From the NCBI RefSeq assembly GCF_030372105.1, contig NZ_JAUDBQ010000012.1:1-64000 (forward strand): 64,000 nt of DNA, given 5' to 3'. The stretch is from Cellulomonas cellasea (GTDB lineage Bacteria > Actinomycetota > Actinomycetes > Actinomycetales > Cellulomonadaceae). Position 1 is the first letter of the stretch; every line of letters begins with the position of its first letter. The translations under genes were made by a program, and so were the position numbers. Shown piece by piece: positions 1 through 64,000 of this stretch. The notes under the pieces are model-generated. The model saw nothing but the letters and a program-made list of their open reading frames with translations. It was not told the origin of the DNA and ran no database searches.

Positions 1-2
1 GC

Positions 3-1532
3 ATGAGGGCCACGCACGCACGTCAGCCGCGCGCGAGCTGGAACCCCGCCCGCCGCGCCGCCCACATCACCGTGCGAACGCGGTTGCTCGGCGCGGTGGT
101 GGGGCTCGCCGGGCTCACCGTGCTGATCGCCGGCGCGGCCGCCTACGCCCTGCAGATCCAGAGCACCGACGCGCGCATCGACAAATCACTGAGCCGCGCC
201 GTGGAGGTGCTGCGCATCACGGCAGACGAGGGGCCGAACCCCGACCAGGGGTCGAAGGCCAGGTTCACCTCGGTCGACGACGTGCTCGAGAAGGCCGTGC
301 AGATGCGCGGCCTCACCGAGAACGAGGGAGTGATCGCCCTCATCGACGGCGAGCCGCGCTGGTTCGCCTCCCGCCCGGTGGTGCTGCGGCTCGAGGACGA
401 CCTCGAGCTGCTCGACCTGCTGCGCGAGCTGCCCACCGACGAGGACGTCGAGCTGCGCACCGTGCGCACCACCATGACGGAGTACCGGATGGTCGCGGTG
501 CCCGTCATGGTCGGCGGCGACCCGTCCACCGGGCTGTTCGTCGTGGCTGTCGACCGTGGCGACGAGCTGGCCAGCCTCGGCTCGACGTACTTCACGTACG
601 CCACGATCGCCCTGGGGTCGCTCGCGGTGATCGCCGCCGTGGCCTGGTTCGTGGTGGGGCGGCTGCTGAGCCCTGTCCGGCTGCTGCGCGACGCGGCGCG
701 CAGGATCACCGAGTCCGACCTGTCCGAGCGCATCCCCGTCTCCGGATCCGACGACCTGTCCGACCTCGCCGCCACCGTGAACGCGATGCTCGACCGGCTG
801 GAGAACGCGTTCGGCTCCCAGCGCGAGCTGCTCGACGACGTGGGCCACGAGCTGCGCACGCCGTTGACGATCGTGCGGGGGCACCTCGAGCTCATCAACG
901 CGCGCGACCCGGAGGACGTGCGGGCCGTGCAGTCGCTCGCCCTGGACGAGCTGGACCGGATGCACCGGCTGGTCGACGACCTCATGACGCTGGCCACAGC
1001 CGATCGGCCCGACTTCGTGCGGCCGGCGCCCACGGACATCGGGCGGCTCACTGACGACGTGCTGGACAAGGCGCGCAGCCTGGGCGACCGCCAGTGGCAG
1101 ATCACCGCGCGGGCTGACGTGATGCTCATGGTGGACTCGCAGCGCATCACGCAGGCCTGGCTGCAGCTCATCGCCAATGCCGTCTCGGTCTCCGCCCCCG
1201 GCACCCGCATCCGGATCGGCAGCGAGCTGCACGCGGGGCGGGTGCGGCTGTGGGTGCACGACCAGGGCCCGGGGGTGGCGCCCGAGGAGGAGCAGCGGAT
1301 CTTCGAGCGGTTCCACCGTGGGCGGGCCGACCGCTCCGGGCGCCGCTCCGAGGGCGCCGGCCTGGGCCTGCCGATCGTCGCGGCCATCGCCGCAGCCCAC
1401 CGCGGGCGGGTGCGCCTCGAGCGGTGGCCCGCGCACGCCGGGCCCGGCTCGGTGTTCCTGCTCGACCTGCCCGCCATCCCCTATGTCGACACCGCGCGCC
1501 TGGGGCGCCCCGAGCTCGTGGAGCACAGATGA
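3..1532 (+). CDS. Two-component sensor histidine kinase
   Basis: Membrane sensor kinase that should autophosphorylate and pass phosphate to the regulator immediately downstream. A hydrophobic segment lies at about residues 28-50, then an extracytoplasmic loop of about 150 residues, a second membrane helix at about 201-222 and a HAMP region to about 272. The HisKA box is DDVGHELRTP with the phospho-accepting His at 282. The ATPase domain shows the N box (N392), the G1 box DQGPG at 420-424 and the G2 box GAGLGLP at 451-457. At 509 aa it is a usual size. The ATG is the third base of the window, so a more upstream start cannot be excluded. The stop overlaps the regulator start in an ATGA junction, indicating translational coupling. 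The stimulus is unknown; the sensor loop has no domain I recognise. Confidence 0.93.
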   Translation: MRATHARQPRASWNPARRAAHITVRTRLLGAVVGLAGLTVLIAGAAAYALQIQSTDARIDKSLSRAVEVLRITADEGPNPDQGSKARFTSVDDVLEKAVQMRGLTENEGVIALIDGEPRWFASRPVVLRLEDDLELLDLLRELPTDEDVELRTVRTTMTEYRMVAVPVMVGGDPSTGLFVVAVDRGDELASLGSTYFTYATIALGSLAVIAAVAWFVVGRLLSPVRLLRDAARRITESDLSERIPVSGSDDLSDLAATVNAMLDRLENAFGSQRELLDDVGHELRTPLTIVRGHLELINARDPEDVRAVQSLALDELDRMHRLVDDLMTLATADRPDFVRPAPTDIGRLTDDVLDKARSLGDRQWQITARADVMLMVDSQRITQAWLQLIANAVSVSAPGTRIRIGSELHAGRVRLWVHDQGPGVAPEEEQRIFERFHRGRADRSGRRSEGAGLGLPIVAAIAAAHRGRVRLERWPAHAGPGSVFLLDLPAIPYVDTARLGRPELVEHR

Positions 1533-2239
1533 CGCAGATCCTCATCGCCGAGGACGAGGAGCGGATCGCCGCGTTCCTCGCCAAGGGCCTGCACGCCGAG
1601 GGGTTCGTGACCAGCACCGTGGCGACCGGCCGGGAGGCCCTCGCGCACGCCCGCACCGGCGAGTACGCGCTGCTGGTGCTGGACCTCGGCCTGGCCGACA
1701 TGGACGGCCTGGACGTGCTGCAGGAGCTGCGGGCCAGCGGTGAGACGGTGCCCGTGATCATCCTCACGGCGCGCAGCTCCGTGACGGACACCGTCACCGG
1801 CCTCGAGTCCGGCGCCGACGACTACATGGCGAAGCCGTTCCGGTTCGAGGAGCTCCTGGCCCGGGTGCGGCTACGGCTGCGCGCGCCGCAGCCCGCCGGC
1901 GAGGCCACCACCCTGACCCACGGCCCCCTGCAACTGGACCTGCGGACTCGGCGGATGAAGGTGGCCGGCCACGAGATCGACCTGTCGGCCCGCGAGTTCG
2001 CCCTCGCGGAGACATTCCTGCGCCACCCCGGACATGTCCTCAGCCGCGAGCAGCTCCTCTCACAGGTGTGGGGCTACGACTTCGACCCCGGATCGAATGT
2101 CGTCGACGTGTACGTGCGGTACCTGCGCAAGAAGCTCGGGGCCGCGCACTTCGACACCGTGCGCGGCGTCGGCTACCGGCTGGTCGACGCGACAGCGACC
2201 CGGCCGACGTCGCAGGGCCGTCACGTCGCCCCCCAATGA
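1529..2239 (+). CDS. OmpR/PhoB-family response regulator
   Basis: DNA-binding response regulator partnered with the kinase upstream (4-nt ATGA overlap). The 236-aa protein has a receiver domain at residues 1-115 with the acidic pocket EDEE near residue 8, phospho-acceptor Asp52 (LVLDLGLAD), the switch Thr80 and Lys102 in AKPF. The C-terminal half is a winged helix: it includes the LSAREFAL segment, the HPGHVLSREQLL recognition region and the NVVDVYVRYLRKK and VRGVGYRL ends typical of the OmpR/PhoB class. A reading frame is open further upstream but only the ATG at 1529 starts the receiver domain properly. Target genes are not evident from the window. Confidence 0.95.
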   Translation: MTQILIAEDEERIAAFLAKGLHAEGFVTSTVATGREALAHARTGEYALLVLDLGLADMDGLDVLQELRASGETVPVIILTARSSVTDTVTGLESGADDYMAKPFRFEELLARVRLRLRAPQPAGEATTLTHGPLQLDLRTRRMKVAGHEIDLSAREFALAETFLRHPGHVLSREQLLSQVWGYDFDPGSNVVDVYVRYLRKKLGAAHFDTVRGVGYRLVDATATRPTSQGRHVAPQ

Positions 2240-2252
2240 CCCCGCCCCACGC

Positions 2253-2549
2253 TCAGTTGGTCACGAACCACGTCCGCGAGCGCTGGGCGTAGGGCAGATC
2301 GGCGGATCGTGGTGGCGCCAGGTCGACCATCCGGCCGGATGAGGGGGGCGGGGTGCTCCCCCGGCCGACGTGCGTGCCGATGACTCCCCCGGCAGGCCAG
2401 CTCGCGGAGCGCTCCGGCGCGGCGGGCCCGCGCGGGCTGGAGCGGGCCAGCTCCGCGGCGGCGAATCCGCCCAGCACCCCCAGGGCGAGCGACGCCCCCG
2501 CCCCGAACGCCACCCATCCGTAGGATGCTCGATCTGCCCGCGACGCCAT
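2253..2549 (-). CDS. Small single-pass membrane protein, unknown function
   Basis: A 98-aa reading frame convergent with the response regulator. The N-terminal half carries one hydrophobic stretch (about residues 12-34, VAFGAGASLALGVLGGFAAA) followed by a Pro/Ser/Arg-rich tail ending in TWFVTN. The ATG at 2549 is preceded by GGTGGGAG about 4 nt upstream, a plausible ribosome binding site; a longer in-frame start at 2576 has no comparable site. I do not recognise a family. It may be a genuine lineage-specific membrane protein, but its composition is that of any GC-rich frame, so I hold it only moderately likely. Confidence 0.5.
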   Translation of the reverse strand: MASRADRASYGWVAFGAGASLALGVLGGFAAAELARSSPRGPAAPERSASWPAGGVIGTHVGRGSTPPPSSGRMVDLAPPRSADLPYAQRSRTWFVTN

Positions 2550-2661
2550 GCGACTCCCACCCTCACCGCAGCCCATCTCCGACGCCGGTGACCGGCACGA
2601 GGACGGGCGGACCTGACAACGCCAGGTTGAGGCTTGCCGGGGAGCCTGTCAGGAGATCTGC

Positions 2662-2677
2662 GTGAGAGTGCTCTCAC
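2662..2677. promoter_or_regulatory. Palindrome upstream of the adenosine deaminase gene
   Basis: GTGAGAG-TG-CTCTCAC, an inverted repeat with 7-bp perfect arms and a 2-bp spacer. It ends 24 bp before the GTG start of the deaminase gene, which is the position expected for an operator over the core promoter. The binding protein is unknown. Confidence 0.45.
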
Positions 2678-2701
2678 ACTCGTCTTTGGCACACTGGTCG
2701 G

Positions 2702-3754
2702 GTGCGCGACCTGGACCGGCTCCCCAAGGCCCACCTGCACCTGCACTTCACCGGCTCGATGCGCCTGGAGACGTTGCGGGACCTTGCCATCGGCTACGGC
2801 GTGCGGCTGCCCTCGGCGCTGCTCGACGGCGACCCGCTGATGGTGCCCGCCAACGAGCGCGGCTGGTTCCGCTTCCAGCGGCTGTACGACGCGGCGCGAG
2901 CCTGCGTGCGCGGCGAGGCGGACATGCGGCGCCTCCTCACCGAGGCAGTCGCCGACGACGCCGCCGAGGGGTCGCGCCGGCTGGAGATCCAGGTCGACCC
3001 GACGTCCTACGCGCCCTTCGTCGGCGGCCTCACCCCCGCCCTCGAGATCGTGCTCGACGCGGCCCGCTCAGCCGGGCAGGAGCACGGCGTGGAGGTCGGC
3101 GTCGTCGTGGCGGCCTCCCGCATGCGGCACCCCCTGGAGGCGCGCACCCTCGCACGGCTCGCCGCGCTGCACGCGGGCGACGGGCCAGGCGAGGTCATCG
3201 GGTTCGGGCTGAGCAACGACGAGCGCCGCGGGGACACCTCCGAGTTCGGGCCGGCCTTCGAGATCGCCCGACGCGCCGGGCTCGCGCTCGTGCCCCATGG
3301 CGGCGAGCTGCTGGGGCCCGCCCACGTGGACGCGGTCCTGGACCACCTGGCGCCGGACCGCCTGGGCCACGGCGTCCGCTCAGCCGAGGACCCCGCCGTG
3401 CTCTCCCGCGTCGTGGACAGCGGGGTGGCGCTCGAGGTGTGCCCGACGTCGAACGTGTCCCTCGGCGTCTACCCCGACCAGTCCCAGGTGCCGCTGCGCG
3501 CCCTGGTGGACGCCGGCGCCACCGTCGCCCTGGGCGCCGACGACCCGCTGCTCTTCGGCGCGCGGCTCACGGCTCAGTACGAGGCGGCGCGCACCGTGCA
3601 CGGGTTCACCGACGCGGAGCTCGCCGAGTTGGCGAAGTCGTCCATCCGGGCGAGCCGGGCCTCCGAGCAGACGCGGGCGCGGCTGCTCGGCGAGGTGGAC
3701 GCGTGGCTGGCCGAGCCTGATCCGGCTGCCACAGCGACCGACGACGGCCGCTGA
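2702..3754 (+). CDS. Adenosine deaminase family protein
   Basis: Zinc-dependent purine deaminase of the amidohydrolase superfamily, expected to convert adenosine or a related aminopurine to the keto form in purine salvage. The 350-aa protein shows the N-terminal metal site HLHLHFTGS (His13, His15), HGGE at 199-202 in place of the usual HAGE, HG at 223-224, CPTSN at 247-251, and the metal/catalytic Asp pair in GADDP (280-282). The usual SLNTDDP is altered to ALGADDP and HLDG to HFTG, so substrate preference may differ from textbook adenosine deaminase. The start is GTG. In related actinobacteria a deaminase gene lies next to murB, as here, where the two converge. Confidence 0.85.
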   Translation: MRDLDRLPKAHLHLHFTGSMRLETLRDLAIGYGVRLPSALLDGDPLMVPANERGWFRFQRLYDAARACVRGEADMRRLLTEAVADDAAEGSRRLEIQVDPTSYAPFVGGLTPALEIVLDAARSAGQEHGVEVGVVVAASRMRHPLEARTLARLAALHAGDGPGEVIGFGLSNDERRGDTSEFGPAFEIARRAGLALVPHGGELLGPAHVDAVLDHLAPDRLGHGVRSAEDPAVLSRVVDSGVALEVCPTSNVSLGVYPDQSQVPLRALVDAGATVALGADDPLLFGARLTAQYEAARTVHGFTDAELAELAKSSIRASRASEQTRARLLGEVDAWLAEPDPAATATDDGR

Positions 3755-3806
3755 CCGCCCCTGCCGCCACTTTCGGGGGCGCTGCCGCCGCGCGCGACCG
3801 GCCAGG

Positions 3807-4895
3807 TCAGAGCGCGACGCCGACCAGCACGGGCTCCGGCTCGAGGGTCACGCCGAATCGCTCGCGGACGCCGTCACGCACCTCCCGGGCCAACGCCACC
3901 AGGTCGGCCGCAGTGGCCCCACCCCGGTTGGTCAGCGCGAGGGTGTGCTTGGTGGACAGCGCGGCGGGGCCGGGGAGCCCATGTCCGCGGTGGAAGCCCG
4001 CCTTCTCGATGAGCCATGCCGCGCTCACCTTGACCCGGTCCTCCCCGGCCGGGTAGCGCGGGGCCTCCTCGGGAAGCAGGAGCGCCTCGTCGCGGCTCAG
4101 CACGGGGTTGGTGAAGAACGAGCCGGCGCTGCGCGTGTCCGGGTCCGCGGCGTCCAGGACCATGCCCTTGCGTCCGCGCAGCCCCAGCACGGCGGCGCGC
4201 GCGTCCGCCAGGGGGACACGGTCGCCCACGGCCACGTCGAGGGCCGCGGCGAGCTCCCCGTAGGCGATCGGCGCGGAGAGGTCGCCGGGCTTGAGCTGGA
4301 AGGTCACGTCGAGGACGACGTAGCGGGGCGTCGGGTACCACGGCGAGCGGTCGTCCCCCGGGGTGAGGCGCATCGACCGCTTGAGCACCGAGGTGCGGTA
4401 GCCGAAGCCCAGGTCCGCCAGGGGGAAGGTCCGCACGCGGGCGCGCTCGCGGTCGAAGGCCCGCACCAGCGCGATCGTCTGGGCGACCTCCTGGCCGTAG
4501 GCCCCGACGTTCTGCACCGGGGTGGCGCCCGCAGAGCCGGGGATGCCAGAGAGCGCCTCGAGGCCGACGAGCCGCCGTTCGACCGTGTGCGCGACCACGT
4601 CGTCCCAGCGGGCGCCCGCGGGCGCGGTCAGGGTGGTCCCGGCGCAGGCGGACTCATCGGGGGTGGTGACAGCCGTCCGGAGGTCGCGCACGACGACACC
4701 GTCGAACCCCTCGTCCGAGACGAGCAGGTTCGACCCGCCGCCCAGCACCAGCACCGGCTCCCCGGCGGCGTCGGCCTCCCGCACCGTCGAGATGAGCTCG
4801 GCCTCGTCGGAGGCCTCGACATACCGCCCCACCGGTCCGCCGACCCGCAGGGTGGTGAGTTGGGCGAGGGCCGGGGTCTCGGTGGAGGTCGTCAC
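3807..4895 (-). CDS. murB: UDP-N-acetylenolpyruvoylglucosamine reductase
   Basis: MurB reduces the enolpyruvyl group to make UDP-N-acetylmuramic acid, an early cytoplasmic step of peptidoglycan synthesis; FAD is bound and NADPH is the reductant. The 362-aa protein has the FAD-binding GGGSNLLV segment (52-59), the SGIPGSAGATPVQNVGAYG block, the catalytic Ser region SAGSFFTNP, the WLIEKAGFHRG region and the C-terminal LEPEPVLVG with the catalytic Glu. The start is GTG at 4895. There is no ribosome binding site; instead TAGCCT lies 6 nt upstream on the minus strand, fitting a leaderless transcript. The TAG of that hexamer is also the stop codon of the MFS gene upstream. Confidence 0.95.
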   Translation of the reverse strand: MTTSTETPALAQLTTLRVGGPVGRYVEASDEAELISTVREADAAGEPVLVLGGGSNLLVSDEGFDGVVVRDLRTAVTTPDESACAGTTLTAPAGARWDDVVAHTVERRLVGLEALSGIPGSAGATPVQNVGAYGQEVAQTIALVRAFDRERARVRTFPLADLGFGYRTSVLKRSMRLTPGDDRSPWYPTPRYVVLDVTFQLKPGDLSAPIAYGELAAALDVAVGDRVPLADARAAVLGLRGRKGMVLDAADPDTRSAGSFFTNPVLSRDEALLLPEEAPRYPAGEDRVKVSAAWLIEKAGFHRGHGLPGPAALSTKHTLALTNRGGATAADLVALAREVRDGVRERFGVTLEPEPVLVGVAL

Positions 4896-4901
4896 GTCAC
4901 C

Positions 4902-4907
4902 AGGCTA
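4902..4907 (-). promoter_or_regulatory. Leaderless -10 element of murB
   Basis: On the minus strand TAGCCT is followed by 6 nt and then the murB GTG, with no Shine-Dalgarno sequence. This is the TAnnnT-N6/7-start pattern of leaderless actinobacterial transcripts. The TAG overlaps the stop codon of the preceding MFS gene. Confidence 0.6.
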
Positions 4908-6203
4908 GTTCCCCGATGCTGGGCGGTCGCTCCCGGCGTCCGGTGACGAGCCTGTCGCATCCTGCGCCGTGGGCGGGCGCACGGCGTGCAGCACGAACAG
5001 CCCGACCAGCACCGGGACAGCGATCGCCAGCAGCGCGTGCCGGTACCCGACCAGGCCGGCGAGCAGCCCGAGCACCGGCGGCCCCGCGAGGAACGCGGAG
5101 TACCCGATGGTGGCCACCACGCTGACCCGGCCCGCGGCGTGGGCCGGGTCGTCGCTCGCCGCGCTCATCCCGACGGGGAAGCCGAGCGCCGCGCCCATCC
5201 CCCACAGCACGATGCCGATCAGCGCGAGCCACAGCATGCCCGTCGGGGCCAGGGTGAAGATCCCCAGCCCGACGAGGGACAACAGCGCGCACAGGCGCAA
5301 CGTGGCGACCCGTCCGTACCGGTCGAGGAGGGGTGTGCCGAAGAACCGCATGGCCGTCATGGCCGTGACGAAGACGCCGAAGGCCATGGCCCCGATCGCG
5401 TCAGTGGTGCCGAACCCGTCGACGACAGCCAGTGCGACCCAGTCGTTCGCGGAGCCCTCGGTGAGTGCTGCGGCGAGCACCACGAGCCCGATCAGCAGGG
5501 TGCGCGGCTCGAGCCAGCTCCCGAAGGCGCGCCGCGCGCGGCTCGGCGCCTCCACGGCGGTGGCCGGGTCCGCGCCCGTGGTGTCGCCCTGCCGCGCGGA
5601 GTCCGCTGCGCCGACCTCGCGCTCGGGCAGGAACCGGCGCACAGCGAGCGCCACCCCGATGCTCGACGCGAGCACGGCGACGGGGATGTGCACGCCCACG
5701 GGCACGCCCAGCCCGGCGGCCACGGCGGCCAGGCCGGCCCCGACGGCCGTGCCGATCGAGAACCCCGCGTGGTACCGCGGCATCACGGTGTGGCCGAGCT
5801 TCTGCTCGACGGCCGCGCCCTCCAGGTTCATCGACGCGTCCCACGTCCCCGTGCCCACCCCGAAGACCACGGCGCCGGAGGCCACCACGAGCACCACCCC
5901 GCCGGTGACCCCCACTGCCGCGAGGGCCAGACCGACGGCGTTGACCAGCGCGAACGTCAGCACGGTGCGCCGGGCGCCGAGCCGTGTCACCACCATCCCG
6001 GACAGTGGCAGCGCGATGAGCGAGCCGATGGCGCCCACCAGCAGCAGGGCGCCCATCTGCTCAGGGCTCAGGCCCAGCGCGTCACGGACCGCGGGCAGCC
6101 TCGACGCCCAGCTCGAGAAGTTGAACCCGTTCAGCGCGAAGACCACGAACACCGCGGCGGAGGCTGCGCGCAGCCGGGGATCGTCCGTCCGTCTGGCGGT
6201 CAT
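4905..6203 (-). CDS. Major facilitator superfamily transporter
   Basis: A 432-aa, roughly 12-helix membrane transporter. The opening FNFSSWASRLPAVRDALGLS and the loop 2-3 motif VVTRLGARRTV are typical of MFS exporters of unknown substrate. The central hydrophilic loop (about residues 200-235) separates two six-helix halves. The ATG at 6203 has AGAGGAG about 9 nt upstream. It is a paralogue of the next gene upstream (same opening and the same GSANDWVALAVVDGFGTTDAIGA segment), 84 bp away on the same strand, so the two are probably one tandem-duplicated operon under the LacI-type regulator at 7961. Substrate is unknown. Confidence 0.85.
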   Translation of the reverse strand: MTARRTDDPRLRAASAAVFVVFALNGFNFSSWASRLPAVRDALGLSPEQMGALLLVGAIGSLIALPLSGMVVTRLGARRTVLTFALVNAVGLALAAVGVTGGVVLVVASGAVVFGVGTGTWDASMNLEGAAVEQKLGHTVMPRYHAGFSIGTAVGAGLAAVAAGLGVPVGVHIPVAVLASSIGVALAVRRFLPEREVGAADSARQGDTTGADPATAVEAPSRARRAFGSWLEPRTLLIGLVVLAAALTEGSANDWVALAVVDGFGTTDAIGAMAFGVFVTAMTAMRFFGTPLLDRYGRVATLRLCALLSLVGLGIFTLAPTGMLWLALIGIVLWGMGAALGFPVGMSAASDDPAHAAGRVSVVATIGYSAFLAGPPVLGLLAGLVGYRHALLAIAVPVLVGLFVLHAVRPPTAQDATGSSPDAGSDRPASGN

Positions 6204-6287
6204 GTCTGCGACTCCTCTGTCGTAGTGCGGGCTCTGCGGTGGTGCGGGCTCATGCGGCCGCGCCTGTGGTGCTGGGGGCCGATGCGG

Positions 6288-7784
6288 TCAGGGACGTTCC
6301 GCGCAGCCCACGGCGGCGGGCTCGCGGGCCAGGTCGGGGGTGACGCCAAGAGGGAGAGCGGCCCCGTCGGCGGACCTCGCCATCGGGACGCCGGGGGTCG
6401 GCACTGAGCCCGGGGCGTCCGCGTGCAGGCTAGCCGCACCCGGGGCGCGCACCGCGGAGGGCGTGAGCGTGGCGGATGGCGTGCGCGCGTCGGAGGGCGC
6501 GAGCGCGTCGGAAGGCGCGAGCGGCGCCACGCGGCGGGACAGCGCGATGCTCACCACCATCGCCACCGCGATGAGGGTCAGGGCGCGGCGGGCGCCCATG
6601 GAGTCGGCGGCGAGGCCCAGCAGCGGCGGCGCGGCGATCGACGCCACCGAGGAGAACGCCGAGACGACGGCGACCCGGCCTGCGGCGAGCATCGGGTCGT
6701 CCGACGCGGCGGCGATGCCCAGGGGCACAGCCAGCGCCGCGCCGAATCCCCAGGCGGCCACGCCGATCGCGGCAGTCTCGAGGGTGGGCGCGAAGCCGAA
6801 CAGCAGCAGCCCCGCGAGCGACACGCAGCCGGAGACGCGCAGCACCGGCACCCGCCCGAGCCGGTCGATGAGCCGGGTGCCCAGCAGCCGCACAGCCGTC
6901 ATCGCGCCGACGAACAGCCCGAAGACCACGGCGCCGACGGCCTCGGTCTGGTCGAAGCCGTCCACCACCGCCAGCGCCAGCCAGTCGTTGGCCGATCCCT
7001 CGGACAGCGCGGCGGCCATGATGACGACGCCGATCAGGAGGGTGCGGGGCTCGCGCCACGCGTCCAGTGCCGAGCCGATCGCGCGCCTGCGCGCCGGGGC
7101 CGGGTGGCCGGCGGGCTCGGGCAGCACCTCTGCGGCCACGACGCGTGCGGGCGACGGCTCGAGCACCGCATGCGGCAGCGAGGCGAGCCGCCAGGCGGTG
7201 CCGATCGCGGCAGTGACGATGAACTGGCCGAGGATCGGCACGGCCAGGCTCGAGGCGAGGGCGCCGATCAGCGAGCCCAGCACCGCGCCGATGGAGAAGG
7301 CCGCGTGGAACTGCGGCAGCACGGTGCGGCCCATGCGCCGCTCGACGGCGGCGGTCTCCACGTTGAGGGGGACGTTGCCGAGGGCGAAGGAGACGCCGTT
7401 GAGGAAGATGCCCGCGGCCAGCAGCGGCACCGACCCGACGGTGGGCCCGACGCCGATGAGCACGTAGGCCGCGGCGAACCCGACGGTGGACAGCAGCAGG
7501 GAGACGCGGCCGCCGAACCGCGTGACGATGATGCCGGAGACGGTGGCGGTGGCCAGCGCCCCGACGGAGCCGGCCAGCAGCACGAGTCCGAGCTGCCCGG
7601 CGGTGAGGTCGAGCGCGTCGCGCACGGCGGGGATGCGGGCGAGCCAGCTCGAGAACATCAGGCCGTTGAGGGTGAACAGCCCGAGCAGCGCCAGGCGGGT
7701 GCGCGCGAGTGCGCGGCTGCCGTGGGCCTCGTGGTCGACGGCGGGGGACGCGGCGCGCGCGCCTCGGACTCGCGGGTTGCGCAC
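6288..7784 (-). CDS. Major facilitator superfamily transporter with low-complexity tail
   Basis: A 498-aa MFS protein, paralogous to the gene at 4905-6203; both share F-S-S-W-x-A/S-R-x-PAVRDAL near the N-terminus, a G-x-I-V-T-R-F/L-G motif and GSANDWLALAVVDGF in the second half. It begins with GTG at 7784. Unlike its paralogue it has about 80 extra C-terminal residues rich in Ala, Pro, Ser and Thr, with short repeats of the type LAPSDA/RTPSA, encoded by near-identical GC-rich DNA units. It is divergent from the LacI-family gene, and two palindromic operators lie 32-79 bp upstream of its start, so it is very probably repressed by that regulator. Substrate unknown. Confidence 0.85.
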   Translation of the reverse strand: MRNPRVRGARAASPAVDHEAHGSRALARTRLALLGLFTLNGLMFSSWLARIPAVRDALDLTAGQLGLVLLAGSVGALATATVSGIIVTRFGGRVSLLLSTVGFAAAYVLIGVGPTVGSVPLLAAGIFLNGVSFALGNVPLNVETAAVERRMGRTVLPQFHAAFSIGAVLGSLIGALASSLAVPILGQFIVTAAIGTAWRLASLPHAVLEPSPARVVAAEVLPEPAGHPAPARRRAIGSALDAWREPRTLLIGVVIMAAALSEGSANDWLALAVVDGFDQTEAVGAVVFGLFVGAMTAVRLLGTRLIDRLGRVPVLRVSGCVSLAGLLLFGFAPTLETAAIGVAAWGFGAALAVPLGIAAASDDPMLAAGRVAVVSAFSSVASIAAPPLLGLAADSMGARRALTLIAVAMVVSIALSRRVAPLAPSDALAPSDARTPSATLTPSAVRAPGAASLHADAPGSVPTPGVPMARSADGAALPLGVTPDLAREPAAVGCAERP

Positions 7785-7815
7785 AGCTCACTCCAGGTCG
7801 GTGGCGCGGTGATGA

Positions 7816-7827
7816 CGAATCGATTCG
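7816..7827. promoter_or_regulatory. LacI-type operator, site 1
   Basis: CGAATCGATTCG, a perfect 12-bp palindrome with the central CG step common in LacI-family operators. It is 32 bp upstream of the MFS start in the divergent MFS/LacI intergenic region. Confidence 0.75.
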
Positions 7828-7848
7828 ACCACAGCGGACGGCGACGTG

Positions 7849-7862
7849 TCGAATCGATTTGA
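7849..7862. promoter_or_regulatory. LacI-type operator, site 2
   Basis: TCGAATCGATTTGA, a one-mismatch palindrome sharing the AATCGATT core with site 1. Centre-to-centre spacing is 34 bp, about three helical turns, which would place two repressor dimers on one face of the DNA. Confidence 0.72.
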
Positions 7863-7960
7863 TCGGCGCATCCGCGCGACCGGTACGCTGACTGTCCGAG
7901 ACCTCCCACGCAGCGCCCGCCCAGGCCTGCCGCATGCCATCCGAAGGACGGTGAACTCCC

Positions 7961-9022
7961 CTGTCGAGCGATCGCCCGACCCTTGCCGACGTCGCCGCGG
8001 CCGCCGGAGTGTCGGTGTCCACCGCGTCGCTCGCGTTCTCCGGCGCCGGGCCCATCGCGGCCGCCACCCGGGAGCGAGTCATCCGCGCCGCCGAGGAGCT
8101 CGACTACGCGGGGCCGAACCCCCTGGGACGCCAACTGCGCAGCGGCAAGTCCGGCATCGTCGGCGTCGTGGTCGGCGACGCGCTGCGCCGCTCGTTCCGC
8201 GACCCGGTCTCGGTGCAGATGCTCGACGGGCTCGTGCGCACCCTCGAGCCGCTGGGCCTCGGCGTGCTGCTGATCCCCGACTCGGGCGGAGCCGAGCAGC
8301 GCGGCGTCGACCCGTTGGTGGAGACCGCCGCCATGGACGTCGCCGCGATCATCTGGGGCGGCACCGTGGAGAACCCGAACCTCATGGCCCTGCGCCGCCG
8401 CGGCATCCCCACCGTGGTGGTCGAGGGCCAGGCCGTCGACGACGTGGCAGCGATCGGCATCGACGACCAGGCCGGCACCGCCGAGCTCGGGCGGCACCTG
8501 CTGGAGCTCGGCCACCGGCGCATCGCCACCGTGACCCTCCCCTTCAACGAGTTCGGCCGCGCCGGGCTCGTCGACGAGCGGCGCAGCGCAGAGCTGTCCT
8601 GGGAGATCACCCGGCGGCGCATCCAGGGCGTCCGCGACGCCGGCATCGAGCCCGTCGCCGTCTGGGAGTCCCCCGCCTCACTCGTCGAGCACGGGACGGA
8701 CGCCGGCCGCGCGCTGCTCAGCGGGCCCGATCGGCCCACGGCGATCCTCGCCCAGTCCGACCTGCTGGCCTCAGGCGTCGTGCTCGCCGCCCGCGAGCTC
8801 GGGCTGCGCGTGCCCGAGGACGTCTCCGTCGCCGGCTTCGACGGGCTGGACCTGCCCTGGCTCGCCCCCGACCAACTCACCAGCGTGGTCCAGCCACTCG
8901 CCGAGAAGGGCGCGGCAGTGGGCCACGCCATCGAGGCGCTGCTCGAGGGCAGGGTGCCCCCGCCGGTGATGCTGCCCGTGTCCTTGCGGCTCGGCACCAC
9001 GACGGGGCCCCCGCCCGCCTGA
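7961..9022 (+). CDS. LacI-family transcriptional regulator
   Basis: Repressor with an N-terminal helix-turn-helix (TLADVAAAAGVSVSTASLAFSG) and a periplasmic-binding-protein-like effector domain, in which VVGDALRRSF, VEGQAVDDVAAIGIDDQAG and DVSVAGFDGLD are family landmarks. It should control the divergent MFS operon through the two operators at 7816-7862, and perhaps the downstream glycosidase-like gene. The start is odd: the first ATG/GTG in frame is the GTG at 8009, which cuts the helix-turn-helix in half. An in-frame stop lies at 7952-7954, and the only usable initiator that keeps the domain whole is CTG at 7961, giving 353 aa. A GTG at 7951 is one frame off, so a single-base sequence error in the CCCC run is an alternative. 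Confidence 0.85.
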   Translation: MSSDRPTLADVAAAAGVSVSTASLAFSGAGPIAAATRERVIRAAEELDYAGPNPLGRQLRSGKSGIVGVVVGDALRRSFRDPVSVQMLDGLVRTLEPLGLGVLLIPDSGGAEQRGVDPLVETAAMDVAAIIWGGTVENPNLMALRRRGIPTVVVEGQAVDDVAAIGIDDQAGTAELGRHLLELGHRRIATVTLPFNEFGRAGLVDERRSAELSWEITRRRIQGVRDAGIEPVAVWESPASLVEHGTDAGRALLSGPDRPTAILAQSDLLASGVVLAARELGLRVPEDVSVAGFDGLDLPWLAPDQLTSVVQPLAEKGAAVGHAIEALLEGRVPPPVMLPVSLRLGTTTGPPPA

Positions 9023-9044
9023 TCCCGCCCGCGTAGCCCGGGCT

Positions 9045-9074
9045 GGGCCCGGCGCCCCCGCTGGCGCCGGGCCC
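9045..9074. terminator. Bidirectional hairpin terminator
   Basis: A 12-bp perfect GC stem (GGGCCCGGCGCC and its complement) with a 6-nt loop between the convergent LacI-family gene and the glycosidase-like gene. There is no T tract, as is usual in such GC-rich genomes. Confidence 0.6.
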
Positions 9075-9079
9075 GCCGG

Positions 9080-10558
9080 TCAGCTCAGCCCGGCCCGCAC
9101 GAACGGGTTGGCCCCGCGCGAGGCCATGACGTGCCAGGACGTGGCGCCCACGTGCTGCACCTGGAAGTAGCCGAAGCCGAAGCCCGTGTCGATCAGGCTC
9201 GACGCCGCGACCACGCCGCCGCCCGCAGGCAGCGGCGCCCCGCCCAGGTGCTGCCCGCCGCCGAGCGCCTGCTGGGCGACGCGCACCTGCTCGATCAGGC
9301 CCTGCGCGCGAGCCCGGTCCGAGCGGCCGCCACGGTCGGCGAACGCCGTCGCGAGCTGTGCGGTCCCCTCGAGCCACACGCCCTGGGGGTGCACCTGGAT
9401 GTCGTTGTAGCGGGCCGTCGACACCAGGCTCGCCGAGCTGAACGTCACGCCCGACACCGCGGCGCCCGCCGGCATCTGGGAGGTCGCGGGACCCGCCACG
9501 TCGCGTGCGGCCAATGTGCTCGCCGCCCAGTCGAGCGCCTTGGCGTACCGCTTCTCCCGTAGGGCCAGCCAGCTCCACGTCTGCGGGTCGAGCGGCAACG
9601 GCGCCCGGTTGATCTCCGTGCCGTCATTCGTGCCCGTGTAGAAGTACCCGCCCGCGGGCTCCCACATACGGTCCACGAAGGCCCGGGCCACCTTGGCCGA
9701 CTCCCGCCACCGGCGCCCGGCGCCTGCCTGGTGGAGCAGCGTGAAGAACGCCGTGACGTCGATGTTGTGCTCGGTGGAGCCGTTCGGGATCGACTCGTCG
9801 GCGCCGTTGACGCCGAAGGTGTAGCCGCCCAGCGGGAACGCGGACGTGGTGCGGTCGACGATCCACTCGGCGATCCGCACGGCGCCGTCCAGATGGCGGC
9901 GGTCGCGGGTGCGCTCATAGAGCTGCGCCAGGGCGATGCCGGGCCACGCCATGTCGCCCACGGCCGTGCCGAGGAACCCGAACTGCCAGCCGACATTCGC
10001 GGCGCCGTCGGCCCGGACCAGCCCGTCGGGCTGCGGCGACCCGTCGTAGAACGTGTACGGGCCCACGTTGTACGCCTGCCGCAGCCTCCCGTCGGCGAAG
10101 TCCGGGTCGTGCTCTTGGGCGAACAGCAGGCCGTCGCCCAGCGCCAGCGCATGCGGGTCGACTCCGCGCCGGGCGCTGAGCAGCGCGCAGATGGCCAGCG
10201 CGTTGTCGTAGACGAACGCGGTGCTGAACAGGCCGAGCTCGTCGGCGTAGGACTGCGCGAGCCGGGGGCCGGTGTTCACCGCGGGATAGGCGTCGGCGGC
10301 GGACCGCAGGAATCCCAGGGCCGCGCTCTCGCTGCCCCGAGAGCCATGACCGGAGCCGAGGGGACGCGGACTGCCCGGCGTTGCCGCCGTCGCGGAGGAC
10401 GCCGCGGCGGCGCCGAGCCAGACAGCCGCGGCGCCGGCGCTGGTGGCCGCGAGGAAGCCCCTGCGGCTGAGGGAACGCCCTGCGCCGGCGAACGGGCGCG
10501 TGGCGGACGGTGTGACTGTGGATGGTGACGCTGTGGACGGTGACGCTGTGGGTGACAT
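9080..10558 (-). CDS. Tat-exported six-hairpin glycosidase-like protein
   Basis: A 492-aa protein with a twin-arginine signal: SRRGFLA at 31-37 followed by a hydrophobic Ala-rich stretch to about residue 58, so it should be exported folded. The mature part resembles an (alpha/alpha)6-barrel glycoside hydrolase-like fold, with repeated helical segments containing TAFVYDNALAI, WPGIALAQLYERT, EHNIDVTAFFTLLHQAG, GGYFYTGT and VWLEGTAQLA. Such proteins are usually carbohydrate-active, but I cannot assign a family number or catalytic residues. The first 20 residues are a Ser/Pro/Thr repeat from short DNA repeats, so the true start may be further in. Proximity to the LacI/MFS block suggests a carbohydrate role (inference). 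Confidence 0.72.
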   Translation of the reverse strand: MSPTASPSTASPSTVTPSATRPFAGAGRSLSRRGFLAATSAGAAAVWLGAAAASSATAATPGSPRPLGSGHGSRGSESAALGFLRSAADAYPAVNTGPRLAQSYADELGLFSTAFVYDNALAICALLSARRGVDPHALALGDGLLFAQEHDPDFADGRLRQAYNVGPYTFYDGSPQPDGLVRADGAANVGWQFGFLGTAVGDMAWPGIALAQLYERTRDRRHLDGAVRIAEWIVDRTTSAFPLGGYTFGVNGADESIPNGSTEHNIDVTAFFTLLHQAGAGRRWRESAKVARAFVDRMWEPAGGYFYTGTNDGTEINRAPLPLDPQTWSWLALREKRYAKALDWAASTLAARDVAGPATSQMPAGAAVSGVTFSSASLVSTARYNDIQVHPQGVWLEGTAQLATAFADRGGRSDRARAQGLIEQVRVAQQALGGGQHLGGAPLPAGGGVVAASSLIDTGFGFGYFQVQHVGATSWHVMASRGANPFVRAGLS

Positions 10559-10575
10559 GGCCGCTCCCCTGTCCT

Positions 10576-10593
10576 GGTCGCGTCGTTGCGACC
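10576..10593. promoter_or_regulatory. Inverted repeat upstream of the glycosidase-like gene
   Basis: GGTCGC-N6-GCGACC, 6-bp arms, 17 bp upstream of the start at 10558. It does not match the AATCGATT operators of the LacI-family gene, so a different regulator would be needed. Confidence 0.3.
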
Positions 10594-10731
10594 TGCCGCA
10601 TCGTCGCGGCTTGGCGACACGGTAGCGATGTCAGGAGGAATCCGACAGATCGGACGCACCGTGTCGCGGAGCTTCGCGGTTCGCGACGCGCGGGCGGGAG
10701 CCGCGTGCGGGCGGGCTCCGTGTGGGCGGGC

Positions 10732-11163
10732 TCAGCCCAGGCGGACGACTGCCTGCGCCTTGCCGAGGACGCGCGCGCCCTCGCAGGTCACAGTGAGGTC
10801 GACGCGCGCTGTCCCGGCCTCGGGGTCCAGGCTGCCGATGGCGGCGGTGACCTCGACGGTCGCGGCGCCGGGATCGGGCACCGGGACCGGCCGGGTGAAG
10901 CGCACCTGGTAGTCGATGACAGCCGCCGGGTCACCGGCCCAGTCCTCGACCACGCCGACGGCCGCGCCCATCGTCCACATGCCATGCGCGATGACGCCGG
11001 GCAGGCCGACCTCTGTCGCGAAGCGGTCGTTCCAGTGGATCGGGTTGAAGTCGCCGCTGGCTGCCGCGTACCGCACGAGGCGGGCGCGGTCGACGGTGAG
11101 GGCCCGCTTGCCGACGACCTGGCCGACTTCGAGGTCGGCGAGCGTCGGGCGGGGGGCGCTCAT
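10732..11163 (-). CDS. MaoC-family (R)-hydratase, HadB-like catalytic subunit
   Basis: A 143-aa hot-dog-fold dehydratase/hydratase. The MaoC catalytic loop ASGDFNPIHWND carries Asp38 and His43, the residues that activate water in (R)-specific enoyl hydratases; GVIAHGMWTMG follows. In mycobacteria HadB is the catalytic half of a 3-hydroxyacyl-ACP dehydratase and its gene follows rpmG and hadA, exactly the order here. By analogy this and the next gene should form a HadAB-like dimer acting in fatty acyl chain elongation. A mycolate role cannot be assumed, since nothing here indicates mycolic acid synthesis. It overlaps the upstream gene by 4 nt (ATGA). Confidence 0.85.
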   Translation of the reverse strand: MSAPRPTLADLEVGQVVGKRALTVDRARLVRYAAASGDFNPIHWNDRFATEVGLPGVIAHGMWTMGAAVGVVEDWAGDPAAVIDYQVRFTRPVPVPDPGAATVEVTAAIGSLDPEAGTARVDLTVTCEGARVLGKAQAVVRLG

Positions 11164-11609
11164 GCGTCCTCCCCGCGCACGGCCAGCGTGGACCGCACCG
11201 TCGCGACGGGCTCGTTCGCCTCGGTCGCGATCTCGGCGCGGGTGCTGACCATCGACAGCCCGGCGCGCTCGGTGATCGCGTCGACATGCAGGACCGTGAC
11301 GAGACGGTCTCCCGCATGGATCGGGCGGTGGTGCGTGAACCGCTGCTCGGCGTGGACCACGCGACTGAAGTCGATCCCGGCTGCCGGGTCCTGGATCAGC
11401 TGCGCCTCGGCGCGCTGCGCGACGAGCACCGCGAACGTCACCGGTGCGATGACGTCGGGATGCCCGAGCGCACGCGCGGCCGAGGCGTCAGTGTGTGCTG
11501 GGTGGGCCGCGCCCACCGACTCAGCGAACTCGCGGATCTTCTCCCGCCCGACCTCGTAGAAGGCGTTCGGCGGGTACTCGCGTCCGATGAACTCGGTGTT
11601 GACGGCCAC
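11160..11609 (-). CDS. MaoC-like dehydratase N-terminal-type subunit, HadA-like
   Basis: A 149-aa hot-dog-fold protein of the FAS1-type dehydratase group, opening with GREYPPNAFYEVGREKIREFAESVG. It lacks the GDxNPIH catalytic loop, as expected for the non-catalytic HadA partner, and is translationally coupled to the HadB-like gene. The start is GTG. Order rpmG-hadA-hadB is conserved in actinobacteria, which supports the pairing. The substrate is probably a 3-hydroxyacyl thioester (family knowledge); nothing in the window identifies chain length. Confidence 0.82.
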   Translation of the reverse strand: MAVNTEFIGREYPPNAFYEVGREKIREFAESVGAAHPAHTDASAARALGHPDVIAPVTFAVLVAQRAEAQLIQDPAAGIDFSRVVHAEQRFTHHRPIHAGDRLVTVLHVDAITERAGLSMVSTRAEIATEANEPVATVRSTLAVRGEDA

Positions 11610-11620
11610 AGGCGCTGAGA

Positions 11621-11791
11621 TCAGCGGGTCTCGCGGTGCACCGTGTGACGACCGTCACGCGGGCAGAACTTCTTCATCTCCAGGCGGTCGGGGTCGTTCC
11701 GACGGTTCTTCTTGGTGATGTAGTTCCGCTCCTTGCACTCGGTGCAGGCGAGCGTGATCTTCGGGCGAACGTCAGAGCTCTTGCTGGCCAT
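11621..11791 (-). CDS. rpmG: 50S ribosomal protein L33
   Basis: A 56-aa basic protein of the large ribosomal subunit. The sequence has [21 protein letters not shown] and the tail [15 protein letters not shown], with CxxC at the first knuckle (CTEC), but the second pair is reduced to a single Cys (KKFCPRD). This is a mixed form of the zinc-ribbon L33. The ATG at 11791 follows AGGTGGC. It sits between tRNA-Met and the HadA-like gene, a conserved arrangement in actinobacteria. Confidence 0.95.
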
Positions 11792-11835
11792 GGTCTTGCC
11801 ACCTCTCGCGCCGCCGGGGCGCTGCGTACGGGTTG

Positions 11836-11858
11836 CGCACGTCGCCGGCCGACGTGCG
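11836..11858. terminator. Hairpin between tRNA-Met and rpmG
   Basis: Inverted repeat CGCACGTCG-N5-CGACGTGCG with 9-bp perfect arms, downstream of tRNA-Met and upstream of rpmG on the minus strand. It could be a terminator for the tRNA or a processing site. Confidence 0.4.
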
Positions 11859-11870
11859 TGTGTGTCCTGT

Positions 11871-11947
11871 TGGTAGCGGGGGCGGGACTCGAACCCGCGA
11901 CACCACGATTATGAGCCGTGTGCTCTAACCACCTGAGCTACCCCGCC
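11871..11947 (-). tRNA. tRNA-Met (anticodon CAU)
   Basis: A 77-nt cloverleaf with an encoded CCA end. The acceptor stem GGCGGGG pairs with CCCCGCT (G1-U72 wobble), the D arm is of the AGCUCAG type, the anticodon loop CUCAUAA gives CAU and the T arm has GGUUCGAGUC. The anticodon stem is CACGG/UCGUG, without the three consecutive G-C pairs of initiators, so it is elongator Met. A lysidine-modified Ile2 tRNA with the same CAU cannot be excluded by sequence alone. Confidence 0.9.
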
Positions 11948-11960
11948 ATCTATCGGTGAT

Positions 11961-12001
11961 CCGGGGGTTGTGCGGCGGACGAACCGTCGCACAACCCCCG
12001 G
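11961..12001. terminator. Long hairpin between tRNA-Thr and tRNA-Met
   Basis: CCGGGGGTTGTGCG and its exact complement form a 14-bp stem that extends through one G-T and three further pairs to an ACGAA loop, about 18 bp in all. It follows tRNA-Thr and precedes tRNA-Met on the minus strand. It is an intrinsic terminator candidate or a processing hairpin in a tRNA-Thr/tRNA-Met/rpmG transcript. Confidence 0.6.
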
Positions 12002-12011
12002 ACACCAACAG

Positions 12012-12084
12012 AGCCCCGAAAGGGAATCGAACCCTTGACCTTCTCCTTACCATGGAGACGCTCTGCCGACTGAGCTATCGGGGC
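12012..12084 (-). tRNA. tRNA-Thr (anticodon GGU)
   Basis: A 73-nt cloverleaf without encoded CCA. The acceptor stem GCCCCGA/TCGGGGC is fully paired with discriminator U, the D arm is AGCUCAGUCGGCAGAGC, the anticodon stem is UCUCC/GGAGA with loop AUGGUAA (anticodon GGU), and the T arm AGGGUUCGAUUCCCU is normal. Confidence 0.95.
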
Positions 12085-12274
12085 AGCGCGTGCAAGGCTA
12101 CAACGTCTGGGGCCCTGCAGTGAAATCGGGGCCCGGCGCCGCGAAACCATGGGCCAGAACGGCTTCCAGATCCCGAGACGCGCATGGCCCAGGTGGGTGA
12201 TCTGCACGCGTGAGACCGCACGGATCCTGCCCGGGGGTCTCGCCCTCTGGGCCCGCCTACGCCAGAGTACGTCC

Positions 12275-12472
12275 GTGCCCACAGACGACGACCTCCGCGT
12301 GGAGATCATGGATGCGGACGTGCGCGCCGCCAAGCAGGACTGGCTGGCCGCACGCGACAGCGGCGCGCCGACGTCCATCGTCGACGCGACGTTCTGGCTG
12401 TACACGCGCCTGATGTCGACCCAGGCCCAACAGATCGCCGACGCGTTCCGCAAGGCGCGCGACTGTTCCTGA
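12275..12472 (+). CDS. Small conserved-type protein, unknown function
   Basis: A 65-aa acidic, mostly helical protein from GTG at 12275, with DADVRAAKQDWLAARD, SIVDATFWLYTRLMS and AQQIADAFRKARD. The coding frame is open upstream to 12149, but the segment before the GTG looks like promoter sequence and the protein character begins at VPTDDDLR. I do not recognise a family. The regular charge pattern and absence of low-complexity composition suggest it is real. Confidence 0.6.
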   Translation: MPTDDDLRVEIMDADVRAAKQDWLAARDSGAPTSIVDATFWLYTRLMSTQAQQIADAFRKARDCS

Positions 12473-12560
12473 CCTGGCCGGCCCGCCCAGTCGAGCCCAC
12501 CGCCACCTAAACGTTTCGCATCGTCGCGAGCCTCAGGGACCGCGTGCCAGCATCCCCGGC

Positions 12561-13001
12561 ATGCCTACCCGACGGCGCTCTGCGCCCGCTGCCGCCCTCG
12601 CCCTGCTGTGCGCCCTCACGGCCCTCACCGGCTGCACCAGCGCCGCCGAGACGGTCGAGCCTCCCCCGACGCTCGAATGGCCGGAGGCGCTCGCGCTGGG
12701 CGCCGACACACCCGACCCGTTCTGGGTCGTGTGGACCGCCGTCGCCGAGCAGGGCGACGCGGCAGTCGACGCGCTCCAGCCGTCCATCGACGAGCTCGGC
12801 GCGGCCGGGTACACGGTCGAGGCCTGGGACCCCAGCTGCCAGTCCGGCGCCGAGGAGCAGCTCGCCGCGCTCACCGGGTTCACCGATGTGGTGGCCGTGG
12901 GCGTCCCCTTCGCCTCGGAGCAGGACGCCGGCGTCTTCGACACGCTGTTCGAGGGATCGGTGGTGTCCGTCACCCCCGGCGCCTACACCTGCGCGAGCTG
13001 A
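12561..13001 (+). CDS. Putative secreted lipoprotein, unknown function
   Basis: A 146-aa protein with a basic N-terminus (MPTRRR), a hydrophobic core and the lipobox LTGC (Cys24), so it should be lipidated and anchored on the outer face of the membrane. The mature domain of about 120 residues has two further Cys (in PSCQSG and the C-terminal YTCAS) that could form a disulfide. A segment WVVWTAVAEQGDAAVDALQPS and later GFTDVVAVGVPFASEQD have no family I can name. It ends just before a strong bidirectional terminator. Confidence 0.7.
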   Translation: MPTRRRSAPAAALALLCALTALTGCTSAAETVEPPPTLEWPEALALGADTPDPFWVVWTAVAEQGDAAVDALQPSIDELGAAGYTVEAWDPSCQSGAEEQLAALTGFTDVVAVGVPFASEQDAGVFDTLFEGSVVSVTPGAYTCAS

Positions 13002-13037
13002 CAGCCCCCTCGCCGTCCCACCCGCACCCAGACGCAC

Positions 13038-13073
13038 GAACGGGCGCCCTCTCCGAAGAGAGGGCGCCCGTTC
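13038..13073. terminator. Bidirectional hairpin terminator
   Basis: A perfect 16-bp stem (GAACGGGCGCCCTCTC and complement) with a CGAA tetraloop, UUCG when read from the other strand. It lies between the lipoprotein gene (plus) and the 3' end of tRNA-Tyr (minus) and can serve both. Confidence 0.8.
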
Positions 13074-13078
13074 ACGTG

Positions 13079-13160
13079 TGGCGGGTGAGGGATTCGAACC
13101 CCCGTAGGCGTTGCCAGCTGATTTACAGTCAGCCCCCTTTGGCCACTCGGGTAACCCGCC
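13079..13160 (-). tRNA. tRNA-Tyr (anticodon GUA)
   Basis: An 82-nt class II tRNA without encoded CCA. The acceptor stem GGCGGGT/ACCCGCC is perfect with discriminator A, the anticodon loop CUGUAAA gives GUA, and a long variable arm (GCUGGCAACGCCUAC region) separates it from the T arm GGGGGUUCGAAUCCC. Confidence 0.95.
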
Positions 13161-13286
13161 AGGGTCGCATCGCCGCGAACGGCGTGCGGATGGAAGGATA
13201 GCAACGAATCCGGGGTGCTCATGCATCGTGCCCGCGGATGTCCATCGGATCACGGCGCCCACCAGCGCGCCGGCAGGGAGGGAACC

Positions 13287-13784
13287 ATGGCGAGCGAGTC
13301 CTCGTTCGACGTCGTCAGCAAGGTCGACCGGCAGGAGGTCGACAACGCGCTCAACCAGGCCGCCAAGGAGGTCTCGCAGCGCTACGACTTCAAGAACGTC
13401 GGCGCGTCGATCGCCTGGAGCGGCGACAAGATCGTGATGATCGCGAACTCCGAGGAGCGCGTGCTCGCGATCCTCGACGTGCTCCAGACCAAGCTGATCA
13501 AGCGGGGGATCTCCCTCAAGGCGATCGACACCGGCGAGGGGACCCCGAAGGCGTCGGGTCGCGAGTACCGGCTCGAGGCGAGCCTCAAGGAGGGCCTCGA
13601 CAGCGAGACCGCCAAGAAGATCGGCAAGCTCATCCGCGACGAGGGCCCCAAGGGTGTGAAGTCGCAGATCACCGGCGACGAGGTGCGCGTCACGGCCAAG
13701 AGCCGCGACGACCTGCAGGAGGTCATCGCCATGCTCAAGGCGGCCGACCTGGACGCGGCGCTGCAGTTCACGAACTACCGCTGA
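13287..13784 (+). CDS. YajQ-family nucleotide-binding protein
   Basis: A 165-aa cytoplasmic protein of the YajQ family (UPF0234), members of which bind cyclic di-GMP or other nucleotides in some bacteria. Recognisable segments are [32 protein letters not shown] and the C-terminal [16 protein letters not shown]. The length equals the family norm of about 160. ATG at 13287 follows GGGAGGGA, chosen over a longer open frame. Function in actinobacteria is not settled. It converges on the flavoenzyme gene, with a terminator between. Confidence 0.93.
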
Positions 13785-13800
13785 CGCGACGCGCGACCAG

Positions 13801-13833
13801 CAGCGCCCCGGTGTGGACCACACCGGGGCGCTG
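13801..13833. terminator. Bidirectional hairpin terminator
   Basis: A 14-bp perfect stem (CAGCGCCCCGGTGT and complement) with a GGACC loop, between the convergent YajQ-family gene and the flavoenzyme gene. Confidence 0.75.
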
Positions 13834-13867
13834 TGTCGTCTCCAGGGCGTTGTCTCTGGGGCGCCCC

Positions 13868-15154
13868 TCAGGCGACGGGAACGGCGTCTTCGGCGTCGGC
13901 GTCGGCGCTGGCCTCGGCGTCAACGTCTGCGTCAGCGACTGACGTGAAGCGGGCCAGGGCGAAGGCGCCCAGGTCCACCCCCGGCACGTCGGGCTCCTCG
14001 CCCAGCGCCAGGGCGGCGAGCACCTGCCCGATGCCCGGCGTGAACTTGAACCCGTGGCCGGAGAAGCCCGCCCCGACCACCACCGGCCCGGCCTTGTCGA
14101 GCAGGAACCGCTCGTCGGGGGTGGTCGTGTACGTGCAGCTGATCGGCTCGGGGGCGTCCGCGTCGAGGCCGGGGAACCAGTCCCGCACGTAGTCGCGCAG
14201 GTCGGCGAGCCGGCCGGGCTCGGCGGCGAAGTCCCGCTCGTCGGGGTCGACCACCGGGCCCGTGCCGTGGTGGCCGACCTTCACCCCCACGCCGGGCGTG
14301 TGATGGCCGTAGACGCCGCGCACCGGGTACCCGGGATCGGCGCCGAGGTCGCCGCGCGCCGCCGCGTGGCCGGCCGGGTCCACGTGGTGGATGAAGCTGG
14401 GCCAGCCGTCGTCGGCGACGTGCGCCTCGTCGAGCACGGGGAAGTGCGCGGGCTGCTCCTGCGTGACGACCAGCTCGGGGAGCGCCTCGAAGCCGGGCAC
14501 GTCGGCGAGCAGGCCCGCCGACCAGGCGCCGACGGTCACCACGGCAGTGCGGGCGCGGAGCTCCTCGATGACCGGCTCGCCCTGCTGGTCGGAGGTGGCG
14601 ACCTGGAGCAGCACGCCGTCCTCGACGACGTCGAGGGACAGCACCTGGGCGCCATGCCGCACCTGCGCGCCGTGGCGGGCGGCCTCGGACTGCAGGGCGG
14701 CGACGGTGCGGTCCGCGTGGGCCCGCCCGGCGACGGGCTGCACGATGGCGCGATCGTCGAACCGGATGCCCGGCCACAGGGTCTGCGCCTCGAGGCCCGT
14801 CATGTACTCGAAGGGGACGTCGCAGTCCTCCAGGGTCTGCGCGAGGTCCCGCAGCGCGAGCACCGGCCCGTGGTCGACGCAGCCGTTCAGGGTGAGGAGC
14901 TGCTCGCCGGACTCCTCCTGCAGCACGTCCCACCAGCGGTGCGCGTGCTGGGCGAGCCGCACGTGGTTCGGGTCCGCGTAGCCGAGCCGGAAGATGCGGC
15001 CGGCGCCGTGGGAGGCGCCGCGCACATGCCCTGGCGCGAACCGCTCCACCAGCGTGACCTGGACGCCGCGCCGCGCGAGCGCCCAGGCCGTCGCCGAGCC
15101 CATCGCCCCGCCGCCGATGACGACGACCTCCACCTGCTGCCCCTGGGTCCCCAT
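13868..15154 (-). CDS. FAD-dependent sarcosine/N-methyltryptophan oxidase-like enzyme
   Basis: A 428-aa flavoprotein of the monomeric sarcosine oxidase/N-methyltryptophan oxidase family, which oxidatively demethylates N-methyl amino acids with release of hydrogen peroxide. The N-terminal dinucleotide fold is VVVIGGGAMGSATAWALARRG. The C-terminal segment SCTYTTTPDERFLLD matches the family site whose Cys binds FAD covalently, followed by VVGAGFSGHGFKFTPGIG. ATG at 15154 is preferred over GTG at 15163 because AGAGGTGG lies 6 nt before it. The last 25 or so residues are an unusual Asp/Ala repeat (SVADADVDAEASADADAED). The exact substrate is not determined. Confidence 0.85.
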   Translation of the reverse strand: MGTQGQQVEVVVIGGGAMGSATAWALARRGVQVTLVERFAPGHVRGASHGAGRIFRLGYADPNHVRLAQHAHRWWDVLQEESGEQLLTLNGCVDHGPVLALRDLAQTLEDCDVPFEYMTGLEAQTLWPGIRFDDRAIVQPVAGRAHADRTVAALQSEAARHGAQVRHGAQVLSLDVVEDGVLLQVATSDQQGEPVIEELRARTAVVTVGAWSAGLLADVPGFEALPELVVTQEQPAHFPVLDEAHVADDGWPSFIHHVDPAGHAAARGDLGADPGYPVRGVYGHHTPGVGVKVGHHGTGPVVDPDERDFAAEPGRLADLRDYVRDWFPGLDADAPEPISCTYTTTPDERFLLDKAGPVVVGAGFSGHGFKFTPGIGQVLAALALGEEPDVPGVDLGAFALARFTSVADADVDAEASADADAEDAVPVA

Positions 15155-15299
15155 GCTGTCCACCTCTGGTCGCCGGCCGTGTGCCGTCCGACACCGTATC
15201 GGCGGGCGGGGAGCGCGCCGAGGGGCGGTTCACCCACAGGACAGCACGGCCGAGTACGCCCGAGGCGCTGTGGGTGGGCCGACGCCAAAAGTGCGCCGA

Positions 15300-16166
15300 T
15301 CAGTGCGGGGGCAGCCCGGACATCCGCTGCAGCCGCGCGATCCGCTCCGTCATCGGCGGGTGGGTCTGGAAGAGGCGGCCCACACCAGCGCCGCGGAACG
15401 GGTTGGCGATCATCAGGTGGGAGACGTCGACGAGCTCGCGGTCCTGCGGCAGCGGGCGCGCCTGAGTGCCGGCCTCGAGCTTGCGCAGCGCGGAGGCGAG
15501 GGCGAGCGGGTCGCCGGTGAGACGGGCGCCGTCCTCGTCGGCGTCGTACTCGCGCGTGCGGCTGATGGCGAGCTGGATGAGCGTCGCCGCCACCGGCGCC
15601 AGCAGGGCCGTGGCCAGCACCGCGAGCGGGTTCCCGCCGCGCTCACGGTCGCCGCCACCGCCGAAGATCAGCATGACCTGGGCCGCCGACGTGATCACGC
15701 CGGCGACGGCCGCGGCGACGGACGACGTGAGGATGTCGCGGTTGTAGACGTGCATGAGCTCATGGCCCAGCACGCCCCGCAGCTCGCGCTCGTCGAGGAT
15801 GTGCAGGATCCCCTCGGTGCAGCAGACCGCCGCGTTGCGCGGGTTGCGGCCGGTGGCGAACGCGTTGGGCGCGGCGGTCGGTGACACGTACAGCCGGGGC
15901 ATGGGCTGGCGCGCGGCGGTGGAGAGCTCGCGGACGATGCGGTACATCGCCGGCTGCTCGAGCTCGCTGACCGGGCGGGCGTGCATCGCCTTGATCGCGA
16001 TCTTGTCGGAGTTCCAGTAGGAGTACGCCGTCATGACGACCCCGAAGAACGCGAACAGCCAGATGTAGCGCCCGCTGCCCACCAACGCGCCGATGCCGAG
16101 CAGGACCGCCCACAGCACGCCGAACAGAGCCGCCGTCTTCAGGCCGTTGAAATGTTGGTGCCCCAT
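15300..16166 (-). CDS. htpX: Membrane-bound zinc protease HtpX (M48)
   Basis: A 288-aa M48 metalloprotease that degrades damaged membrane proteins. Two N-terminal membrane helices (about 10-48) precede the cytoplasmic active site HELMH at 135-139, and another hydrophobic segment follows (SVAAAVAGVITSAAQVMLIF). The third zinc ligand should be the Glu of REYDADEDGA. SPTAAPNAFATGRNPRNAAV is a family hallmark. The ATG at 16166 is chosen because AGGAGG precedes it by 9 nt. It is divergent from the ABC transporter operon. Confidence 0.95.
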   Translation of the reverse strand: MGHQHFNGLKTAALFGVLWAVLLGIGALVGSGRYIWLFAFFGVVMTAYSYWNSDKIAIKAMHARPVSELEQPAMYRIVRELSTAARQPMPRLYVSPTAAPNAFATGRNPRNAAVCCTEGILHILDERELRGVLGHELMHVYNRDILTSSVAAAVAGVITSAAQVMLIFGGGGDRERGGNPLAVLATALLAPVAATLIQLAISRTREYDADEDGARLTGDPLALASALRKLEAGTQARPLPQDRELVDVSHLMIANPFRGAGVGRLFQTHPPMTERIARLQRMSGLPPH

Positions 16167-16265
16167 CGGGATGAACCTCCTAGTCGTACCTCGGACAACG
16201 CCCAATCGAGCCGTGTGGTTCCCCTACTCTGAGCGCGCCCCACCCCATCTTCGAGGAGCTTCCCT

Positions 16266-17099
16266 GTGCGTACGAGCCGCGTCCTTGCCTTGGCAGCCCT
16301 GAGCGCCCTGGCGCTCGCGGCCTGTGCCCCCGCCGACGAGACCCCCGCGGAGGCGGCCGACGGCGCCCTCGCGACGGTCACCGCCGGGAAGCTCACCATC
16401 GGCACGTCCGACCCCGGCTACGGGCCGTGGATCATCGACAACGACCCGTCGAACGGCGAGGGCTTCGAGTCGGCGGTGGCCTACGCCGTCGCCGCCGAGC
16501 TCGGCTTCGACGCCGCGGACGTCGTGTGGACGCCCGCCAGCTTCGAGCAGATCATCGCCCCGGGCGCCAAGAGCTTCGACTTCGCGATCAACCAGGTCTC
16601 GATCAGCGACGAGCGCCGCGCCAACCTCGACCTGTCGCCGAGCTACTACGACACGGCGCAGGCAGTCGTCGCGCTCGAGGGCAACGCCGCCGCGAAGGCC
16701 ACGACGGTCGCCGAGCTGGCCGGCCTGCGGATCGGCGCGATGGTCGGGACCACCAGCCTCACGGTCGCTGCCGACGCGATCGCGCCCACCACCGACGTCG
16801 CGGTCTTCAACGACAACGACCAGGCCAAGCAGGCGCTCTCCGCGGGGCTCGTCGACGCGATCGTCGTCGACCTGCCCACCGCGCTGTACATCACCGGGGT
16901 CGAGCTCGAGGACGGCGTGCTCGTGGGCCAGCTCCCCGCCGGCGACGACCCCGACCAGTTCGGCCTGGTGCTCGACCAGGGCTCATCGCTGACCAGCGCG
17001 GTGTCGGCGGCCGTCGACGCGCTGCGGGCCGACGGGACCCTCGCCAAGCTCGAGGCCGAGTGGCTCACCGACGCGGCCGGCGCGCCGGTCCTGCGGTAG
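16266..17099 (+). CDS. Amino-acid ABC transporter substrate-binding lipoprotein
   Basis: A 277-aa extracellular solute-binding protein of family 3. The signal ends in the lipobox LAAC (Cys20), so it is a lipoprotein. The mature part begins LTIGTSDPGYGPWII and contains GEGFESAVAYAVAAELGF, FDFAINQVSISDERR and the hinge region VAELAGLRIGAMVGTTS. The set of conserved residues suits a polar amino acid. GTG at 16266 follows GAGGAGC. First gene of a three-gene operon whose next start overlaps its stop by one base. Confidence 0.92.
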   Translation: MRTSRVLALAALSALALAACAPADETPAEAADGALATVTAGKLTIGTSDPGYGPWIIDNDPSNGEGFESAVAYAVAAELGFDAADVVWTPASFEQIIAPGAKSFDFAINQVSISDERRANLDLSPSYYDTAQAVVALEGNAAAKATTVAELAGLRIGAMVGTTSLTVAADAIAPTTDVAVFNDNDQAKQALSAGLVDAIVVDLPTALYITGVELEDGVLVGQLPAGDDPDQFGLVLDQGSSLTSAVSAAVDALRADGTLAKLEAEWLTDAAGAPVLR

Positions 17100-17986
17100 T
17101 GGTCGACGCGCCGCCCACGGCAGGCTGGGCGCCCTCGGCCGTCCAGCGTGAGCGCCTCGCCTACCGGCGGGCCCGTGGGCGGCGCTCCACGCTGGTGGCG
17201 CTCGTCTCGACGCTCGCCTGCGCGGCGGTGGCCTGGCTCGCGCTGACCAGCGCCCCCGGATGGCCGCGGGTGCGCGCGTCGTTCTTCGACCCCGAGGTCG
17301 CGCTCGAGTCGCTGCCCCGGGTGCTGGAGGGCCTGTGGCTCAACGTGCGCGTCATGGCGGTGTGCGCCGTGGTCATCGTCATCGTGGCCCTCGCGCTGGC
17401 GCTGGCCCGGACCCTGCGCGGCCCGGCCTTCCTGCCGCTGCGGATCGCCGCCACGGCGTATGTGGACGTGTTCCGCGGGCTGCCGCTGCTGCTGGTGCTG
17501 CTGCTCGTCGGATTCGGCGTGCCCGGGCTGCGACTGCAGGGCATCCCCGCGTCGGCGGTGGTGCTCGGCGGAGCCGCGCTGGTGCTGACCTACTCGGCGT
17601 ACGTCGCGGAGGTCTTCCGCGCCGGCATCGAGTCGGTGCACCCGTCGCAGGTCGCCGCCGCCCGGGCCCTGGGGCTCACACGCGGCCAGGCGCTGCGGCA
17701 CGTCGTGCTCCCCCAGGCCGTGCGGCGCGTCATCCCGCCGCTGCTCAACGACCTCGTCGCCCTGTCGAAGGACTCCGGGCTCATCTCGATCCTCGGCGCC
17801 GTGGACGCGGTGCGCGCCGCGCAGATCCAGACGGCGACGCACGCCAACTTCACGCCCTACGTCGTCGCCGGAGTGCTGTTCGTGCTGCTGACCATCCCGC
17901 TGACCCGGTTCACCGACGCCCTCGCGCGGCGCAGCGGCTGGCTCGGCGCCCAGGGCGCCCTCGCCGGCGCGGGGCCGCTGCGATGA
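17099..17986 (+). CDS. Amino-acid ABC transporter permease
   Basis: A 295-aa inner-membrane permease of the HisM/GlnP class. A cytoplasmic N-terminal extension of about 35 residues precedes about five membrane helices. The EAA loop that contacts the ATPase is present as EVFRAGIESVHPSQVAAARALGLT-type sequence, with GQALRHVVLPQAVRRVIPPL after it. GTG at 17099 shares its G with the stop of the binding-protein gene (TAGTG), so translation is coupled. A single permease gene implies a homodimer. Confidence 0.92.
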   Translation: MVDAPPTAGWAPSAVQRERLAYRRARGRRSTLVALVSTLACAAVAWLALTSAPGWPRVRASFFDPEVALESLPRVLEGLWLNVRVMAVCAVVIVIVALALALARTLRGPAFLPLRIAATAYVDVFRGLPLLLVLLLVGFGVPGLRLQGIPASAVVLGGAALVLTYSAYVAEVFRAGIESVHPSQVAAARALGLTRGQALRHVVLPQAVRRVIPPLLNDLVALSKDSGLISILGAVDAVRAAQIQTATHANFTPYVVAGVLFVLLTIPLTRFTDALARRSGWLGAQGALAGAGPLR

Positions 17987-18798
17987 CCGGGCTGACGCGC
18001 GCGGCCGAGCCCGTGGCAGCCGGTCCCGCATCGGAGCCCGAGGGTGGCTCCCGCGCGCTGCTGCGGGTGCGCGGCGTGCGGAAGGCCTTCGGCGAGCACG
18101 TCGTGCTCGACGACTTGGACCTCGACGTGCACGCGCACCAGGTGGTGGTGCTCGTGGGCGCCTCGGGCTCCGGCAAGTCGACGCTGCTGCGCTGCGTGAA
18201 CCTGCTCGAGGAGGTCGACGACGGTGTGATCGAGGTCGAGGGCCGCGACGTCACCGACCCCCGGGCGGACGCGGACGCCATCCGGGCCCGGATCGGCACC
18301 GTCTTCCAGGCCTACAACCTCTTCCCGCACCTGCGCGTGCTCGACAACGTGACGCTCGCGCTGCGCCTCGTGCACCGCATGCCACGGCCCGACGCCGACC
18401 AGCGCGCGCTGGCGATGCTCGAGCGGGTCGGCCTCGCCGACAAGGCCCGCGCGTTCCCCGACCAGCTCTCGGGCGGGCAGCAGCAGCGCGTCGCGATCGC
18501 CCGCGCGCTCGTGGCCCAGCCCGCGCTGATGCTGCTCGACGAGGTGACCAGCGCACTCGACCCCGAGCTCGTGGGCGAGGTGCTCGACCTGCTCGGCGAG
18601 CTCAAGGACGAGGGCACCACGATGCTCGTCGCCACCCATGAGATGGCCTTCGCGCGGCACGTGGCCGACGAGGTGGTGTTCCTCCACGAGGGGCGGGTTC
18701 ATGAGCAGGGCCCGCCCGAGCAGGTGCTCGACGACCCGCGCGAGGCGCGCACCCGGGAGTTCCTGCGGAGGTTCCGCGAACGCGACGGGCGGATCTGA
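17983..18798 (+). CDS. Amino-acid ABC transporter ATP-binding protein
   Basis: A 271-aa ATPase powering the transporter encoded by the two genes upstream. It has Walker A GASGSGKST, the Q-loop FQAYNLFPHL, the signature LSGGQQQR, Walker B LMLLDEVTSALDPE and the His switch VATHEM. The 25-residue N-terminal extension is Ala/Glu rich. It overlaps the permease gene by 4 nt (ATGA), and a hairpin terminator 33 bp downstream closes the operon. Confidence 0.95.
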   Translation: MTGLTRAAEPVAAGPASEPEGGSRALLRVRGVRKAFGEHVVLDDLDLDVHAHQVVVLVGASGSGKSTLLRCVNLLEEVDDGVIEVEGRDVTDPRADADAIRARIGTVFQAYNLFPHLRVLDNVTLALRLVHRMPRPDADQRALAMLERVGLADKARAFPDQLSGGQQQRVAIARALVAQPALMLLDEVTSALDPELVGEVLDLLGELKDEGTTMLVATHEMAFARHVADEVVFLHEGRVHEQGPPEQVLDDPREARTREFLRRFRERDGRI

Positions 18799-18831
18799 CA
18801 GCCAGTTCTGAGAACCGGCTCCGACATGCGA

Positions 18832-18863
18832 CAGGGCCGCCGGGGAGATCCCCGGCGGCCCTG
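18832..18863 (+). terminator. Hairpin terminator of the ABC transporter operon
   Basis: A 14-bp perfect stem (CAGGGCCGCCGGGG and complement) with AGAT loop, 33 bp after the ATPase stop codon. Confidence 0.75.
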
Positions 18864-18868
18864 CTCGT

Positions 18869-18901
18869 GAGCCGTCAGCCGTCAGGCGTCAGCCGTCAGG
18901 C
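18869..18901. repeat. Short tandem GCCGTCAG-type repeats
   Basis: Four imperfect copies of a 7-9 nt unit (GCCGTCA, GCCGTCAG, GCGTCA, GCCGTCAG) overlapping the end of the LPxTG remnant. Probably slippage-derived. Confidence 0.5.
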
Positions 18902-19141
18902 GGTGCGGCGGCGGTGCACCAGCACGAGCGCCCCGAGCCCCAGCAGCAGCGCGGCGACGAGCGCGAGCCCCGCGGCGACGGCGCCGGTGACCGGCAGCGA
19001 GCCGACAGTCACCTGGGCGGAGTCACTGGCCAGGACCTCGGACGACGACGGGTCGCCGCCGTCCGTCCAGCCCACCGACGCGGTGTTGACCACCGCGCCC
19101 GACGCGCCGGGGGTCGGGCAATTGGCGCCCGGTTCCTGACG
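18896..19141 (-). pseudogene. Orphan C-terminus of an LPxTG cell-wall-anchored protein
   Basis: The minus-strand frame ending at 18896 encodes a complete sortase sorting signal: SLPVTG, a hydrophobic helix of about 22 residues (AVAAGLALVAALLLGLGALVLV) and the basic tail HRRRTA. About 45 residues before it resemble the end of an extracellular domain (GAVVNTASVGWTDGGDPSSSEVLASDSAQVTVG). No start, signal peptide or ectodomain exists upstream, because the fprA stop codon lies about 20 bp away in another frame. The frame remains open through fprA only as antisense. I read it as the 3' remnant of a surface-protein gene whose front was deleted. Confidence 0.65.
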
Positions 19142-19161
19142 GGATGTCGGAAACCCTGGCG

Positions 19162-20559
19162 TCAGCCCTGCGGGCGCACCGTGCCCAACGCGATCTGGAC
19201 CATCTCCTCGCGCGGGACGACCTTGATCCGCTCGCGCCCATGCGGCTCGCCGAGGGCGCGCTCGAACGCGTCGAGCTGCTCCCAGCCGGACCACTCGATG
19301 GGCTGCACGCCACGCGCGACGAGGAAGTCGACAATCGCCTGCGGGTCGCGCTCCGCCGCGGTGACGAACTCCTCCGAGGGGCTCTCGACGCCGCCCGCGT
19401 CCTCGACGAGGTGCCGGATGGTCTCCGAGGCGTCCGACTTGGTGTGGCCGATGAGGCCGACCGGCCCGCGCTTGATCCACCCAGTGGCGTAGACGCCGGG
19501 GACGGGCTCGCCGTCCACGTCCACGACCCGGCCCTCGCGGTTCGGGATGACCCCGCCGACCTCGTCGAACGGGATGTCCACCAGCGGGGAGCCGAAGTAG
19601 CCCACCGCGCGGTAGACCGCCTGCACCGGCCAGTCGTGCGTCACGCCCGTGCCGGTGACGTTGCCGTCGCCATTGAGCGCGGTGCGCTCGGTGCGCAGGC
19701 CGACGACCTTGCCGTCCTCGCCGAGCACCTCCACCGGCTTGTGCAGGAAGTGCAGGTGGATGCGCCGGCTCGCGGTGAACTCCTCCGGCTCCTTGAGCGT
19801 CCAGTCTGTGAGGGTCTTGACGACCTGCTTGGTCTGGTTCGAGGAGTGGATCGCGGCCATCGAGCCCTCGTCGAACTCGAAGTCCTCCGGGTACACGATG
19901 ACGTCCACGTCCGGCACATGGCCCAGCTCGCGCAGCTCCAGCGGGGAGAACTTCACCTGGGCGGGGCCACGACGCGCGAAGACGTGCACGTCGGTGACCG
20001 GGGACGCCTTGAGGCCCTCGTAGACGTTCTCCGGGATCTCGGTGGGCAGCAGGTCGTCGGCGTGCTTGGCGAGCACGCGCGCCACGTCGAGCGCGACGTT
20101 GCCGGCGCCCAGCACCGCGACCTCGCGGGCCTCCAACGGCCACGTGCGCGGGGCGTCCGGGTGCCCGTCGTACCAGGACACGAAGTCCGCGGCGCCGAAC
20201 GAGCCGTCCAGGTCGATGCCGGGGATCGCCAGCGACGCGTCACGGATCGAGCCGGTGGAGAAGATCACCGCGTCGTAGAACTGGCGCATGTCCTCGAGCT
20301 TGAGGTCCACGCCGTACTCCACGTTCGCGAGCAGCCGGATGTCGCCACGCTCGAGCACCTTGTGCAGGGCCACGATGATCTGCTTGATCCGCGGGTGGTC
20401 GGGGGCCACGCCGTAGCGGACGAGCCCGAACGGCGCGGGCAGCCGCTCGAAGAGGTCGATGCTCACATCGAGCCCGGTCTTCGAGAGGATGTCGGCCGCG
20501 TAGATGCCGGCGGGGCCGGCTCCGACGATGGCCACACGCAGGGGTCGGTTCGTGCTCAC
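19162..20559 (-). CDS. fprA: Ferredoxin/flavodoxin-NADP reductase, FprA/adrenodoxin-reductase type
   Basis: A 465-aa FAD enzyme moving electrons between NADPH and a ferredoxin. The FAD fold VAIVGAGPAGIYAAD begins at about residue 8, the NADP site is AVLGAGNVALDVAR, and GVAPDHPRIK, VHVFARRGPAQVKFSP and the closing ATGWIKRGPVGLIGHTKSDA segment are characteristic of the FprA/adrenodoxin reductase group. The GTG at 20559 is chosen because it opens directly on the FAD fold, with GGAAGG 12 nt upstream, while a longer frame upstream has no protein-like character. It is followed by the LPxTG remnant. Confidence 0.93.
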   Translation of the reverse strand: MSTNRPLRVAIVGAGPAGIYAADILSKTGLDVSIDLFERLPAPFGLVRYGVAPDHPRIKQIIVALHKVLERGDIRLLANVEYGVDLKLEDMRQFYDAVIFSTGSIRDASLAIPGIDLDGSFGAADFVSWYDGHPDAPRTWPLEAREVAVLGAGNVALDVARVLAKHADDLLPTEIPENVYEGLKASPVTDVHVFARRGPAQVKFSPLELRELGHVPDVDVIVYPEDFEFDEGSMAAIHSSNQTKQVVKTLTDWTLKEPEEFTASRRIHLHFLHKPVEVLGEDGKVVGLRTERTALNGDGNVTGTGVTHDWPVQAVYRAVGYFGSPLVDIPFDEVGGVIPNREGRVVDVDGEPVPGVYATGWIKRGPVGLIGHTKSDASETIRHLVEDAGGVESPSEEFVTAAERDPQAIVDFLVARGVQPIEWSGWEQLDAFERALGEPHGRERIKVVPREEMVQIALGTVRPQG

Positions 20560-20792
20560 GGGACGCGGGTGCCTTCCGGTCGAGGAGCCCACGCAGCGGG
20601 GTGCTCGGCGGGGGCGCCCTCGGACGAGTCCGCTGGCACGCCGCGCGGCAGGCTGCCGGGCGCGATGATGCCCGGCCAGTGTACGGCGGCTACCAAGGGC
20701 AGCCTGAGTTGGGGGCCACGATGCGGACAGATCGGACACATCCGCGCGGCGCGGCGGCTGGACGCATCGCACGTCCGCCCACCCCCGGGACG

Positions 20793-20798
20793 TAGGTT
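20793..20798 (+). promoter_or_regulatory. Leaderless -10 element of rarD
   Basis: TAGGTT, then 6 nt, then the GTG start of rarD, with no ribosome binding site. Confidence 0.6.
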
Positions 20799-20804
20799 CA
20801 GCAG

Positions 20805-21893
20805 GTGACCACCGACTCCCCCGCCGCCAAGCCTGCCGCCAGCGGCTCGGACCCCGGCGCCCTCGACCGGGTGGGCCTCGCCACCGGCCTCAGCGCGTAC
20901 GTGCTTTGGGGGATGCTGCCGCTGTACTTCCCGCTGCTGCAGCCCGCCGGGGCCGTGGAGATCATCGGGCACCGCATCATCTGGTCGCTCGGCTTCTGTG
21001 TGCTGCTCCTCGCCGTGACCCGCGGCTGGCGGCCGTTCGCCACCACGCTGCGCTCCCGGCGCACCCTGGGCCTGCTGGTCATCGCAGCCGTCGTGCTCGC
21101 CATCAACTGGCTCGTCTTCGTGTACGGGGTGCTCTCCGACCAGGTCGTCGACGCCGCGCTCGGGTACTTCATCAACCCGCTCGTCACCGTCGCCCTGGCG
21201 GTGCTCGTGCTGCATGAGCGGCTACGCCCCGCGCAGTGGGCGGCCGTCGGGATCGGCGCCGGCGCCGTGGTGGTCATCACCGTCGGATCGGGCCGGCTGC
21301 CGTGGATCGCCCTCGCCCTCGCCGGGTCCTTCGGCCTCTACGGGCTGCTGAAGAACCGGGTGGGCCGCACCGTCAGCGCCGTGTCAGGCCTCGCCGTCGA
21401 GACCCTCGTGCTGGCGCCCGTCGCCCTCGGCTACCTCATGGTGCTCGAAGTCTCCGGGAACGGGACGTTCCTGTCGGAGGGCGGCTGGCATGTCGTCGCC
21501 CTCGTCGCCTCGGGCGTCATCACCGCCGTCCCGCTGCTGCTGTTCGGCTCCGCGGCGCGCCGCCTCCCGCTGAGCATCGTCGGGATGATGCAGTACCTCG
21601 CGCCTGTGATGCAGCTCGCCATCGGTGTCGTGGTGTTCCGCGAGGCGATGCCCCCGGCCCGGTGGTGGGGGTTCAGCCTGGTGTGGCTCGCGCTCATCGT
21701 GCTGAGCGTCGACGGCCTGCGCGCGCGGCGGTCCCACATCCGGCCACGGCCCGCCGTCGCCGACGATGCGGCGATCGCGGAGCCCATCGCCGGGGAGCCC
21801 GCCAGCGCGGAGCCCCTCACCAGCGAGGCGCCAGGCGGCGGGCCGACCGGCCCGTCCGTCACGGCTGCGGAGCGTCCACCACGACCACAGTGA
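20805..21893 (+). CDS. rarD: EamA/DMT-superfamily transporter RarD
   Basis: A 362-aa ten-helix membrane protein of the RarD branch of the drug/metabolite transporter superfamily. Diagnostic segments are GLSAYVLWGMLPLYFPLL, EIIGHRIIWSL, NWLVFVYGV and ALGYFINPLVTVAL in the first half, and SIVGMMQYLAPVMQL near the end. Substrate is not known for the group. The tail of about 50 residues is a Pro/Ala/Glu-rich repeat (IAEPIAGEPASAEPLTSEAPGG). Start GTG at 20805 appears leaderless. Its last 35 bp overlap the PP2C gene on the opposite strand. Confidence 0.93.
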   Translation: MTTDSPAAKPAASGSDPGALDRVGLATGLSAYVLWGMLPLYFPLLQPAGAVEIIGHRIIWSLGFCVLLLAVTRGWRPFATTLRSRRTLGLLVIAAVVLAINWLVFVYGVLSDQVVDAALGYFINPLVTVALAVLVLHERLRPAQWAAVGIGAGAVVVITVGSGRLPWIALALAGSFGLYGLLKNRVGRTVSAVSGLAVETLVLAPVALGYLMVLEVSGNGTFLSEGGWHVVALVASGVITAVPLLLFGSAARRLPLSIVGMMQYLAPVMQLAIGVVVFREAMPPARWWGFSLVWLALIVLSVDGLRARRSHIRPRPAVADDAAIAEPIAGEPASAEPLTSEAPGGGPTGPSVTAAERPPRPQ

Positions 21894-22581
21894 CGTTGTC
21901 CCGCCCTCCGGCGGCCACCGCGGCGGCCACCAGCGCCTCCGCGGCATCCTGGGGGTGCGGCCGTGAGCGCAGCAGGCCCGCGATCATCGCGTCGTCCAGC
22001 TCGCCCGTCAGCCCGTCGGAGCAGACCAGCATCCGGTCCCCCGGCTCCACCGGCAGCAGCAGGTAGTCGGCCGCGAGCGACGAGGCCGCGCTCAACGACC
22101 GGGTCACCACATGCCGGCGGGCGTGGTGCGCGGCCTCGGCCGGCGAGATGTGGCCCGCGTCGACCAGCTCCTGCACCTCCGAGTGGTCCACGCTGAGCTG
22201 CTGCAGCACGTCGCCCTGCAACCGGTACGTGCGCGAGTCGCCAAGGTTCACCATGAGCCAGTGCGGCACACCGTCCCGCGAGGTGAGGACCACCCCGGAG
22301 ATGGTGGTGCCCGGGCTGCGGCCCAGCGTCGGCGGCAGCGCCTGCAGCAGCGACCGCGCCGCCTCGAGCCGGCGCTGCACATCCGGCTCCCGCACGTCCT
22401 GCGCGGTGACCAGCCGGCGCACGGCGCTCACCGCCGCGGCGCTCGCCACCTCGCCGGCCGCATGGCCGCCCATCCCGTCGGCGACCATGAAGACCGGGGG
22501 CTCGGCCACGAAGCTGTCCTCGTTGGACGCCCGACGGGTGCCGATGTCCGTCGCGGCGCCCCACACGGGCTGGGAGCTCAT
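21859..22581 (-). CDS. PP2C-family protein Ser/Thr phosphatase
   Basis: A 240-aa metal-dependent phosphatase that should reverse Ser/Thr kinase signalling. The PP2C motifs are in order: TRRASNEDSF, VADGMGGHAAGE with the metal-binding Asp, LGDSRTYRL, CSDGLTGELDD and GGRDNVTVVVV. It is a bare catalytic domain without the membrane helix of PstP-type enzymes. It overlaps the upstream RDD-FHA gene by 4 nt (ATGA), so the two products are likely made together, and its 3' end overlaps rarD by 35 bp head-on. No Ser/Thr kinase gene is in the window. Confidence 0.93.
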   Translation of the reverse strand: MSSQPVWGAATDIGTRRASNEDSFVAEPPVFMVADGMGGHAAGEVASAAAVSAVRRLVTAQDVREPDVQRRLEAARSLLQALPPTLGRSPGTTISGVVLTSRDGVPHWLMVNLGDSRTYRLQGDVLQQLSVDHSEVQELVDAGHISPAEAAHHARRHVVTRSLSAASSLAADYLLLPVEPGDRMLVCSDGLTGELDDAMIAGLLRSRPHPQDAAEALVAAAVAAGGRDNVTVVVVDAPQP

Positions 22582-23804
22582 CGGGCCTCCACCCGGAAGG
22601 AGCGCTCACCGAAGCGCACCGACCACCCCGGGCCGATGTGCGCGCGGTCGCCCGCCGGGAGGGCGGACAGCGAGCCGTCTGGCGCCATGAGCACCGTCCC
22701 GTTCGTCGAGCCCCGGTCGATGAGCCACAGGCCCGAGGGCTCGGGGCCGAACACCAAGTGCAGCTTGGAGATGGACCGTGACGGGTCGTCGATGGCGACG
22801 GCATGGGCCAACGGCGCGGCGTGCGCGTCCGCGGGCCCCCTGCCCACGGCGCCGTCACCGACCACGTCCACCCGCTCGCCGGTGTCGAAGACGAGCCGCA
22901 CCGCGACGGCCGACGGGGTGGGCACGGGGGCGGGCTCGAAGACGGGGGCGAGTGCGGGGCCGGGCGCGGACGCGGACACGGGCACCGGACTCGGCGCGGA
23001 CGCGGACACAGTCACTGGACCCGGCGCGGACGCGGGGACGGGCGACGGGCTCGGCCGATCCGACGCGGGAGTAGCCGACGCGGGAGCGGCTGGCGCGGGA
23101 GCAGCCGACGCGGGAGCGACCGACGCATGAGCCGGTGCGGGCCGCACGAAGACCGCGGGCGCGGCAGCCGTGCCCCGCCGCGTGACCGGCGCGGACGTCG
23201 AGCGCCGCAGCACCAGCGTCCCCGCGGCCTGGTCGTGCCAGCCACGCTGGGCGGGGCCCCGGTCCCAGGCGCCGGAGCCGGCCACGACGTACGCGCCGAC
23301 ACCGAAGACCAGGCCGCCGAGGCCGACGACCACGTTCCGCAGCAGCACCCGGCCCACGCCCGCGGGGAGGCCGGTGTCCGACGAGACGGTGCGGATGCCC
23401 AGCAGCAGGTTGCCGAGGGTCATCCCCGTCCGCGCCTCCGCGATCCACTGCGTGATCGCCACGACGCCCCCGAGCGCGAGGGCGATGAGCGGCGGGGCCA
23501 GGATGGCGAGGCCCTCCTGCGGCCCGATCACGACTCCGGCGAGGACGAGCCCGCCAAAGGCCACGGACCCGGCGGCGAGTTGGTCGACCAGCAGGGCGAC
23601 GACGCGGGGCCCGATGGCGGCCACCTGGTCCGGCGGCACGGCGACGACTCCGCCCCGGGGCGCCGGCGAGACCTGCGGCGACGGTGCCGTGTCCGAAGGC
23701 GGTGCCGTGTCCGAAGGCGGGGCCGTGTCCGGGGACGGCGCCGCGCCGGGGAGGCCAGCACCGGTCGAGTGGCCAGTGCCTGGCGGGCGGAGCTCTGCGG
23801 TCAT
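22578..23804 (-). CDS. RDD membrane domain-FHA domain fusion protein
   Basis: A 408-aa protein in three parts. After a Pro/Ser/Thr-rich N-terminus of about 50 residues comes an RDD domain (about 60-190) with three hydrophobic helices, including IAEARTGMTLGNLLLGIRTVS and the RGWHDQAAGTLV end. A low-complexity Pro/Ala/Ser/Val linker (about 205-310) follows. The C-terminal FHA domain (about 315-405) has GRGPADAH, SRSISKLHLVF and LIDRGSTNGTVL, the residues that hold phosphothreonine. It probably tethers a phosphoprotein partner to the membrane; coupling to the PP2C gene puts it in Ser/Thr phosphosignalling. The kinase and ligand are unknown. Confidence 0.9.
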   Translation of the reverse strand: MTAELRPPGTGHSTGAGLPGAAPSPDTAPPSDTAPPSDTAPSPQVSPAPRGGVVAVPPDQVAAIGPRVVALLVDQLAAGSVAFGGLVLAGVVIGPQEGLAILAPPLIALALGGVVAITQWIAEARTGMTLGNLLLGIRTVSSDTGLPAGVGRVLLRNVVVGLGGLVFGVGAYVVAGSGAWDRGPAQRGWHDQAAGTLVLRRSTSAPVTRRGTAAAPAVFVRPAPAHASVAPASAAPAPAAPASATPASDRPSPSPVPASAPGPVTVSASAPSPVPVSASAPGPALAPVFEPAPVPTPSAVAVRLVFDTGERVDVVGDGAVGRGPADAHAAPLAHAVAIDDPSRSISKLHLVFGPEPSGLWLIDRGSTNGTVLMAPDGSLSALPAGDRAHIGPGWSVRFGERSFRVEAR

Positions 23805-23836
23805 CGTCAGTCCCGTCCGTCAGCCCGTGGGCATCT

Positions 23837-24844
23837 TCAGGAGGCGCGGTCCACGAGGGACTCCGCGAACGACACGAGGGCGTCCTTGACCGGCCCGGCG
23901 GGCAGCGGGGCCAGCTCGGCCACGGCAGCCCGGACCAGCGCGATCGCCCGCGCGCGCGTCTCGTCCACCACCGGGTGGCCGCGCAGCCCCGCGACGGCCC
24001 GTGCGAGGTCGTCGTCCGAGGACAGGTCGGAGTCGAGCAGCTCCACGAGCTCGCGCTCGGCGTCGGTCCCCTCGGGGGATGCGGCACGGCGGCGCAGCAG
24101 CAGCGCGGGCATCGTCGGCACGTGCTCGCGCAGGTCCGTGCCGGGCGTCTTGCCGGTGACGCTCGCGTCGGAGGTGAGGTCGATGACGTCGTCGGCGAGC
24201 TGGAAGGCGACGCCGACCTTCTCCCCGAAGCTGGTGACGATCTGGACGACGTCCGGGCGGCAGCCGGCGAACATCGCGCCGAACCGCGCGGAGGTGGCGA
24301 CCAGCGAGGCGGTCTTGTCGGCCAGCACCTGCAGGTAGAACTCCACCGGGTCGTCGCCGGGGCGCGGCCCCACGGTCTCGTGGAGCTGGCCCAGGCACAG
24401 GCGCTCGAAGGTCGTGGCCTGGATCCGCACGGCCTCCGGCCCGAGCCCGGCGACCATCACCGAGGCGCGCGCGAACAGCAGGTCGCCGGTGAGGATGGCC
24501 ACCTGGTTGCCCCACACCTCATGCGCCGCCGGGGCTCCGCGCCGCACGGGCGCGGAGTCCATGACGTCGTCGTGGTAGAGCGAGGCCAGGTGCGTGAGCT
24601 CGACGACGACGGCCGCGTCGAGCACCTCGCGCCGCTCGCCATCGCCGAGCTGGGCGGCGAGCAGCGTCAGCAGCGGCCGCAGCCGCTTGCCGCCCGCGTT
24701 GACGAGGTGCCGCGAGGCGTCGTCAGCGAGCGTGTCGGCGTGGCTGACAGCGTCGCGCAGCCGCTCCTCGACGAGCGAGAGCCGCCCCGTCAACAGGTCG
24801 GCCAACGCCGGATCGGTCAGCGGGAGGGAGGTTGCAGAGCTCAC
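23837..24844 (-). CDS. Trans-polyprenyl diphosphate synthase for the menaquinone side chain
   Basis: A 335-aa all-trans prenyl chain elongase. The first Asp-rich motif DDVMD at 92-96 and the second, LADDVIDLT, bind the magnesium-diphosphate substrates; GGKRLRP at 51-57 is the other conserved site. In actinobacteria the family member next to nuoN is taken to make the octa- or nonaprenyl tail of menaquinone, consistent with the men genes here. GTG start overlaps the nuoN stop by 4 nt, so it is the last gene of the nuo operon. Chain length cannot be read from sequence by eye. Confidence 0.92.
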   Translation of the reverse strand: MSSATSLPLTDPALADLLTGRLSLVEERLRDAVSHADTLADDASRHLVNAGGKRLRPLLTLLAAQLGDGERREVLDAAVVVELTHLASLYHDDVMDSAPVRRGAPAAHEVWGNQVAILTGDLLFARASVMVAGLGPEAVRIQATTFERLCLGQLHETVGPRPGDDPVEFYLQVLADKTASLVATSARFGAMFAGCRPDVVQIVTSFGEKVGVAFQLADDVIDLTSDASVTGKTPGTDLREHVPTMPALLLRRRAASPEGTDAERELVELLDSDLSSDDDLARAVAGLRGHPVVDETRARAIALVRAAVAELAPLPAGPVKDALVSFAESLVDRAS

Positions 24845-26523
24845 GGGATGAACTTAGCCGCCTCGGCCACCAGATCGAGAACCGAGGACGGAAGCACGCC
24901 GAGCGCGATGGTGATCAGGGCGCATGCCCCGACCGCCACGGCGGTGAGCCCCTGGGCGGACACGACGGTGGTGGTGGAGGTGACGGGCTTGCCGTCGCCG
25001 TCCTCCTCGGAGCCCGCCGGAGCCGTGAAGAACATCAGCACGATGATCCGCACGTAGAAGAACACGGCTGCGGCGGAGGCGAGCACGCCGATGAGGGCGA
25101 GCGGCCAGGCGCCCGCGGCGACAGCCGACGAGAACACCGTGAACTTCCCGATGAAGCCGGCCGTCAGCGGGATGCCCGCGAACGACAGCAGGAACAGCGT
25201 GAAGGTCAGCGCCGTCCACGGGTGGGTGCGGCCGAGGCCCGCCCACTGGGACAGGTGCGTGGCCTCGCCGATGACGACACCGCCGTCGGCGCTGGCGTCG
25301 GCGCCGGCCTCGGAGCCCTCGACCGTCGAGCCCTCGCCCGCGGCGACCGCGACCGCCACTGGGGCGACGCTCCGCTCACGGACCAGCGAGACGATGCCGA
25401 AGGCGCCCACCGTGGCCGCGCCGTAGGCGATCAGGTAGAACAGGACGCCCGCGATGCCCTCGGAGTTGAGCGCGATCACACCGGTCAGCACGAACCCGGC
25501 GTGCGCGATCGAGGAGTAGGCCAACACGCGCTTCATGTCCGTCTGGACGATCGCGACGACGGTGCCCACGACCATCGTGAGGATGGCGACGGCCCACATG
25601 CCCGCCTCCAGGTCCCACTGCAGGCCGGGCAGCACCACGTAGAAGACGCGCAGCAGGGCGCCGAAGGCGGCGATCTTGGTGCCCGCGGCCATGAACCCGG
25701 TGATGGGCGTCGGGGCGCCCTGGTAGACGTCGGGCGTCCACTGCTGGAACGGGACGGCGCCGACCTTGAACAGCAGGCCGACCAGCACCAGCACGGCGCC
25801 CACGATGAGCAGGCCGTCGAGCCCGGCGACGGTCTGCGTGGCGGCGGCGATGTCCGAGTAGCGCAGCGAGCCGGAGAACCCGTAGAGCAGCGCGATGCCG
25901 AACAGCAGCAGCGCGGAGGCGAAGGACCCCAGCAGGAAGTACTTCATCGACGCCTCCTGGCTCAGCAGGCGGCGGCGGCGCGCCAGCCCGGTGAGCAGGT
26001 ACAGCGGCAGCGAGAGCACCTCGAGGGCCACGAACAGCGTGAGCAGGTCGCCGGTGGCGGGGAAGATCAGCATGCCGCCGGTGGCGAAGAGCATCAGCGG
26101 GTAGACCTCGGTCTGCTGCAGGCCCTTGCGCAGGGCCACCTCTTCGTAGTCGGAGCCGGGGATCGCGGAGGCCTGGGGCGCGAACGCGTCCTCCCCCGAG
26201 CGGGTCCGGTCGGCGACGACGAGGAAGGACAGCAGCGCGAAGATCGCGATGGTGCCCTGCATGACCACCGTGGGGCCGTCGACGATGACCGCGCCGCCCA
26301 GCACCACAGTGCCGCCGGTGGCGCGGACGTCCGCCCAGAGCACCGCGGCGGCGATGAGCGCCCCCGCGGTCGCCAGAAGCGACAGCGTGAGCTGCGCCTG
26401 GCGGCGGTGCTGCCGTGGCGCGAAGGCCTCGACGAGCACGCCGATGACGGCAGCGCCGAGCACGAGGAGGATCGGGGTCAGCTGCGACCAGGCGATCTCC
26501 GGTGCGATGAAGGCCGCGTTCAC
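24841..26523 (-). CDS. nuoN: NADH-quinone oxidoreductase subunit N
   Basis: A 560-aa antiporter-like membrane subunit of complex I, one of three proton-pumping modules. About 14 helices are visible. The family core is seen in KYFLLGSFASALLLFGIALLYGFSG, FQQWTPDVYQGAPTPITGFMA and KRVLAYSSIAHAGFVLTG. A hydrophilic loop of about 45 residues near residues 370-415 (VAAGEGSTVEGSEAGADASA) is longer than usual. The start overlaps the nuoM stop by 4 nt, and the stop overlaps the prenyl synthase start. Confidence 0.96.
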   Translation of the reverse strand: MNAAFIAPEIAWSQLTPILLVLGAAVIGVLVEAFAPRQHRRQAQLTLSLLATAGALIAAAVLWADVRATGGTVVLGGAVIVDGPTVVMQGTIAIFALLSFLVVADRTRSGEDAFAPQASAIPGSDYEEVALRKGLQQTEVYPLMLFATGGMLIFPATGDLLTLFVALEVLSLPLYLLTGLARRRRLLSQEASMKYFLLGSFASALLLFGIALLYGFSGSLRYSDIAAATQTVAGLDGLLIVGAVLVLVGLLFKVGAVPFQQWTPDVYQGAPTPITGFMAAGTKIAAFGALLRVFYVVLPGLQWDLEAGMWAVAILTMVVGTVVAIVQTDMKRVLAYSSIAHAGFVLTGVIALNSEGIAGVLFYLIAYGAATVGAFGIVSLVRERSVAPVAVAVAAGEGSTVEGSEAGADASADGGVVIGEATHLSQWAGLGRTHPWTALTFTLFLLSFAGIPLTAGFIGKFTVFSSAVAAGAWPLALIGVLASAAAVFFYVRIIVLMFFTAPAGSEEDGDGKPVTSTTTVVSAQGLTAVAVGACALITIALGVLPSSVLDLVAEAAKFIP

Positions 26524-28079
26524 TTGTCAGTCCCCTCAGTCGCCGCGTCGTTGACCAGCACAGTCGACGGCACGTCCTCAATCCCTACCTGGTCGAGCGT
26601 GATCTGGGCCGGCTCGTTGACGAACTCGAGCGCGGGCGCGGGGTAGAAGCCGATCACGAGCATGATCGCGATCAGCGGCCCCACGGCCCACTTCTCACGC
26701 CCGGACAGGTCCGGCATCGTCTCGAGGCCGTCCTTGACGGGGCCGGTGAAGATCCGCTGGTAGGTCAGCAGGATGTACAGCGCGGCGAGCACCACGGCGA
26801 ACGCTGACACCACGGCCGCCGGGCGGTCCCGGGCGAAGGTGCCGATCAGCACCATGAACTCGCTGATGAACGTCGACAGGCCGGGCAGTGACAGCGCCGA
26901 CAGGCCCGCCACCAGGAACGTCCCGGCGAGCACCGGCACGACCTTCTGCAGGCCGCCGAAGTCGGAGACCTTCCGCGAGCCACGCCGCGAGATCAGGTAA
27001 CCGGCGAGCAGGAACAGCGCGCCGGTGGAGAGCCCGTGGTTGACCATGTAGAACGACGAGCCCGCGACGCTCATCGACGTGAAGGCGAAGATGCCCAGCA
27101 CGATGAGGCCGAAGTGCGAGACCGACGTGTAGGCGATGAGCCGCATCAGGTCCTGCTGCGCGATGGCCAGCAGCGCGCCGTACAGGATCGAGATGACTGC
27201 CAGCACGATGACCACCGGGGCCGCCCACTGCGCCGCGTTCGGGAACAGCGGCAGGCACAGCGTGAGCATCCCGAAGGTGCCGACCTTGTCGAGCACGCCG
27301 ACCAGCAGCACCGAGGTGCCCGCGGGGGCCTGCTCGGCGGCGTCGGGCAGCCAGGTGTGCACCGGGAACATCGGCGCCTTGATGGCGAATGCCAGGAAGA
27401 ACGCGACGAACAGCCAGCGCTCGGTGTCCGTCGACAGGTCGAGGCCCACGAGGTTCTCGGTGAGGAAGCCCTGCGGGCCGCCGGGGCCCTCGAGGAAGAG
27501 CACGATGACGCCCACGAGCATCACCAGGCCGCCCGCGAGCGAGAACAGCAGGAACTTCACGGCCGCGTAGCGCCGCCGCACCCCGCCGAACTGCCCGATC
27601 AGGAAGTAGACCGGGATGAGCATGGCCTCGAACAGCACGTAGAACAGGAAGACGTCACGCGCCGCGAACACCGCGACCATGAACACCTGCGTGAGCAGGA
27701 TCAGGGCCATGTAGTGCCGGAGCTGGTTGGTGACGACGTCCTTGGTGCTGCCCTGCTCGTTCCAGGCCGCGAGCAGCACCAACGGCACGAGGACGACCGA
27801 GAGCAGGACGAGGAGCAGCCCCACCCCGTCGACGCCCACCGCGTAGCTGACCCCCAGGGCGGGGATCCACGAGTGGGTCTCGACGAGCTGGTGCACGCCG
27901 GCCTGGGCCGTGTCGAAGGACACGACCGCGCCGACGGCGAGGAGGACCTCAGCGAGGGAGAAGCCGAGCGCGACCGGCCGCACAAGGCGAAGGCGCGTGG
28001 CAGGGAGGGCCCACACCGCTGCGGCTCCGAGGAGCGGCAGGACGATGAGGGCTGTGAGCCAGGGGAATCCGGAGGACAT
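26520..28079 (-). CDS. nuoM: NADH-quinone oxidoreductase subunit M
   Basis: A 519-aa antiporter-like proton-pumping subunit of complex I. Characteristic segments are YAVGVDGVGLLLVLLSVVLVP, FYVLFEAMLIPVYFLIGQFGG with the conserved Glu, KFLLFSLAGG, MFPVHTWLPDAAEQAPAGTS and LMRLIAYTSVSHFGLIVLGIF. It begins 15 bp downstream of nuoL and overlaps nuoN. Confidence 0.97.
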   Translation of the reverse strand: MSSGFPWLTALIVLPLLGAAAVWALPATRLRLVRPVALGFSLAEVLLAVGAVVSFDTAQAGVHQLVETHSWIPALGVSYAVGVDGVGLLLVLLSVVLVPLVLLAAWNEQGSTKDVVTNQLRHYMALILLTQVFMVAVFAARDVFLFYVLFEAMLIPVYFLIGQFGGVRRRYAAVKFLLFSLAGGLVMLVGVIVLFLEGPGGPQGFLTENLVGLDLSTDTERWLFVAFFLAFAIKAPMFPVHTWLPDAAEQAPAGTSVLLVGVLDKVGTFGMLTLCLPLFPNAAQWAAPVVIVLAVISILYGALLAIAQQDLMRLIAYTSVSHFGLIVLGIFAFTSMSVAGSSFYMVNHGLSTGALFLLAGYLISRRGSRKVSDFGGLQKVVPVLAGTFLVAGLSALSLPGLSTFISEFMVLIGTFARDRPAAVVSAFAVVLAALYILLTYQRIFTGPVKDGLETMPDLSGREKWAVGPLIAIMLVIGFYPAPALEFVNEPAQITLDQVGIEDVPSTVLVNDAATEGTDK

Positions 28080-28094
28080 CGACGCTGCTCTCTC

Positions 28095-30068
28095 TCAGAT
28101 CCGGGGGGCCATGACGGCGACGACGAGGACGACGAGCCCGATGAGCATCATGGCGGCGTACTGCCGCACGAAGCCCGTCTGCAGCTTGCGGATGACGTCG
28201 CCGCTGCGGACCACCAACCGGGCCAGGCCCGAGAACCCGCCGTCCACGACCTGGCGGTCGAGGTAGACGAGCGAACGGGTCAGGTGCTGGCCGGGCTCGA
28301 CCAGCAGCGCGTCGTTGACCGCGTCCTGGTACAGGTCCGCGCGTGCCGCGCGGGTGAGCGCCGAGCCAGGCGGTGGGGTGATGGGCACAGGGGATGCGGC
28401 GTACTGGCGCCATGCGAGCACCAGGCCGACCACGACGAACAGCATCGTGAGGGTGATGATCAGCCACACCGGCAGCACCGGCGCGTCATGCGTGACATGC
28501 CCGGTGACGGGCTCCAGCCATGTCTGGAAGCCGCCGACGACCAGCAGGCCACCGAGGGCGACCGAGCCGATCGCGAGCACGATCATCGGCACCGTCATCA
28601 GGCGCGGCGACTCGTGCGGGTGCTGCTCGCCGCCGTCGGCCTTCGGGGCCCAGCGGCGCTTGCCCTCGAAGGTCATGAAGAACATCCGCGACATGTAGAA
28701 CGCGGTGATGCCCGCGCCGATCAGCGTCACGGCGCCGAACACCCAGGCGCGCCACTCGGCGCCGTCCACGGGCACGAACGCCGCCTCGATGATCCGGTCC
28801 TTGCTGAAGTACCCGGAGAACGGCGGGATGCCGAGGATCGCGAGCCAGCCGAGGCCGAACGTGACCCAGGTGATCCGCATGTAGCGGGCCAGGCCGCCGA
28901 ACCGGCGCATGTCGACCTGGTCGTCCATGCCGTGCATCACGGATCCGGCGCCCAGGAACATGCCGGCCTTGAAGAAGCCGTGCGTGACCAGGTGGAAGAT
29001 CGCCAGCGCGTAGCCGATCGGGCCGAGGCCCGCCGCGAGGATCATGTAGCCGATCTGCGACATGGTCGACGCCGCGAGGGCCTTCTTCATGTCGTCCTTG
29101 GCGCAGCCGACGATCGCCCCGAAGAGCAGCGTGATCGCGCCGATGATGACCACGACCAGGCGGGCGTCTGGGGCGCCGTCGTAGATCACGCCGGAGCGGA
29201 CCACGAGGTAGACGCCCGCGGTGACCATCGTCGCCGCGTGGATCAGGGCGGAGACGGGCGTGGGGCCCGCCATCGCGTCGCCGAGCCAGGACTGCAGGGG
29301 GAACTGCGCCGACTTGCCGCACGCCGCGACGAGGAGCACGAGGCCCATCGCCGTGAGCGTCGCGGTGGACGCGCCGGGGACCCCGGCCTCCACGTCGGTG
29401 AAGCTGACGCCGCCGAACGTGGCGAACATGAGCATCAGGGCGACCAGCAGGCCGACGTCGCCGATGCGGTTGGCGATGAACGCCTTCTTCGCCGCGACCG
29501 CGTACGCCAGGTTGTGGTTCCAGAAGCCGATCAGCAGGTACGAGGCCAGGCCCACGCCCTCCCAGCCGACGAACAGCAGGAGGTAGCTGTCGGCCAGCAC
29601 CAGCAGCAGCATCGCCGCGATGAAGAGGTTGAGGTACGCGAAGAACCGGCGCTTGGCAGGGTCCTCGGCCATGTACGCGATCGAGTACACGTGGATCAGC
29701 GAGCCGACGAACGTCACCAGCATCACGAAGGTGAGCGACAGGGGGTCGAGTCGCAGGCCCGCGCTGAGGTCGAACGAGCCGACGGATATCCAGTCGAACA
29801 TGTGCAGGTCGAGGACCCGCTCGGCTGCCGGGCGTCCCAGCAGGCCGATGATGTTCAGCAGGCCGACCACGAAGGCGCCGGTGGACATCGCCACGGCGAA
29901 CCACGGTCCCCAGCGGTCGGAACGGCGCCCGGCGAGCAGCAGCACCGCGGCGCCGAACAGCGGGAGCACGACCATCAGCGGCGCGAGCGCGAACACTCCG
30001 CCTTCGACGGTCTGCGCCACGGCGGCGGGCGTGTCTGCGGCCAGGGCGAGGGGGGTCAGGGTGTGCAC
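28095..30068 (-). CDS. nuoL: NADH-quinone oxidoreductase subunit L
   Basis: A 657-aa proton-pumping subunit, the largest of the antiporter-like trio, with the long C-terminal lateral helix expected in the last 100 residues. Landmarks are [78 protein letters not shown]-type sequence, and [14 protein letters not shown]. It lies 10 bp after nuoK. The hydrophilic loop about residues 480-500 ([17 protein letters not shown]) is ordinary for actinobacteria. Confidence 0.97.
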
Positions 30069-30078
30069 GTGCCGGCCC

Positions 30079-30378
30079 TCAGCTCTTCAGCAGGTTGACG
30101 TCGTCGACCGAGGCCGAACGGCGGGTACGGAAGATGGCCACGATGATCGCGAGCCCGATGACGACCTCGGCGGCCGCGACGACCATGACGAAGAACGCCA
30201 TCACCTGGCCGTTGAGGTTGCCGTGGATGCGGGCGAACGTCACGAGCGCGAGGTTGGTCGCGTTGAGCATCAGCTCGATGCCCATGAACGCGATGATCGC
30301 GTTGCGGCGCACCAGCAGGGTGGCGGCGCCGATGCTGAACAGCAGCGCCGACAGCACCAGGTAGTGGGTGAGGGTCAT
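30079..30378 (-). CDS. nuoK: NADH-quinone oxidoreductase subunit K
   Basis: A 99-aa three-helix subunit of the complex I membrane arm. [15 protein letters not shown] opens it, and the functionally important Glu residues sit in [16 protein letters not shown] and [14 protein letters not shown]. The start overlaps the nuoJ stop by 4 nt. Confidence 0.97.
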
Positions 30379-31268
30379 GGCGTCTCCTCCGTGCCCCGCG
30401 GCGAGGTGATCGGTGTCGTCGGGCCGGACGTCTCGCCGACGTCGCCTGCCTCCTGGACGGGCGGGCCGATGTCGGCGCCACCGGTGAACGGCTGGATCTC
30501 CGCACGGAAGCCCGCGGTGCCGGCCTGCTGGCCACGGATGCGCAGCACGCGCGAGACCGACTCCTCGATCGGGCGGCCCTGCGGGTCGAGCGCGGGCACG
30601 TCCATCGCGTTGTGGCGGGCGTAGACGCCGGGCGCGGGCTGCGGGGTGAGCGAGCCACCGCCGAGCACGCGCGACTCCTGGCGCTCACGCTGCCCGACGC
30701 GCGGGATGAGGCGCTGGCGGTGCGTCAGCACGAGGGCGCCCAGCGCCGCGGTGACCAGCAGCGCGCCGACGACCTCGAACGAGAACACGTACTGCCCGAA
30801 GATGATCCGCGCGACGCCCACGGGGTTCGAGTCGGCGTTCGCCGCCTCCAGCCCGACCGGCGCGCCGTAGCTCGCCCGGCCGACGACGCCCACGAGCACG
30901 CTCGCCAGGCCGATGCCGGCGAGGATCCCGATCCAGCGCTGCCCGCGCAGGGTCTCCACCAGGGAGTCCGAGGCGTCGACGCCGACGAGCATCAGCACGA
31001 ACAGGAACAGCATCATGATCGCGCCGGTGTAGACGACCACCTGCACGACGCCGAGGAACGGGGCGTCCTGCGCGACGTAGATGAACGCGAGGGAGATCAT
31101 CACGACCACCACGGACATCGCGGCGTGCACGGCCTTGCGGGCGAACAGCAGGCTCAGCGCGGCGATGACCATGACGGGCGCGAGGACCCAGAAGAGCACG
31201 GCCTCACCCGTGCTGGTGACGCCGGTGTCGCTGAGGACCGTCGGCAGCACCGAGGCGAGGGGGCTCAT
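30375..31268 (-). CDS. nuoJ: NADH-quinone oxidoreductase subunit J
   Basis: A 297-aa subunit with five helices in the first 180 residues ([66 protein letters not shown]). The remaining 115 residues are a hydrophilic extension rich in Pro, Gly and Arg, ending in [17 protein letters not shown]. coli NuoJ lacks it and I cannot assign a role. The ATG at 31268 overlaps the nuoI stop by 4 nt and is preferred over the longer open frame, which lacks hydrophobic character. Confidence 0.96.
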
Positions 31269-31981
31269 CGGTTCTCCGGGTTGTGGGCGTGGGCCAGGCG
31301 CTCCGCGGCGCGCTGGGCGCCGGGCAACGTCGGGTCGTCGGGGCGGTGCTCGGCGACCCACTCGACCTGCGCGGGCGCGGGGCCGGTGATCTCGCCGCGG
31401 TAGTACTCGGTGTCGGACGTGCCGGGCGCCATGGGGTGCGGCGCGGCCAGCATGCCGTCGAGCATCGGGGCCAGCAGGTCGTTCTTCTCGTAGATCAGGC
31501 CCTCACGGGTGGGGCCCGCGAGCTCGAACTCGTTGGTCATCGTGAGCGCGCGCGTCGGGCACGCCTCGATGCACAGGCCGCAGAAGATGCAGCGCAGGTA
31601 GTTGATCTGGTAGACGCGGCCGTACCGCTCGCCGGGCGACATCTGCTCGCCGGGCGAGTTGTCCGCGCCCTCGACATAGATCGCGTCCGCGGGGCACGCC
31701 CACGCGCACAGCTCGCAGCCGATGCACTTCTCCAGGCCGTCCGGGTACCGGTTGAGCTGGTGGCGGCCGTGGTAGCGCGGCTGCGGCGGGACCTTCTCGT
31801 ACGGGTACTGCTCGGTGATGACCGGGCGGAACATGTTCGAGAACGTGACGCCGAAGCCGCCGACCGGGGCCAGCACCTCCCGGATGCCCGAGCGCTTCGG
31901 GATCAGGGACTCGTACGCGCCGGGGGTCGCGACCTCGCCGCCGGGCTTGCTCGGCGTGACGTCCTTGGGCTGGTCAGCCAC
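31265..31981 (-). CDS. nuoI: NADH-quinone oxidoreductase subunit I, 2x[4Fe-4S]
   Basis: A 238-aa peripheral-arm subunit carrying clusters N6a and N6b. The two ferredoxin motifs are [15 protein letters not shown] and [15 protein letters not shown]. The N-terminal 40 residues and the tail of about 60 residues past the ferredoxin fold are longer than in E. coli. It overlaps nuoH by 8 nt and nuoJ by 4 nt. Confidence 0.97.
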
Positions 31982-33341
31982 GGTGCGCCTCCTGGGTGAC
32001 CTGGGGGGTCTCGGTCGGGTCGCCCGCGCTGCGGGAGCGGCGCGGGGACGGGGGCAGTGCCTGGCCCGGCAGCGGCGGGACCGGGTAGCCGCCCGCGAAC
32101 GCGTCGATGACCACCGGGTCCTCGACGGTGCCGCGGGGCGGGCCCTCGGGCTCGGGCCGGGGCTTCTCGGGGATGAGGAACGAGATGCCGACGGCGACGA
32201 CCACGATGCCCGCCAGCACGAACAGGATCGTCTGCAGGTCCACGTCGGTGAAGTTCCGCACGCCCTGCACGATCGACACGCACACCACCCACGCGAGCGC
32301 GATGGGGATGAGCACCTTCCAGCCGATCTTCATGAACTGGTCGTAGCGGAAGCGCAGCGCCGAGCCGCGGATCCACACGAACACGAACATGAACAGCCAG
32401 ACCTTCGCGACGAACCACAGCACCGGCCACCAGCCGGTGTTGAACATGCCGTCGTTGATCCACGAGATGGGCCACGGGGCGCGCCAGCCGCCGAAGAACA
32501 GCGTCGTCGCCACGGCCGAGACGTTGATCATGTTGATGTACTCCGCGAGGAAGAACCACGCGAACTTCATCGACGAGTACTCGGTCATGTAGCCGGAGAC
32601 GAGCTCGCCCTCGGCCTCGGGGAGGTCGAAGGGCAGGCGGTTCGTCTCGCCCACCATCGCGATGATGTAGATGACGAAGGCCGGCAGCAGCGGCAGGAAC
32701 CACCAGACCTGGGTCTGGGAGCCGACGATCTGCGAGGTCGACATCGACCCCGCGATGATGAACACGCTGACCAGGGACAGGCCCATCGCCAGCTCGTAGG
32801 AGATCACCTGCGCGGTGGACCGCACCGCGCCGAGCAGCGGGTACGTCGAGCCCGAGGACCAGCCGCCGAGCACGATGCCGTACACGCCCACCGAGGTGCA
32901 CGCGAGGATGTACAGCACCGCGACGGGGAAGTCGGTGAGCTGCAGCGGCGTCACGATGCCGAACATGCTCACGCTGGGCCCGAAGGGGATCACCGCGAAC
33001 GTCAGCAGCGAGCAGAACACCGCGATCATCGGCGCGACGAGGTAGACGAGCTTGTCCGCCGCCTTGACGGTGATGTCCTCCTTGAACAGGAGCTTCATCG
33101 CGTCGGCCACCGGCTGCAGCAGGCCGACCGGCCCGTGCACGTTGGGGCCGGGGCGCACCTGCATGCGGGCGACGACCTTGCGCTCGAACCAGATCGCGAT
33201 GAGGACGCTGACCAGCAGGAAGACGACGATCGCCACGGCCTTGAGCAGCCAGATCCAGGCGTTGTCGTTGCTGAAGTCCGCGACGGTCGGATCGCCGACC
33301 GCTGTGGGGAGCGATGCGCCCACTGCACTGAGCAGACTCAT
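31974..33341 (-). CDS. nuoH: NADH-quinone oxidoreductase subunit H
   Basis: A 455-aa membrane subunit that lines the quinone chamber. Family segments are [22 protein letters not shown]-type sequence near residue 50, [39 protein letters not shown] with the conserved acidic loop, and [18 protein letters not shown]. About 55 extra C-terminal residues ([13 protein letters not shown] to QEAHRG) are hydrophilic. ATG at 33341 overlaps the nuoG stop by 4 nt; a much longer open frame upstream is antisense to nuoG protein and is not coding. Confidence 0.96.
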
Positions 33342-35959
33342 GCCCGCACCTCCGCGTCCGTGACGTCGATCTGGGTCCCGGGAGCCAGGCGCACGAGCGC
33401 CCCTGGTCCGGCGTGCAGGGTCTCGCGCACGGCCGAGCCGGGCGAGTTGGTGGGCAGCCAGACGACGTGGTCGGGCATGTCGGTGACGACCACCGGCAGC
33501 TCGATCACGCCGGCGTCGGTGCTCACCGCGAGCAGGCCGCCGTCGACGACGCCCACGCCCTCGGCGGTGGCGGCGGACACCCGCGCCACGGGCCGCTTGG
33601 CGGTGCCGGCGAGGAACGCCTCGCCGTCCTGCAGGCGGCCGGAGTCGAGCAGCAGGTGCCAGGTCGCCAGGACCGCGTGGCCGGGCGCGACAGCCGGCGG
33701 CTCGGCGGCGGCAGCGGCGGGCGCGGCGACCCGGGCGCCATCCCAGGCGCCCAGCTGGTCGAGCTCGGCGTGCACCTGGGCCAGCGTGCCCACGCCCAGC
33801 GTGACGCCCAGGGCGTCGGCGAGGCGGTCGAGCACGCGGTGGTCGCCCACAGCCGTGGAGGTCAGCGCCTGCGGGAAGGGCCGCGGGCGACCCTCCCAGG
33901 TGACGAAGGTGCCACCCTTCTCCACCGGCGGCGCGACGGGCAGCACCACGTCGGCCAGCGCGGTGACCTCCGAGGAGCGCACCTCCAGCGACACGACGAA
34001 CGGCGCGGCGGCCAGCGCCTCGCGGGCGGCGGCCGGGTCCGGCAGGTCGCGCAGGTCCACGCCGCCGACGACGAGCGCCCCGAGCCGGCCCGTGCGGGCG
34101 GCCTCGAGGATCTCCGTGGCGGTGCGGCCAGGCGCGGTCGGCAGCGAGTCGACCTCCCAGGCGGCGGCGACGTCGACCCGGGCTGCGGCGTCGGCGACCG
34201 GGCGGCCGCCCGGCAGCAGGCTGGGCAGCGCGCCGGCCTCGACACCGCCACGCTCCCCCGCACGGCGGGGGATCCAGGCGAGGCGGGCGCCGGTGCGCTC
34301 CGCGAGGCGCAGCACGGCGGTGAGCCCGCCGGGGACTGCGGCGAGCCGCTCCCCCACCAGGATCACGGCGCCCGGCTGGGCGAGGTCGGTGGCGAGCGCG
34401 CTCAGCGTCGGCACGTCGGAGCCGGGCTCCACCGCGTCGAGCACCTCGGCCTCGGTGCCCGGGGCGGCGGCGACGAGCGTCCCGTCGAGGCGCTCCAGGC
34501 CGCGGCTGGCGAACGGCGCCACCGAGACGACGCGGGTGGTCCCCGCGAGGACCCCCTTGCGCAGGCGCAGGAACGTGACCCCGGCCTCCTCCTCCGCCTC
34601 GAGCGCGGCGAGGAGCACGACGGGGGCCTTCTCCAGGTCGGCGAACGTGACCTGCATGGCCCGGCCGGCGACGTGGTGGCCCAGGAAGGCCTCCTCCTCG
34701 GCGGACAGCGGGCGGCTGCGCAGGTCGACGTCGTTGGTGCCGAGGGCCGTGCGGGCGAACTTGCCGTACGCGTAGGCGTCCTCGAGGGTCACCCGGCCGC
34801 CGGGCAGCACGCCCACACCGGCGGGGGCGCCGGCCTCGGCGGGCTTCAGCGCGGCGCGCAGGCCCTCCGCGGCGACGTCCAGCGCCTCGACCCAGCTCGC
34901 GACGCGGAGCTCGCCGGTCGCCTCGTCGCGGACCAGCGGGGTGGTGATGCGGTCCGGCGCGGACTGCCAGGTGAACGCGAAGCGGTCCTTGTCGGTGATC
35001 CACTCCTCGTTGACCGCCGGGTCCTCGCCCGCCAGGCGGCGCAGCACGACGCCCCGACGGTGGTCGACGCGGATCGCCGAGCCGCACGAGTCGTGCTCGG
35101 AGACGCCCGGGGTGGACACCAGGTCGAACGGACGGGCCCGGAACCGGTAGGACGCGCTGGTCAGGGCGCCCACCGGGCAGATCTGCACGGTGTTGCCCGA
35201 GAAGTACGACGCGAACGGCTCGCCGGACTCGTCCTCCTCGGCGGGGCCCACGGGCACCTCGCCGCTGGGCGCGCCGGCCGGGGCCTCGAAGCCGAGCACC
35301 TCGGGGGCGAAGCGGCCGATCTGCTGGTTGGCGCCGCGCTTCTGCAGGTCGATGAACGCGTCGCCGGCGATCTCCTTGGAGAACCGCGTGCAGCGCTGGC
35401 ACAGGATGCAGCGCTCCCGGTCGAGCAGGATCTGCGTGGAGATCGCGATCGGCTTGGGGAACGTGCGCTTGACGTCCACGAACCGCGTCGTCGCGCGCCC
35501 GTTGCTCATCGCCTGGTTCTGCAGGGGGCACTCGCCGCCCTTGTCGCAGACCGGGCAGTCGAGCGGGTGGTTGATGAGCAGCAGCTCCATCACGCCGTGC
35601 TGGGCCTTGTCGGCCTCGGGCGAGGTGTGCTGCGTCTTGACCTGCATGCCCGGCGACGCCTCGAGCGTGCAGGAGGCCTGCGGCTTGGGCATCTTCGCGA
35701 GCTTGCCGTCACGGCCCGGCGCCCACACCTCGACGAGGCACTGGCGGCACGCGCCCGCGGGGGCGAGCAGCGGGTGGTCGCAGAACCGCGGGATCTGGAT
35801 GCCGACCTGCTCGGCCGCGCGGATGACGAGCGTGCCCTTGGGCACCGCCACCTCGAGGCCGTCGATGGTGAACGTCACGGCGTCCACGGGCGCCGGCGTC
35901 GCGGCGGGCGTCCCCTGCGAGGCTGCCCCCGAGCCGGGCTTCGGTGTCGTGATGGTCAT
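33338..35959 (-). CDS. nuoG: NADH-quinone oxidoreductase subunit G
   Basis: An 873-aa peripheral-arm subunit with several iron-sulfur clusters. The N-terminal [2Fe-2S] ligands are in [19 protein letters not shown], followed by [15 protein letters not shown], then the ferredoxin-like [17 protein letters not shown] and the ICPVGALTS site. The rest is the molybdopterin-oxidoreductase-like domain, degenerate in this family. ATG at 35959 overlaps the nuoF stop by 4 nt. The first 25 residues ([21 protein letters not shown]) are a flexible extension. Confidence 0.96.
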
Positions 35960-37305
35960 GCGTGGACCCCCGCCAACTGCCCGGCCGGACGGCGCGGGGT
36001 GTAGGTGAACTTCGAGCTGCGCTCGGGCGGGAACAGCTCGTCGGCGGGCGTGTGCGTGCCCGCCTCGAACTCCTCCCGGAAGTACTGGATCGCCGAGGTG
36101 ATGGGGCTGGTGGCCCCGTCCCCGAGCGCGCAGAACGCGCGGCCCAGGATGTTGTCGCACAGGTCGAGCAGCAGGTCGATGTCCGCGCTGGTGCCCTGGC
36201 CCGCCTCGATGCGGTGCAGCACCTGCGACAGCCAGAACGTGCCCTCGCGGCACGGCGTGCACTTGCCGCACGACTCGTGCTTGTAGAAGTCGGTCCAGCG
36301 CGTCACCGCGCGGACCACCGACGTGGTCTCGTCGAAGATCTGCAGCGCGCGCGTGCCCAGCATGGACCCGGCGGCGGCGACGGACTCGTAGTCGAGCGGG
36401 ATGTCGAGGTGCTCGGCCGTGAAGATCGGCGTCGAGGACCCGCCGGGCGTCCAGAACTTCAGCTCGTGGCCCTCACGGATGCCGCCCGCCATCTCCAGCA
36501 GGCGGCGCAGCGTGATGCCCAGCGGCGCCTCGTACTGGCCCGGCCGCTGCACGTGGCCCGACAGCGAGAAGATGCCGAAGCCCGGCGAGCGCTCGGTGCC
36601 CATCTCGCGGAACCACTGGGCGCCGCCCTTGAGGATCGCGGGCACGGAGGCGATGGTCTCGACGTTGTTGACCACCGTGGGCCGCGCGTACAGGCCCGCG
36701 ACGGCGGGGAACGGCGGCTTCAGGCGCGGCTGGCCGCGGCGCCCCTCGAGGGAGTCGAGCAGTGCCGTCTCCTCGCCGCAGATGTAGGCGCCGGCGCCGG
36801 CGTGGACGGTGATGTCCAGGTCGAAGCCCGAGCCCATGATGTTCTTGCCGAGGTAGCCGGCCGCGTAGGCCTCCTCCACCGCGCGCATCAGGCGGCGGTA
36901 GACGTGCACGACCTCGCCGCGCAGGTAGATGAAGGCGTGCGAGCAGCCGATCGCGTAGGACGTGATGATCGCGCCCTCGAGGAGCAGCTGCGGGCTGGCC
37001 ATCATCAGCGGGATGTCCTTGCAGGTGCCCGGCTCGGACTCGTCCGCGTTGATGACCAGGTAGCGCGGTCCGCCGTCGGGCGCGGGCAGGAAGCCCCACT
37101 TCATGCCCGTGGGGAACCCGGCGCCGCCACGGCCGCGCAGGCCGGAGTCCTTCACCGCGCTGATCACGTCGGCCGGGGTCTGCGCGAGCGCCGCCCGGAG
37201 CCCGGCGTAGCCGCCGCCGTCCAGGTAGGTCCGCAGCGCCCAGGACCTCTCGAGTCCCCAGTCCTTGGTCAGGACGGGGGTCAGGGTCGTCACGTCGGTC
37301 ATCAC
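35956..37305 (-). CDS. nuoF: NADH-quinone oxidoreductase subunit F (NADH/FMN)
   Basis: A 449-aa subunit that oxidises NADH. It has the FMN/NADH glycine-rich [18 protein letters not shown] region, the [13 protein letters not shown] segment, [19 protein letters not shown], and the N3 [4Fe-4S] site [13 protein letters not shown] with the fourth Cys downstream. Two starts are possible three bases apart: GTG at 37305, overlapping the nuoE stop by 3 bases, or ATG at 37302, sharing one base with it. Either way translation is coupled to nuoE. Confidence 0.97.
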
Positions 37306-38180
37306 GACTCCTTGGCCTGGTCGGAGCTCTGCTTCTTCTGCTGGTCCTCAGCGGAGGAGTCCTTCGCCGAGGTGGGCTTGCGCTCCGCGCTCGACTGCGG
37401 GCCGCCGACCTCGGGCGATGCCGCAGCGGGCGCCGTGGTGTCGGGCTTCGTGGCCGCGGGCTTCGTGGCGGCGTCGCCGGGGAACGCCGGGGCGGTCCAC
37501 CCCTCCGCCGCGGCGAGCTGCGTGCCGCGCTCGGTCTCCGGGCCGCCGCTCGGGCCCTCGTCGGCGAGGCCGTCGGGGAAGCCCGCGAGCACCCGCGAGA
37601 CCTCCTTGAACGAGCAGATCTTGCCGGGCCCGCGCGTCGAGGTGACGGGCTCCCCCGCGCGCAGCTTGTCCACCGTCTCGACGGCGGACTGCGGGGTCTG
37701 GTTGTCCAGGAACTCCCAGTTGACCATCACCACGGGCGCGTAATCGCACGCCGCGTTGCACTCGATGCGCTCGATCGTGACCTTGCCGTCGGCCGTGGTC
37801 TCGTCGTTGCCGAGGTCGAGGTGCTCGGAGAGCTCCTCCCAGATGGCGTCGCCGCCCATGATGGCGCACAGCGTGTTGGTGCAGACCCCCACGGTGTACT
37901 CGCCGTTGGGCCGGCGCTTGTACTGCGAGTAGAACGTGGCCACCGCGGAGACCTCGGCGGCGGTCAGGTCCAGCGTCTCCGCGCAGAACGCGATGCCGGC
38001 GGGGCTGACGAAGCCGTCCTCGCTCTGCACCAGGTGCAGCAGCGGGAGCAGCGCCGAGCGGGGCTGCGGGTAGCGGGCGACGACCAGGGCCGCGTCGGCG
38101 GCGAGCCGGGCGCGGGTCTCCTCGTCGTACCGGGCGGCCGGGCGCGTGCCGGCGGGCAGTGCGCTGTTCTCGACGGACAT
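37302..38180 (-). CDS. nuoE: NADH-quinone oxidoreductase subunit E
   Basis: A 292-aa thioredoxin-like subunit holding the N1a [2Fe-2S] cluster; the four Cys are in GVCTNTLCAIMGG and ECNAACDYAPVVMVNWEF. The catalytic fold ends near residue 205. The final 85 or so residues are a low-complexity Ala/Pro/Thr/Ser/Lys tail (AATKPAATKPDTTAPAAA to [14 protein letters not shown]), unlike the roughly 170-aa E. coli protein. ATG at 38180 shares one base with the nuoD stop (TGATG). Confidence 0.95.
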   Translation of the reverse strand: MSVENSALPAGTRPAARYDEETRARLAADAALVVARYPQPRSALLPLLHLVQSEDGFVSPAGIAFCAETLDLTAAEVSAVATFYSQYKRRPNGEYTVGVCTNTLCAIMGGDAIWEELSEHLDLGNDETTADGKVTIERIECNAACDYAPVVMVNWEFLDNQTPQSAVETVDKLRAGEPVTSTRGPGKICSFKEVSRVLAGFPDGLADEGPSGGPETERGTQLAAAEGWTAPAFPGDAATKPAATKPDTTAPAAASPEVGGPQSSAERKPTSAKDSSAEDQQKKQSSDQAKES

Positions 38181-39544
38181 CAGCGGTCCACCCCTCCCAG
38201 GACGGGGTCCAGCGAGGCCACCGCGACGACGACGTCGGCCACCTGGCCGCCCTCGCACATCATGGACACGGCCTGCAGGTTGTTGAACGACGGGTCGCGG
38301 AAGTGCGCCCGGTACGGCTTCGTGCCGCCGTCGGAGACGAGGTGCACGCCGAGCTCCCCACGGGGGTGCTCCACCGAGACGAACGCCTGGCCGGCGGGGA
38401 CCCGGAAGCCCTCCGTCACCAGCTTGAAGTGGTGGATCAGGGCCTCCATCGAGGTGCCCATGATCTCCCGGATGTGGTCCAGCGAGTTGCCCATGCCGTC
38501 GGAGCCGATGGCGAGCTGCGCGGGCCAGGCGATCTTCTTGTCCTCGACCATGACCGGGCCGGGGCCCATCGCCTGCAGGCGCTCAAGCGTCTGCTCGATG
38601 ATGCGGATCGACTGGTAGCACTCCTCGAGGCGCAGGACGACCCGCGACCACGCGTCGGCGTCCGTCGACGTCGGGATGTCGAAGTCGTACGTCTCGTAGC
38701 CGCAGTACGGCGCGGCCTTGCGGACGTCGTACGGCAGCCCGGTGGACCGCAGCACGGGGCCGGTGATGCCCAGGGCCATGCTCGCGGGCAGGCCCAGGTA
38801 GCCGACGCCCTTGAGGCGCGCCTGCAGGATCGGGTTGGCCAGCATGAGGTCCTCGAGCTGCCCGAAGTCCTTCTTCATCACCGTGATCGCGTCGCGGACC
38901 GCGTCCAGGGCGCCCGGCGGGATGTCCTGCACGACGCCGCCCGGGCGGATGTACGCGTTGTTCATGCGCAGCCCGGTGATCAGCTCGAAGACCCGGAGCA
39001 CCTGCTCACGGGCGTTGAAGCCGACGATCATGATGGTCGTGGCGCCCAGCTCGTTGCCGCCGGTGGCCAGGCACACGAGGTGCGAGGCGATGCGGTTGAG
39101 CTCCATCATCATCACGCGGATGACTGTGGCCCGCTCCGGGATGTCGTCCGTGATGCCGAGCAGCTTCTCCACGGCCAGGCAGTAGCCGGCCTCCTGGAAG
39201 ATGTTCGCCACGTAGTCCATGCGGGTGCAGAACGTGACGCCCTGCGTCCAGGACCGGTACTCCATGTTCTTCTCGATGCCGGTGTGCAGGTAGCCGATGC
39301 CCGCGCGGGCCTCGGTGACCGTCTCACCGTCGATCTCGAGCATGAGCCGGAGCACGCCGTGCGTCGACGGGTGCTGCGGGCCCATGTTGACGACGATGCG
39401 CTCCTCGCCGAGGCGAGCAGCCTCCTCGGCGATCTCGGACCAGTCGCCGCCGGACGCCTCGAACGACGGCACGCCGGTGGCCTGGTCGTCGATGATGTGG
39501 CCGGTGGCCGTGGGCTTGCCCTGAGGGGGTGTCTGAGGGGACAT
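38180..39544 (-). CDS. nuoD: NADH-quinone oxidoreductase subunit D
   Basis: A 454-aa 49-kDa-type subunit forming half of the quinone site. [29 protein letters not shown], the MDYVANIF segment, and the near-terminal [13 protein letters not shown] and [23 protein letters not shown] are the family hallmarks. The start overlaps the nuoC stop by one base. It has a 30-residue N-terminal leader not seen in E. coli. Confidence 0.97.
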
Positions 39545-40392
39545 CAGCTGTACGACCTCCGCTGGTCCGCGGGCGGCACGGTGGCGCCCTTGTACTCGAC
39601 CGGGATGCCCCCGAGGGGGTAGTCCTTGCGCTGGGGGTGGCCCGGCCAGTCGTCGGGCATCTCGATGCGCGCGAGCGCCGGGTGCCCGTCGAAGACGATG
39701 CCGAAGAAGTCCCAGGTCTCGCGCTCGTGCCAGTCGTTCGTCGGGTAGACCCCGGTGGTGGACGGCACGTGGGGGTCGGCGTCGGGGACGGCGACCTCGA
39801 GGCGCAGGCGACGGCTGTGCGTCACCGACACCAGGTGGTAGACGGCGTGCAGCTCGCGGCCGGTCTGCTCCGGGTAGTGCACGCCGGAGACGCCCAGGCT
39901 GAGCTCGAAGCGCAGGTCCTGGTCGTCGCGCAGCATCTGGGACACCTCGACGAGGTGCTCGCGGGCCACGTGCAGCGTGAGCTCGTCGCGGTCCACGACC
40001 ACCGAGGGGATCGCGTTGGCGAACCCGGTGCCGGAGGCGTCGAGCAGCTCGATGAGGATGTCGACGACCTCGTCGAACCAGCCGCCGTAGGGGCGCGGGC
40101 TCGCGCCCGGCAGCGCCACGGTCGTCACCAGTCCGCCGAAGCCGGACGTGTCGCCGGAGCCGGGGCCGCCGCCGAACATGCCGTGGCGGACCTCGATGAC
40201 CTCGGGCTCGGGCGAGCCCAGCGGGCCGACGTGCTGCGAGCCGCCCTCGAGGGCCGCCTCGCTCGTGCTCTGGGCGGCCAGCGCCTCAGACGTCGTCGTG
40301 TCGCCCGGCTTCGCGGCCGCGGCCGCGCTTGCCTTCTCGGCGGACACCTCGGGGGTCTTGTCCCCCTCGGGCGCCCCGGACTTCTCACTCAT
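39544..40392 (-). CDS. nuoC: NADH-quinone oxidoreductase subunit C
   Basis: A 282-aa 30-kDa-type subunit of the peripheral arm, separate from nuoD here. The conserved core includes [20 protein letters not shown] and [23 protein letters not shown] with [21 protein letters not shown]. The first 90 residues are a hydrophilic Ala/Glu/Ser-rich leader ([20 protein letters not shown]), longer than usual. ATG at 40392 overlaps the nuoB stop by 4 nt. Confidence 0.96.
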
Positions 40393-40940
40393 GCCAACAG
40401 GCCCTTCATGTGCGACGTCGGCGTGGCCTTGAGGGCCGCGGCCTCGGCGGCGCGGGCCGCCTCCTTGCGGTTCACGCCGAGCGGCTCCGCCTGGATCTGC
40501 GTGTGCAGCTCGAGGATCGCGTTGATGAGCATCTCGGGCCGCGGCGGGCAGCCGGGCAGGTAGATGTCGACGGGCACGACGTGGTCCACGCCCTGCACGA
40601 TCGCGTAGTTGTTGAACATCCCGCCCGACGAGGCGCACACGCCCATCGACAGGACCCACTTGGGCTCGGGCATCTGGTCGTAGACCTGCCGCACCACGGG
40701 CGCCATCTTCTGGCTCACCCGGCCGGCGACGATCATCAGGTCGGCCTGGCGCGGCGAGGCGCGGAAGACCTCCATGCCGAACCGGGAGATGTCGTAGCGG
40801 CTGGTGCCGGTCGCCATCATCTCGATCGCGCAACAGGCCAGGCCGAACGTGACCGGCCACAACGAGCCCTTGCGGAAATACCCGACGAGGTTCTCGACCG
40901 TCGTCAGCAGGAACCCTGAAGGCGCCTCTTCGATACCCAT
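40389..40940 (-). CDS. nuoB: NADH-quinone oxidoreductase subunit B
   Basis: A 183-aa PSST-type subunit carrying cluster N2 next to the quinone site. The tandem Cys is in [12 protein letters not shown], and the others are in [10 protein letters not shown] and GCPPRPEML. It lies 12 bp downstream of nuoA and overlaps nuoC. Confidence 0.98.
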
Positions 40941-40952
40941 GTCAGATCACCC

Positions 40953-41315
40953 CTAGTCCCACTCGAAGCCGCCGCGGCGCCACTCGTACACGAAGGGCAC
41001 CGTGATGAGGGCCAGGAAGCCCAGCATCGCGACGAGCCCGAACGTGGCGAGCTCCGTGAAGTTCACGGCCCACGGGTACAGGAAGACCACCTCGATGTCG
41101 AAGATGATGAAGGTCATCGCGACGAGGTAGTACTTGATCGGGAACCGGCCGCCACCGACGGCATGCGGTGTCGGCTCGATGCCGCACTCATATGCGTCCA
41201 GTTTCGCGCGGTTGTAGCGCTTCGGCCCCAGGATCGCGCTGGCGCCCACGCCGCCGAGGGCGAGCACCGCGGCGATCCCCATCATGAAGAGGAGCGGGAC
41301 GTACGGGTTGGTCAT
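40953..41315 (-). CDS. nuoA: NADH-quinone oxidoreductase subunit A
   Basis: A 120-aa three-helix membrane subunit. Family segments are AKLDAYECGIEPTP with the conserved Cys, FPIKYYLVAMTFIIFDIEVVFLYPWA and VPFVYEWRRGGFEWD. ATG at 41315 begins MTNPYVPLL. First nuo gene; 148 bp separate it from the reductase gene upstream on the same strand, and that gap holds an 18-bp palindrome but no good terminator with a T tract. Confidence 0.97.
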   Translation of the reverse strand: MTNPYVPLLFMMGIAAVLALGGVGASAILGPKRYNRAKLDAYECGIEPTPHAVGGGRFPIKYYLVAMTFIIFDIEVVFLYPWAVNFTELATFGLVAMLGFLALITVPFVYEWRRGGFEWD

Positions 41316-41346
41316 TGCTCGACTCTCCCGGTCGTGGTGTGGACGC

Positions 41347-41365
41347 TTTCGCGCAGGACGAAAGT
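41347..41365. promoter_or_regulatory. Inverted repeat upstream of nuoA
   Basis: CTTTCG and CGAAAG arms separated by 7 nt, about 32 bp upstream of the nuoA start. A weak regulatory candidate; 6-bp arms can arise by chance. Confidence 0.25.
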
Positions 41366-41416
41366 CAGGGATGGCTGGGGTTGCGGTCGAGCGTCTCCCG
41401 AGGTGAGGAGGCTGCA

Positions 41417-41434
41417 CCGGGACCTAGGTCCCGG
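41417..41434. promoter_or_regulatory. 18-bp perfect palindrome between the reductase gene and nuoA
   Basis: CCGGGACCTAGGTCCCGG is self-complementary over its whole length. It lies 30 bp after the reductase stop and about 100 bp before nuoA. It could be an operator or, folded, a 7-bp hairpin with a CTAG loop acting as an attenuator or partial terminator. Confidence 0.5.
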
Positions 41435-41463
41435 CGTGACCCGCAACGTTGAGGGTGTGTGCA

Positions 41464-42759
41464 TCATGCCGCCGGCGCCAGCCGGGCGAGCGCGGAGATG
41501 GTCCGGTCGACCATGTCACCGCCCCGCGGCTCGTAGCAGTCGGACAGGAGCTTGAGCACGAAGCGCATGAGCAGCGGGCGGGGCAGCCCGTAGCGGGTGC
41601 ACACGTGCATCACCTGGGGGTGCTCGATGAGCTTCACGAAGATCCGGCCGAGCGTGTAGTACCCGCCCAGGTCATCCTTCATGCGGGTCTGGTACGCGGC
41701 CAGCGCGCGCTCACGCCCGGCGGCGGAGCCGCGCGCGGCGGCCTGGACCACGGAGTCCGCGGCGAACCGGCCAGCCTGCAGGCCGTAGGCGATGCCCTCG
41801 CCGTTGAACGGGCTGATCATGCCCGCGGAGTCGCCGGCGAGCATCAGGCCCCGCCCGTACAGCGGGCCCCGGTTGAAGCCCATGGGCAGCGCGGCGCCGC
41901 GCACCTCGCCGATCTGGTTCTCCGGGGTGAAGTCCCACTCGGCGGGGGCGTTGGCCATCCACTTGCGGAACAGGTCCTTGTAGTCGACCTTCGTCGCCGC
42001 GGCCGTGGAAGACACCGAGCCGAGGCCGACGTTCGCCGTGCCGTCGCCCAGGGAGAAGATCCAGCCGTAGCCGGGCATGAGGTTCGAGCGCCCCGGGGCG
42101 CCGTCCCACAGCTCGAGCTGGCTCTCCATCCACGGGTCGTCGTGGCGCGGCGTGCGGAAGTACGTGCGGACGGCGACCCCCATGGGCCGGTCCATCCGCT
42201 TCTCGAGGCCCAGGCCGGTGGCGAGCCGCGCGGACACGCCGTCCGCCGCGATGACCACGGGGGCCCGGTAGGTGACGTCCTCGCCGGCGCGCTTGCCGTC
42301 GCTGCCCACGGGGCGGGCGGTGACGCCGACCACGCGGCCGGTGCGCTCGTCGAGCAGCGGGCCGGTGACGTTGGTGCGCTCCAGCAGCTTGGCCCCGGCG
42401 GCGCGGGCGTGGGACGCGAGCATGTGGTCCAGGCTCATCCGCGAGCGGGCCAGCCCGTAGGACGGGTAGCTCGACAGCTCGGGCCACGGCAGCTCGAGGC
42501 GATGCCCGCCCCCGACCACGCGCAGCCCGCGGTTGCGGATCCAGCCGTCCTCCTCGCGGAGGGAGACGCCCATCGCGGCGAGCTCCTTGACCGCGCGGGG
42601 CGTCAGGCCGTCGCCGCAGACCTTGTCGCGGGGGAACTCCGCCTTCTCGAGCAGGAGGACTTCCAGACCCGCGGAAGCGCAGTGATAGGCAGCGCTCGAT
42701 CCCGCAGGACCTGCGCCGACGACGATGACGTCGGCGTCATCGCTCCTTGCGTCAACCAC
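41464..42759 (-). CDS. Geranylgeranyl reductase family protein, probable menaquinone (MenJ-like) reductase
   Basis: A 431-aa FAD-dependent reductase of the geranylgeranyl reductase family. The FAD fold is DVIVVGAGPAGSSAAYHCASAG, followed by PRDKVCGDGLTPRAV, the family's active-site Cys segment, and GDSAGMISPFNGEGIAYGLQ near the second FAD contact. In mycobacteria MenJ saturates one isoprene unit of menaquinone; position at the head of the nuo operon and beside menG makes the same job likely, but sequence cannot exclude another polyprenyl substrate. GTG at 42759 lies 6 nt from TAGGGC, a leaderless-type arrangement, with a Rex-like operator just upstream. Confidence 0.85.
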   Translation of the reverse strand: MVDARSDDADVIVVGAGPAGSSAAYHCASAGLEVLLLEKAEFPRDKVCGDGLTPRAVKELAAMGVSLREEDGWIRNRGLRVVGGGHRLELPWPELSSYPSYGLARSRMSLDHMLASHARAAGAKLLERTNVTGPLLDERTGRVVGVTARPVGSDGKRAGEDVTYRAPVVIAADGVSARLATGLGLEKRMDRPMGVAVRTYFRTPRHDDPWMESQLELWDGAPGRSNLMPGYGWIFSLGDGTANVGLGSVSSTAAATKVDYKDLFRKWMANAPAEWDFTPENQIGEVRGAALPMGFNRGPLYGRGLMLAGDSAGMISPFNGEGIAYGLQAGRFAADSVVQAAARGSAAGRERALAAYQTRMKDDLGGYYTLGRIFVKLIEHPQVMHVCTRYGLPRPLLMRFVLKLLSDCYEPRGGDMVDRTISALARLAPAA

Positions 42760-42765
42760 TGTCCC

Positions 42766-42771
42766 GCCCTA
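42766..42771 (-). promoter_or_regulatory. Candidate -10 element of the reductase-nuo operon
   Basis: TAGGGC on the minus strand, 6 nt before the GTG start at 42759. The last base departs from TAnnnT, so it is a weaker match than the other leaderless promoters here. Confidence 0.45.
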
Positions 42772-42773
42772 CT

Positions 42774-42789
42774 TGTGAAGACGTTCACA
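42774..42789. promoter_or_regulatory. Rex-type operator upstream of the reductase-nuo operon
   Basis: TGTGAAGACGTTCACA, 6-bp perfect arms around a 4-bp centre, with one more T on the left as in TTGTGAAnnnnTTCACAA. This matches the consensus reported for the NAD(H)-sensing repressor Rex in actinobacteria. It abuts the candidate -10 at 42766-42771, so a bound repressor would block polymerase. A rex gene lies at the right edge of the window. Confidence 0.8.
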
Positions 42790-42877
42790 TCCCAACCTGG
42801 CCGAGTGTAGCCAGGGCCACAGACCATGTCTGCGAAGGCTTACCTCACTTGCCCGTGACACCGCGTGACGAGCGGTG

Positions 42878-43576
42878 TCACACCACCGGGCGGACCGCCC
42901 GATGCAGCGCGACGATCCCCCCGGAGAGGTTGCGATAGGCCACGTCACGCCACCCGGAGTCCTTCAGCAGGCGCCCCAGCCCGAGTTGGTCGGGCCACTC
43001 CCGGATCGACTCCGCCAGGTACACGTACGCGTCCGGCTCCTTGGAGACGGCCCGCGCCACCGGCGGCAGGGCGCGCATGAGGTACTCGGTGTAGACGGTG
43101 CGGAACGGGGCCCACGTCGGGCGGGAGAACTCGCACACCACCAGGCGGCCGCCCGGGCGCGTGACCCGCAGCATCTCCTCGAGGGCGGCCTGCGTCTCCG
43201 CGACGTTGCGCAGCCCGAAGGACATCGTCACCGCGTCGAAGGACTCGTCGGCGAACGGCAGGTGCACCGCGTCGCCCGCGACGAAGCCCAGGTCGGGGCG
43301 CCGGCGCTTGCCCACGCCCAGCATCCCCAGCGAGATGTCGCACGGGACCACATGCACCCCGGAGTCGGCGAGCGGCTCGCTCGACGTGCCGGTGCCGGCG
43401 GCCAGGTCGAGCACGCGCTCGCCCGGCTGGGCGCCCACGGCCGCGAGCGTGGCCCGGCGCCAGTAGCGGTCCTGACCCAGGGAGATCACGTCGTTCGTCA
43501 GGTCGTAGCGGCGGGCGACGCCGTCGAACATGGCGGCGACCTCACGAGGGTCCTTCTCAAGACTGGCGCGTGGCAT
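42878..43576 (-). CDS. menG: Demethylmenaquinone methyltransferase
   Basis: A 232-aa SAM-dependent methyltransferase of the UbiE/MenG family, doing the last ring step of menaquinone synthesis. [22 protein letters not shown], the SAM loop [39 protein letters not shown]-type sequence and [12 protein letters not shown] are all family signatures. It is divergent from menF with 47 bp between starts, and lies 118 bp upstream of the reductase operon on the same strand. Confidence 0.96.
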
Positions 43577-43610
43577 GCGCCCATCGTCTCAGGTCCGCGG
43601 CGGTGGGACG

Positions 43611-43616
43611 TACCCT
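43611..43616 (+). promoter_or_regulatory. Leaderless -10 element of menF
   Basis: TACCCT, 7 nt before the ATG start of menF, with no Shine-Dalgarno sequence. Confidence 0.6.
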
Positions 43617-43623
43617 GATCGCG

Positions 43624-44934
43624 ATGACCAGCACCATGCCCGACGCCGTCCCGCACCCGCTCGTGGTCCGGACGGTGCCGCTCGACGACCTCCCCCGCAC
43701 CTCCGGCGACAGCGCCGACCCCGCCGACCTGCTGGGCCTGCTGCCCGCCGACGCGCCCCTCGCCTGGGTGCGGCGCGGCGACGGCATCGTCGGCTGGGGC
43801 GAGGCGCTGCGGGTCGACGTCGCAGGGCGCGACAGGTTCGCCGACGCCGAGCGCGCCTGGTCCGAGCTGCTCGCGCACGCGATCGTGCGCGACGAGGTGG
43901 GCCTGCCCGGCACCGGCCCGGTGGCGTTCGCGTCCTTCGCCTTCGACGAGGGCTCCGCAGCGGGCGGGGTGCTCGTGGTGCCGCGCGTCGTCGTCGGCCG
44001 CCGCGGCGCCCGGAGCTGGCTCACCACCATCGACACCGGCGCCACGCTGCGCGCCACCCCCACCCTCGCCGAGCTCGCCACCCCGCAGCCCGAGCCTGTG
44101 AGCCCCGGATCCGTCACCTACACCGACGGCGCCGTGCGCTCCGAGGACTGGCTGTCCGTGGTCGAGCGCGGCGTCGAGGCCATCCGCGCCGGCGAGGTCG
44201 ACAAGGTGGTGCTGGCCCGCGACGTGTACGCCACCACCAGCGAGCCGCTCGACGTGCGGTGGCCGCTGCGGCGCCTCGCCGCGCGCTACCCCTCGTGCTG
44301 GACGTTCAGCGTGGACGGCCTGATCGGCGCCACGCCCGAGCTGCTGGTCCGCTCCGAGAAGGGCCTGGTCACCTCGCGGGTGCTCGCCGGGACGATCCGG
44401 CGCACCGGCGACGACGACGCCGACCTGGCGCGCGCCGCGACGCTCGCGCACTCGTCGAAGGACCTCGAGGAGCATGAGTACGCGGTGTCCTCCGTCGCCG
44501 AGGCGCTCGCCCCGTTCTGCACGTCCACCAACGTGCCCGACGTGCCGTTCGTGCTGCACCTGCCCAACGTGCTGCACCTCGCCTCCGACGTGACGGGCGT
44601 CCTCGCGGCGAACCCGTCGAGCCTCGCGCTCGCCGCCGCGCTGCACCCCACCGCCGCCGTGTGCGGCACCCCCACCACCGCGGCTGCCCAGCTCATCAAC
44701 CGCATCGAGGGCATGGAGCGCGACAGGTACGCGGGCCCCGTGGGCTGGCTCGGCGCGGACGGCGACGGCGAGTGGGGCATCGCGCTGCGCTCCGCGCACG
44801 TCGACCAGCAGGACCCGCGCCGGGTGCGGCTGTTCGCGGGCTGCGGCATCGTCGCCGCGTCCGAGCCCGCCGCCGAGCTCGCCGAGTCCGAGGCCAAGCT
44901 GGTGCCGATGCGGGACGCGCTCGGCGCCGACTGA
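43624..44934 (+). CDS. menF: Isochorismate synthase
   Basis: A 436-aa chorismate-utilising enzyme that makes isochorismate, the first step of menaquinone synthesis. The C-terminal chorismate-binding domain shows GEVDKVVLARDV, CWTFSVDGLIGATPELLVR, AHSSKDLEEHEYAV, LHPTAAVCGTPTTAA with the catalytic region, and YAGPVGWLGADGDGEWGIALRSA. A siderophore or salicylate role is possible for this family, but the surrounding men genes favour MenF. ATG at 43624 is supported by the leaderless -10 in front. A 17-bp hairpin wraps around its stop codon. Confidence 0.93.
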   Translation: MTSTMPDAVPHPLVVRTVPLDDLPRTSGDSADPADLLGLLPADAPLAWVRRGDGIVGWGEALRVDVAGRDRFADAERAWSELLAHAIVRDEVGLPGTGPVAFASFAFDEGSAAGGVLVVPRVVVGRRGARSWLTTIDTGATLRATPTLAELATPQPEPVSPGSVTYTDGAVRSEDWLSVVERGVEAIRAGEVDKVVLARDVYATTSEPLDVRWPLRRLAARYPSCWTFSVDGLIGATPELLVRSEKGLVTSRVLAGTIRRTGDDDADLARAATLAHSSKDLEEHEYAVSSVAEALAPFCTSTNVPDVPFVLHLPNVLHLASDVTGVLAANPSSLALAAALHPTAAVCGTPTTAAAQLINRIEGMERDRYAGPVGWLGADGDGEWGIALRSAHVDQQDPRRVRLFAGCGIVAASEPAAELAESEAKLVPMRDALGAD

Positions 44935-44952
44935 CGGCGCCGAGCGCGTCCC
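44912..44952. terminator. Hairpin terminator enclosing the menF stop codon
   Basis: A 17-bp perfect stem (GGGACGCGCTCGGCGCC and complement) with a 7-nt loop, GACTGAC, that contains the menF TGA. One arm is coding. It can also serve the HtrA gene arriving from the other strand. Confidence 0.75.
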
Positions 44953-44985
44953 GCGTCACGGCTTGGGCGTGCTGACCCCCTCCGG

Positions 44986-46818
44986 TCAGTTCCCGTTCTG
45001 CTGCTGTTGCTGCTGTTGTTGCTGCTGGAACCACTCCCAGAGCTGCTCGGGCGTCACATCCGAGCCATTGCGCTCCTGCCCCGGCTGGGTGGTGCTGCCC
45101 GGCGTCGGGGTGGTGGGCGCGCTCGTCGACGTCTCCTGACGGGTGGCGAGCGTCGCCTCGACATCCTTCGTCTGGCCGTCCCGCACCAGCGTCAGGGTGA
45201 CCTTGGAGCCGGACGTCAGCTCCCGCACGTAGGCCGTGAGCGACTCCGCGCCCGCCACCGGCTTGTCGTCGATCGCCACGATCACGTCACCGGGCTGGAC
45301 GCCCGCCTCCGCGGCCGGCGAGCCATCCGTCACGGCCTGCACCACAGCGCCGCGACGGGTCACGCCGTCGGCGGTGGCCGTGCCGTCCGTCATCGAGACC
45401 CCGAGGAACGCGTGCTCCGCGGATCCCGAGTCGATGAGCTGCGTGCCGATCTGCTTGGCCAGGTTGACCGGGATCGCGAAGCCCAGGCCGATCGACCCCG
45501 ACTCGCTCGACAGCGTGGCGATCGAGGACGTGATGCCGATGACCAGGCCCTGGCCGTCGAACAACGGGCCGCCGGAGTTGCCCGGGTTGATGGCCGCGTC
45601 GATCTGGATGGCGTTGGTCACGGCCTCGCCGCCAGACTCCGACGTCGACACCGGGCGGTCCACCGCCGAGACGATGCCGGTGGTCACCGTGTTGGACAGG
45701 CCCAGCGGGTTGCCGACCGCCATGACGGCCTCGCCCACCTTCACGTCGGCCGAGTTGCCCAGCGTCGCGGGATCCAGGTCGTCCGGGGCGTCCAGCAGGC
45801 GGATCACGGCGAGGTCGGTGGCCGAGTCGGTGCCGACCACCTCGGCCTGGAACAGGCGGCCGTCGGTCAACGTCACCTCGATGCCGTTGTCGACGGCGTC
45901 GCCGACCACGTGGTCGTTGGTCAGGATGTTGCCGTCGTCGTCGATGATGACGCCCGAGCCCTGGCCGGCGCCGCTGGAGGTCTGCACCGCGATCGCCACG
46001 ACCGACGCCTGCACCGCCGAGGCCACCCGCTCCCAGTCGGGGTTCTCCACGCTGGAGCCCTCGACCGGCGCGGACGGCGACTCGGAGGAGCCCTGGCCGA
46101 TGGTCGCCAGCGACGAGCTGGAGCCGTTGTCGTCACGCAGCACGAGCGCCATCAGGCCCGCGGTCACGATGCTGGCCAGCAGCGCGGCGGCGATGGCCAC
46201 GCCGACGAGCGGGCCCCAGATGGACCGGCGCCGCGGGGGCTGGCCGCCGGGGCCGCCGGGGCCGCCGGGCTGGCCCGGGCCGGGGCCGCCGGGATAGCCG
46301 GGGCCGCCAGGCTGGTCGGGGCCGCCGGACTGGCCGGGGCCGCCAGGATGGCCGGGGCCGCCGTAGCCGCCGCGCTGGCCGGGGCCCTCGCCCGCTGGCG
46401 GGTGGGCTTGGCCGGGGCCCCCGGCGCCGCCCGACCATCCGCCCTGGGCGCCGTGCGCCGTCGGCGCGGCGGGGTGCGGCGGCTGGAACGGGTTGGTCGG
46501 ATGCGAGGGCTGCTGGCCCTGGTGTCCGGGCTGCCCCTGCTGGGCGGTGGGGCGAAGAACCTGCGTGTCCGCGTCGCGAGGCTCGGCCGGGCGCTGCTGG
46601 TCGGCAGGGCGCTGCTGCTCGGCCGGGCGCTGCTGGTCGGCAGGGCGCTGCGGCTCGGCCGGGCGCTGCTGGTCGGCAGGGCGCTGCGGCTCAGCGGGGT
46701 GGTGCTGCTCGGCGGGGTGGTGCGGCTCCGCGCCACTGTGCGCGTCTGGCTCGACGGGCTGGGCCGGCTGCTGTGGCTGGTCGGGCTGCGCGGAGCGCGG
46801 GTCGTCCGGGGTGCTCAT
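44986..46818 (-). CDS. HtrA/DegP-like membrane-anchored serine protease with PDZ domain
   Basis: A 610-aa S1C protease for quality control of proteins outside the membrane. Residues 1-180 are low complexity: about four copies of a 12-residue RPADQQRPAEPQ unit (about 32-80), then a Gly-Pro-rich collagen-like stretch (about 125-180). One helix (about 205-228) anchors it. The protease domain has His in ILTNDHVVG, Asp in DLAVIRL and Ser in NPGNSGGPLF. A PDZ domain follows (GVTRRGAVVQAVTDGSPAAEAGVQPGDVI region). It ends WEWF, ten Gln, NGN, encoded by a CAG/CAA run. Cytoplasmic Pro-rich leaders are common in actinobacterial HtrA. Confidence 0.93.
   Translation of the reverse strand: MSTPDDPRSAQPDQPQQPAQPVEPDAHSGAEPHHPAEQHHPAEPQRPADQQRPAEPQRPADQQRPAEQQRPADQQRPAEPRDADTQVLRPTAQQGQPGHQGQQPSHPTNPFQPPHPAAPTAHGAQGGWSGGAGGPGQAHPPAGEGPGQRGGYGGPGHPGGPGQSGGPDQPGGPGYPGGPGPGQPGGPGGPGGQPPRRRSIWGPLVGVAIAAALLASIVTAGLMALVLRDDNGSSSSLATIGQGSSESPSAPVEGSSVENPDWERVASAVQASVVAIAVQTSSGAGQGSGVIIDDDGNILTNDHVVGDAVDNGIEVTLTDGRLFQAEVVGTDSATDLAVIRLLDAPDDLDPATLGNSADVKVGEAVMAVGNPLGLSNTVTTGIVSAVDRPVSTSESGGEAVTNAIQIDAAINPGNSGGPLFDGQGLVIGITSSIATLSSESGSIGLGFAIPVNLAKQIGTQLIDSGSAEHAFLGVSMTDGTATADGVTRRGAVVQAVTDGSPAAEAGVQPGDVIVAIDDKPVAGAESLTAYVRELTSGSKVTLTLVRDGQTKDVEATLATRQETSTSAPTTPTPGSTTQPGQERNGSDVTPEQLWEWFQQQQQQQQQQNGN
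44998..45027 (-). repeat. CAG/CAA run encoding ten glutamines
   Basis: A 30-bp mixed CAG/CAA tract at the end of the HtrA gene, giving a ten-residue polyglutamine. Simple-sequence slippage is the probable origin. Confidence 0.9.
46579..46725 (-). repeat. 36-bp coding repeats in the HtrA N-terminus
   Basis: Imperfect tandem 36-bp units, each encoding a 12-residue Arg-Pro-Ala-Glu/Asp-Gln/Pro-Gln pattern, covering about residues 32-80 of the protease. Copy number could vary between strains. Confidence 0.75.
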
Positions 46819-46873
46819 GGGTGGCCTCCTTAATGCCCACCATGAGACATGTCGGCGCTGGGCGCATCCTTCA

Positions 46874-46889
46874 GGATTCCTGGGAATCC
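46874..46889. promoter_or_regulatory. Palindrome upstream of the HtrA gene
   Basis: GGATTCC-TG-GGAATCC, with 7-bp perfect arms, 56 bp upstream of the HtrA ATG. A candidate operator in the promoter region; the regulator is not identifiable. Confidence 0.45.
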
Positions 46890-46948
46890 GCTAAGAATCG
46901 CCCTCGCACGGTGACAGTGCCCGCCACCTGGGAAAACGCCCGCGGGCG

Positions 46949-48772
46949 TCAGTTCAGCGAGCGCCGGATCGCGTCATCGGCGGAGGCCCCGAGCCGTGCC
47001 ATCAGGGCGCGGCGTCCAGCCCGGTCCACCCGCACCTCCACCACGCTGACGCCGGGCCCGGGCGCGGCGAGCGCGGGAGCCAGCCCGTCGACGTCCGTGA
47101 CCCGTGTGTGGCGGACCCCGTAGGCCGCGCACAGCGCTGAGAGGTCCGCGCCGTGCGGTGTCGCGAAGACCCGCTCGAACACGTCGGCGTGCTCGGGCGC
47201 CCCGTGCTCGAGGGTGGCGAAGATCGACCCGCCGTCGTCGTGCGCCACGACGATCTGCAGGTCCACGGCGGGCTCGAACGGCCCGCGCAGCAGGCCCCCC
47301 GCGTCATGCAGGAACGTCAGGTCGCCGAGCAGCGCGCGCACCCGCCGCCGGGGCAGCGCGAGGGCGACCCCCAGCGCTGTCGAGACGAGCCCGTCGATGC
47401 CCGCGAGCCCCCGGTTGGCCAGCACGGTGCGGGGCTCGTCCCACGCGGCCACCAGGTCGAGGTCGCGCACGGGGTTGCTGGAGCCGACCACCAGCACGTC
47501 GTCGGCGCGCGTGGCCCGGGCCACGTCGCGGGCGAGCGCCGGGCCGCTGACCCGGGTGCCGCTGCGGGACGGCGGCGTGGGCGCGTCGAGCACGTCGTCG
47601 ATCGCGGCGAGCGCCGCCTTGCCCGCGGCCTGCCAGGCGGCGAGCCAGCCGGGCGGGCCCGCATGCGGATCGGCGCCGGCGCGCATCGAGGCGGGGATCG
47701 CGGTGTGCGCCTCGGCCGCGCGGCGCGGCGCGTCAGGCCAGTCGCGGCCCGACGGCGCGATGACGATCACCTCGACGTCGGCGCGGCCCAGCAGATGCTG
47801 CACGGGGCGGGTGAGGGTGGGCCGGCCGAGCACCACGGCCCGGCGCACCGCCCCCCCGAGCTCCGCGTGGGTCAGCAGCAGCCGGTGCGCGGGGACCGCG
47901 TGGGCGCTGCCGAGGGCCCCGGACGACGGCTCGGCCAGCAACGGCCAGCCATTCGCCTCCGCGAGCTCGCGGGCGGCGGGCCCCGCCCCGTCACCGGCGA
48001 CCACCACGGTGGGCAGGCTGCTCGCGCGGCGGGCCGTGGGCGCCGGGCCGTCGGCGTCGGGCGACTCCGCTGCCGGGGCGAGGCGCTGCGGGACACGGGT
48101 GAGCCCCTCCACACTCGGCTCCGGCCAGGCCGAGGACTGCGGGACGAGCGGCTCCCGGAAGGCCAGGTCGAGGTGGACCGGGCCCGGGATCCCGCTGCGC
48201 GCCCCCGTCGCCGCGGCGACCGCCCGGGAGAGCAGGTTGCGCAGGTCGGCGTCCTCGCCGGGCCGGCCGGTAGGCGCTGGGACATCGGCGGCCAGGCGCG
48301 TCGACGTGCCGAAGATGCCGGCCTGGGCGGTGGTCTGGTTGGCGCCCGTGCCGCGCAGCTCATGCGGCCGGTCGGCGGTGAGCAGCATCAACGGCAGGCC
48401 GGCGTGATGGGCCTCGAGCACTGCGGGGTGCAGGTTCGCCACGGCCGTGCCCGAGGTCGTCACGACGACCACGGGCCGCCGGTCGCCGATCGCGTCATGC
48501 GCCTTGGCCAGGCCCAACGCGAGGAATCCGGCGGCGCGCTCATCGGTGCGCACATGCAGGCGGATCGCCGGCGCGCCGGCGGGGCGCTCCCCGTCTGGCC
48601 GGGCCGCGTCGGCCAATGCGTACGCGAGCGGCGCGCTGCGCGAGCCGGGCGCCAGCACCGCGTCCCGCACCCCGAGGGCCGCGAGCGCCTGCACCAGCAC
48701 GCGCGCCGCCTGGGTGGCGGGGGCGTCGTGGTCGTCGGCGGGACGCGGGCCCGGCGTGGAGGTGCTCGTCAC
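46949..48772 (-). CDS. menD: SEPHCHC synthase
   Basis: A 607-aa thiamine-diphosphate enzyme joining isochorismate and 2-oxoglutarate in the second step of menaquinone synthesis. The N-terminal domain opens with VLVQALAALGVRDAVLAPGSRSAPLAYAL; GTAVANLHPAVLEAHHAGLPLMLLTADRPHELRGTGANQTT-type sequence is diagnostic. The C-terminal domain has LANRGLAGIDGLVSTALGVAL and the metal/TPP region LGDLTFLHDAGGLL. GTG at 48772 is chosen because homology begins a few residues later. It lies 50 bp downstream of menC on the same strand, so the two are probably cotranscribed. Confidence 0.95.
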   Translation of the reverse strand: MTSTSTPGPRPADDHDAPATQAARVLVQALAALGVRDAVLAPGSRSAPLAYALADAARPDGERPAGAPAIRLHVRTDERAAGFLALGLAKAHDAIGDRRPVVVVTTSGTAVANLHPAVLEAHHAGLPLMLLTADRPHELRGTGANQTTAQAGIFGTSTRLAADVPAPTGRPGEDADLRNLLSRAVAAATGARSGIPGPVHLDLAFREPLVPQSSAWPEPSVEGLTRVPQRLAPAAESPDADGPAPTARRASSLPTVVVAGDGAGPAARELAEANGWPLLAEPSSGALGSAHAVPAHRLLLTHAELGGAVRRAVVLGRPTLTRPVQHLLGRADVEVIVIAPSGRDWPDAPRRAAEAHTAIPASMRAGADPHAGPPGWLAAWQAAGKAALAAIDDVLDAPTPPSRSGTRVSGPALARDVARATRADDVLVVGSSNPVRDLDLVAAWDEPRTVLANRGLAGIDGLVSTALGVALALPRRRVRALLGDLTFLHDAGGLLRGPFEPAVDLQIVVAHDDGGSIFATLEHGAPEHADVFERVFATPHGADLSALCAAYGVRHTRVTDVDGLAPALAAPGPGVSVVEVRVDRAGRRALMARLGASADDAIRRSLN

Positions 48773-48822
48773 GGTCTTACCGTAAACCGGGGCCGCTCGA
48801 TCGCCCGCCACCGCTGGCCCCA

Positions 48823-49800
48823 TCAGCCACGGGCCGCGCGGGGCGCCACCGCCTCGATCTCGGCCAGTCGTGCGAGCCAGCGGTCGCGCGCGCCGGGCTC
48901 GGCGGCGACGGCGGCCAGCAGCCCAGGGTCCGCGTCGGGCCGGCGCACGGCGATCTGCCCGTCCACGGGGAGCAGCGGGTCGGCGGTGACGTCGGCGGTG
49001 AGGAGCTGGGCGGTGGCGAGCCCGCACGCGTACGGCAGCTCAGGGAGCGCTGCCGCGAGCGCCAGGCCCGCGGCGAGCCCCACGGAGGTCTCCAGCGCGG
49101 AGGAGACCACGACGGGCAGCCCCACCTCGGCGGCCAGGTCCAGGCAGGCGCGCACCCCGCCGAGCGGCTGCACCTTGAGCACCACGATGTCCGCCGCCTC
49201 GGCGCGCACCACGGCGAACGGGTCCTCCGCGCGGCGGATCGACTCGTCGGCTGCGATCAGCACGTGCGTGGCGCGGCGCACGGCGGCCAGGCCCGGCACA
49301 TCGGCCACAGGCTGCTCGGCGTACTCGAGGCCCCCCGCGGCGCGGTCGAGCACCCGCAGCCGGGCGATCGCGGTGTCCACGTCCCACCCGCCGTTGGCGT
49401 CCACCCGGATCGCGCCGCTGGGCCCGAGGGCGTCGCGCACCGCCTCGAGCCGCTCCACCTCGTCCCGCTCGGACTGCCCTGGCTCGGCGACCTTCACCTT
49501 GGCGGTGCGGCAGCCGCCCGAGGCGCTGACGATGCGGTGCGCCGTCGCGGCGTCCACGGCCGGCACTGTGACGTTCACCGGGATGGCGTCGCGCACCGGG
49601 GCGGGCCAGCCGACCTCGGCGGCCTCCCGCGCGGCCCGCAGCCAGCTCGCGGACTCGGCGGCGTCGTAGTCCCAGAACGGGCTGAGCTCGCCCCAGCCCG
49701 CGGGCCCCCGCCACAGCATCCCCTCGCGCACGGTGATGCCGCGGAACCGGGTCCGCATCGGGATCTGGAAGACGTGCGGGGCGGCGGTGTCGAGGGGCAC
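48823..49800 (-). CDS. menC: o-Succinylbenzoate synthase
   Basis: A 325-aa enolase-superfamily dehydratase that forms the aromatic ring of o-succinylbenzoate. The catalytic Lys pair is in AKVKVAE, the metal-binding acids are in IRVDANGGWD, EYAEQPV and AADESIRR, and the second acid/base Lys is in VVLKVQPLGG. GTG at 49800 is preceded by TAGGCT 6 nt upstream, a leaderless arrangement. It is divergent from menB with 86 bp between starts and heads a menC-menD unit. Confidence 0.95.
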   Translation of the reverse strand: MPLDTAAPHVFQIPMRTRFRGITVREGMLWRGPAGWGELSPFWDYDAAESASWLRAAREAAEVGWPAPVRDAIPVNVTVPAVDAATAHRIVSASGGCRTAKVKVAEPGQSERDEVERLEAVRDALGPSGAIRVDANGGWDVDTAIARLRVLDRAAGGLEYAEQPVADVPGLAAVRRATHVLIAADESIRRAEDPFAVVRAEAADIVVLKVQPLGGVRACLDLAAEVGLPVVVSSALETSVGLAAGLALAAALPELPYACGLATAQLLTADVTADPLLPVDGQIAVRRPDADPGLLAAVAAEPGARDRWLARLAEIEAVAPRAARG

Positions 49801-49806
49801 GGCCCC

Positions 49807-49812
49807 AGCCTA
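49807..49812 (-). promoter_or_regulatory. Leaderless -10 element of menC
   Basis: TAGGCT on the minus strand, 6 nt before the menC GTG start. Confidence 0.6.
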
Positions 49813-49873
49813 GGAGGGCCGTCCCAGCGGCTCGAACCGGCGCCGCGGGACCAGCCGACGCAGGTCCGCTGGC

Positions 49874-49879
49874 TAGGGT
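49874..49879 (+). promoter_or_regulatory. Leaderless -10 element of menB
   Basis: TAGGGT, 7 nt before the GTG at 49887. It supports that start over the in-frame GTG at 49878, which overlaps the element. Confidence 0.6.
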
Positions 49880-49886
49880 GTGGGAC

Positions 49887-50852
49887 GTGAGCGACCTCCC
49901 CCCTCAGGTGTCCGAGACCTTCGACCCGACGCGCTGGCGCGCCGTCGCCGGCTTCGAGGACCTCACCGACCTCACGTACCACCGCGGTGTCGAGCGGACC
50001 TCCGGGCCGGACGGCGCCAGCGAGCGCGACCTGCCGGTGGTACGCGTGGCCTTCGACCGGCCCGAGGTCCGCAACGCGTTCCGCCCGCACACCGTCGACG
50101 AGCTGTACCGCGTGCTCGACCACGCCCGGATGAGCTCCGACGTGGGCACGGTGCTGCTCACCGGCAACGGCCCCAGCCCGAAGGACGGCGGCTGGGCGTT
50201 CTGCTCCGGCGGCGACCAGCGCATCCGCGGCCGCGACGGCTACCGCTACACGTCCGACCCCGACGCCGAGCACGCCGACGCCATCGACCCCGCGCGCGCG
50301 GGCCGCTTGCACATCCTCGAGGTGCAGCGCCTCATCCGCACCATGCCCAAGGTGGTCGTCGCGGTGGTGGGCGGCTGGGCCGCCGGGGGCGGGCACTCGC
50401 TGCACGTCGTCGCCGACCTCACGATCGCCTCGCGCCAGCACGCGCGGTTCATGCAGACCGACGCCAATGTCGGGTCCTTCGACGGCGGCTACGGCTCGGC
50501 GCTGCTCGCCCGCCAGGTCGGGCAGAAGCGCGCCCGGGAGATCTTCTTCCTCGCCCGCGAGTACTCGGCCGAGGACGCCCTAGCGTGGGGCGCCGTCAAC
50601 GACGTCGTCGACCACGACCAGCTCGAGGACGCCGCGCTGGAGTACGCCCGGATCATCGCCACCAAGTCGCCGCAGGCCATCCGGATGCTGAAGTTCGCCT
50701 TCAACCTGGCCGACGACGGGCTGGCCGGCCAGCAGGTCTTCGCGGGCGAGGCCACGCGGCTCGCGTACATGACGGATGAGGCCGTCGAGGGGCGCGACGC
50801 GTTCCTGCAGCGCCGGGACCCGGACTGGTCCGGCTTCCCGTACGCGTACTGA
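49887..50852 (+). CDS. menB: 1,4-Dihydroxy-2-naphthoyl-CoA synthase
   Basis: A 321-aa crotonase-fold enzyme that closes the second ring of the naphthoquinone. NAFRPHTVDELYRVLDHAR, CSGGDQRIRGRDGY, GWAAGGGHSLHVVADLTIAS, ANVGSFDGGYGSALLARQVG and the C-terminal DPDWSGFPYAY are specific to MenB rather than other crotonases. GTG at 49887 is preferred because a leaderless -10 lies 7 nt before it; the GTG at 49878 would add three residues. A 17-bp tandem repeat covers its stop codon. Confidence 0.96.
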   Translation: MSDLPPQVSETFDPTRWRAVAGFEDLTDLTYHRGVERTSGPDGASERDLPVVRVAFDRPEVRNAFRPHTVDELYRVLDHARMSSDVGTVLLTGNGPSPKDGGWAFCSGGDQRIRGRDGYRYTSDPDAEHADAIDPARAGRLHILEVQRLIRTMPKVVVAVVGGWAAGGGHSLHVVADLTIASRQHARFMQTDANVGSFDGGYGSALLARQVGQKRAREIFFLAREYSAEDALAWGAVNDVVDHDQLEDAALEYARIIATKSPQAIRMLKFAFNLADDGLAGQQVFAGEATRLAYMTDEAVEGRDAFLQRRDPDWSGFPYAY

Positions 50853-50894
50853 GCCGGCACGCGTACTGAGCCGGCACGGGTGCTGAGCCGGCCG
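50844..50894. repeat. Three 17-bp tandem repeats across the menB stop codon
   Basis: Two exact copies of GCGTACTGAGCCGGCAC followed by a degenerate third. Each of the first two contains TACTGA, the last Tyr codon plus stop of menB, so the duplication replicates the gene end. A fourth partial unit (GGTGCTGAGC) follows. Confidence 0.85.
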
Positions 50895-50910
50895 AGGTGC
50901 TGAGCGCGCG

Positions 50911-51069
50911 TCAGCGCTCGGCGAACGCCCACGCGGCGACATCGAGGACCTGGCTGACCAGCAGCACGCCCCCCAGCATCAACGCGAGCAGCACGCCCCC
51001 GGCGACGAGCACCGCCGCGACGCCGTGGTTGTCGTGCTCGATGGCCTCATGCGAGTCGAGAGTTGTCAT
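50911..51069 (-). CDS. Small single-pass membrane protein, unknown function
   Basis: A 52-aa protein from the ATG at 51069 with AGGCTGG in front. The first 15 residues are acidic/His-rich (TTLDSHEAIEHDNHG), then one membrane helix of about 28 residues (VAAVLVAGGVLLALMLGGVLLVSQVL) and a short tail. I do not recognise a family. The clear polar/hydrophobic architecture and start context make it credible despite its size. It converges on menB. Confidence 0.6.
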   Translation of the reverse strand: MTTLDSHEAIEHDNHGVAAVLVAGGVLLALMLGGVLLVSQVLDVAAWAFAER

Positions 51070-51267
51070 GCGACCAGCCTGACGACGACGCCGTGGCGAC
51101 ACATCGGCCCACCGGCCGAGCCCGCCGAGGCGGCCCTCCACCCTGCCGGGGGCGCCACGTCAGCCCCCGGGCGCAGGCCCGGCGCCGCAGGTCCACCCCA
51201 GGCAGGACAACCCGGCCCGGGCGGCCACGCCGCATGCTCACACCCCGCATGGTCACACGCCGCAGGG

Positions 51268-52371
51268 TCAGCTGACGGTGAGCGAGCCCTTCCCGGCGGG
51301 GACCAGCTCAACCCAGGTGTTGCCCGGCGCCAAGGTCACCGAGGCGCCCTCGGCGGTGACGAGCCGCAGCGGCGCGTCAGGCGCGTCCTTCTGCCAGCGG
51401 GCCGCGAGGGTCTTGCCGCCGGTGGCCACAACGGCGTCACCGGAGCCCACGAGCGAGTAGGTCGGCACCGCGGCGCCGCCCTGGGCGCCATACCCCGTGT
51501 CCGGGTGGTCGGCGGTGATCGCCACGACGTTGGTCGCCGAGAGCCGGGCGCCGCTCGCCGCGGTGGCCGGGTTCGACCCCTCGGAGCGCAGCCACGCCGA
51601 GCCGTCCCAGGTCCAGCTCGGGCTGGAGGCGGCCGAGAGCCGGAACGCGAGCGTTCCCGCGGGCGTGCCGCCGGTGACCGCCGAGGCGCGCTCCAGGCTG
51701 CGGGCGAAGTCGAACTGCTCCTGCGGCGCGGCCTGGTGCTCGCCGTCCATCTGGTCCCAGAACACCTGCGGGTTGCCGTACACGTTGTGCGGCGCGGACC
51801 GCCCGCTCACCCGGTACATGCCCCCGACGCCGCGGTCATGGCTCAGGGACTGCACCCCGGAGGCGGCGACCTCCTCGAGGATGCCGGGCTGGCCGCCCGA
51901 GTACGCGAGCAGCCCGTGCAGCGGCGCGACGATCAGGGGGTCCATCGGGCGCACCGAGCGGATGGGGCCGACCTCCCCCGGCACCTGCGAGTGGAACACC
52001 GCGACGAACCGCGACACGTCGAACTCGACGATCGTCTCCCACACCACGTCCGCCTGGTCGAGCCCCGCCTGCGGCCGCGCGACGGCGGTGTTCTCGATCT
52101 TCACCGCGAGCGCGGGCCGGGCGGCGGGCTCCCCCGCGACACCCGTCAGCGGCCACGTCACGGGGATCACCGGCGCGGGGGCGGCGGCCTTCGCGGCCTC
52201 GATCGTCGGGGGGACGACGACCGGCTCCTCGACGCGCGGCATGGGCGCCGGCGAGGAGCAGGACGCGAGCACGAGCACCGCCGCGAGCCCCAAGCCGGTG
52301 ACCGCCGTCGTGCGCGCCCGCCGTGCCGTCCCCCGCGCCGTCCCTTGTGCCGCACCTCGTGCCCAGCGCAT
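51268..52371 (-). CDS. DUF3048 lipoprotein
   Basis: A 367-aa exported lipoprotein with lipobox LASC (Cys38) and the DUF3048/YerB fold. Typical segments are WPLTGVAGEPAARPALAVKIENT, RPQAGLDQADVVWE, VAVFHSQVPGEVGPIRSVRPMDP and the C-terminal APGNTWVELVPAGKG. The domain's biochemical role is not established. ATG at 52371 follows GAGGGGG. It is 32 bp downstream of a close paralogue on the same strand, forming a tandem pair. Confidence 0.88.
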   Translation of the reverse strand: MRWARGAAQGTARGTARRARTTAVTGLGLAAVLVLASCSSPAPMPRVEEPVVVPPTIEAAKAAAPAPVIPVTWPLTGVAGEPAARPALAVKIENTAVARPQAGLDQADVVWETIVEFDVSRFVAVFHSQVPGEVGPIRSVRPMDPLIVAPLHGLLAYSGGQPGILEEVAASGVQSLSHDRGVGGMYRVSGRSAPHNVYGNPQVFWDQMDGEHQAAPQEQFDFARSLERASAVTGGTPAGTLAFRLSAASSPSWTWDGSAWLRSEGSNPATAASGARLSATNVVAITADHPDTGYGAQGGAAVPTYSLVGSGDAVVATGGKTLAARWQKDAPDAPLRLVTAEGASVTLAPGNTWVELVPAGKGSLTVS

Positions 52372-52403
52372 GAATCCCCCTCGTCGCGGCGCTCGCCGCA
52401 GTG

Positions 52404-53492
52404 TCAGCTGACGGTGACGGAGCCCGACCCGTTCGGGACGAGCTCAACCCAGGTGTTGCCCGGAGCCAGTGTGACGTTCGTTCCGTCGGCTGTGGCGAGG
52501 GTGAGCGGCGCGTCGGTGGCCGACTTGGTCCACGTCGCCGCGATCGTCTGGCCGCCGGACGCCACGAGGGCCTCGCCGGAGCCGACGAGCTTGGTCTCCG
52601 GGACGGGGCTGCCCGCCGGGTCGACGGTGCCCGAGTCGACGAGGTCCACGCGCAGCACCACCACGTTGGCGGCGGACAGCCGCTGGCCCGAGGCGGCGGT
52701 GGCGGGGACGCCCGACTCCGACCGCAGCCAGGTGGACGTGGCCGCGTCCCACTCCCAGCCCGGGTTCGAGTAGGACGAGATGTGGATGCCCACCGACGTG
52801 GCGGGCGTGCCGGCCGTCACGGCGCTCGACTGGGCCACGGCGCGCGCGAAGCTGAACTGCTCCGCGGGCAGGTTCTGGTGGTCGGCGTCGGCCTGCTCCA
52901 GGAACGTGGACAGCGAGCCGAACACGTTGTGCGGGGCCTTCGCGGTGGACGCCCGGTAGAAGCCGTCGTCGCCGCGGTCGTGGCTGAGGATCTGCACACC
53001 CGAGTCGGACAGCGCCGTCACGAAGCCGGCCTGCCCGCCGGAGAACGCCACCAGGCCCTTGAGCGGCGCGGTGATGGCGGGGTCCATCGGGCGGATCGAG
53101 CGGATGGGCCCGACCTCCTCGGGGATCTGCGAGTTGTACACGGCCACGAACCGGGTCACGCCGCCCTCGACGACCTGCTCCCAGACCACGTCGGCTTGGT
53201 CCAGGCCCGTCTGGGGGCGGACCTCCTTCGGGTTCTCGATCTTCACCGCGACGGCGGGGCGGTTCACCACGTCGTCGGCGGCGACGCCGGTGAGCGGCCA
53301 GCGGTCCGGGACCACGGGCTCGGGGGCGGCGCCCTTCGCGGCGTCGATGGCGGCGTCGGCGGTCACCGGGTCGCTGGGCGCGCCCGATCCGCACGCGCCG
53401 AGCGCGAGGCTGGCCCCCACGGCCAGCAGTGCTGCGGCGCGGACACGACGGGCAGCCGGCGACGACCTCCGCAGACGGGCTGTCATAGACAC
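52404..53492 (-). CDS. DUF3048 lipoprotein, tandem paralogue
   Basis: A 362-aa lipoprotein with lipobox LGAC, sharing with the next gene downstream WPLTGVA, RPxVAVKIEN, GLDQADVVWE, VGPIRSxRPMDP and APGNTWVELVP. GTG at 53492 has AAGGAG 8 nt upstream and is preferred to the ATG at 53486. It is divergent from menE with 76 bp between starts. Two retained copies suggest either distinct partners or dosage. Confidence 0.88.
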   Translation of the reverse strand: MSMTARLRRSSPAARRVRAAALLAVGASLALGACGSGAPSDPVTADAAIDAAKGAAPEPVVPDRWPLTGVAADDVVNRPAVAVKIENPKEVRPQTGLDQADVVWEQVVEGGVTRFVAVYNSQIPEEVGPIRSIRPMDPAITAPLKGLVAFSGGQAGFVTALSDSGVQILSHDRGDDGFYRASTAKAPHNVFGSLSTFLEQADADHQNLPAEQFSFARAVAQSSAVTAGTPATSVGIHISSYSNPGWEWDAATSTWLRSESGVPATAASGQRLSAANVVVLRVDLVDSGTVDPAGSPVPETKLVGSGEALVASGGQTIAATWTKSATDAPLTLATADGTNVTLAPGNTWVELVPNGSGSVTVS

Positions 53493-53556
53493 GGCTGAAC
53501 TCCTTCCGCTGCCCGGCCGGTCTGCCGGGCGACCGCCACACTGTAGGGCCCCGACC

Positions 53557-53562
53557 TAGGCT
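53557..53562 (+). promoter_or_regulatory. Leaderless -10 element of menE
   Basis: TAGGCT, 6 nt before the menE GTG start, with no ribosome binding site. Confidence 0.6.
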
Positions 53563-53568
53563 GAGGGC

Positions 53569-54840
53569 GTGAGCCGTGCCGTCTGCCTGCTGCCCGTGTC
53601 CTCGTCGACGTCCAGTCTCCGCGCCCTGACGGCGGCGCTCGCAGCAGCCCTCGACGGCTCCGGGCCGGCGGTGCTGCCGGTGGCCGAGGGCGTCGCGGAC
53701 GCCGCGTCCGACGCCGGCCTGACGGTCCCGGACGACGTGGCGGTGGTCATCCGCACGTCCGGATCCACCGGCGCCCCGCGCGGCGTGCTGCTCACCGCGG
53801 CGGCGTTGCGCGCGTCGGGCGAGGCGACTGCGGAGCGGCTCGGCGGCCACGGGCGGTGGCTGCTCGCGCTGCCCACCGAGCATGTGGCGGGCCTGCAGGT
53901 GGTGGCCCGCTCGCTCCTGGCGGGGACGACTCCCGTCACGCTGGCCCCGGGCCCGTTCCGCGCCGAGGCGTTCGCGCGGGCCGTCGAGTCCCTCGACGCG
54001 GGCCCGTCCGGGCGGCGGTACACGTCGCTGGTGCCCACGCAGCTCCACCGCCTGCTCGAGTCGCCCGCCGGAGTCGAGGCGCTCCAGGCCTTCGACGCCG
54101 TGTTGCTCGGCGGCGCCGCGGCCTCCCCCGCACTGGTCGAGGCGGCGCGCGGCGCCGGGGTGCGTGTGCTGACGACCTACGGGATGAGCGAGACGTGTGG
54201 CGGCTGCGTGTACGACGGCCAGCCGCTGGACGGCGTGCGCGTCGACGTCGACGCCGACGGCCGCGTGCTGCTAGCCGGGCCGGTGCTCGCCGCGGGGTAC
54301 CTGGGGCGGCCCGACCTCGACGCGGAGGCCTTCGTGCTGCGCGACGGCGTGCGGTGGCTGCGCACCAGCGACCTCGGCGAGCTCATGCCCGACGCCGACG
54401 CCGCCGGCGGCATGCGGCTGCGGGTGCTGGGCCGCGTCGACGACGTCCTCGTGACCGGCGGCGCCAAGGTCGCGCCCGCCGCCGTGGAGGGCGTGCTGCA
54501 CACCCTCGACACCGTCGCCGAGGTGTGCGTCGTGGGCGTCCCCGACGCCGAGTGGGGGCAGGCCGTCACGGCGGTGGTCGTGCCCCGGCCCGGCACCGAC
54601 GGCCCAACCCTCGCCGAGGCGCGCGCCGCCGTGGCCGGCGCCCTGGGCTCGGCCGCCGCGCCCCGGCGACTGCTCGTCGTCGGCTCGCTGCCCGTGCGCG
54701 GCCCCGGCAAGGTCGACCGCAGGGCCGTCGCGGAGGGCGCTGCAGCCGCCCTCGCCGAGCATCTGGACGCCACCGACGACGAGCCCGACGACCCTCACGG
54801 CCACGACGCCGTGGCGCGTCCGCACGGCGGCGCCCGGTAA
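53569..54840 (+). CDS. menE: o-Succinylbenzoate-CoA ligase
   Basis: A 423-aa acyl-CoA synthetase that activates o-succinylbenzoate for MenB. The ATP loop RTSGSTGAPRGVLL, LPTEHVAGLQVVARS, the acyl-binding TYGMSETCGGCVYDG, the hinge LGRVDDVLVTGGAKVAP and the C-terminal Lys segment GPGKVDRRAV are in order. It is shorter than the roughly 450-aa enzymes of other bacteria because the N-terminal domain is compact, a common actinobacterial form. GTG at 53569 appears leaderless. menA follows 92 bp downstream on the same strand. Confidence 0.95.
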   Translation: MSRAVCLLPVSSSTSSLRALTAALAAALDGSGPAVLPVAEGVADAASDAGLTVPDDVAVVIRTSGSTGAPRGVLLTAAALRASGEATAERLGGHGRWLLALPTEHVAGLQVVARSLLAGTTPVTLAPGPFRAEAFARAVESLDAGPSGRRYTSLVPTQLHRLLESPAGVEALQAFDAVLLGGAAASPALVEAARGAGVRVLTTYGMSETCGGCVYDGQPLDGVRVDVDADGRVLLAGPVLAAGYLGRPDLDAEAFVLRDGVRWLRTSDLGELMPDADAAGGMRLRVLGRVDDVLVTGGAKVAPAAVEGVLHTLDTVAEVCVVGVPDAEWGQAVTAVVVPRPGTDGPTLAEARAAVAGALGSAAAPRRLLVVGSLPVRGPGKVDRRAVAEGAAAALAEHLDATDDEPDDPHGHDAVARPHGGAR

Positions 54841-54932
54841 CGTCCGGGGGTACCCACATCCGCACCGGCCCGCCCGGCGCACCCGCCCGCCCATCTGGCC
54901 TCGTCCACGATCGGCGACCGAACAGGAGCACG

Positions 54933-55802
54933 ATGGCCACCTCGTCCGAGTGGATCGCAGGCGCCCGCCCCCGCACCCTTCCCGCTGCCGCCGCCCCTGT
55001 GCTGGTGGGCACGGGCGCCGCCGCGCAGTTGGGCGCCGAGAACCTGGCGCGCGGGCTGCTCGCCCTCGGTGTCGCGCTCGCCTTGCAGGTGGGCGTCAAC
55101 TACGCGAACGACTACTCCGACGGGGTCCGCGGCACCGACACCGACCGGGTGGGCCCCATGCGGCTCACCGCCACGGGCCTGGCCCGACCGGCGCAGGTCC
55201 GGCTGGCGGCCTTCGCGGCCTTCGGCGTCGGCGCGGTGCTCGGCCTCGCGCTGGTGGCGCTGTCCGGGCAGTGGTGGCTGCTGGCCGTGGGCGCGCTGTC
55301 CATCGCGGCGGGCTGGTACTACACCGGCGGCTCGCGCCCCTACGGCTACCGGGGGCTCGGCGAGGTCGGGGTGTTCGTGTTCTTCGGCCTGGTCGCGGTG
55401 CTCGGCACCACCTACACGCAGGCGGGCCGCATCTCGTGGCCGGCCGTGGCAGGCGCCGTCGCGATCGGCCTGCTCGCCTGCGCGCTGCTCATGGCCAACA
55501 ACCTGCGGGACGTGCCCACCGACGTGCTGGTCGGCAAGCACACCCTGGCCGTGCGGCTCGGCGAGTACCGCGCCCGCCGCGTGTTCGCCGCGATGGTGAT
55601 CCTGCCGATCCTGCTGGCGATGGCCTGCGCGTTCGTGGCGCCGTGGTCGCTGATCGTGCTGTTCCTGGCCCTGCCCGCCGGCCTGCTGGCCGTGACGGTG
55701 CTGCTCGGGGCGCGTGGCATCGCGCTGGTGCCGGTGCTGGTCGGCACCGGGCTCTACGAGCTCGCGTTCGGCGTGCTGCTGGGGATCGGCCTCGCGCTCT
55801 AG
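54933..55802 (+). CDS. menA: 1,4-Dihydroxy-2-naphthoate polyprenyltransferase
   Basis: A 289-aa UbiA-family membrane enzyme that attaches the polyprenyl tail to the naphthoate. The first Asp-rich motif is NYANDYSDGVRGTD and the second NNLRDVPTD; about eight hydrophobic helices alternate with them, and SRPYGYRGLGEVGVF is characteristic of MenA. ATG at 54933 follows AGGAG by 7 nt, so this gene does use a normal ribosome binding site, unlike menE before it. Confidence 0.96.
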   Translation: MATSSEWIAGARPRTLPAAAAPVLVGTGAAAQLGAENLARGLLALGVALALQVGVNYANDYSDGVRGTDTDRVGPMRLTATGLARPAQVRLAAFAAFGVGAVLGLALVALSGQWWLLAVGALSIAAGWYYTGGSRPYGYRGLGEVGVFVFFGLVAVLGTTYTQAGRISWPAVAGAVAIGLLACALLMANNLRDVPTDVLVGKHTLAVRLGEYRARRVFAAMVILPILLAMACAFVAPWSLIVLFLALPAGLLAVTVLLGARGIALVPVLVGTGLYELAFGVLLGIGLAL

Positions 55803-55910
55803 CCGTCATCCCCTGGGACGAGGGGCCAGCGCCCTGCCCGCCCACGGGCGGAAGCCGATCGGTCCGCCAGGCTGACGCGCCCGGCACGCCGCAGGGCGGA
55901 GCCTGGGCCG

Positions 55911-56510
55911 ATGACGCTCTACTCCCACGGCCGGCAGGTCCGTCCTCGACACCGCCGTGGTCGCCGTGCCCTGGTGCTCGTGCTCGTGCTGGCGGCCGCG
56001 CTGCTGAGCGGGGCCGCGCTCGCGATCGCGCAGGGCCGCGGCCCGGGCGCCGCCGCGGGGTCGGCCCCGCCGGCGCAGGACTCCCCCGCGCCCGTCCAGG
56101 CGCGCGGCGACGCTCCCCCCGCTGACCCTGGGCTCGACGGGGTCGACCTGGAGTTGGCCCGCCGGGTCGCGCAGGCCAAGGCCGCGGCGGCCGACGAGGG
56201 CGTGGCGCTGACGATCACCTCCGGGAAGCGCTCGGAGGATGAGCAGCAGGCGCTGGTCGACGCGGCGGTGCACCGGCACGGCTCGGTGGAGGAGGCCAAG
56301 CGGTGGGTGCTGCCGCCGGAGTCCTCGGCCCATGTGCGGGGCTTGGCGGTGGACGTCGGCCCGACGGACGGGGCGCTGTGGCTCGGCGAGCACGGGCTCG
56401 ACTTCGGGCTGTGCCGCACCTACGCCAACGAGATGTGGCACTTCGAGATGCTGCCCGACGGCGCGAACTCCTGCGCACCGATGCACGAGGACTCGTCGTC
56501 AGGATGGTGA
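55911..56510 (+). CDS. VanY-type D-Ala-D-Ala carboxypeptidase family protein
   Basis: A 199-aa exported zinc peptidase of the M15B type, expected to trim the terminal D-Ala of peptidoglycan stem peptides. One N-terminal helix (about 20-42) anchors or secretes it, and a Pro/Ala-rich linker follows. The catalytic domain has ITSGKRSEDEQQALV, SSAHVRGLAVDVGP with zinc ligands His and Asp, and EMWHFE with the third ligand and catalytic Glu. It has no link to a vancomycin cluster here; a housekeeping wall role is likely. Confidence 0.85.
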   Translation: MTLYSHGRQVRPRHRRGRRALVLVLVLAAALLSGAALAIAQGRGPGAAAGSAPPAQDSPAPVQARGDAPPADPGLDGVDLELARRVAQAKAAAADEGVALTITSGKRSEDEQQALVDAAVHRHGSVEEAKRWVLPPESSAHVRGLAVDVGPTDGALWLGEHGLDFGLCRTYANEMWHFEMLPDGANSCAPMHEDSSSGW

Positions 56511-56536
56511 CGGCGGCGGCCGGGCCGGCGCACGGG

Positions 56537-56821
56537 CTAGGAGGCGCCCTGCTCGCGTTCGGCGGCGTCGAGGGCGGCGTCCTCGATGTCGGCGTCGTCG
56601 GGGGCCGGGCCGCCCGCGCGCGCGGACCGGGCCACCGCGCGCCGCTCGACGAACTGCGCCGCCTCCTGGCGCTGCCGGCCCAGGAGCACATACGACAGCG
56701 CCCAGGCGACGAAAGCGGCCAGCAGGACGGCCAGCCAGGAGCCCATCCCGGCCCAGACCAGGAGGGCGAGGCTCACGGCGAAGAGGCCGAGCCTCCACAG
56801 GGAGTACGTCACGACAGGCAC
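56537..56821 (-). CDS. DUF4229-type small membrane protein
   Basis: A 94-aa protein with two adjacent membrane helices (YSLWRLGLFAVSLALLVWAG and LAVLLAAFVAWALSYVLL) and an acidic tail ending PAPDDADIEDAALDAAEREQGAS. Size and architecture match the DUF4229 family of actinobacteria, whose function is unknown. GTG at 56821 is used because the upstream open frame is not protein-like. It is divergent from the PLDc_N gene. Confidence 0.75.
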   Translation of the reverse strand: MPVVTYSLWRLGLFAVSLALLVWAGMGSWLAVLLAAFVAWALSYVLLGRQRQEAAQFVERRAVARSARAGGPAPDDADIEDAALDAAEREQGAS

Positions 56822-56902
56822 GGCATCAGGGTATGCCGCCCGCGGGATCACATGGGCGCCGGCGCCGGGCGGGCCGCGGCGGTCCCCCCAGCGCAGGCGA
56901 AC

Positions 56903-56908
56903 TAGGCT
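56903..56908 (+). promoter_or_regulatory. Leaderless -10 element of the PLDc_N gene
   Basis: TAGGCT, 6 nt before the ATG at 56915. Confidence 0.6.
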
Positions 56909-56914
56909 GAGGCG

Positions 56915-57256
56915 ATGCGCAACCTCCTCGCCTTCGCGGCGGTCGGGCTCATCGTCTACACGATCTTCGACGTGCTGCGCAGCGAGGACTCCGAACGATT
57001 CGGGGTGAACCGGTTCGTCTGCCTGGCGTTCATCGTGGTGCTCCCCGTGGTGGGCTCCATCGCGTGGCTCGTGCTGCGCCAGATGGCCCGGTCCTCGCAT
57101 GCGGGCCAGCGCCCGGCGGGGGCGCCGCGGTCGTCGGGCCCCGTCGCCCCGGACGACGACCCGGAGTTCCTCTGGCGGCTCGAGCAGCAGCGCCGCCGCG
57201 CCGACCGCGACCGTGCCGCCGACGACCGCCCGGACGAGCCGCGCACCGAGCTCTGA
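56915..57256 (+). CDS. PLDc_N-domain membrane protein
   Basis: A 113-aa protein with two membrane helices (LLAFAAVGLIVYTIFDVL and FVCLAFIVVLPVVGSIAWLVL) in the pattern of the phospholipase D-nuclease N-terminal domain, here without any catalytic domain, which is usual in actinobacteria. The cytoplasmic tail is Arg/Asp-rich and contains DDDPEFLWRLEQQRRR, a conserved feature of these proteins. Function unknown. It appears to be translated from a leaderless message. Confidence 0.82.
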   Translation: MRNLLAFAAVGLIVYTIFDVLRSEDSERFGVNRFVCLAFIVVLPVVGSIAWLVLRQMARSSHAGQRPAGAPRSSGPVAPDDDPEFLWRLEQQRRRADRDRAADDRPDEPRTEL

Positions 57257-57288
57257 CGGGCGCCGAGGCGTTCTGACGCGCCGGGCTC

Positions 57289-57323
57289 TGACGCGCGCAG
57301 GGCTGACCGCCCCGCGCGCGTCA
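57289..57323. terminator. Hairpin between the PLDc_N gene and ccsB
   Basis: TGACGCGCGC and its exact complement, a 10-bp stem with a 15-nt loop, between convergent genes. Confidence 0.5.
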
Positions 57324-57328
57324 CCGCG

Positions 57329-58399
57329 TCACAGTCCTCCGTAGGAGTGCAGCCCGTTGGGGATGAGGTTGACGACTGTGAAGTTGGCGATCACCGCGGC
57401 GTAGCCGACGAAGACGAAGTACGCGGCCCGGCGCCCGCTCCACCCGCGCGTGGTGCGCGCGTGCAGGTACGCCGCGTACACGACCCACGCCACGAACGTG
57501 CCGACCTCCTTGGGGTCCCAGCCCCAGTACCGGCCCCACGCATGCTCGGCCCAGATCGAGCCGCCCACCAGCGCGAACGTCCATCCCACGAAGCCGATGG
57601 CGTTGAGCCGGAAGGACTGCGCCTCCAGCGCCCGCGGTGAGGGCACGGTGCGCAGCCACGCCCACGCGGGCCCGGTCACGCGCCAGCGGTGCAGGGCACG
57701 GCGCAAGCCGTCGGCCCGCCGCCAGGGCTGCTCGAGGTGGCTGCGGCCCGACTCGCGGGAGTCCTTGAGCACCTGCAGCGCGGCCGCGGCGAAGGCCACG
57801 GTGAACACCCCGGTGGCCAGGATCGCGACGCCGACGTGCAGCACCAGCCAGTAGCTGTCGAGGGCGGGCTGCACCGCGTCGGCCTGGATGAAGAAGACCA
57901 GCAGCGCGAACGCGAGGGCCAGCACCGAGATGCCGAGCACGATGACGCCGACGAACGGGATGAACCGCTTGCGCTCGATGAACACCAGCACGGCGACGGC
58001 GGTGAGCACGCCCACGAGCGTGAACTCGTACATGTTGGCCGTGGGCGAGCGGCCCGCGGCGACGCCCCGCGCGATGATGCCGGCGAGCAGCAGCACCCCG
58101 CCGAGCAGCGTTGTGCTGCGGGCGATCCCGGCGGCCTTGGCCCCGTCACCGCTGGGCAGGTCGTCGACGGGCAGGTCGTCGGCGGGCAGGCCGTCGGCGG
58201 GCGGGCCCGGGACGCCGGCCACCGACGCCGTGCCGTCCGCGGCGGACGTCGCCGCGCCCGCCAGCACCGGCTCGGGGGCCTCCGCGCGGGAGGACAGCTC
58301 GGCCTGGCGGGCGAGCGCGAAGGTGTACGCGAGGAGCGCGATCGTCAGTGCGGTCGCGGAACCCCACACGAGCAACGTGCTCAGGTCGCCGACTGTCAT
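57329..58399 (-). CDS. ccsB: Cytochrome c biogenesis protein CcsB (System II)
   Basis: A 356-aa integral membrane protein that, with ResB, carries heme to apocytochrome c outside the membrane. The Trp-rich heme-handling motif is WGRYWGWDPKEVGTFVAW near residue 295, flanked by conserved His (SIWAEHAWG and LHVGVAILATG). A hydrophilic insert after the first helix holds repeats of the form LPADDLPVDDLPSGD. ATG at 58399 overlaps the resB stop by 4 nt, so it ends the operon. Confidence 0.95.
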   Translation of the reverse strand: MTVGDLSTLLVWGSATALTIALLAYTFALARQAELSSRAEAPEPVLAGAATSAADGTASVAGVPGPPADGLPADDLPVDDLPSGDGAKAAGIARSTTLLGGVLLLAGIIARGVAAGRSPTANMYEFTLVGVLTAVAVLVFIERKRFIPFVGVIVLGISVLALAFALLVFFIQADAVQPALDSYWLVLHVGVAILATGVFTVAFAAAALQVLKDSRESGRSHLEQPWRRADGLRRALHRWRVTGPAWAWLRTVPSPRALEAQSFRLNAIGFVGWTFALVGGSIWAEHAWGRYWGWDPKEVGTFVAWVVYAAYLHARTTRGWSGRRAAYFVFVGYAAVIANFTVVNLIPNGLHSYGGL

Positions 58400-60129
58400 C
58401 TCTGGGCCTCTTCTGCGGGTCGTGCCGGGGCGGGGTGGACGGGTGCGTCGTTGCTGGTGGCGTCCGGCCGACCGGAGAGACCGACGGCGGGCTGATCGGG
58501 GAGGGCGCTGAGCTCCGGAAGCGCGCTGAGCACGCGGTCGAGCTCGTCCTGCAGGCCGACGTCGTCGCTGCGGGCGAGCGCCCCGGCCGTGACCACTGTA
58601 CGGAGCGGGTCGTCGCCGTCCACAGCAGCGCGGACCCACACGCGGCGGCGCGGCACGAACAGCGACGCGCACAGCCCGGCGATGGCCAGCAGGGCGAAGA
58701 CCAGCAGGTAGGGCAGCGCCGGGTCGTGGCGCAGGTCGAGCGCCACGAAGCGCGGGACGCTCTCGAAGGTCAGCGTGCCGAGCCCGTCGGGCAGGTCCAC
58801 CGTCTCGCCGGGGCGCACGTGCAGCGTCACGGGCTGCCCTTGCGCGTCGACGGCCTGCTCCATGTTCGTGTCGTCGAGCTGGTACACGTTCTGGGGGATG
58901 CCGCTGTCCAGGCCCAGGTCGCCCTTCCACACCGCGAGCACCAGCACGGGGTCGTGCGGCTGCGGGTCCACGGACCGCCAGATCGTCTCGGTGACCTGCT
59001 GCGCCGTCGGCAGCAGCGACCCCACGAGGCCGAATTGCTCCTGCCCCCCGGAGACGTCGGGCACCTTGATGACGCCCTGTGACGTGTACACCGTGTCCTG
59101 CGGCAGGAACGGCACCGCGCCGGCGAACGCCACCTCGCCCGCGGCGTCCCGCACCACGACCTGGGGCGCGTACCCGTTGCCCTGGAGGTAGACCTTGGCG
59201 CCGCCCGCTGTGAGCGGGTGGTTGACCTTGATGGTCGCGGCCTCGGGCTCGGCGTCCGGCTCGTCGAGGGTGACCTCGGCCAGGAAGTCGCGCGACTGCA
59301 GCGTCTGGGCGTCGAAGCGGGAGGTGAAGCGGTCCAGCGTGAGCCGGAACGGCGCGAGGCTCTCGGGCTCGAACGCGATGCCGGACTCGAACGTGTCGTA
59401 GTCCGTCTGCGCGTTGACGAAGGTGCCGCCCTCGACGATGAGCACCTGGCCGCGGAAGTGCAGCATCTGGCCGGTCGCCACCGACACCAGCAGCCCCACC
59501 AGCGCCAGGTGGAAGACGAGGTTGCCGGTCTCGCGCAGGTAGCCGCGCTCACCCGACACCGACCACACGCCGGGCTGCTCCTCGCGCGCCTCGGTGCGGA
59601 ACCGCGGCAGCGGTCCAGGCCCGCGCAGCGCCCGCTCGGCGGTGCGAACCACCTCCTCGGGGCTCGCGGTCGACTGCGCCGAGCCCTTGGCGGGGAACCT
59701 GTCGAATCGGCGCGGGGTGCGCGGCGGGCGGGAGCGCATCGCCCGCAGGTGCACCTTCGCGCGCGGCAGGATACAGCCCACCAGCGAGACGAACAGCAAC
59801 AGGTAGATCGCGGAGAACCAGGCCGAGCCGTAGACGTCGAAGAACCCCAGCCGGTCGAGCCACGGCCCGGAGCCCGGGTGGTCCAGCAGGTACTGCGCGA
59901 CGTCCGACGGCGACTGCGGCCGTTGGGGGAACACCGATCCGGGCACCGCGGCCACGGCCAGCAGCATGAGCAGCAGCAGCGCGACCCGCATGCTGGTGAG
60001 CTGCCGCCACGCCCAGCGCAGCCAGCCGACGACGCCCAGCCGGGGCAGCGTGGGTGGCGCCGCGCCATCGGCGGAGAACGCGTCCTCGAGCCCCTCGGGC
60101 GTGTACGTGGTCGTGCGGTCGTCGCTCAT
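58396..60129 (-). CDS. resB: Cytochrome c biogenesis protein ResB (System II)
   Basis: A 577-aa membrane protein, partner of CcsB in cytochrome c heme attachment. Three N-terminal helices (LTSMRVALLLLMLLAVAAVPG, YGSAWFSAIYLLLFVSLVGCI, NLVFHLALVGLLVSVATG) precede a large extracytoplasmic domain and a last helix near residue 475 (LPYLLVFALLAIAGLCASLFV). KVYLQGNGYAPQVVVRDAAG is a family segment. ATG at 60129 shares a base with the ccdA stop (TGATG). Confidence 0.95.
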   Translation of the reverse strand: MSDDRTTTYTPEGLEDAFSADGAAPPTLPRLGVVGWLRWAWRQLTSMRVALLLLMLLAVAAVPGSVFPQRPQSPSDVAQYLLDHPGSGPWLDRLGFFDVYGSAWFSAIYLLLFVSLVGCILPRAKVHLRAMRSRPPRTPRRFDRFPAKGSAQSTASPEEVVRTAERALRGPGPLPRFRTEAREEQPGVWSVSGERGYLRETGNLVFHLALVGLLVSVATGQMLHFRGQVLIVEGGTFVNAQTDYDTFESGIAFEPESLAPFRLTLDRFTSRFDAQTLQSRDFLAEVTLDEPDAEPEAATIKVNHPLTAGGAKVYLQGNGYAPQVVVRDAAGEVAFAGAVPFLPQDTVYTSQGVIKVPDVSGGQEQFGLVGSLLPTAQQVTETIWRSVDPQPHDPVLVLAVWKGDLGLDSGIPQNVYQLDDTNMEQAVDAQGQPVTLHVRPGETVDLPDGLGTLTFESVPRFVALDLRHDPALPYLLVFALLAIAGLCASLFVPRRRVWVRAAVDGDDPLRTVVTAGALARSDDVGLQDELDRVLSALPELSALPDQPAVGLSGRPDATSNDAPVHPAPARPAEEAQR

Positions 60130-60998
60130 CACACCACCGGGACGAAGAGGTCGGGGCCTGTGAGCAGGCCTTGGAGCCAGAGGGCCCAGGACGCCCACAG
60201 GCCGGTGGCCAGCGCGATCCCGAGCACCACGAGCAGCCCGCCGCCGATCCGCATGACGGCGAGCCGGTGGCGGCGCAGGAACCCGAGCGCGCGGCGGCTG
60301 CGCGAGGCTCCCAGGGCGAGGAGCAGGAACGGCAGCCCGAGCCCGACGCAGAACGCGATGGACAGCACGGCGCCGCGCCCCGCGGAGCCACCGTCGAGGG
60401 ACAGCGCGGTGATGGCCACGAGCGTCGGGCCGATGCACGGGGTCCAGCCCAGGCCGAAGACGAGGCCGAGCAGCGGCGCGCCCCACAGCCCGGCGCGCGG
60501 GCTCAGATGGGGGCGGCGATCCTGCTGGAGGAACGGCACGAAGCCCATGAACGCCAAGCCCATGAGGATGACGACCACGCCGAGCACCCGGGTCAGCCAG
60601 CCCTGCCCGTCTTGCAGGGCGGCGCCGACTGAGCCGGCCAGCACGCCCAGCGCGACGAAGACGAAAGTGAACCCGGCGATGAACAGCGCGACGCCCGCGA
60701 GCAGGCGGCGCCGGTCGACCGCTGGCGCGGGCAGGTCGGGCGAGGGCGCGCCGGGCACGGCGCCGGGGCGGGTGGCTGAGCCGGCCTGGCCCAACGGCGC
60801 CAGCACCCGGGGCGCGCCGGGCGAGGCGACGGTGGCGCCCGACATGCCGCCCAGGTAGCCCAGGTAGCCGGGCACGAGCGGCAGCACGCACGGCGAGGCG
60901 AACGCGACGAAGCCCGCCACCAACGCGACGGGCACCGCGAGCAGCATCGAGCCGGAGAACGCTGTGGTGGCGAACGCCTCGCCGATGCCGGCCGTCAT
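60129..60998 (-). CDS. ccdA: Cytochrome c biogenesis protein CcdA
   Basis: A 289-aa thiol-disulfide electron carrier that passes reducing power across the membrane to the thioredoxin-like protein next door. The two redox Cys are in ASPCVLPLVPGYLGYL and LGWTPCIGPTL, each in a membrane helix, as in the family. A loop of about 35 residues after the first helix (GAPRVLAPLGQAGSATRPG) is longer than normal. ATG at 60998 overlaps the upstream stop by 4 nt. Confidence 0.95.
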   Translation of the reverse strand: MTAGIGEAFATTAFSGSMLLAVPVALVAGFVAFASPCVLPLVPGYLGYLGGMSGATVASPGAPRVLAPLGQAGSATRPGAVPGAPSPDLPAPAVDRRRLLAGVALFIAGFTFVFVALGVLAGSVGAALQDGQGWLTRVLGVVVILMGLAFMGFVPFLQQDRRPHLSPRAGLWGAPLLGLVFGLGWTPCIGPTLVAITALSLDGGSAGRGAVLSIAFCVGLGLPFLLLALGASRSRRALGFLRRHRLAVMRIGGGLLVVLGIALATGLWASWALWLQGLLTGPDLFVPVV

Positions 60999-61600
60999 GG
61001 CGTGGCGGCCTGGGCCTCGGCCAGGACGTCGTCGACGAGGCCGCGCAGGGTCGAGGCCTCGACGGCGCCGAGCACACGCGCGGCGACTCGGCCCTCCTGA
61101 TCGAGCACGACGGTGGTGGGCACGGCCTGCACCGGCACGGCGCCTTGGAGCTCGGCGATCGCGGCACGGTCGCCGTCGGCGATGCTGGGGTACGGGATCT
61201 CGAAGGTGCGCTGGAAGGCCTGTGCGGCGCCTGCGTCGTCGGTGCCGTTGATGCCGAGCACCCGCACGCCCTGGTCGGCGTAGTCGGTGGCGAACGCGGC
61301 CAGGTCGGGCGCCTCGGCGCGGCACGGCGGGCAGGCGGCGTACCAGGTGTTCAGCACGACGACGTCGCCGCGCCAGGCGGTCAGGTCGTGCTCGACGCCC
61401 TCGAAGTCCGTGCCGACGATGGCGACGGGCTCGGAGCGGTCGTCCACGGCCCAGGTGCGTGTCGAGCCGTCGCCGGACTGGTAGCCCTGGTCGGCCACGT
61501 CCGTGGCGCCGCCCGCGTCCTCGGCGCCGCAGCCGGCCACGAGCAGCAGGCCCGCCACGACGGCTCCGGCGACGGCGGCCCGACCACGCAGCCGCCTCAT
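60995..61600 (-). CDS. TlpA/ResA-like thioredoxin lipoprotein
   Basis: A 201-aa thiol-disulfide reductant for apocytochrome c. The lipobox VAGC (Cys24) anchors it outside. The active site is WYAACPPCRAEAPDLAAF (CPPC in place of the usual CEPC of ResA), and VQAVPTTVVLD holds the cis-Pro. ATG at 61600 overlaps the phosphatase stop by 4 nt. Its place beside ccdA, resB and ccsB indicates the ResA role. Confidence 0.92.
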   Translation of the reverse strand: MRRLRGRAAVAGAVVAGLLLVAGCGAEDAGGATDVADQGYQSGDGSTRTWAVDDRSEPVAIVGTDFEGVEHDLTAWRGDVVVLNTWYAACPPCRAEAPDLAAFATDYADQGVRVLGINGTDDAGAAQAFQRTFEIPYPSIADGDRAAIAELQGAVPVQAVPTTVVLDQEGRVAARVLGAVEASTLRGLVDDVLAEAQAATP

Positions 61601-62253
61601 GCTCCGGGCACTCCGGCGACGCCGGGGAGCAGCGACCCGGCAGGCTCGCTGTAGTCGATCCCCACGAGTTGGTCGTCCTCGAACCGGAGGCTGGTGAGCG
61701 AGGCCACCGAGCACTCCCGGCGGCGCGGGTCGTGCCACAGGCGGCGCTTCTCGAGCGCGCGGCGGGTGACCCAGATGGGGAGCTGGTGGCTGACCAGCAC
61801 GGCCTCATGCCCGCGGGCCGCCTCGCGGGCGGTGTCCACGGCGGCGAGCATCCGGTCGACCTGCTCGCGGTAGGGCTCGCCCCAGGACGGGCGGAACGGG
61901 TTGCGCAGCAGCGGCCAGTGGCGCGGGTGGCGCAGCGAGCCGTCGCCGACGCCGAACGTCAGGCCCTCGAACTGGTTGATCGCCTCGAGCAGGTTCGCGT
62001 CGACGCCGATCGGCAGGCCGAAGGCCGCGGCTATCGGGCCGGCGGTCTCTTGAGCGCGCTGCAGGGGCGACGCGGTGACGACTGTGATGTCGCGGCGCGC
62101 GGTCCCGGACTCGCCGGCGAGGTGCGCGGCGACCATGTCGGCCATCGCCCGCCCGCGCTCCGAGAGCCGGAACCCGTCGAGGCGGCCGTAGAGCACGCCG
62201 GTGGGGTTGTGCACTTCACCGTGACGCAGCAGGTGGACAGTGGTGGCGACCAT
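61597..62253 (-). CDS. Histidine phosphatase family protein
   Basis: A 218-aa phosphatase of the phosphoglycerate mutase-like superfamily. The phospho-accepting His is in VHLLRHGEVHNP, SERGRAMADMV follows, and the second catalytic His is in EAVLVSHQLPIWV. In actinobacteria a gene of this type commonly leads the cytochrome c maturation operon, as here. Its substrate is unknown; I see no reason to call it a glycolytic mutase. ATG at 62253 is chosen because the family fold starts immediately. Confidence 0.9.
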   Translation of the reverse strand: MVATTVHLLRHGEVHNPTGVLYGRLDGFRLSERGRAMADMVAAHLAGESGTARRDITVVTASPLQRAQETAGPIAAAFGLPIGVDANLLEAINQFEGLTFGVGDGSLRHPRHWPLLRNPFRPSWGEPYREQVDRMLAAVDTAREAARGHEAVLVSHQLPIWVTRRALEKRRLWHDPRRRECSVASLTSLRFEDDQLVGIDYSEPAGSLLPGVAGVPGA

Positions 62254-62325
62254 AGGACCAGTGTCCCAAACCCGGACGTGTGCTCTGTGCCGTTCCGGTG
62301 TGGCGGGGGCCACGGCGTGTCGGCG

Positions 62326-62835
62326 TCAGGCGGCGGGGCTCCCGCGCAGGGCGTCGGTGACGGCCTGCATCGCCGATCCGAGGGCGTCGAGCTGGTCGGC
62401 GGTGAGCACGTCGACCAGGTGCTCGCGCACCGCGCGGACGTGGCCGGGCGCCGCGGCGACGAGCCGCTGCCAGCCTGCCTCGGTCATGGTGGCGTTGACC
62501 CCGCGGGCGTCCTCGCGGCAGGCCGTGCGCTCGACGAGCCCGGCGGCCTCCATGCGGCGGATGGTGTGGGTGAGCCGGCTGCGGGAGTGCGCGAGCCCGT
62601 CCGCGAGCTCGGACATGCGCATGGTGCGCCCGGGCGCCTCGGAGAGCCGCACGAGCACCTCGTACTCCCCCAGCGAGAGGCCGGAGTCGGCGTCGAGCTC
62701 GCGTGCGAGGACGTCGTTGAGCAGCGCGTTGCCGTCGCGGAACGCGCGCCATTGGGCCTGCTGCTCAGCCGAGAGCCAGCGCACTTCCTGCTGGTCGGCC
62801 TCGGCTGGCGATGAGGTCGCCACCTGCTCTGTCAT
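62326..62835 (-). CDS. MarR-family transcriptional regulator
   Basis: A 169-aa winged-helix repressor. The recognition core is LSLGEYEVLVRLSEAPGRTMRMSELADGLAHSRSRLTHTIRRMEAAGLVERTACREDARGVNATMT-type sequence, in the usual order, with helices for dimerisation on both sides. ATG at 62835 has GGAGGAG 3 nt upstream. It is divergent from the YceI gene, and two similar inverted repeats lie between them, so it probably controls both. The histidine phosphatase is 72 bp downstream on the same strand. Confidence 0.93.
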   Translation of the reverse strand: MTEQVATSSPAEADQQEVRWLSAEQQAQWRAFRDGNALLNDVLARELDADSGLSLGEYEVLVRLSEAPGRTMRMSELADGLAHSRSRLTHTIRRMEAAGLVERTACREDARGVNATMTEAGWQRLVAAAPGHVRAVREHLVDVLTADQLDALGSAMQAVTDALRGSPAA

Positions 62836-62910
62836 GTCTCCTCCGCTCCAAGAGTCGGCACCTCCGCGGCTTCGATGAGCCGTCCAGGGGTTGCGCGTCT
62901 GCCGTAAGTC

Positions 62911-62928
62911 TAGTAGAAATCTCAACTA
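62911..62928. promoter_or_regulatory. MarR-type operator, site 1
   Basis: TAGTAGAAATCTCAACTA, an inverted repeat of TAGTTGA-like half-sites (6 of 7 bases match) with a 4-bp centre, in the MarR/YceI intergenic region. Confidence 0.65.
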
Positions 62929-62933
62929 AACCA

Positions 62934-62951
62934 ATGTTGATCGTTCAACTA
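62934..62951. promoter_or_regulatory. MarR-type operator, site 2
   Basis: ATGTTGATCGTTCAACTA, sharing the TCAACTA half-site and spacing with site 1; centres are 23 bp apart. It ends 14 bp before the YceI ATG and covers its leader. Confidence 0.65.
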
Positions 62952-62965
62952 CGTAGGAGCCTCTC

Positions 62966-63526
62966 ATGAGCACAACCACCACCGCCCTCCCCGCCGGCCT
63001 CACCGCGGGCGTCTGGACCATCGACGCGTCGCACAGCGAGGCGGCCTTCGCCGTGCGCCACGCCGGCATCTCGAAGGTGCGCGGCACCGTCGCCATCACC
63101 GAGGGCGCCCTCACCATCGGCGACGACCTCGCCAGCAGCTCGGTGACCGCCACGCTCGACCCCGCCACCGTCAGCACCGGCGACGCGGGCCGCGACGGCC
63201 ACCTCAAGACCGCTGACTTCTTCGAGATCGAGACGTACCCGACCTGGACCTTCACGTCCACGTCCGTGCGCAGCGACGGCGGCGACTTCGTCATCGCCGG
63301 CGACCTGACGCTGCACGGCGTGACGCGCCCCGTCGAGCTCGCCACCGAGTTCAACGGCACCGCCGTCGACGCCTACGGCAACACCCGCGCCGGCTTCAGC
63401 GCCACGACGACGATCTCCCGCAAGGACTTCGGGCTGACCTGGAACGCGGCCCTCGAGGCCGGCGGCGTCCTCGTCTCCGACAAGGTCGCGATGACCATCG
63501 AGATCTCGGCGATCCGCCAGGCCTGA
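62966..63526 (+). CDS. YceI-family protein
   Basis: A 186-aa protein with the YceI lipocalin-like barrel, which binds polyprenoid or other hydrophobic ligands in characterised members. WTIDASHSEAAFAVRHAGISKVRGTV at the front, GRDGHLKTADFFEIETYPTWTFTST in the middle and LTLHGVTRPVELATEF are family hallmarks. No signal peptide is seen, so it is cytoplasmic here. ATG at 62966 follows GTAGGAG. Control by the divergent MarR regulator is likely. Confidence 0.93.
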   Translation: MSTTTTALPAGLTAGVWTIDASHSEAAFAVRHAGISKVRGTVAITEGALTIGDDLASSSVTATLDPATVSTGDAGRDGHLKTADFFEIETYPTWTFTSTSVRSDGGDFVIAGDLTLHGVTRPVELATEFNGTAVDAYGNTRAGFSATTTISRKDFGLTWNAALEAGGVLVSDKVAMTIEISAIRQA

Positions 63527-63547
63527 GCCTGAGCAGCACGCAGCACC

Positions 63548-63584
63548 CGACGGGGACCGCACGCCTGGCGTGCGGTCCCCGTCG
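63548..63584. terminator. Bidirectional hairpin terminator
   Basis: A 16-bp perfect stem (CGACGGGGACCGCACG and complement) with a CCTGG loop between the convergent YceI gene and rex. Confidence 0.8.
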
Positions 63585-63587
63585 GCG

Positions 63588-64000
63588 TCAGCGGCCGGCG
63601 CTGGACCGGCGATGGTCATGGAACGCGAGGATCTGCAGCTCCGAGCCCAGGTCCACCGAGCGCAGGTCCACACCGACGGGCACCCGCAGCGGGCGCGGCG
63701 CGAACGACAGGATGCCGCTGACCCCGGCCTCCACCAGGCGGTCGCACACATCCTGCGCGGCCTCCGCGGGCGTCGCGATGACGGCGATCGTCGCCTCCAA
63801 CCGGCGGACCACCCCCGCGAGCTCCTCGAGCGGCTCCACGACGAGGCCCGCCGTGCGCGTGCCCACCACCGCCGGGTCGGCGTCCACCAGGCCCACCACC
63901 ACGAACCCGCGGTCCGGGAACCCGGAGTAGCGCGCGAGCGCCCTGCCCAAGTTGCCCACCCCGACGATGACCACCCGGCGCTCGCGCGTCAGGCCCAGCG
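63588..64000 (-). CDS. rex: Redox-sensing repressor Rex (partial)
   Basis: The C-terminal part, about 137 residues, of Rex, which reads the NADH/NAD ratio and represses respiratory genes when NADH is low. The Rossmann fold is visible in VVIVGVGNLGRALARYSGF, DADPAVVGTRTAG, ATIAVIATPAEAAQDVCDRL and the C-terminal helix that swaps between subunits. The N-terminal winged helix lies beyond the right edge, so binding residues are not seen. A matching operator occurs at 42774-42789 upstream of the reductase-nuo operon. Confidence 0.93.
   Translation of the reverse strand, partial: LGLTRERRVVIVGVGNLGRALARYSGFPDRGFVVVGLVDADPAVVGTRTAGLVVEPLEELAGVVRRLEATIAVIATPAEAAQDVCDRLVEAGVSGILSFAPRPLRVPVGVDLRSVDLGSELQILAFHDHRRSSAGR

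Follow-up and report, generated by a model that had tools for sequence, protein, structure and literature searches.

In Streptomyces avermitilis Rex binds nuoA1, as seen by EMSA, ChIP and footprinting, and represses this gene, while NADH lowers the binding of the protein to its targets (PMC5355995). The available text of that paper gives the footprinted nuoA1 operator as TTGTGACCTGCTTCACAT, with Rex protecting positions -42 to -16 at nuoA1 and -3 to +25 at cydA1; under oxygen limitation nuoA1 rises slightly and then falls, in the wild type and the rex mutant alike (PMC5355995). In Streptomyces tsukubaensis nuoA-N is placed in the Rex regulon and IdeR is mentioned separately, as far as the accessible portion of the paper goes (PMC7602649). 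The S. avermitilis paper also summarizes the fermentation regulon of Rex in Staphylococcus aureus, which comprises adhE, pflBA and ldh1 (PMC5355995). IdeR, for its part, binds the nuo promoter of Saccharopolyspora erythraea as a single dimer, with TTAGGNNNNCCTAA as the proposed consensus, and the available part of that account mentions no Rex operator (PMC8464063). A literature search found no report of a joint IdeR and Rex nuo promoter in the texts as accessible; in PMC11250799, which contains both words, Rex is the name of an author. A search on Rex in Cellulomonas returned as its only match a review on Clostridia in biomass biorefining.

The window, by which we mean the whole stretch of 64,000 nucleotides analysed here, carries a row of complex I genes headed by a geranylgeranyl-reductase-family gene (GGR), a palindrome ahead of GGR and a rex gene. 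It is part of a 3.81 Mb genome in 33 contigs from a relative of Cellulomonas timonensis, the GGR sequences of the two matching at about 99.7-100%. The palindrome, which directly follows the inferred -10 of the GGR-nuo promoter, is very probably a Rex operator at which repression of the row would be relieved by NADH. The likeness to S. avermitilis nuoA1-N1 extends to the repressor family, the form of the operator and the complex I operon. The window site, however, precedes GGR and comes after the inferred -10, and in this it is nearer to the cydA1 than to the nuoA1 layout. As Rex control of nuo has already been demonstrated in S. avermitilis, the GGR-nuo site would represent a further case; what was less expected is that the strict regulon looks reduced and that iron and NADH may control the promoter together.

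The GGR-nuo gene row and its promoter

The genes of the row are as follows.

41464 to 42759, minus strand: GGR, geranylgeranyl-reductase-family FAD protein, first gene (Pfam; NCBIfam GG-red-SF over cut-off)
40953 to 41315, minus strand: nuoA (family searches)
40389 to 40940, minus strand: nuoB (family search)
39544 to 40860, minus strand: nuoC (family search; longest open frame, true start internal)
38180 to 39544, minus strand: nuoD (family search)
37302 to 38258, minus strand: nuoE (family search)
35956 to 37305, minus strand: nuoF (family search)
33338 to 36271, minus strand: nuoG (family search; longest open frame, start uncertain)
31974 to 33338, minus strand: nuoH (family search; start uncertain)
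31265 to 31981, minus strand: nuoI (family search)
30375 to 31361, minus strand: nuoJ (family search; start uncertain)
30079 to 30378, minus strand: nuoK, 99 aa (recognised by eye)
28095 to 30068, minus strand: nuoL (family search)
26520 to 28079, minus strand: nuoM (family search)
24841 to 26523, minus strand: nuoN (family search)
23837 to 24844, minus strand: polyprenyl diphosphate synthase (best model NPPPS_Mycobact)
41417 to 41434, no strand assigned: perfect 18-bp palindrome CCGGGACCTAGGTCCCGG in the GGR-nuoA gap

This is the gene content (GGR, nuoA-N and a prenyl synthase) that had been proposed from the sequence alone, now confirmed by family searches and, for nuoK, by eye. The name menaquinone reductase given to the first gene in the same sequence-only reading holds in part: the protein scores 241.7 bits against the NCBIfam subfamily GG-red-SF, over the cut-off of 158.8, but 245.7 bits against the MenJ equivalog, under the cut-off of 700. 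GGR is thus described here as a probable menaquinone-tail reductase. The polyprenyl diphosphate synthase gene, which overlaps the end of nuoN by 4 nt, reaches 293.8 bits with NPPPS_Mycobact, under the cut-off of 600, and both proteins would presumably serve menaquinone. GGR and nuoA are separated by 148 nt, a gap that holds CCGGGACCTAGGTCCCGG; given this gap and its palindrome, a single transcript spanning GGR, nuoA-N and the prenyl synthase gene is a point that we infer. The palindrome itself could be an attenuator, a terminator or a second operator. As a conserved operator it was rejected, since among the 80 loci compared GGGACN4GTCCC is exact in this gap in C. timonensis only, with one mismatch in two others (L057 and L058).

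Upstream of GGR, and in the same direction, lies menG. An inverted repeat with 9-bp arms (a hairpin) extends across the menG stop codon at 42855-42881 and is a probable terminator parting menG from the GGR-nuo promoter. Thus GGR probably has a promoter of its own, the elements of which are listed here with the other features that bear on its control.

42774 to 42789, no strand assigned: predicted Rex operator TGTGAAGACGTTCACA (motif match; conserved with rex; class-wide comparison)
42804 to 42809, minus strand: inferred -10, TACACT (TACACT or TAGACT in 18 of 21 aligned loci)
42827 to 42832, minus strand: inferred -35, CAGACA (AGACA in 20 of 21 aligned loci)
42834 to 42847, minus strand: candidate one-dimer IdeR/DtxR box TGAGGTAAGCCTTC (7/10 to TTAGGNNNNCCTAA)
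63588 to 64000, minus strand: rex, cut by the window edge, the whole gene being 63588-64298 on the contig (Pfam, NCBIfam and PDB matches)

A plain sigma-70 scan called no promoter in the GGR upstream region. Alignment of 21 loci, C. timonensis among them, identified conserved blocks in the order AGACA, TACACT/TAGACT, operator and start, which in the window gives CAGACA-N17-TACACT. The palindrome had been described as abutting a candidate -10; this did not hold for the best-supported -10, the conserved one, which sits 14 nt upstream of the operator. In three rex-less loci of the C. citrea clade both promoter blocks are kept and the operator is 5-6 nt shorter as aligned. Placed directly after the inferred -10, the operator would occupy a roadblock position. 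When NADH/NAD+ is low, Rex would sit on the operator and block initiation or early elongation; as NADH rises, NADH-bound Rex would leave the DNA and the complex I genes would be expressed. The probable quinone-tail enzymes encoded in the same row would then be made together with complex I, a main oxidiser of NADH.

A palindrome that follows rex

TGTGAAGACGTTCACA is a 16-base palindrome with perfect 6-bp arms and no mismatch to TGTGAANNNNTTCACA, and 14 nt separate it from the GTG start codon of GGR (42759) on the minus strand. Read in the operon direction, on the reverse strand, 42774-42789 is TGTGAACGTCTTCACA, which fits TGTGAACNNNTTCACA. The arms, the distance to the first start codon and the match to the Rex consensus claimed in the sequence-only reading are therefore all present, the last in the same form as the footprinted TTGTGACCTGCTTCACAT. 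Within the 64 kb this is the only match at two mismatches or fewer. Across the 3,807,857 bases of the genome it is the single exact match to TGTGAANNNNTTCACA, and the 18 places at two mismatches or fewer (one exact, one with one mismatch and 16 with two) compare with four for a reversed control pattern. The 17 places other than the GGR site divide into nine inside open frames, as judged by a filter, and eight elsewhere. Five of the eight are near genes for a sigma factor/FlgN, a TetR protein, a nucleotidyl transferase, citrate synthase and beta-galactosidase, one adjoins a frame that matched no family, and the remaining two have no annotated neighbour; no classic Rex target is among the annotated neighbours of these weak sites. 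The repressor gene is where it had been placed, at the right edge of the window some 21 kb from the palindrome. The genome holds one intact copy, the product of which has both Rex domains over cut-off (PF06971, winged helix, and PF02629, NAD-binding Rossmann domain), scores 307.7 bits against NCBIfam NF003992 (cut-off 226) and matches Rex structures in the PDB (best E 2e-42).

The core claim, that a Rex operator heads the GGR-nuo row, is well supported by comparison with relatives. The best 80 of 118 GGR loci from a scan of GTDB genomes were compared, a site being counted at two mismatches or fewer to TGTGAANNNNTTCACA within 250 nt upstream of GGR, and rex at a PF06971 match over cut-off, which was scored for 79 of the 80 genomes (L029 was left out of the rex counts). 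Among these 79 relatives, 61 have both site and rex, 15 have neither, three have the site without rex and none has rex without the site; the site is thus kept in 61/61 rex-bearing relatives and absent from 15/18 that lack rex. Most Cellulomonas loci carry a two-mismatch form such as CGTGAACAACGTCACA. Loss of the palindrome from relatives that keep the operon, which had been set in advance against the Rex proposal, does indeed occur (the C. citrea clade, Actinomycetaceae, Ruania and others), but the lineages concerned are also without rex. The three rex-less keepers are a Cellulosimicrobium MAG (L056), in which rex may be absent through an assembly gap, and two Flavimobilis-like genomes with the two-mismatch form. 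In one Flavimobilis-like genome (G074, locus L266) the usual rex slot is empty and the two-mismatch nuo operator is present; matches to HAD (phosphatase) and YceI lie about 550 nt apart there, with no rex match between them. Under the looser rule GTGAN6TCAC two further loci (L020 and L025) also score, at a different place. On the GGR tree there are four changes in rex and three in the site, and an independent-pairs sign test returned p 0.25-0.5, a test that lacks power because the independent pairs are too few.

The class-wide sample comprised 148 genomes. GGR was matched at E 1e-100 or better in 101 of them, the window's own included; of the remaining 100, 89 were analysed (L268-L356) and 11 were left out. 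In the 400 nt before GGR, 74 of the 89 have an operator at two mismatches or fewer to TTGTGAANNNNTTCACAA. The split, less clean than in the 79 relatives, is 70 of 83 genomes with rex and four of six without detected rex, these four being 76, 94, 73 and 82% complete. Eight of the 13 rex-bearing genomes without the site belong to one genus with genomes of 7-10 Mb, and in none of the eight was nuoA found beside GGR in the stretch analysed. They may be Streptomyces-like, a group in which the known operator precedes nuoA1.

It could be argued that the palindrome has arisen by chance, or that it is an RNA or terminator element without a regulator. Indeed, shuffled windows contained a mean of 0.22 matches at two mismatches or fewer, and since 19 of 100 shuffles had at least one, the likeness to the motif counts for little by itself in 64 kb. 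This explanation is scarcely credible, however, in view of the conservation of the site before the same gene, in every one of the 61 relatives with rex and, class-wide, in 74 of 89 genomes, and of the scarcity of the core GTGAN6TCAC, at 0.029 per 265 nt of GGR loci with the operator sites themselves included in the count. A different regulator deserves closer attention. The CRP/GlxR (cAMP receptor) family recognises the consensus TGTGA-N6-TCACA, which the palindrome fits exactly; the window's genome encodes a CRP-like protein (106 bits with the NCBIfam CRP model, under the cut-off of 266) and holds other TGTGAN6TCACA sites, one of them before citrate synthase. As the main reading a CRP/GlxR-type site is nevertheless very unlikely and was rejected, because CRP persists where rex and the site vanish. 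Of 17 rex-less genomes examined, 15 retain a CRP-family match, and CRP thus does not explain the pattern; the site, at two mismatches or fewer, has gone from 13 of those 15 and is found in two. In one genome (G026), moreover, rex and the site are both present and CRP gave no match; across the class the site follows the Rex consensus TTGTGAANNNNTTCACAA at its inner and outer positions, and a place just downstream of the -10 fits a repressor. In these comparisons 47 of the 50 genomes gave a match to the CRP homologue, that of G042 being distant only, at 28% identity.

A site used by both proteins, with Rex and CRP competing across carbon and redox states, would satisfy both consensus forms, and both regulators are encoded; it is unlikely, given that no comparative CRP signal is evident, the site being mostly lost where CRP remains and rex has gone. 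Among the genomes compared the distribution of the site follows rex, as predicted for a Rex operator. Two other sequences were noted in the course of this work. TGTGAGCACGATCACA, 107 nt before citrate synthase in the window's genome (L165, position 64300 of another contig), is likely to be a CRP/GlxR-type site. GGGACTTAGGTCACC in rex-less genomes was initially taken by us to be DosR-like, an interpretation dropped for the iron-box reading considered below; the pattern GGGACYTARGTCMCC occurs in nine of 46 genomes, rex-bearing and rex-less alike.

Strict Rex operators in rex-bearing genomes

The extent of the regulon was estimated in 46 genomes with the strict operator pattern TTGTGAN5TTCACR and a reversed control alongside. 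The strict pattern is present in 31 of the 33 rex-bearing genomes and in one of 13 without rex (G030, where the match lies elsewhere in the genome), while the control matched in 0/46. In 16 of the 33 the only strict match is the one before GGR; these are 13 Cellulomonas, the window's genome included, two Sanguibacter and one Myceligenerans. Two genomes (G038 and G039) have single strict matches that were unplaced and stand outside the 16, two (G024 and G029) have one strict match each that is not before GGR, and two (G007 and G010) have none. The GGR site itself therefore departs from the strict pattern in at least these last four rex-bearing genomes. Since no strict operator other than the GGR site occurs in these 16, the strict Rex regulon of those genomes looks reduced to complex I, and in the window's genome and many other Cellulomonas Rex may serve complex I nearly alone, though weaker sites may exist besides.

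Recognised Rex targets include adhE, pflB and cydA, and it is such genes that are marked by the strict matches, four to eight per genome with both strands counted, in Cellulosimicrobium, Sediminihabitans, Paraoerskovia and Xylanimicrobium (five genomes). Upstream sites at two mismatches or fewer were found at eight of 30 adhE loci and four of 30 cydA loci examined, with five further cydA cases from coordinates alone. Compared with the S. aureus fermentation regulon, Cellulosimicrobium, Sediminihabitans and Xylanimicrobium have exact palindromes before adhE, and some relatives of Cellulomonas have sites at pflB or cydA. In the window's genome, by contrast, adhE and cydA are present and the best upstream Rex site has six mismatches in each case. 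The exact 18-bp Rex palindromes before adhE are at L213, L214, L220 and L224, none being found before adhE of the window's genome. Autoregulation was dropped from consideration, as 0/31 rex loci have an upstream site at two mismatches or fewer; three have one with three mismatches.

A candidate iron box and possible control by two signals

The candidate IdeR box adjoins the -35 on its upstream side. Counts were made on 65 of the 80 loci; a locus was left out if it had no site or if the sequence upstream was too short. AGG-N4-CCT or AGG-N9-CCT occurs just upstream of the -35 in 53 of the 65 relatives, against about 4% of random stretches, and a score of at least 7/10 to TTAGGNNNNCCTAA is reached 53-62 nt upstream of the operator in 41 of the 65, against a background of 1.4%. 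The rex-less C. citrea clade scores 8/10, and Nocardioidaceae loci reach 5 at most. Class-wide, where a longer stretch was searched, nine of 74 reach 7, and three of 74 reach 8 or 9, at 58-59 nt. Many Cellulomonadaceae and Promicromonosporaceae loci keep this half-site-like sequence at the same position, and part of this signal may be promoter sequence common by descent. Nearly identical TTGGGACTTAGGTCACCC-like sequences are also seen before cydA in a rex-less Bowdeniella (L136) and before three rex-less GGR-nuo rows (L020, L025 and L037), where the regulator is possibly IdeR.

The Cellulomonas promoter, in a fixed place, has a one-dimer-like box similar to that of Saccharopolyspora erythraea, although at 7/10 to TTAGGNNNNCCTAA the box is a candidate. 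IdeR boxes of repressed genes are reported to overlap the -10 or the start, and a 2023 review, in the part available, describes IdeR half sites elsewhere, their occurrence and function, as still to be investigated (PMC10317159). Unlike the boxes of repressed genes, the one here overlaps neither element, and our guess is that it activates or modulates transcription.

Taken further, these observations allow a tentative proposal, possible though distinctly less secure than the Rex operator itself: that complex I in Cellulomonadaceae and Promicromonosporaceae is expressed from a promoter with two sensors, IdeR and Rex, that the Rex of Cellulomonas is nearly dedicated to it, and that the operator decays once rex is lost. 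With enough iron at hand for Fe-S clusters, iron-loaded IdeR at the one-dimer box would permit or boost transcription; Rex free of NADH would block it at the transcript start. Cellulomonas Rex would have lost its targets in fermentation and cytochrome bd to become an almost dedicated regulator of complex I and the quinone tail. Where rex has been lost, the operator would decay, with the iron box and the core promoter left in place.

A Rex operator before GGR would place a probable quinone-tail reductase gene, together with complex I, under an NADH sensor in most of the class genomes sampled. Cellulomonas may also be a straightforward example from nature of how a global redox regulator narrows towards a single target. 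For the half-site question left by the review (PMC10317159, in its available part), the GGR-nuo promoter would offer a test that needs two proteins and a single DNA fragment. Should the iron box prove real, the supply of complex I would be set both by its substrate, NADH, and by its costliest cofactor, iron.
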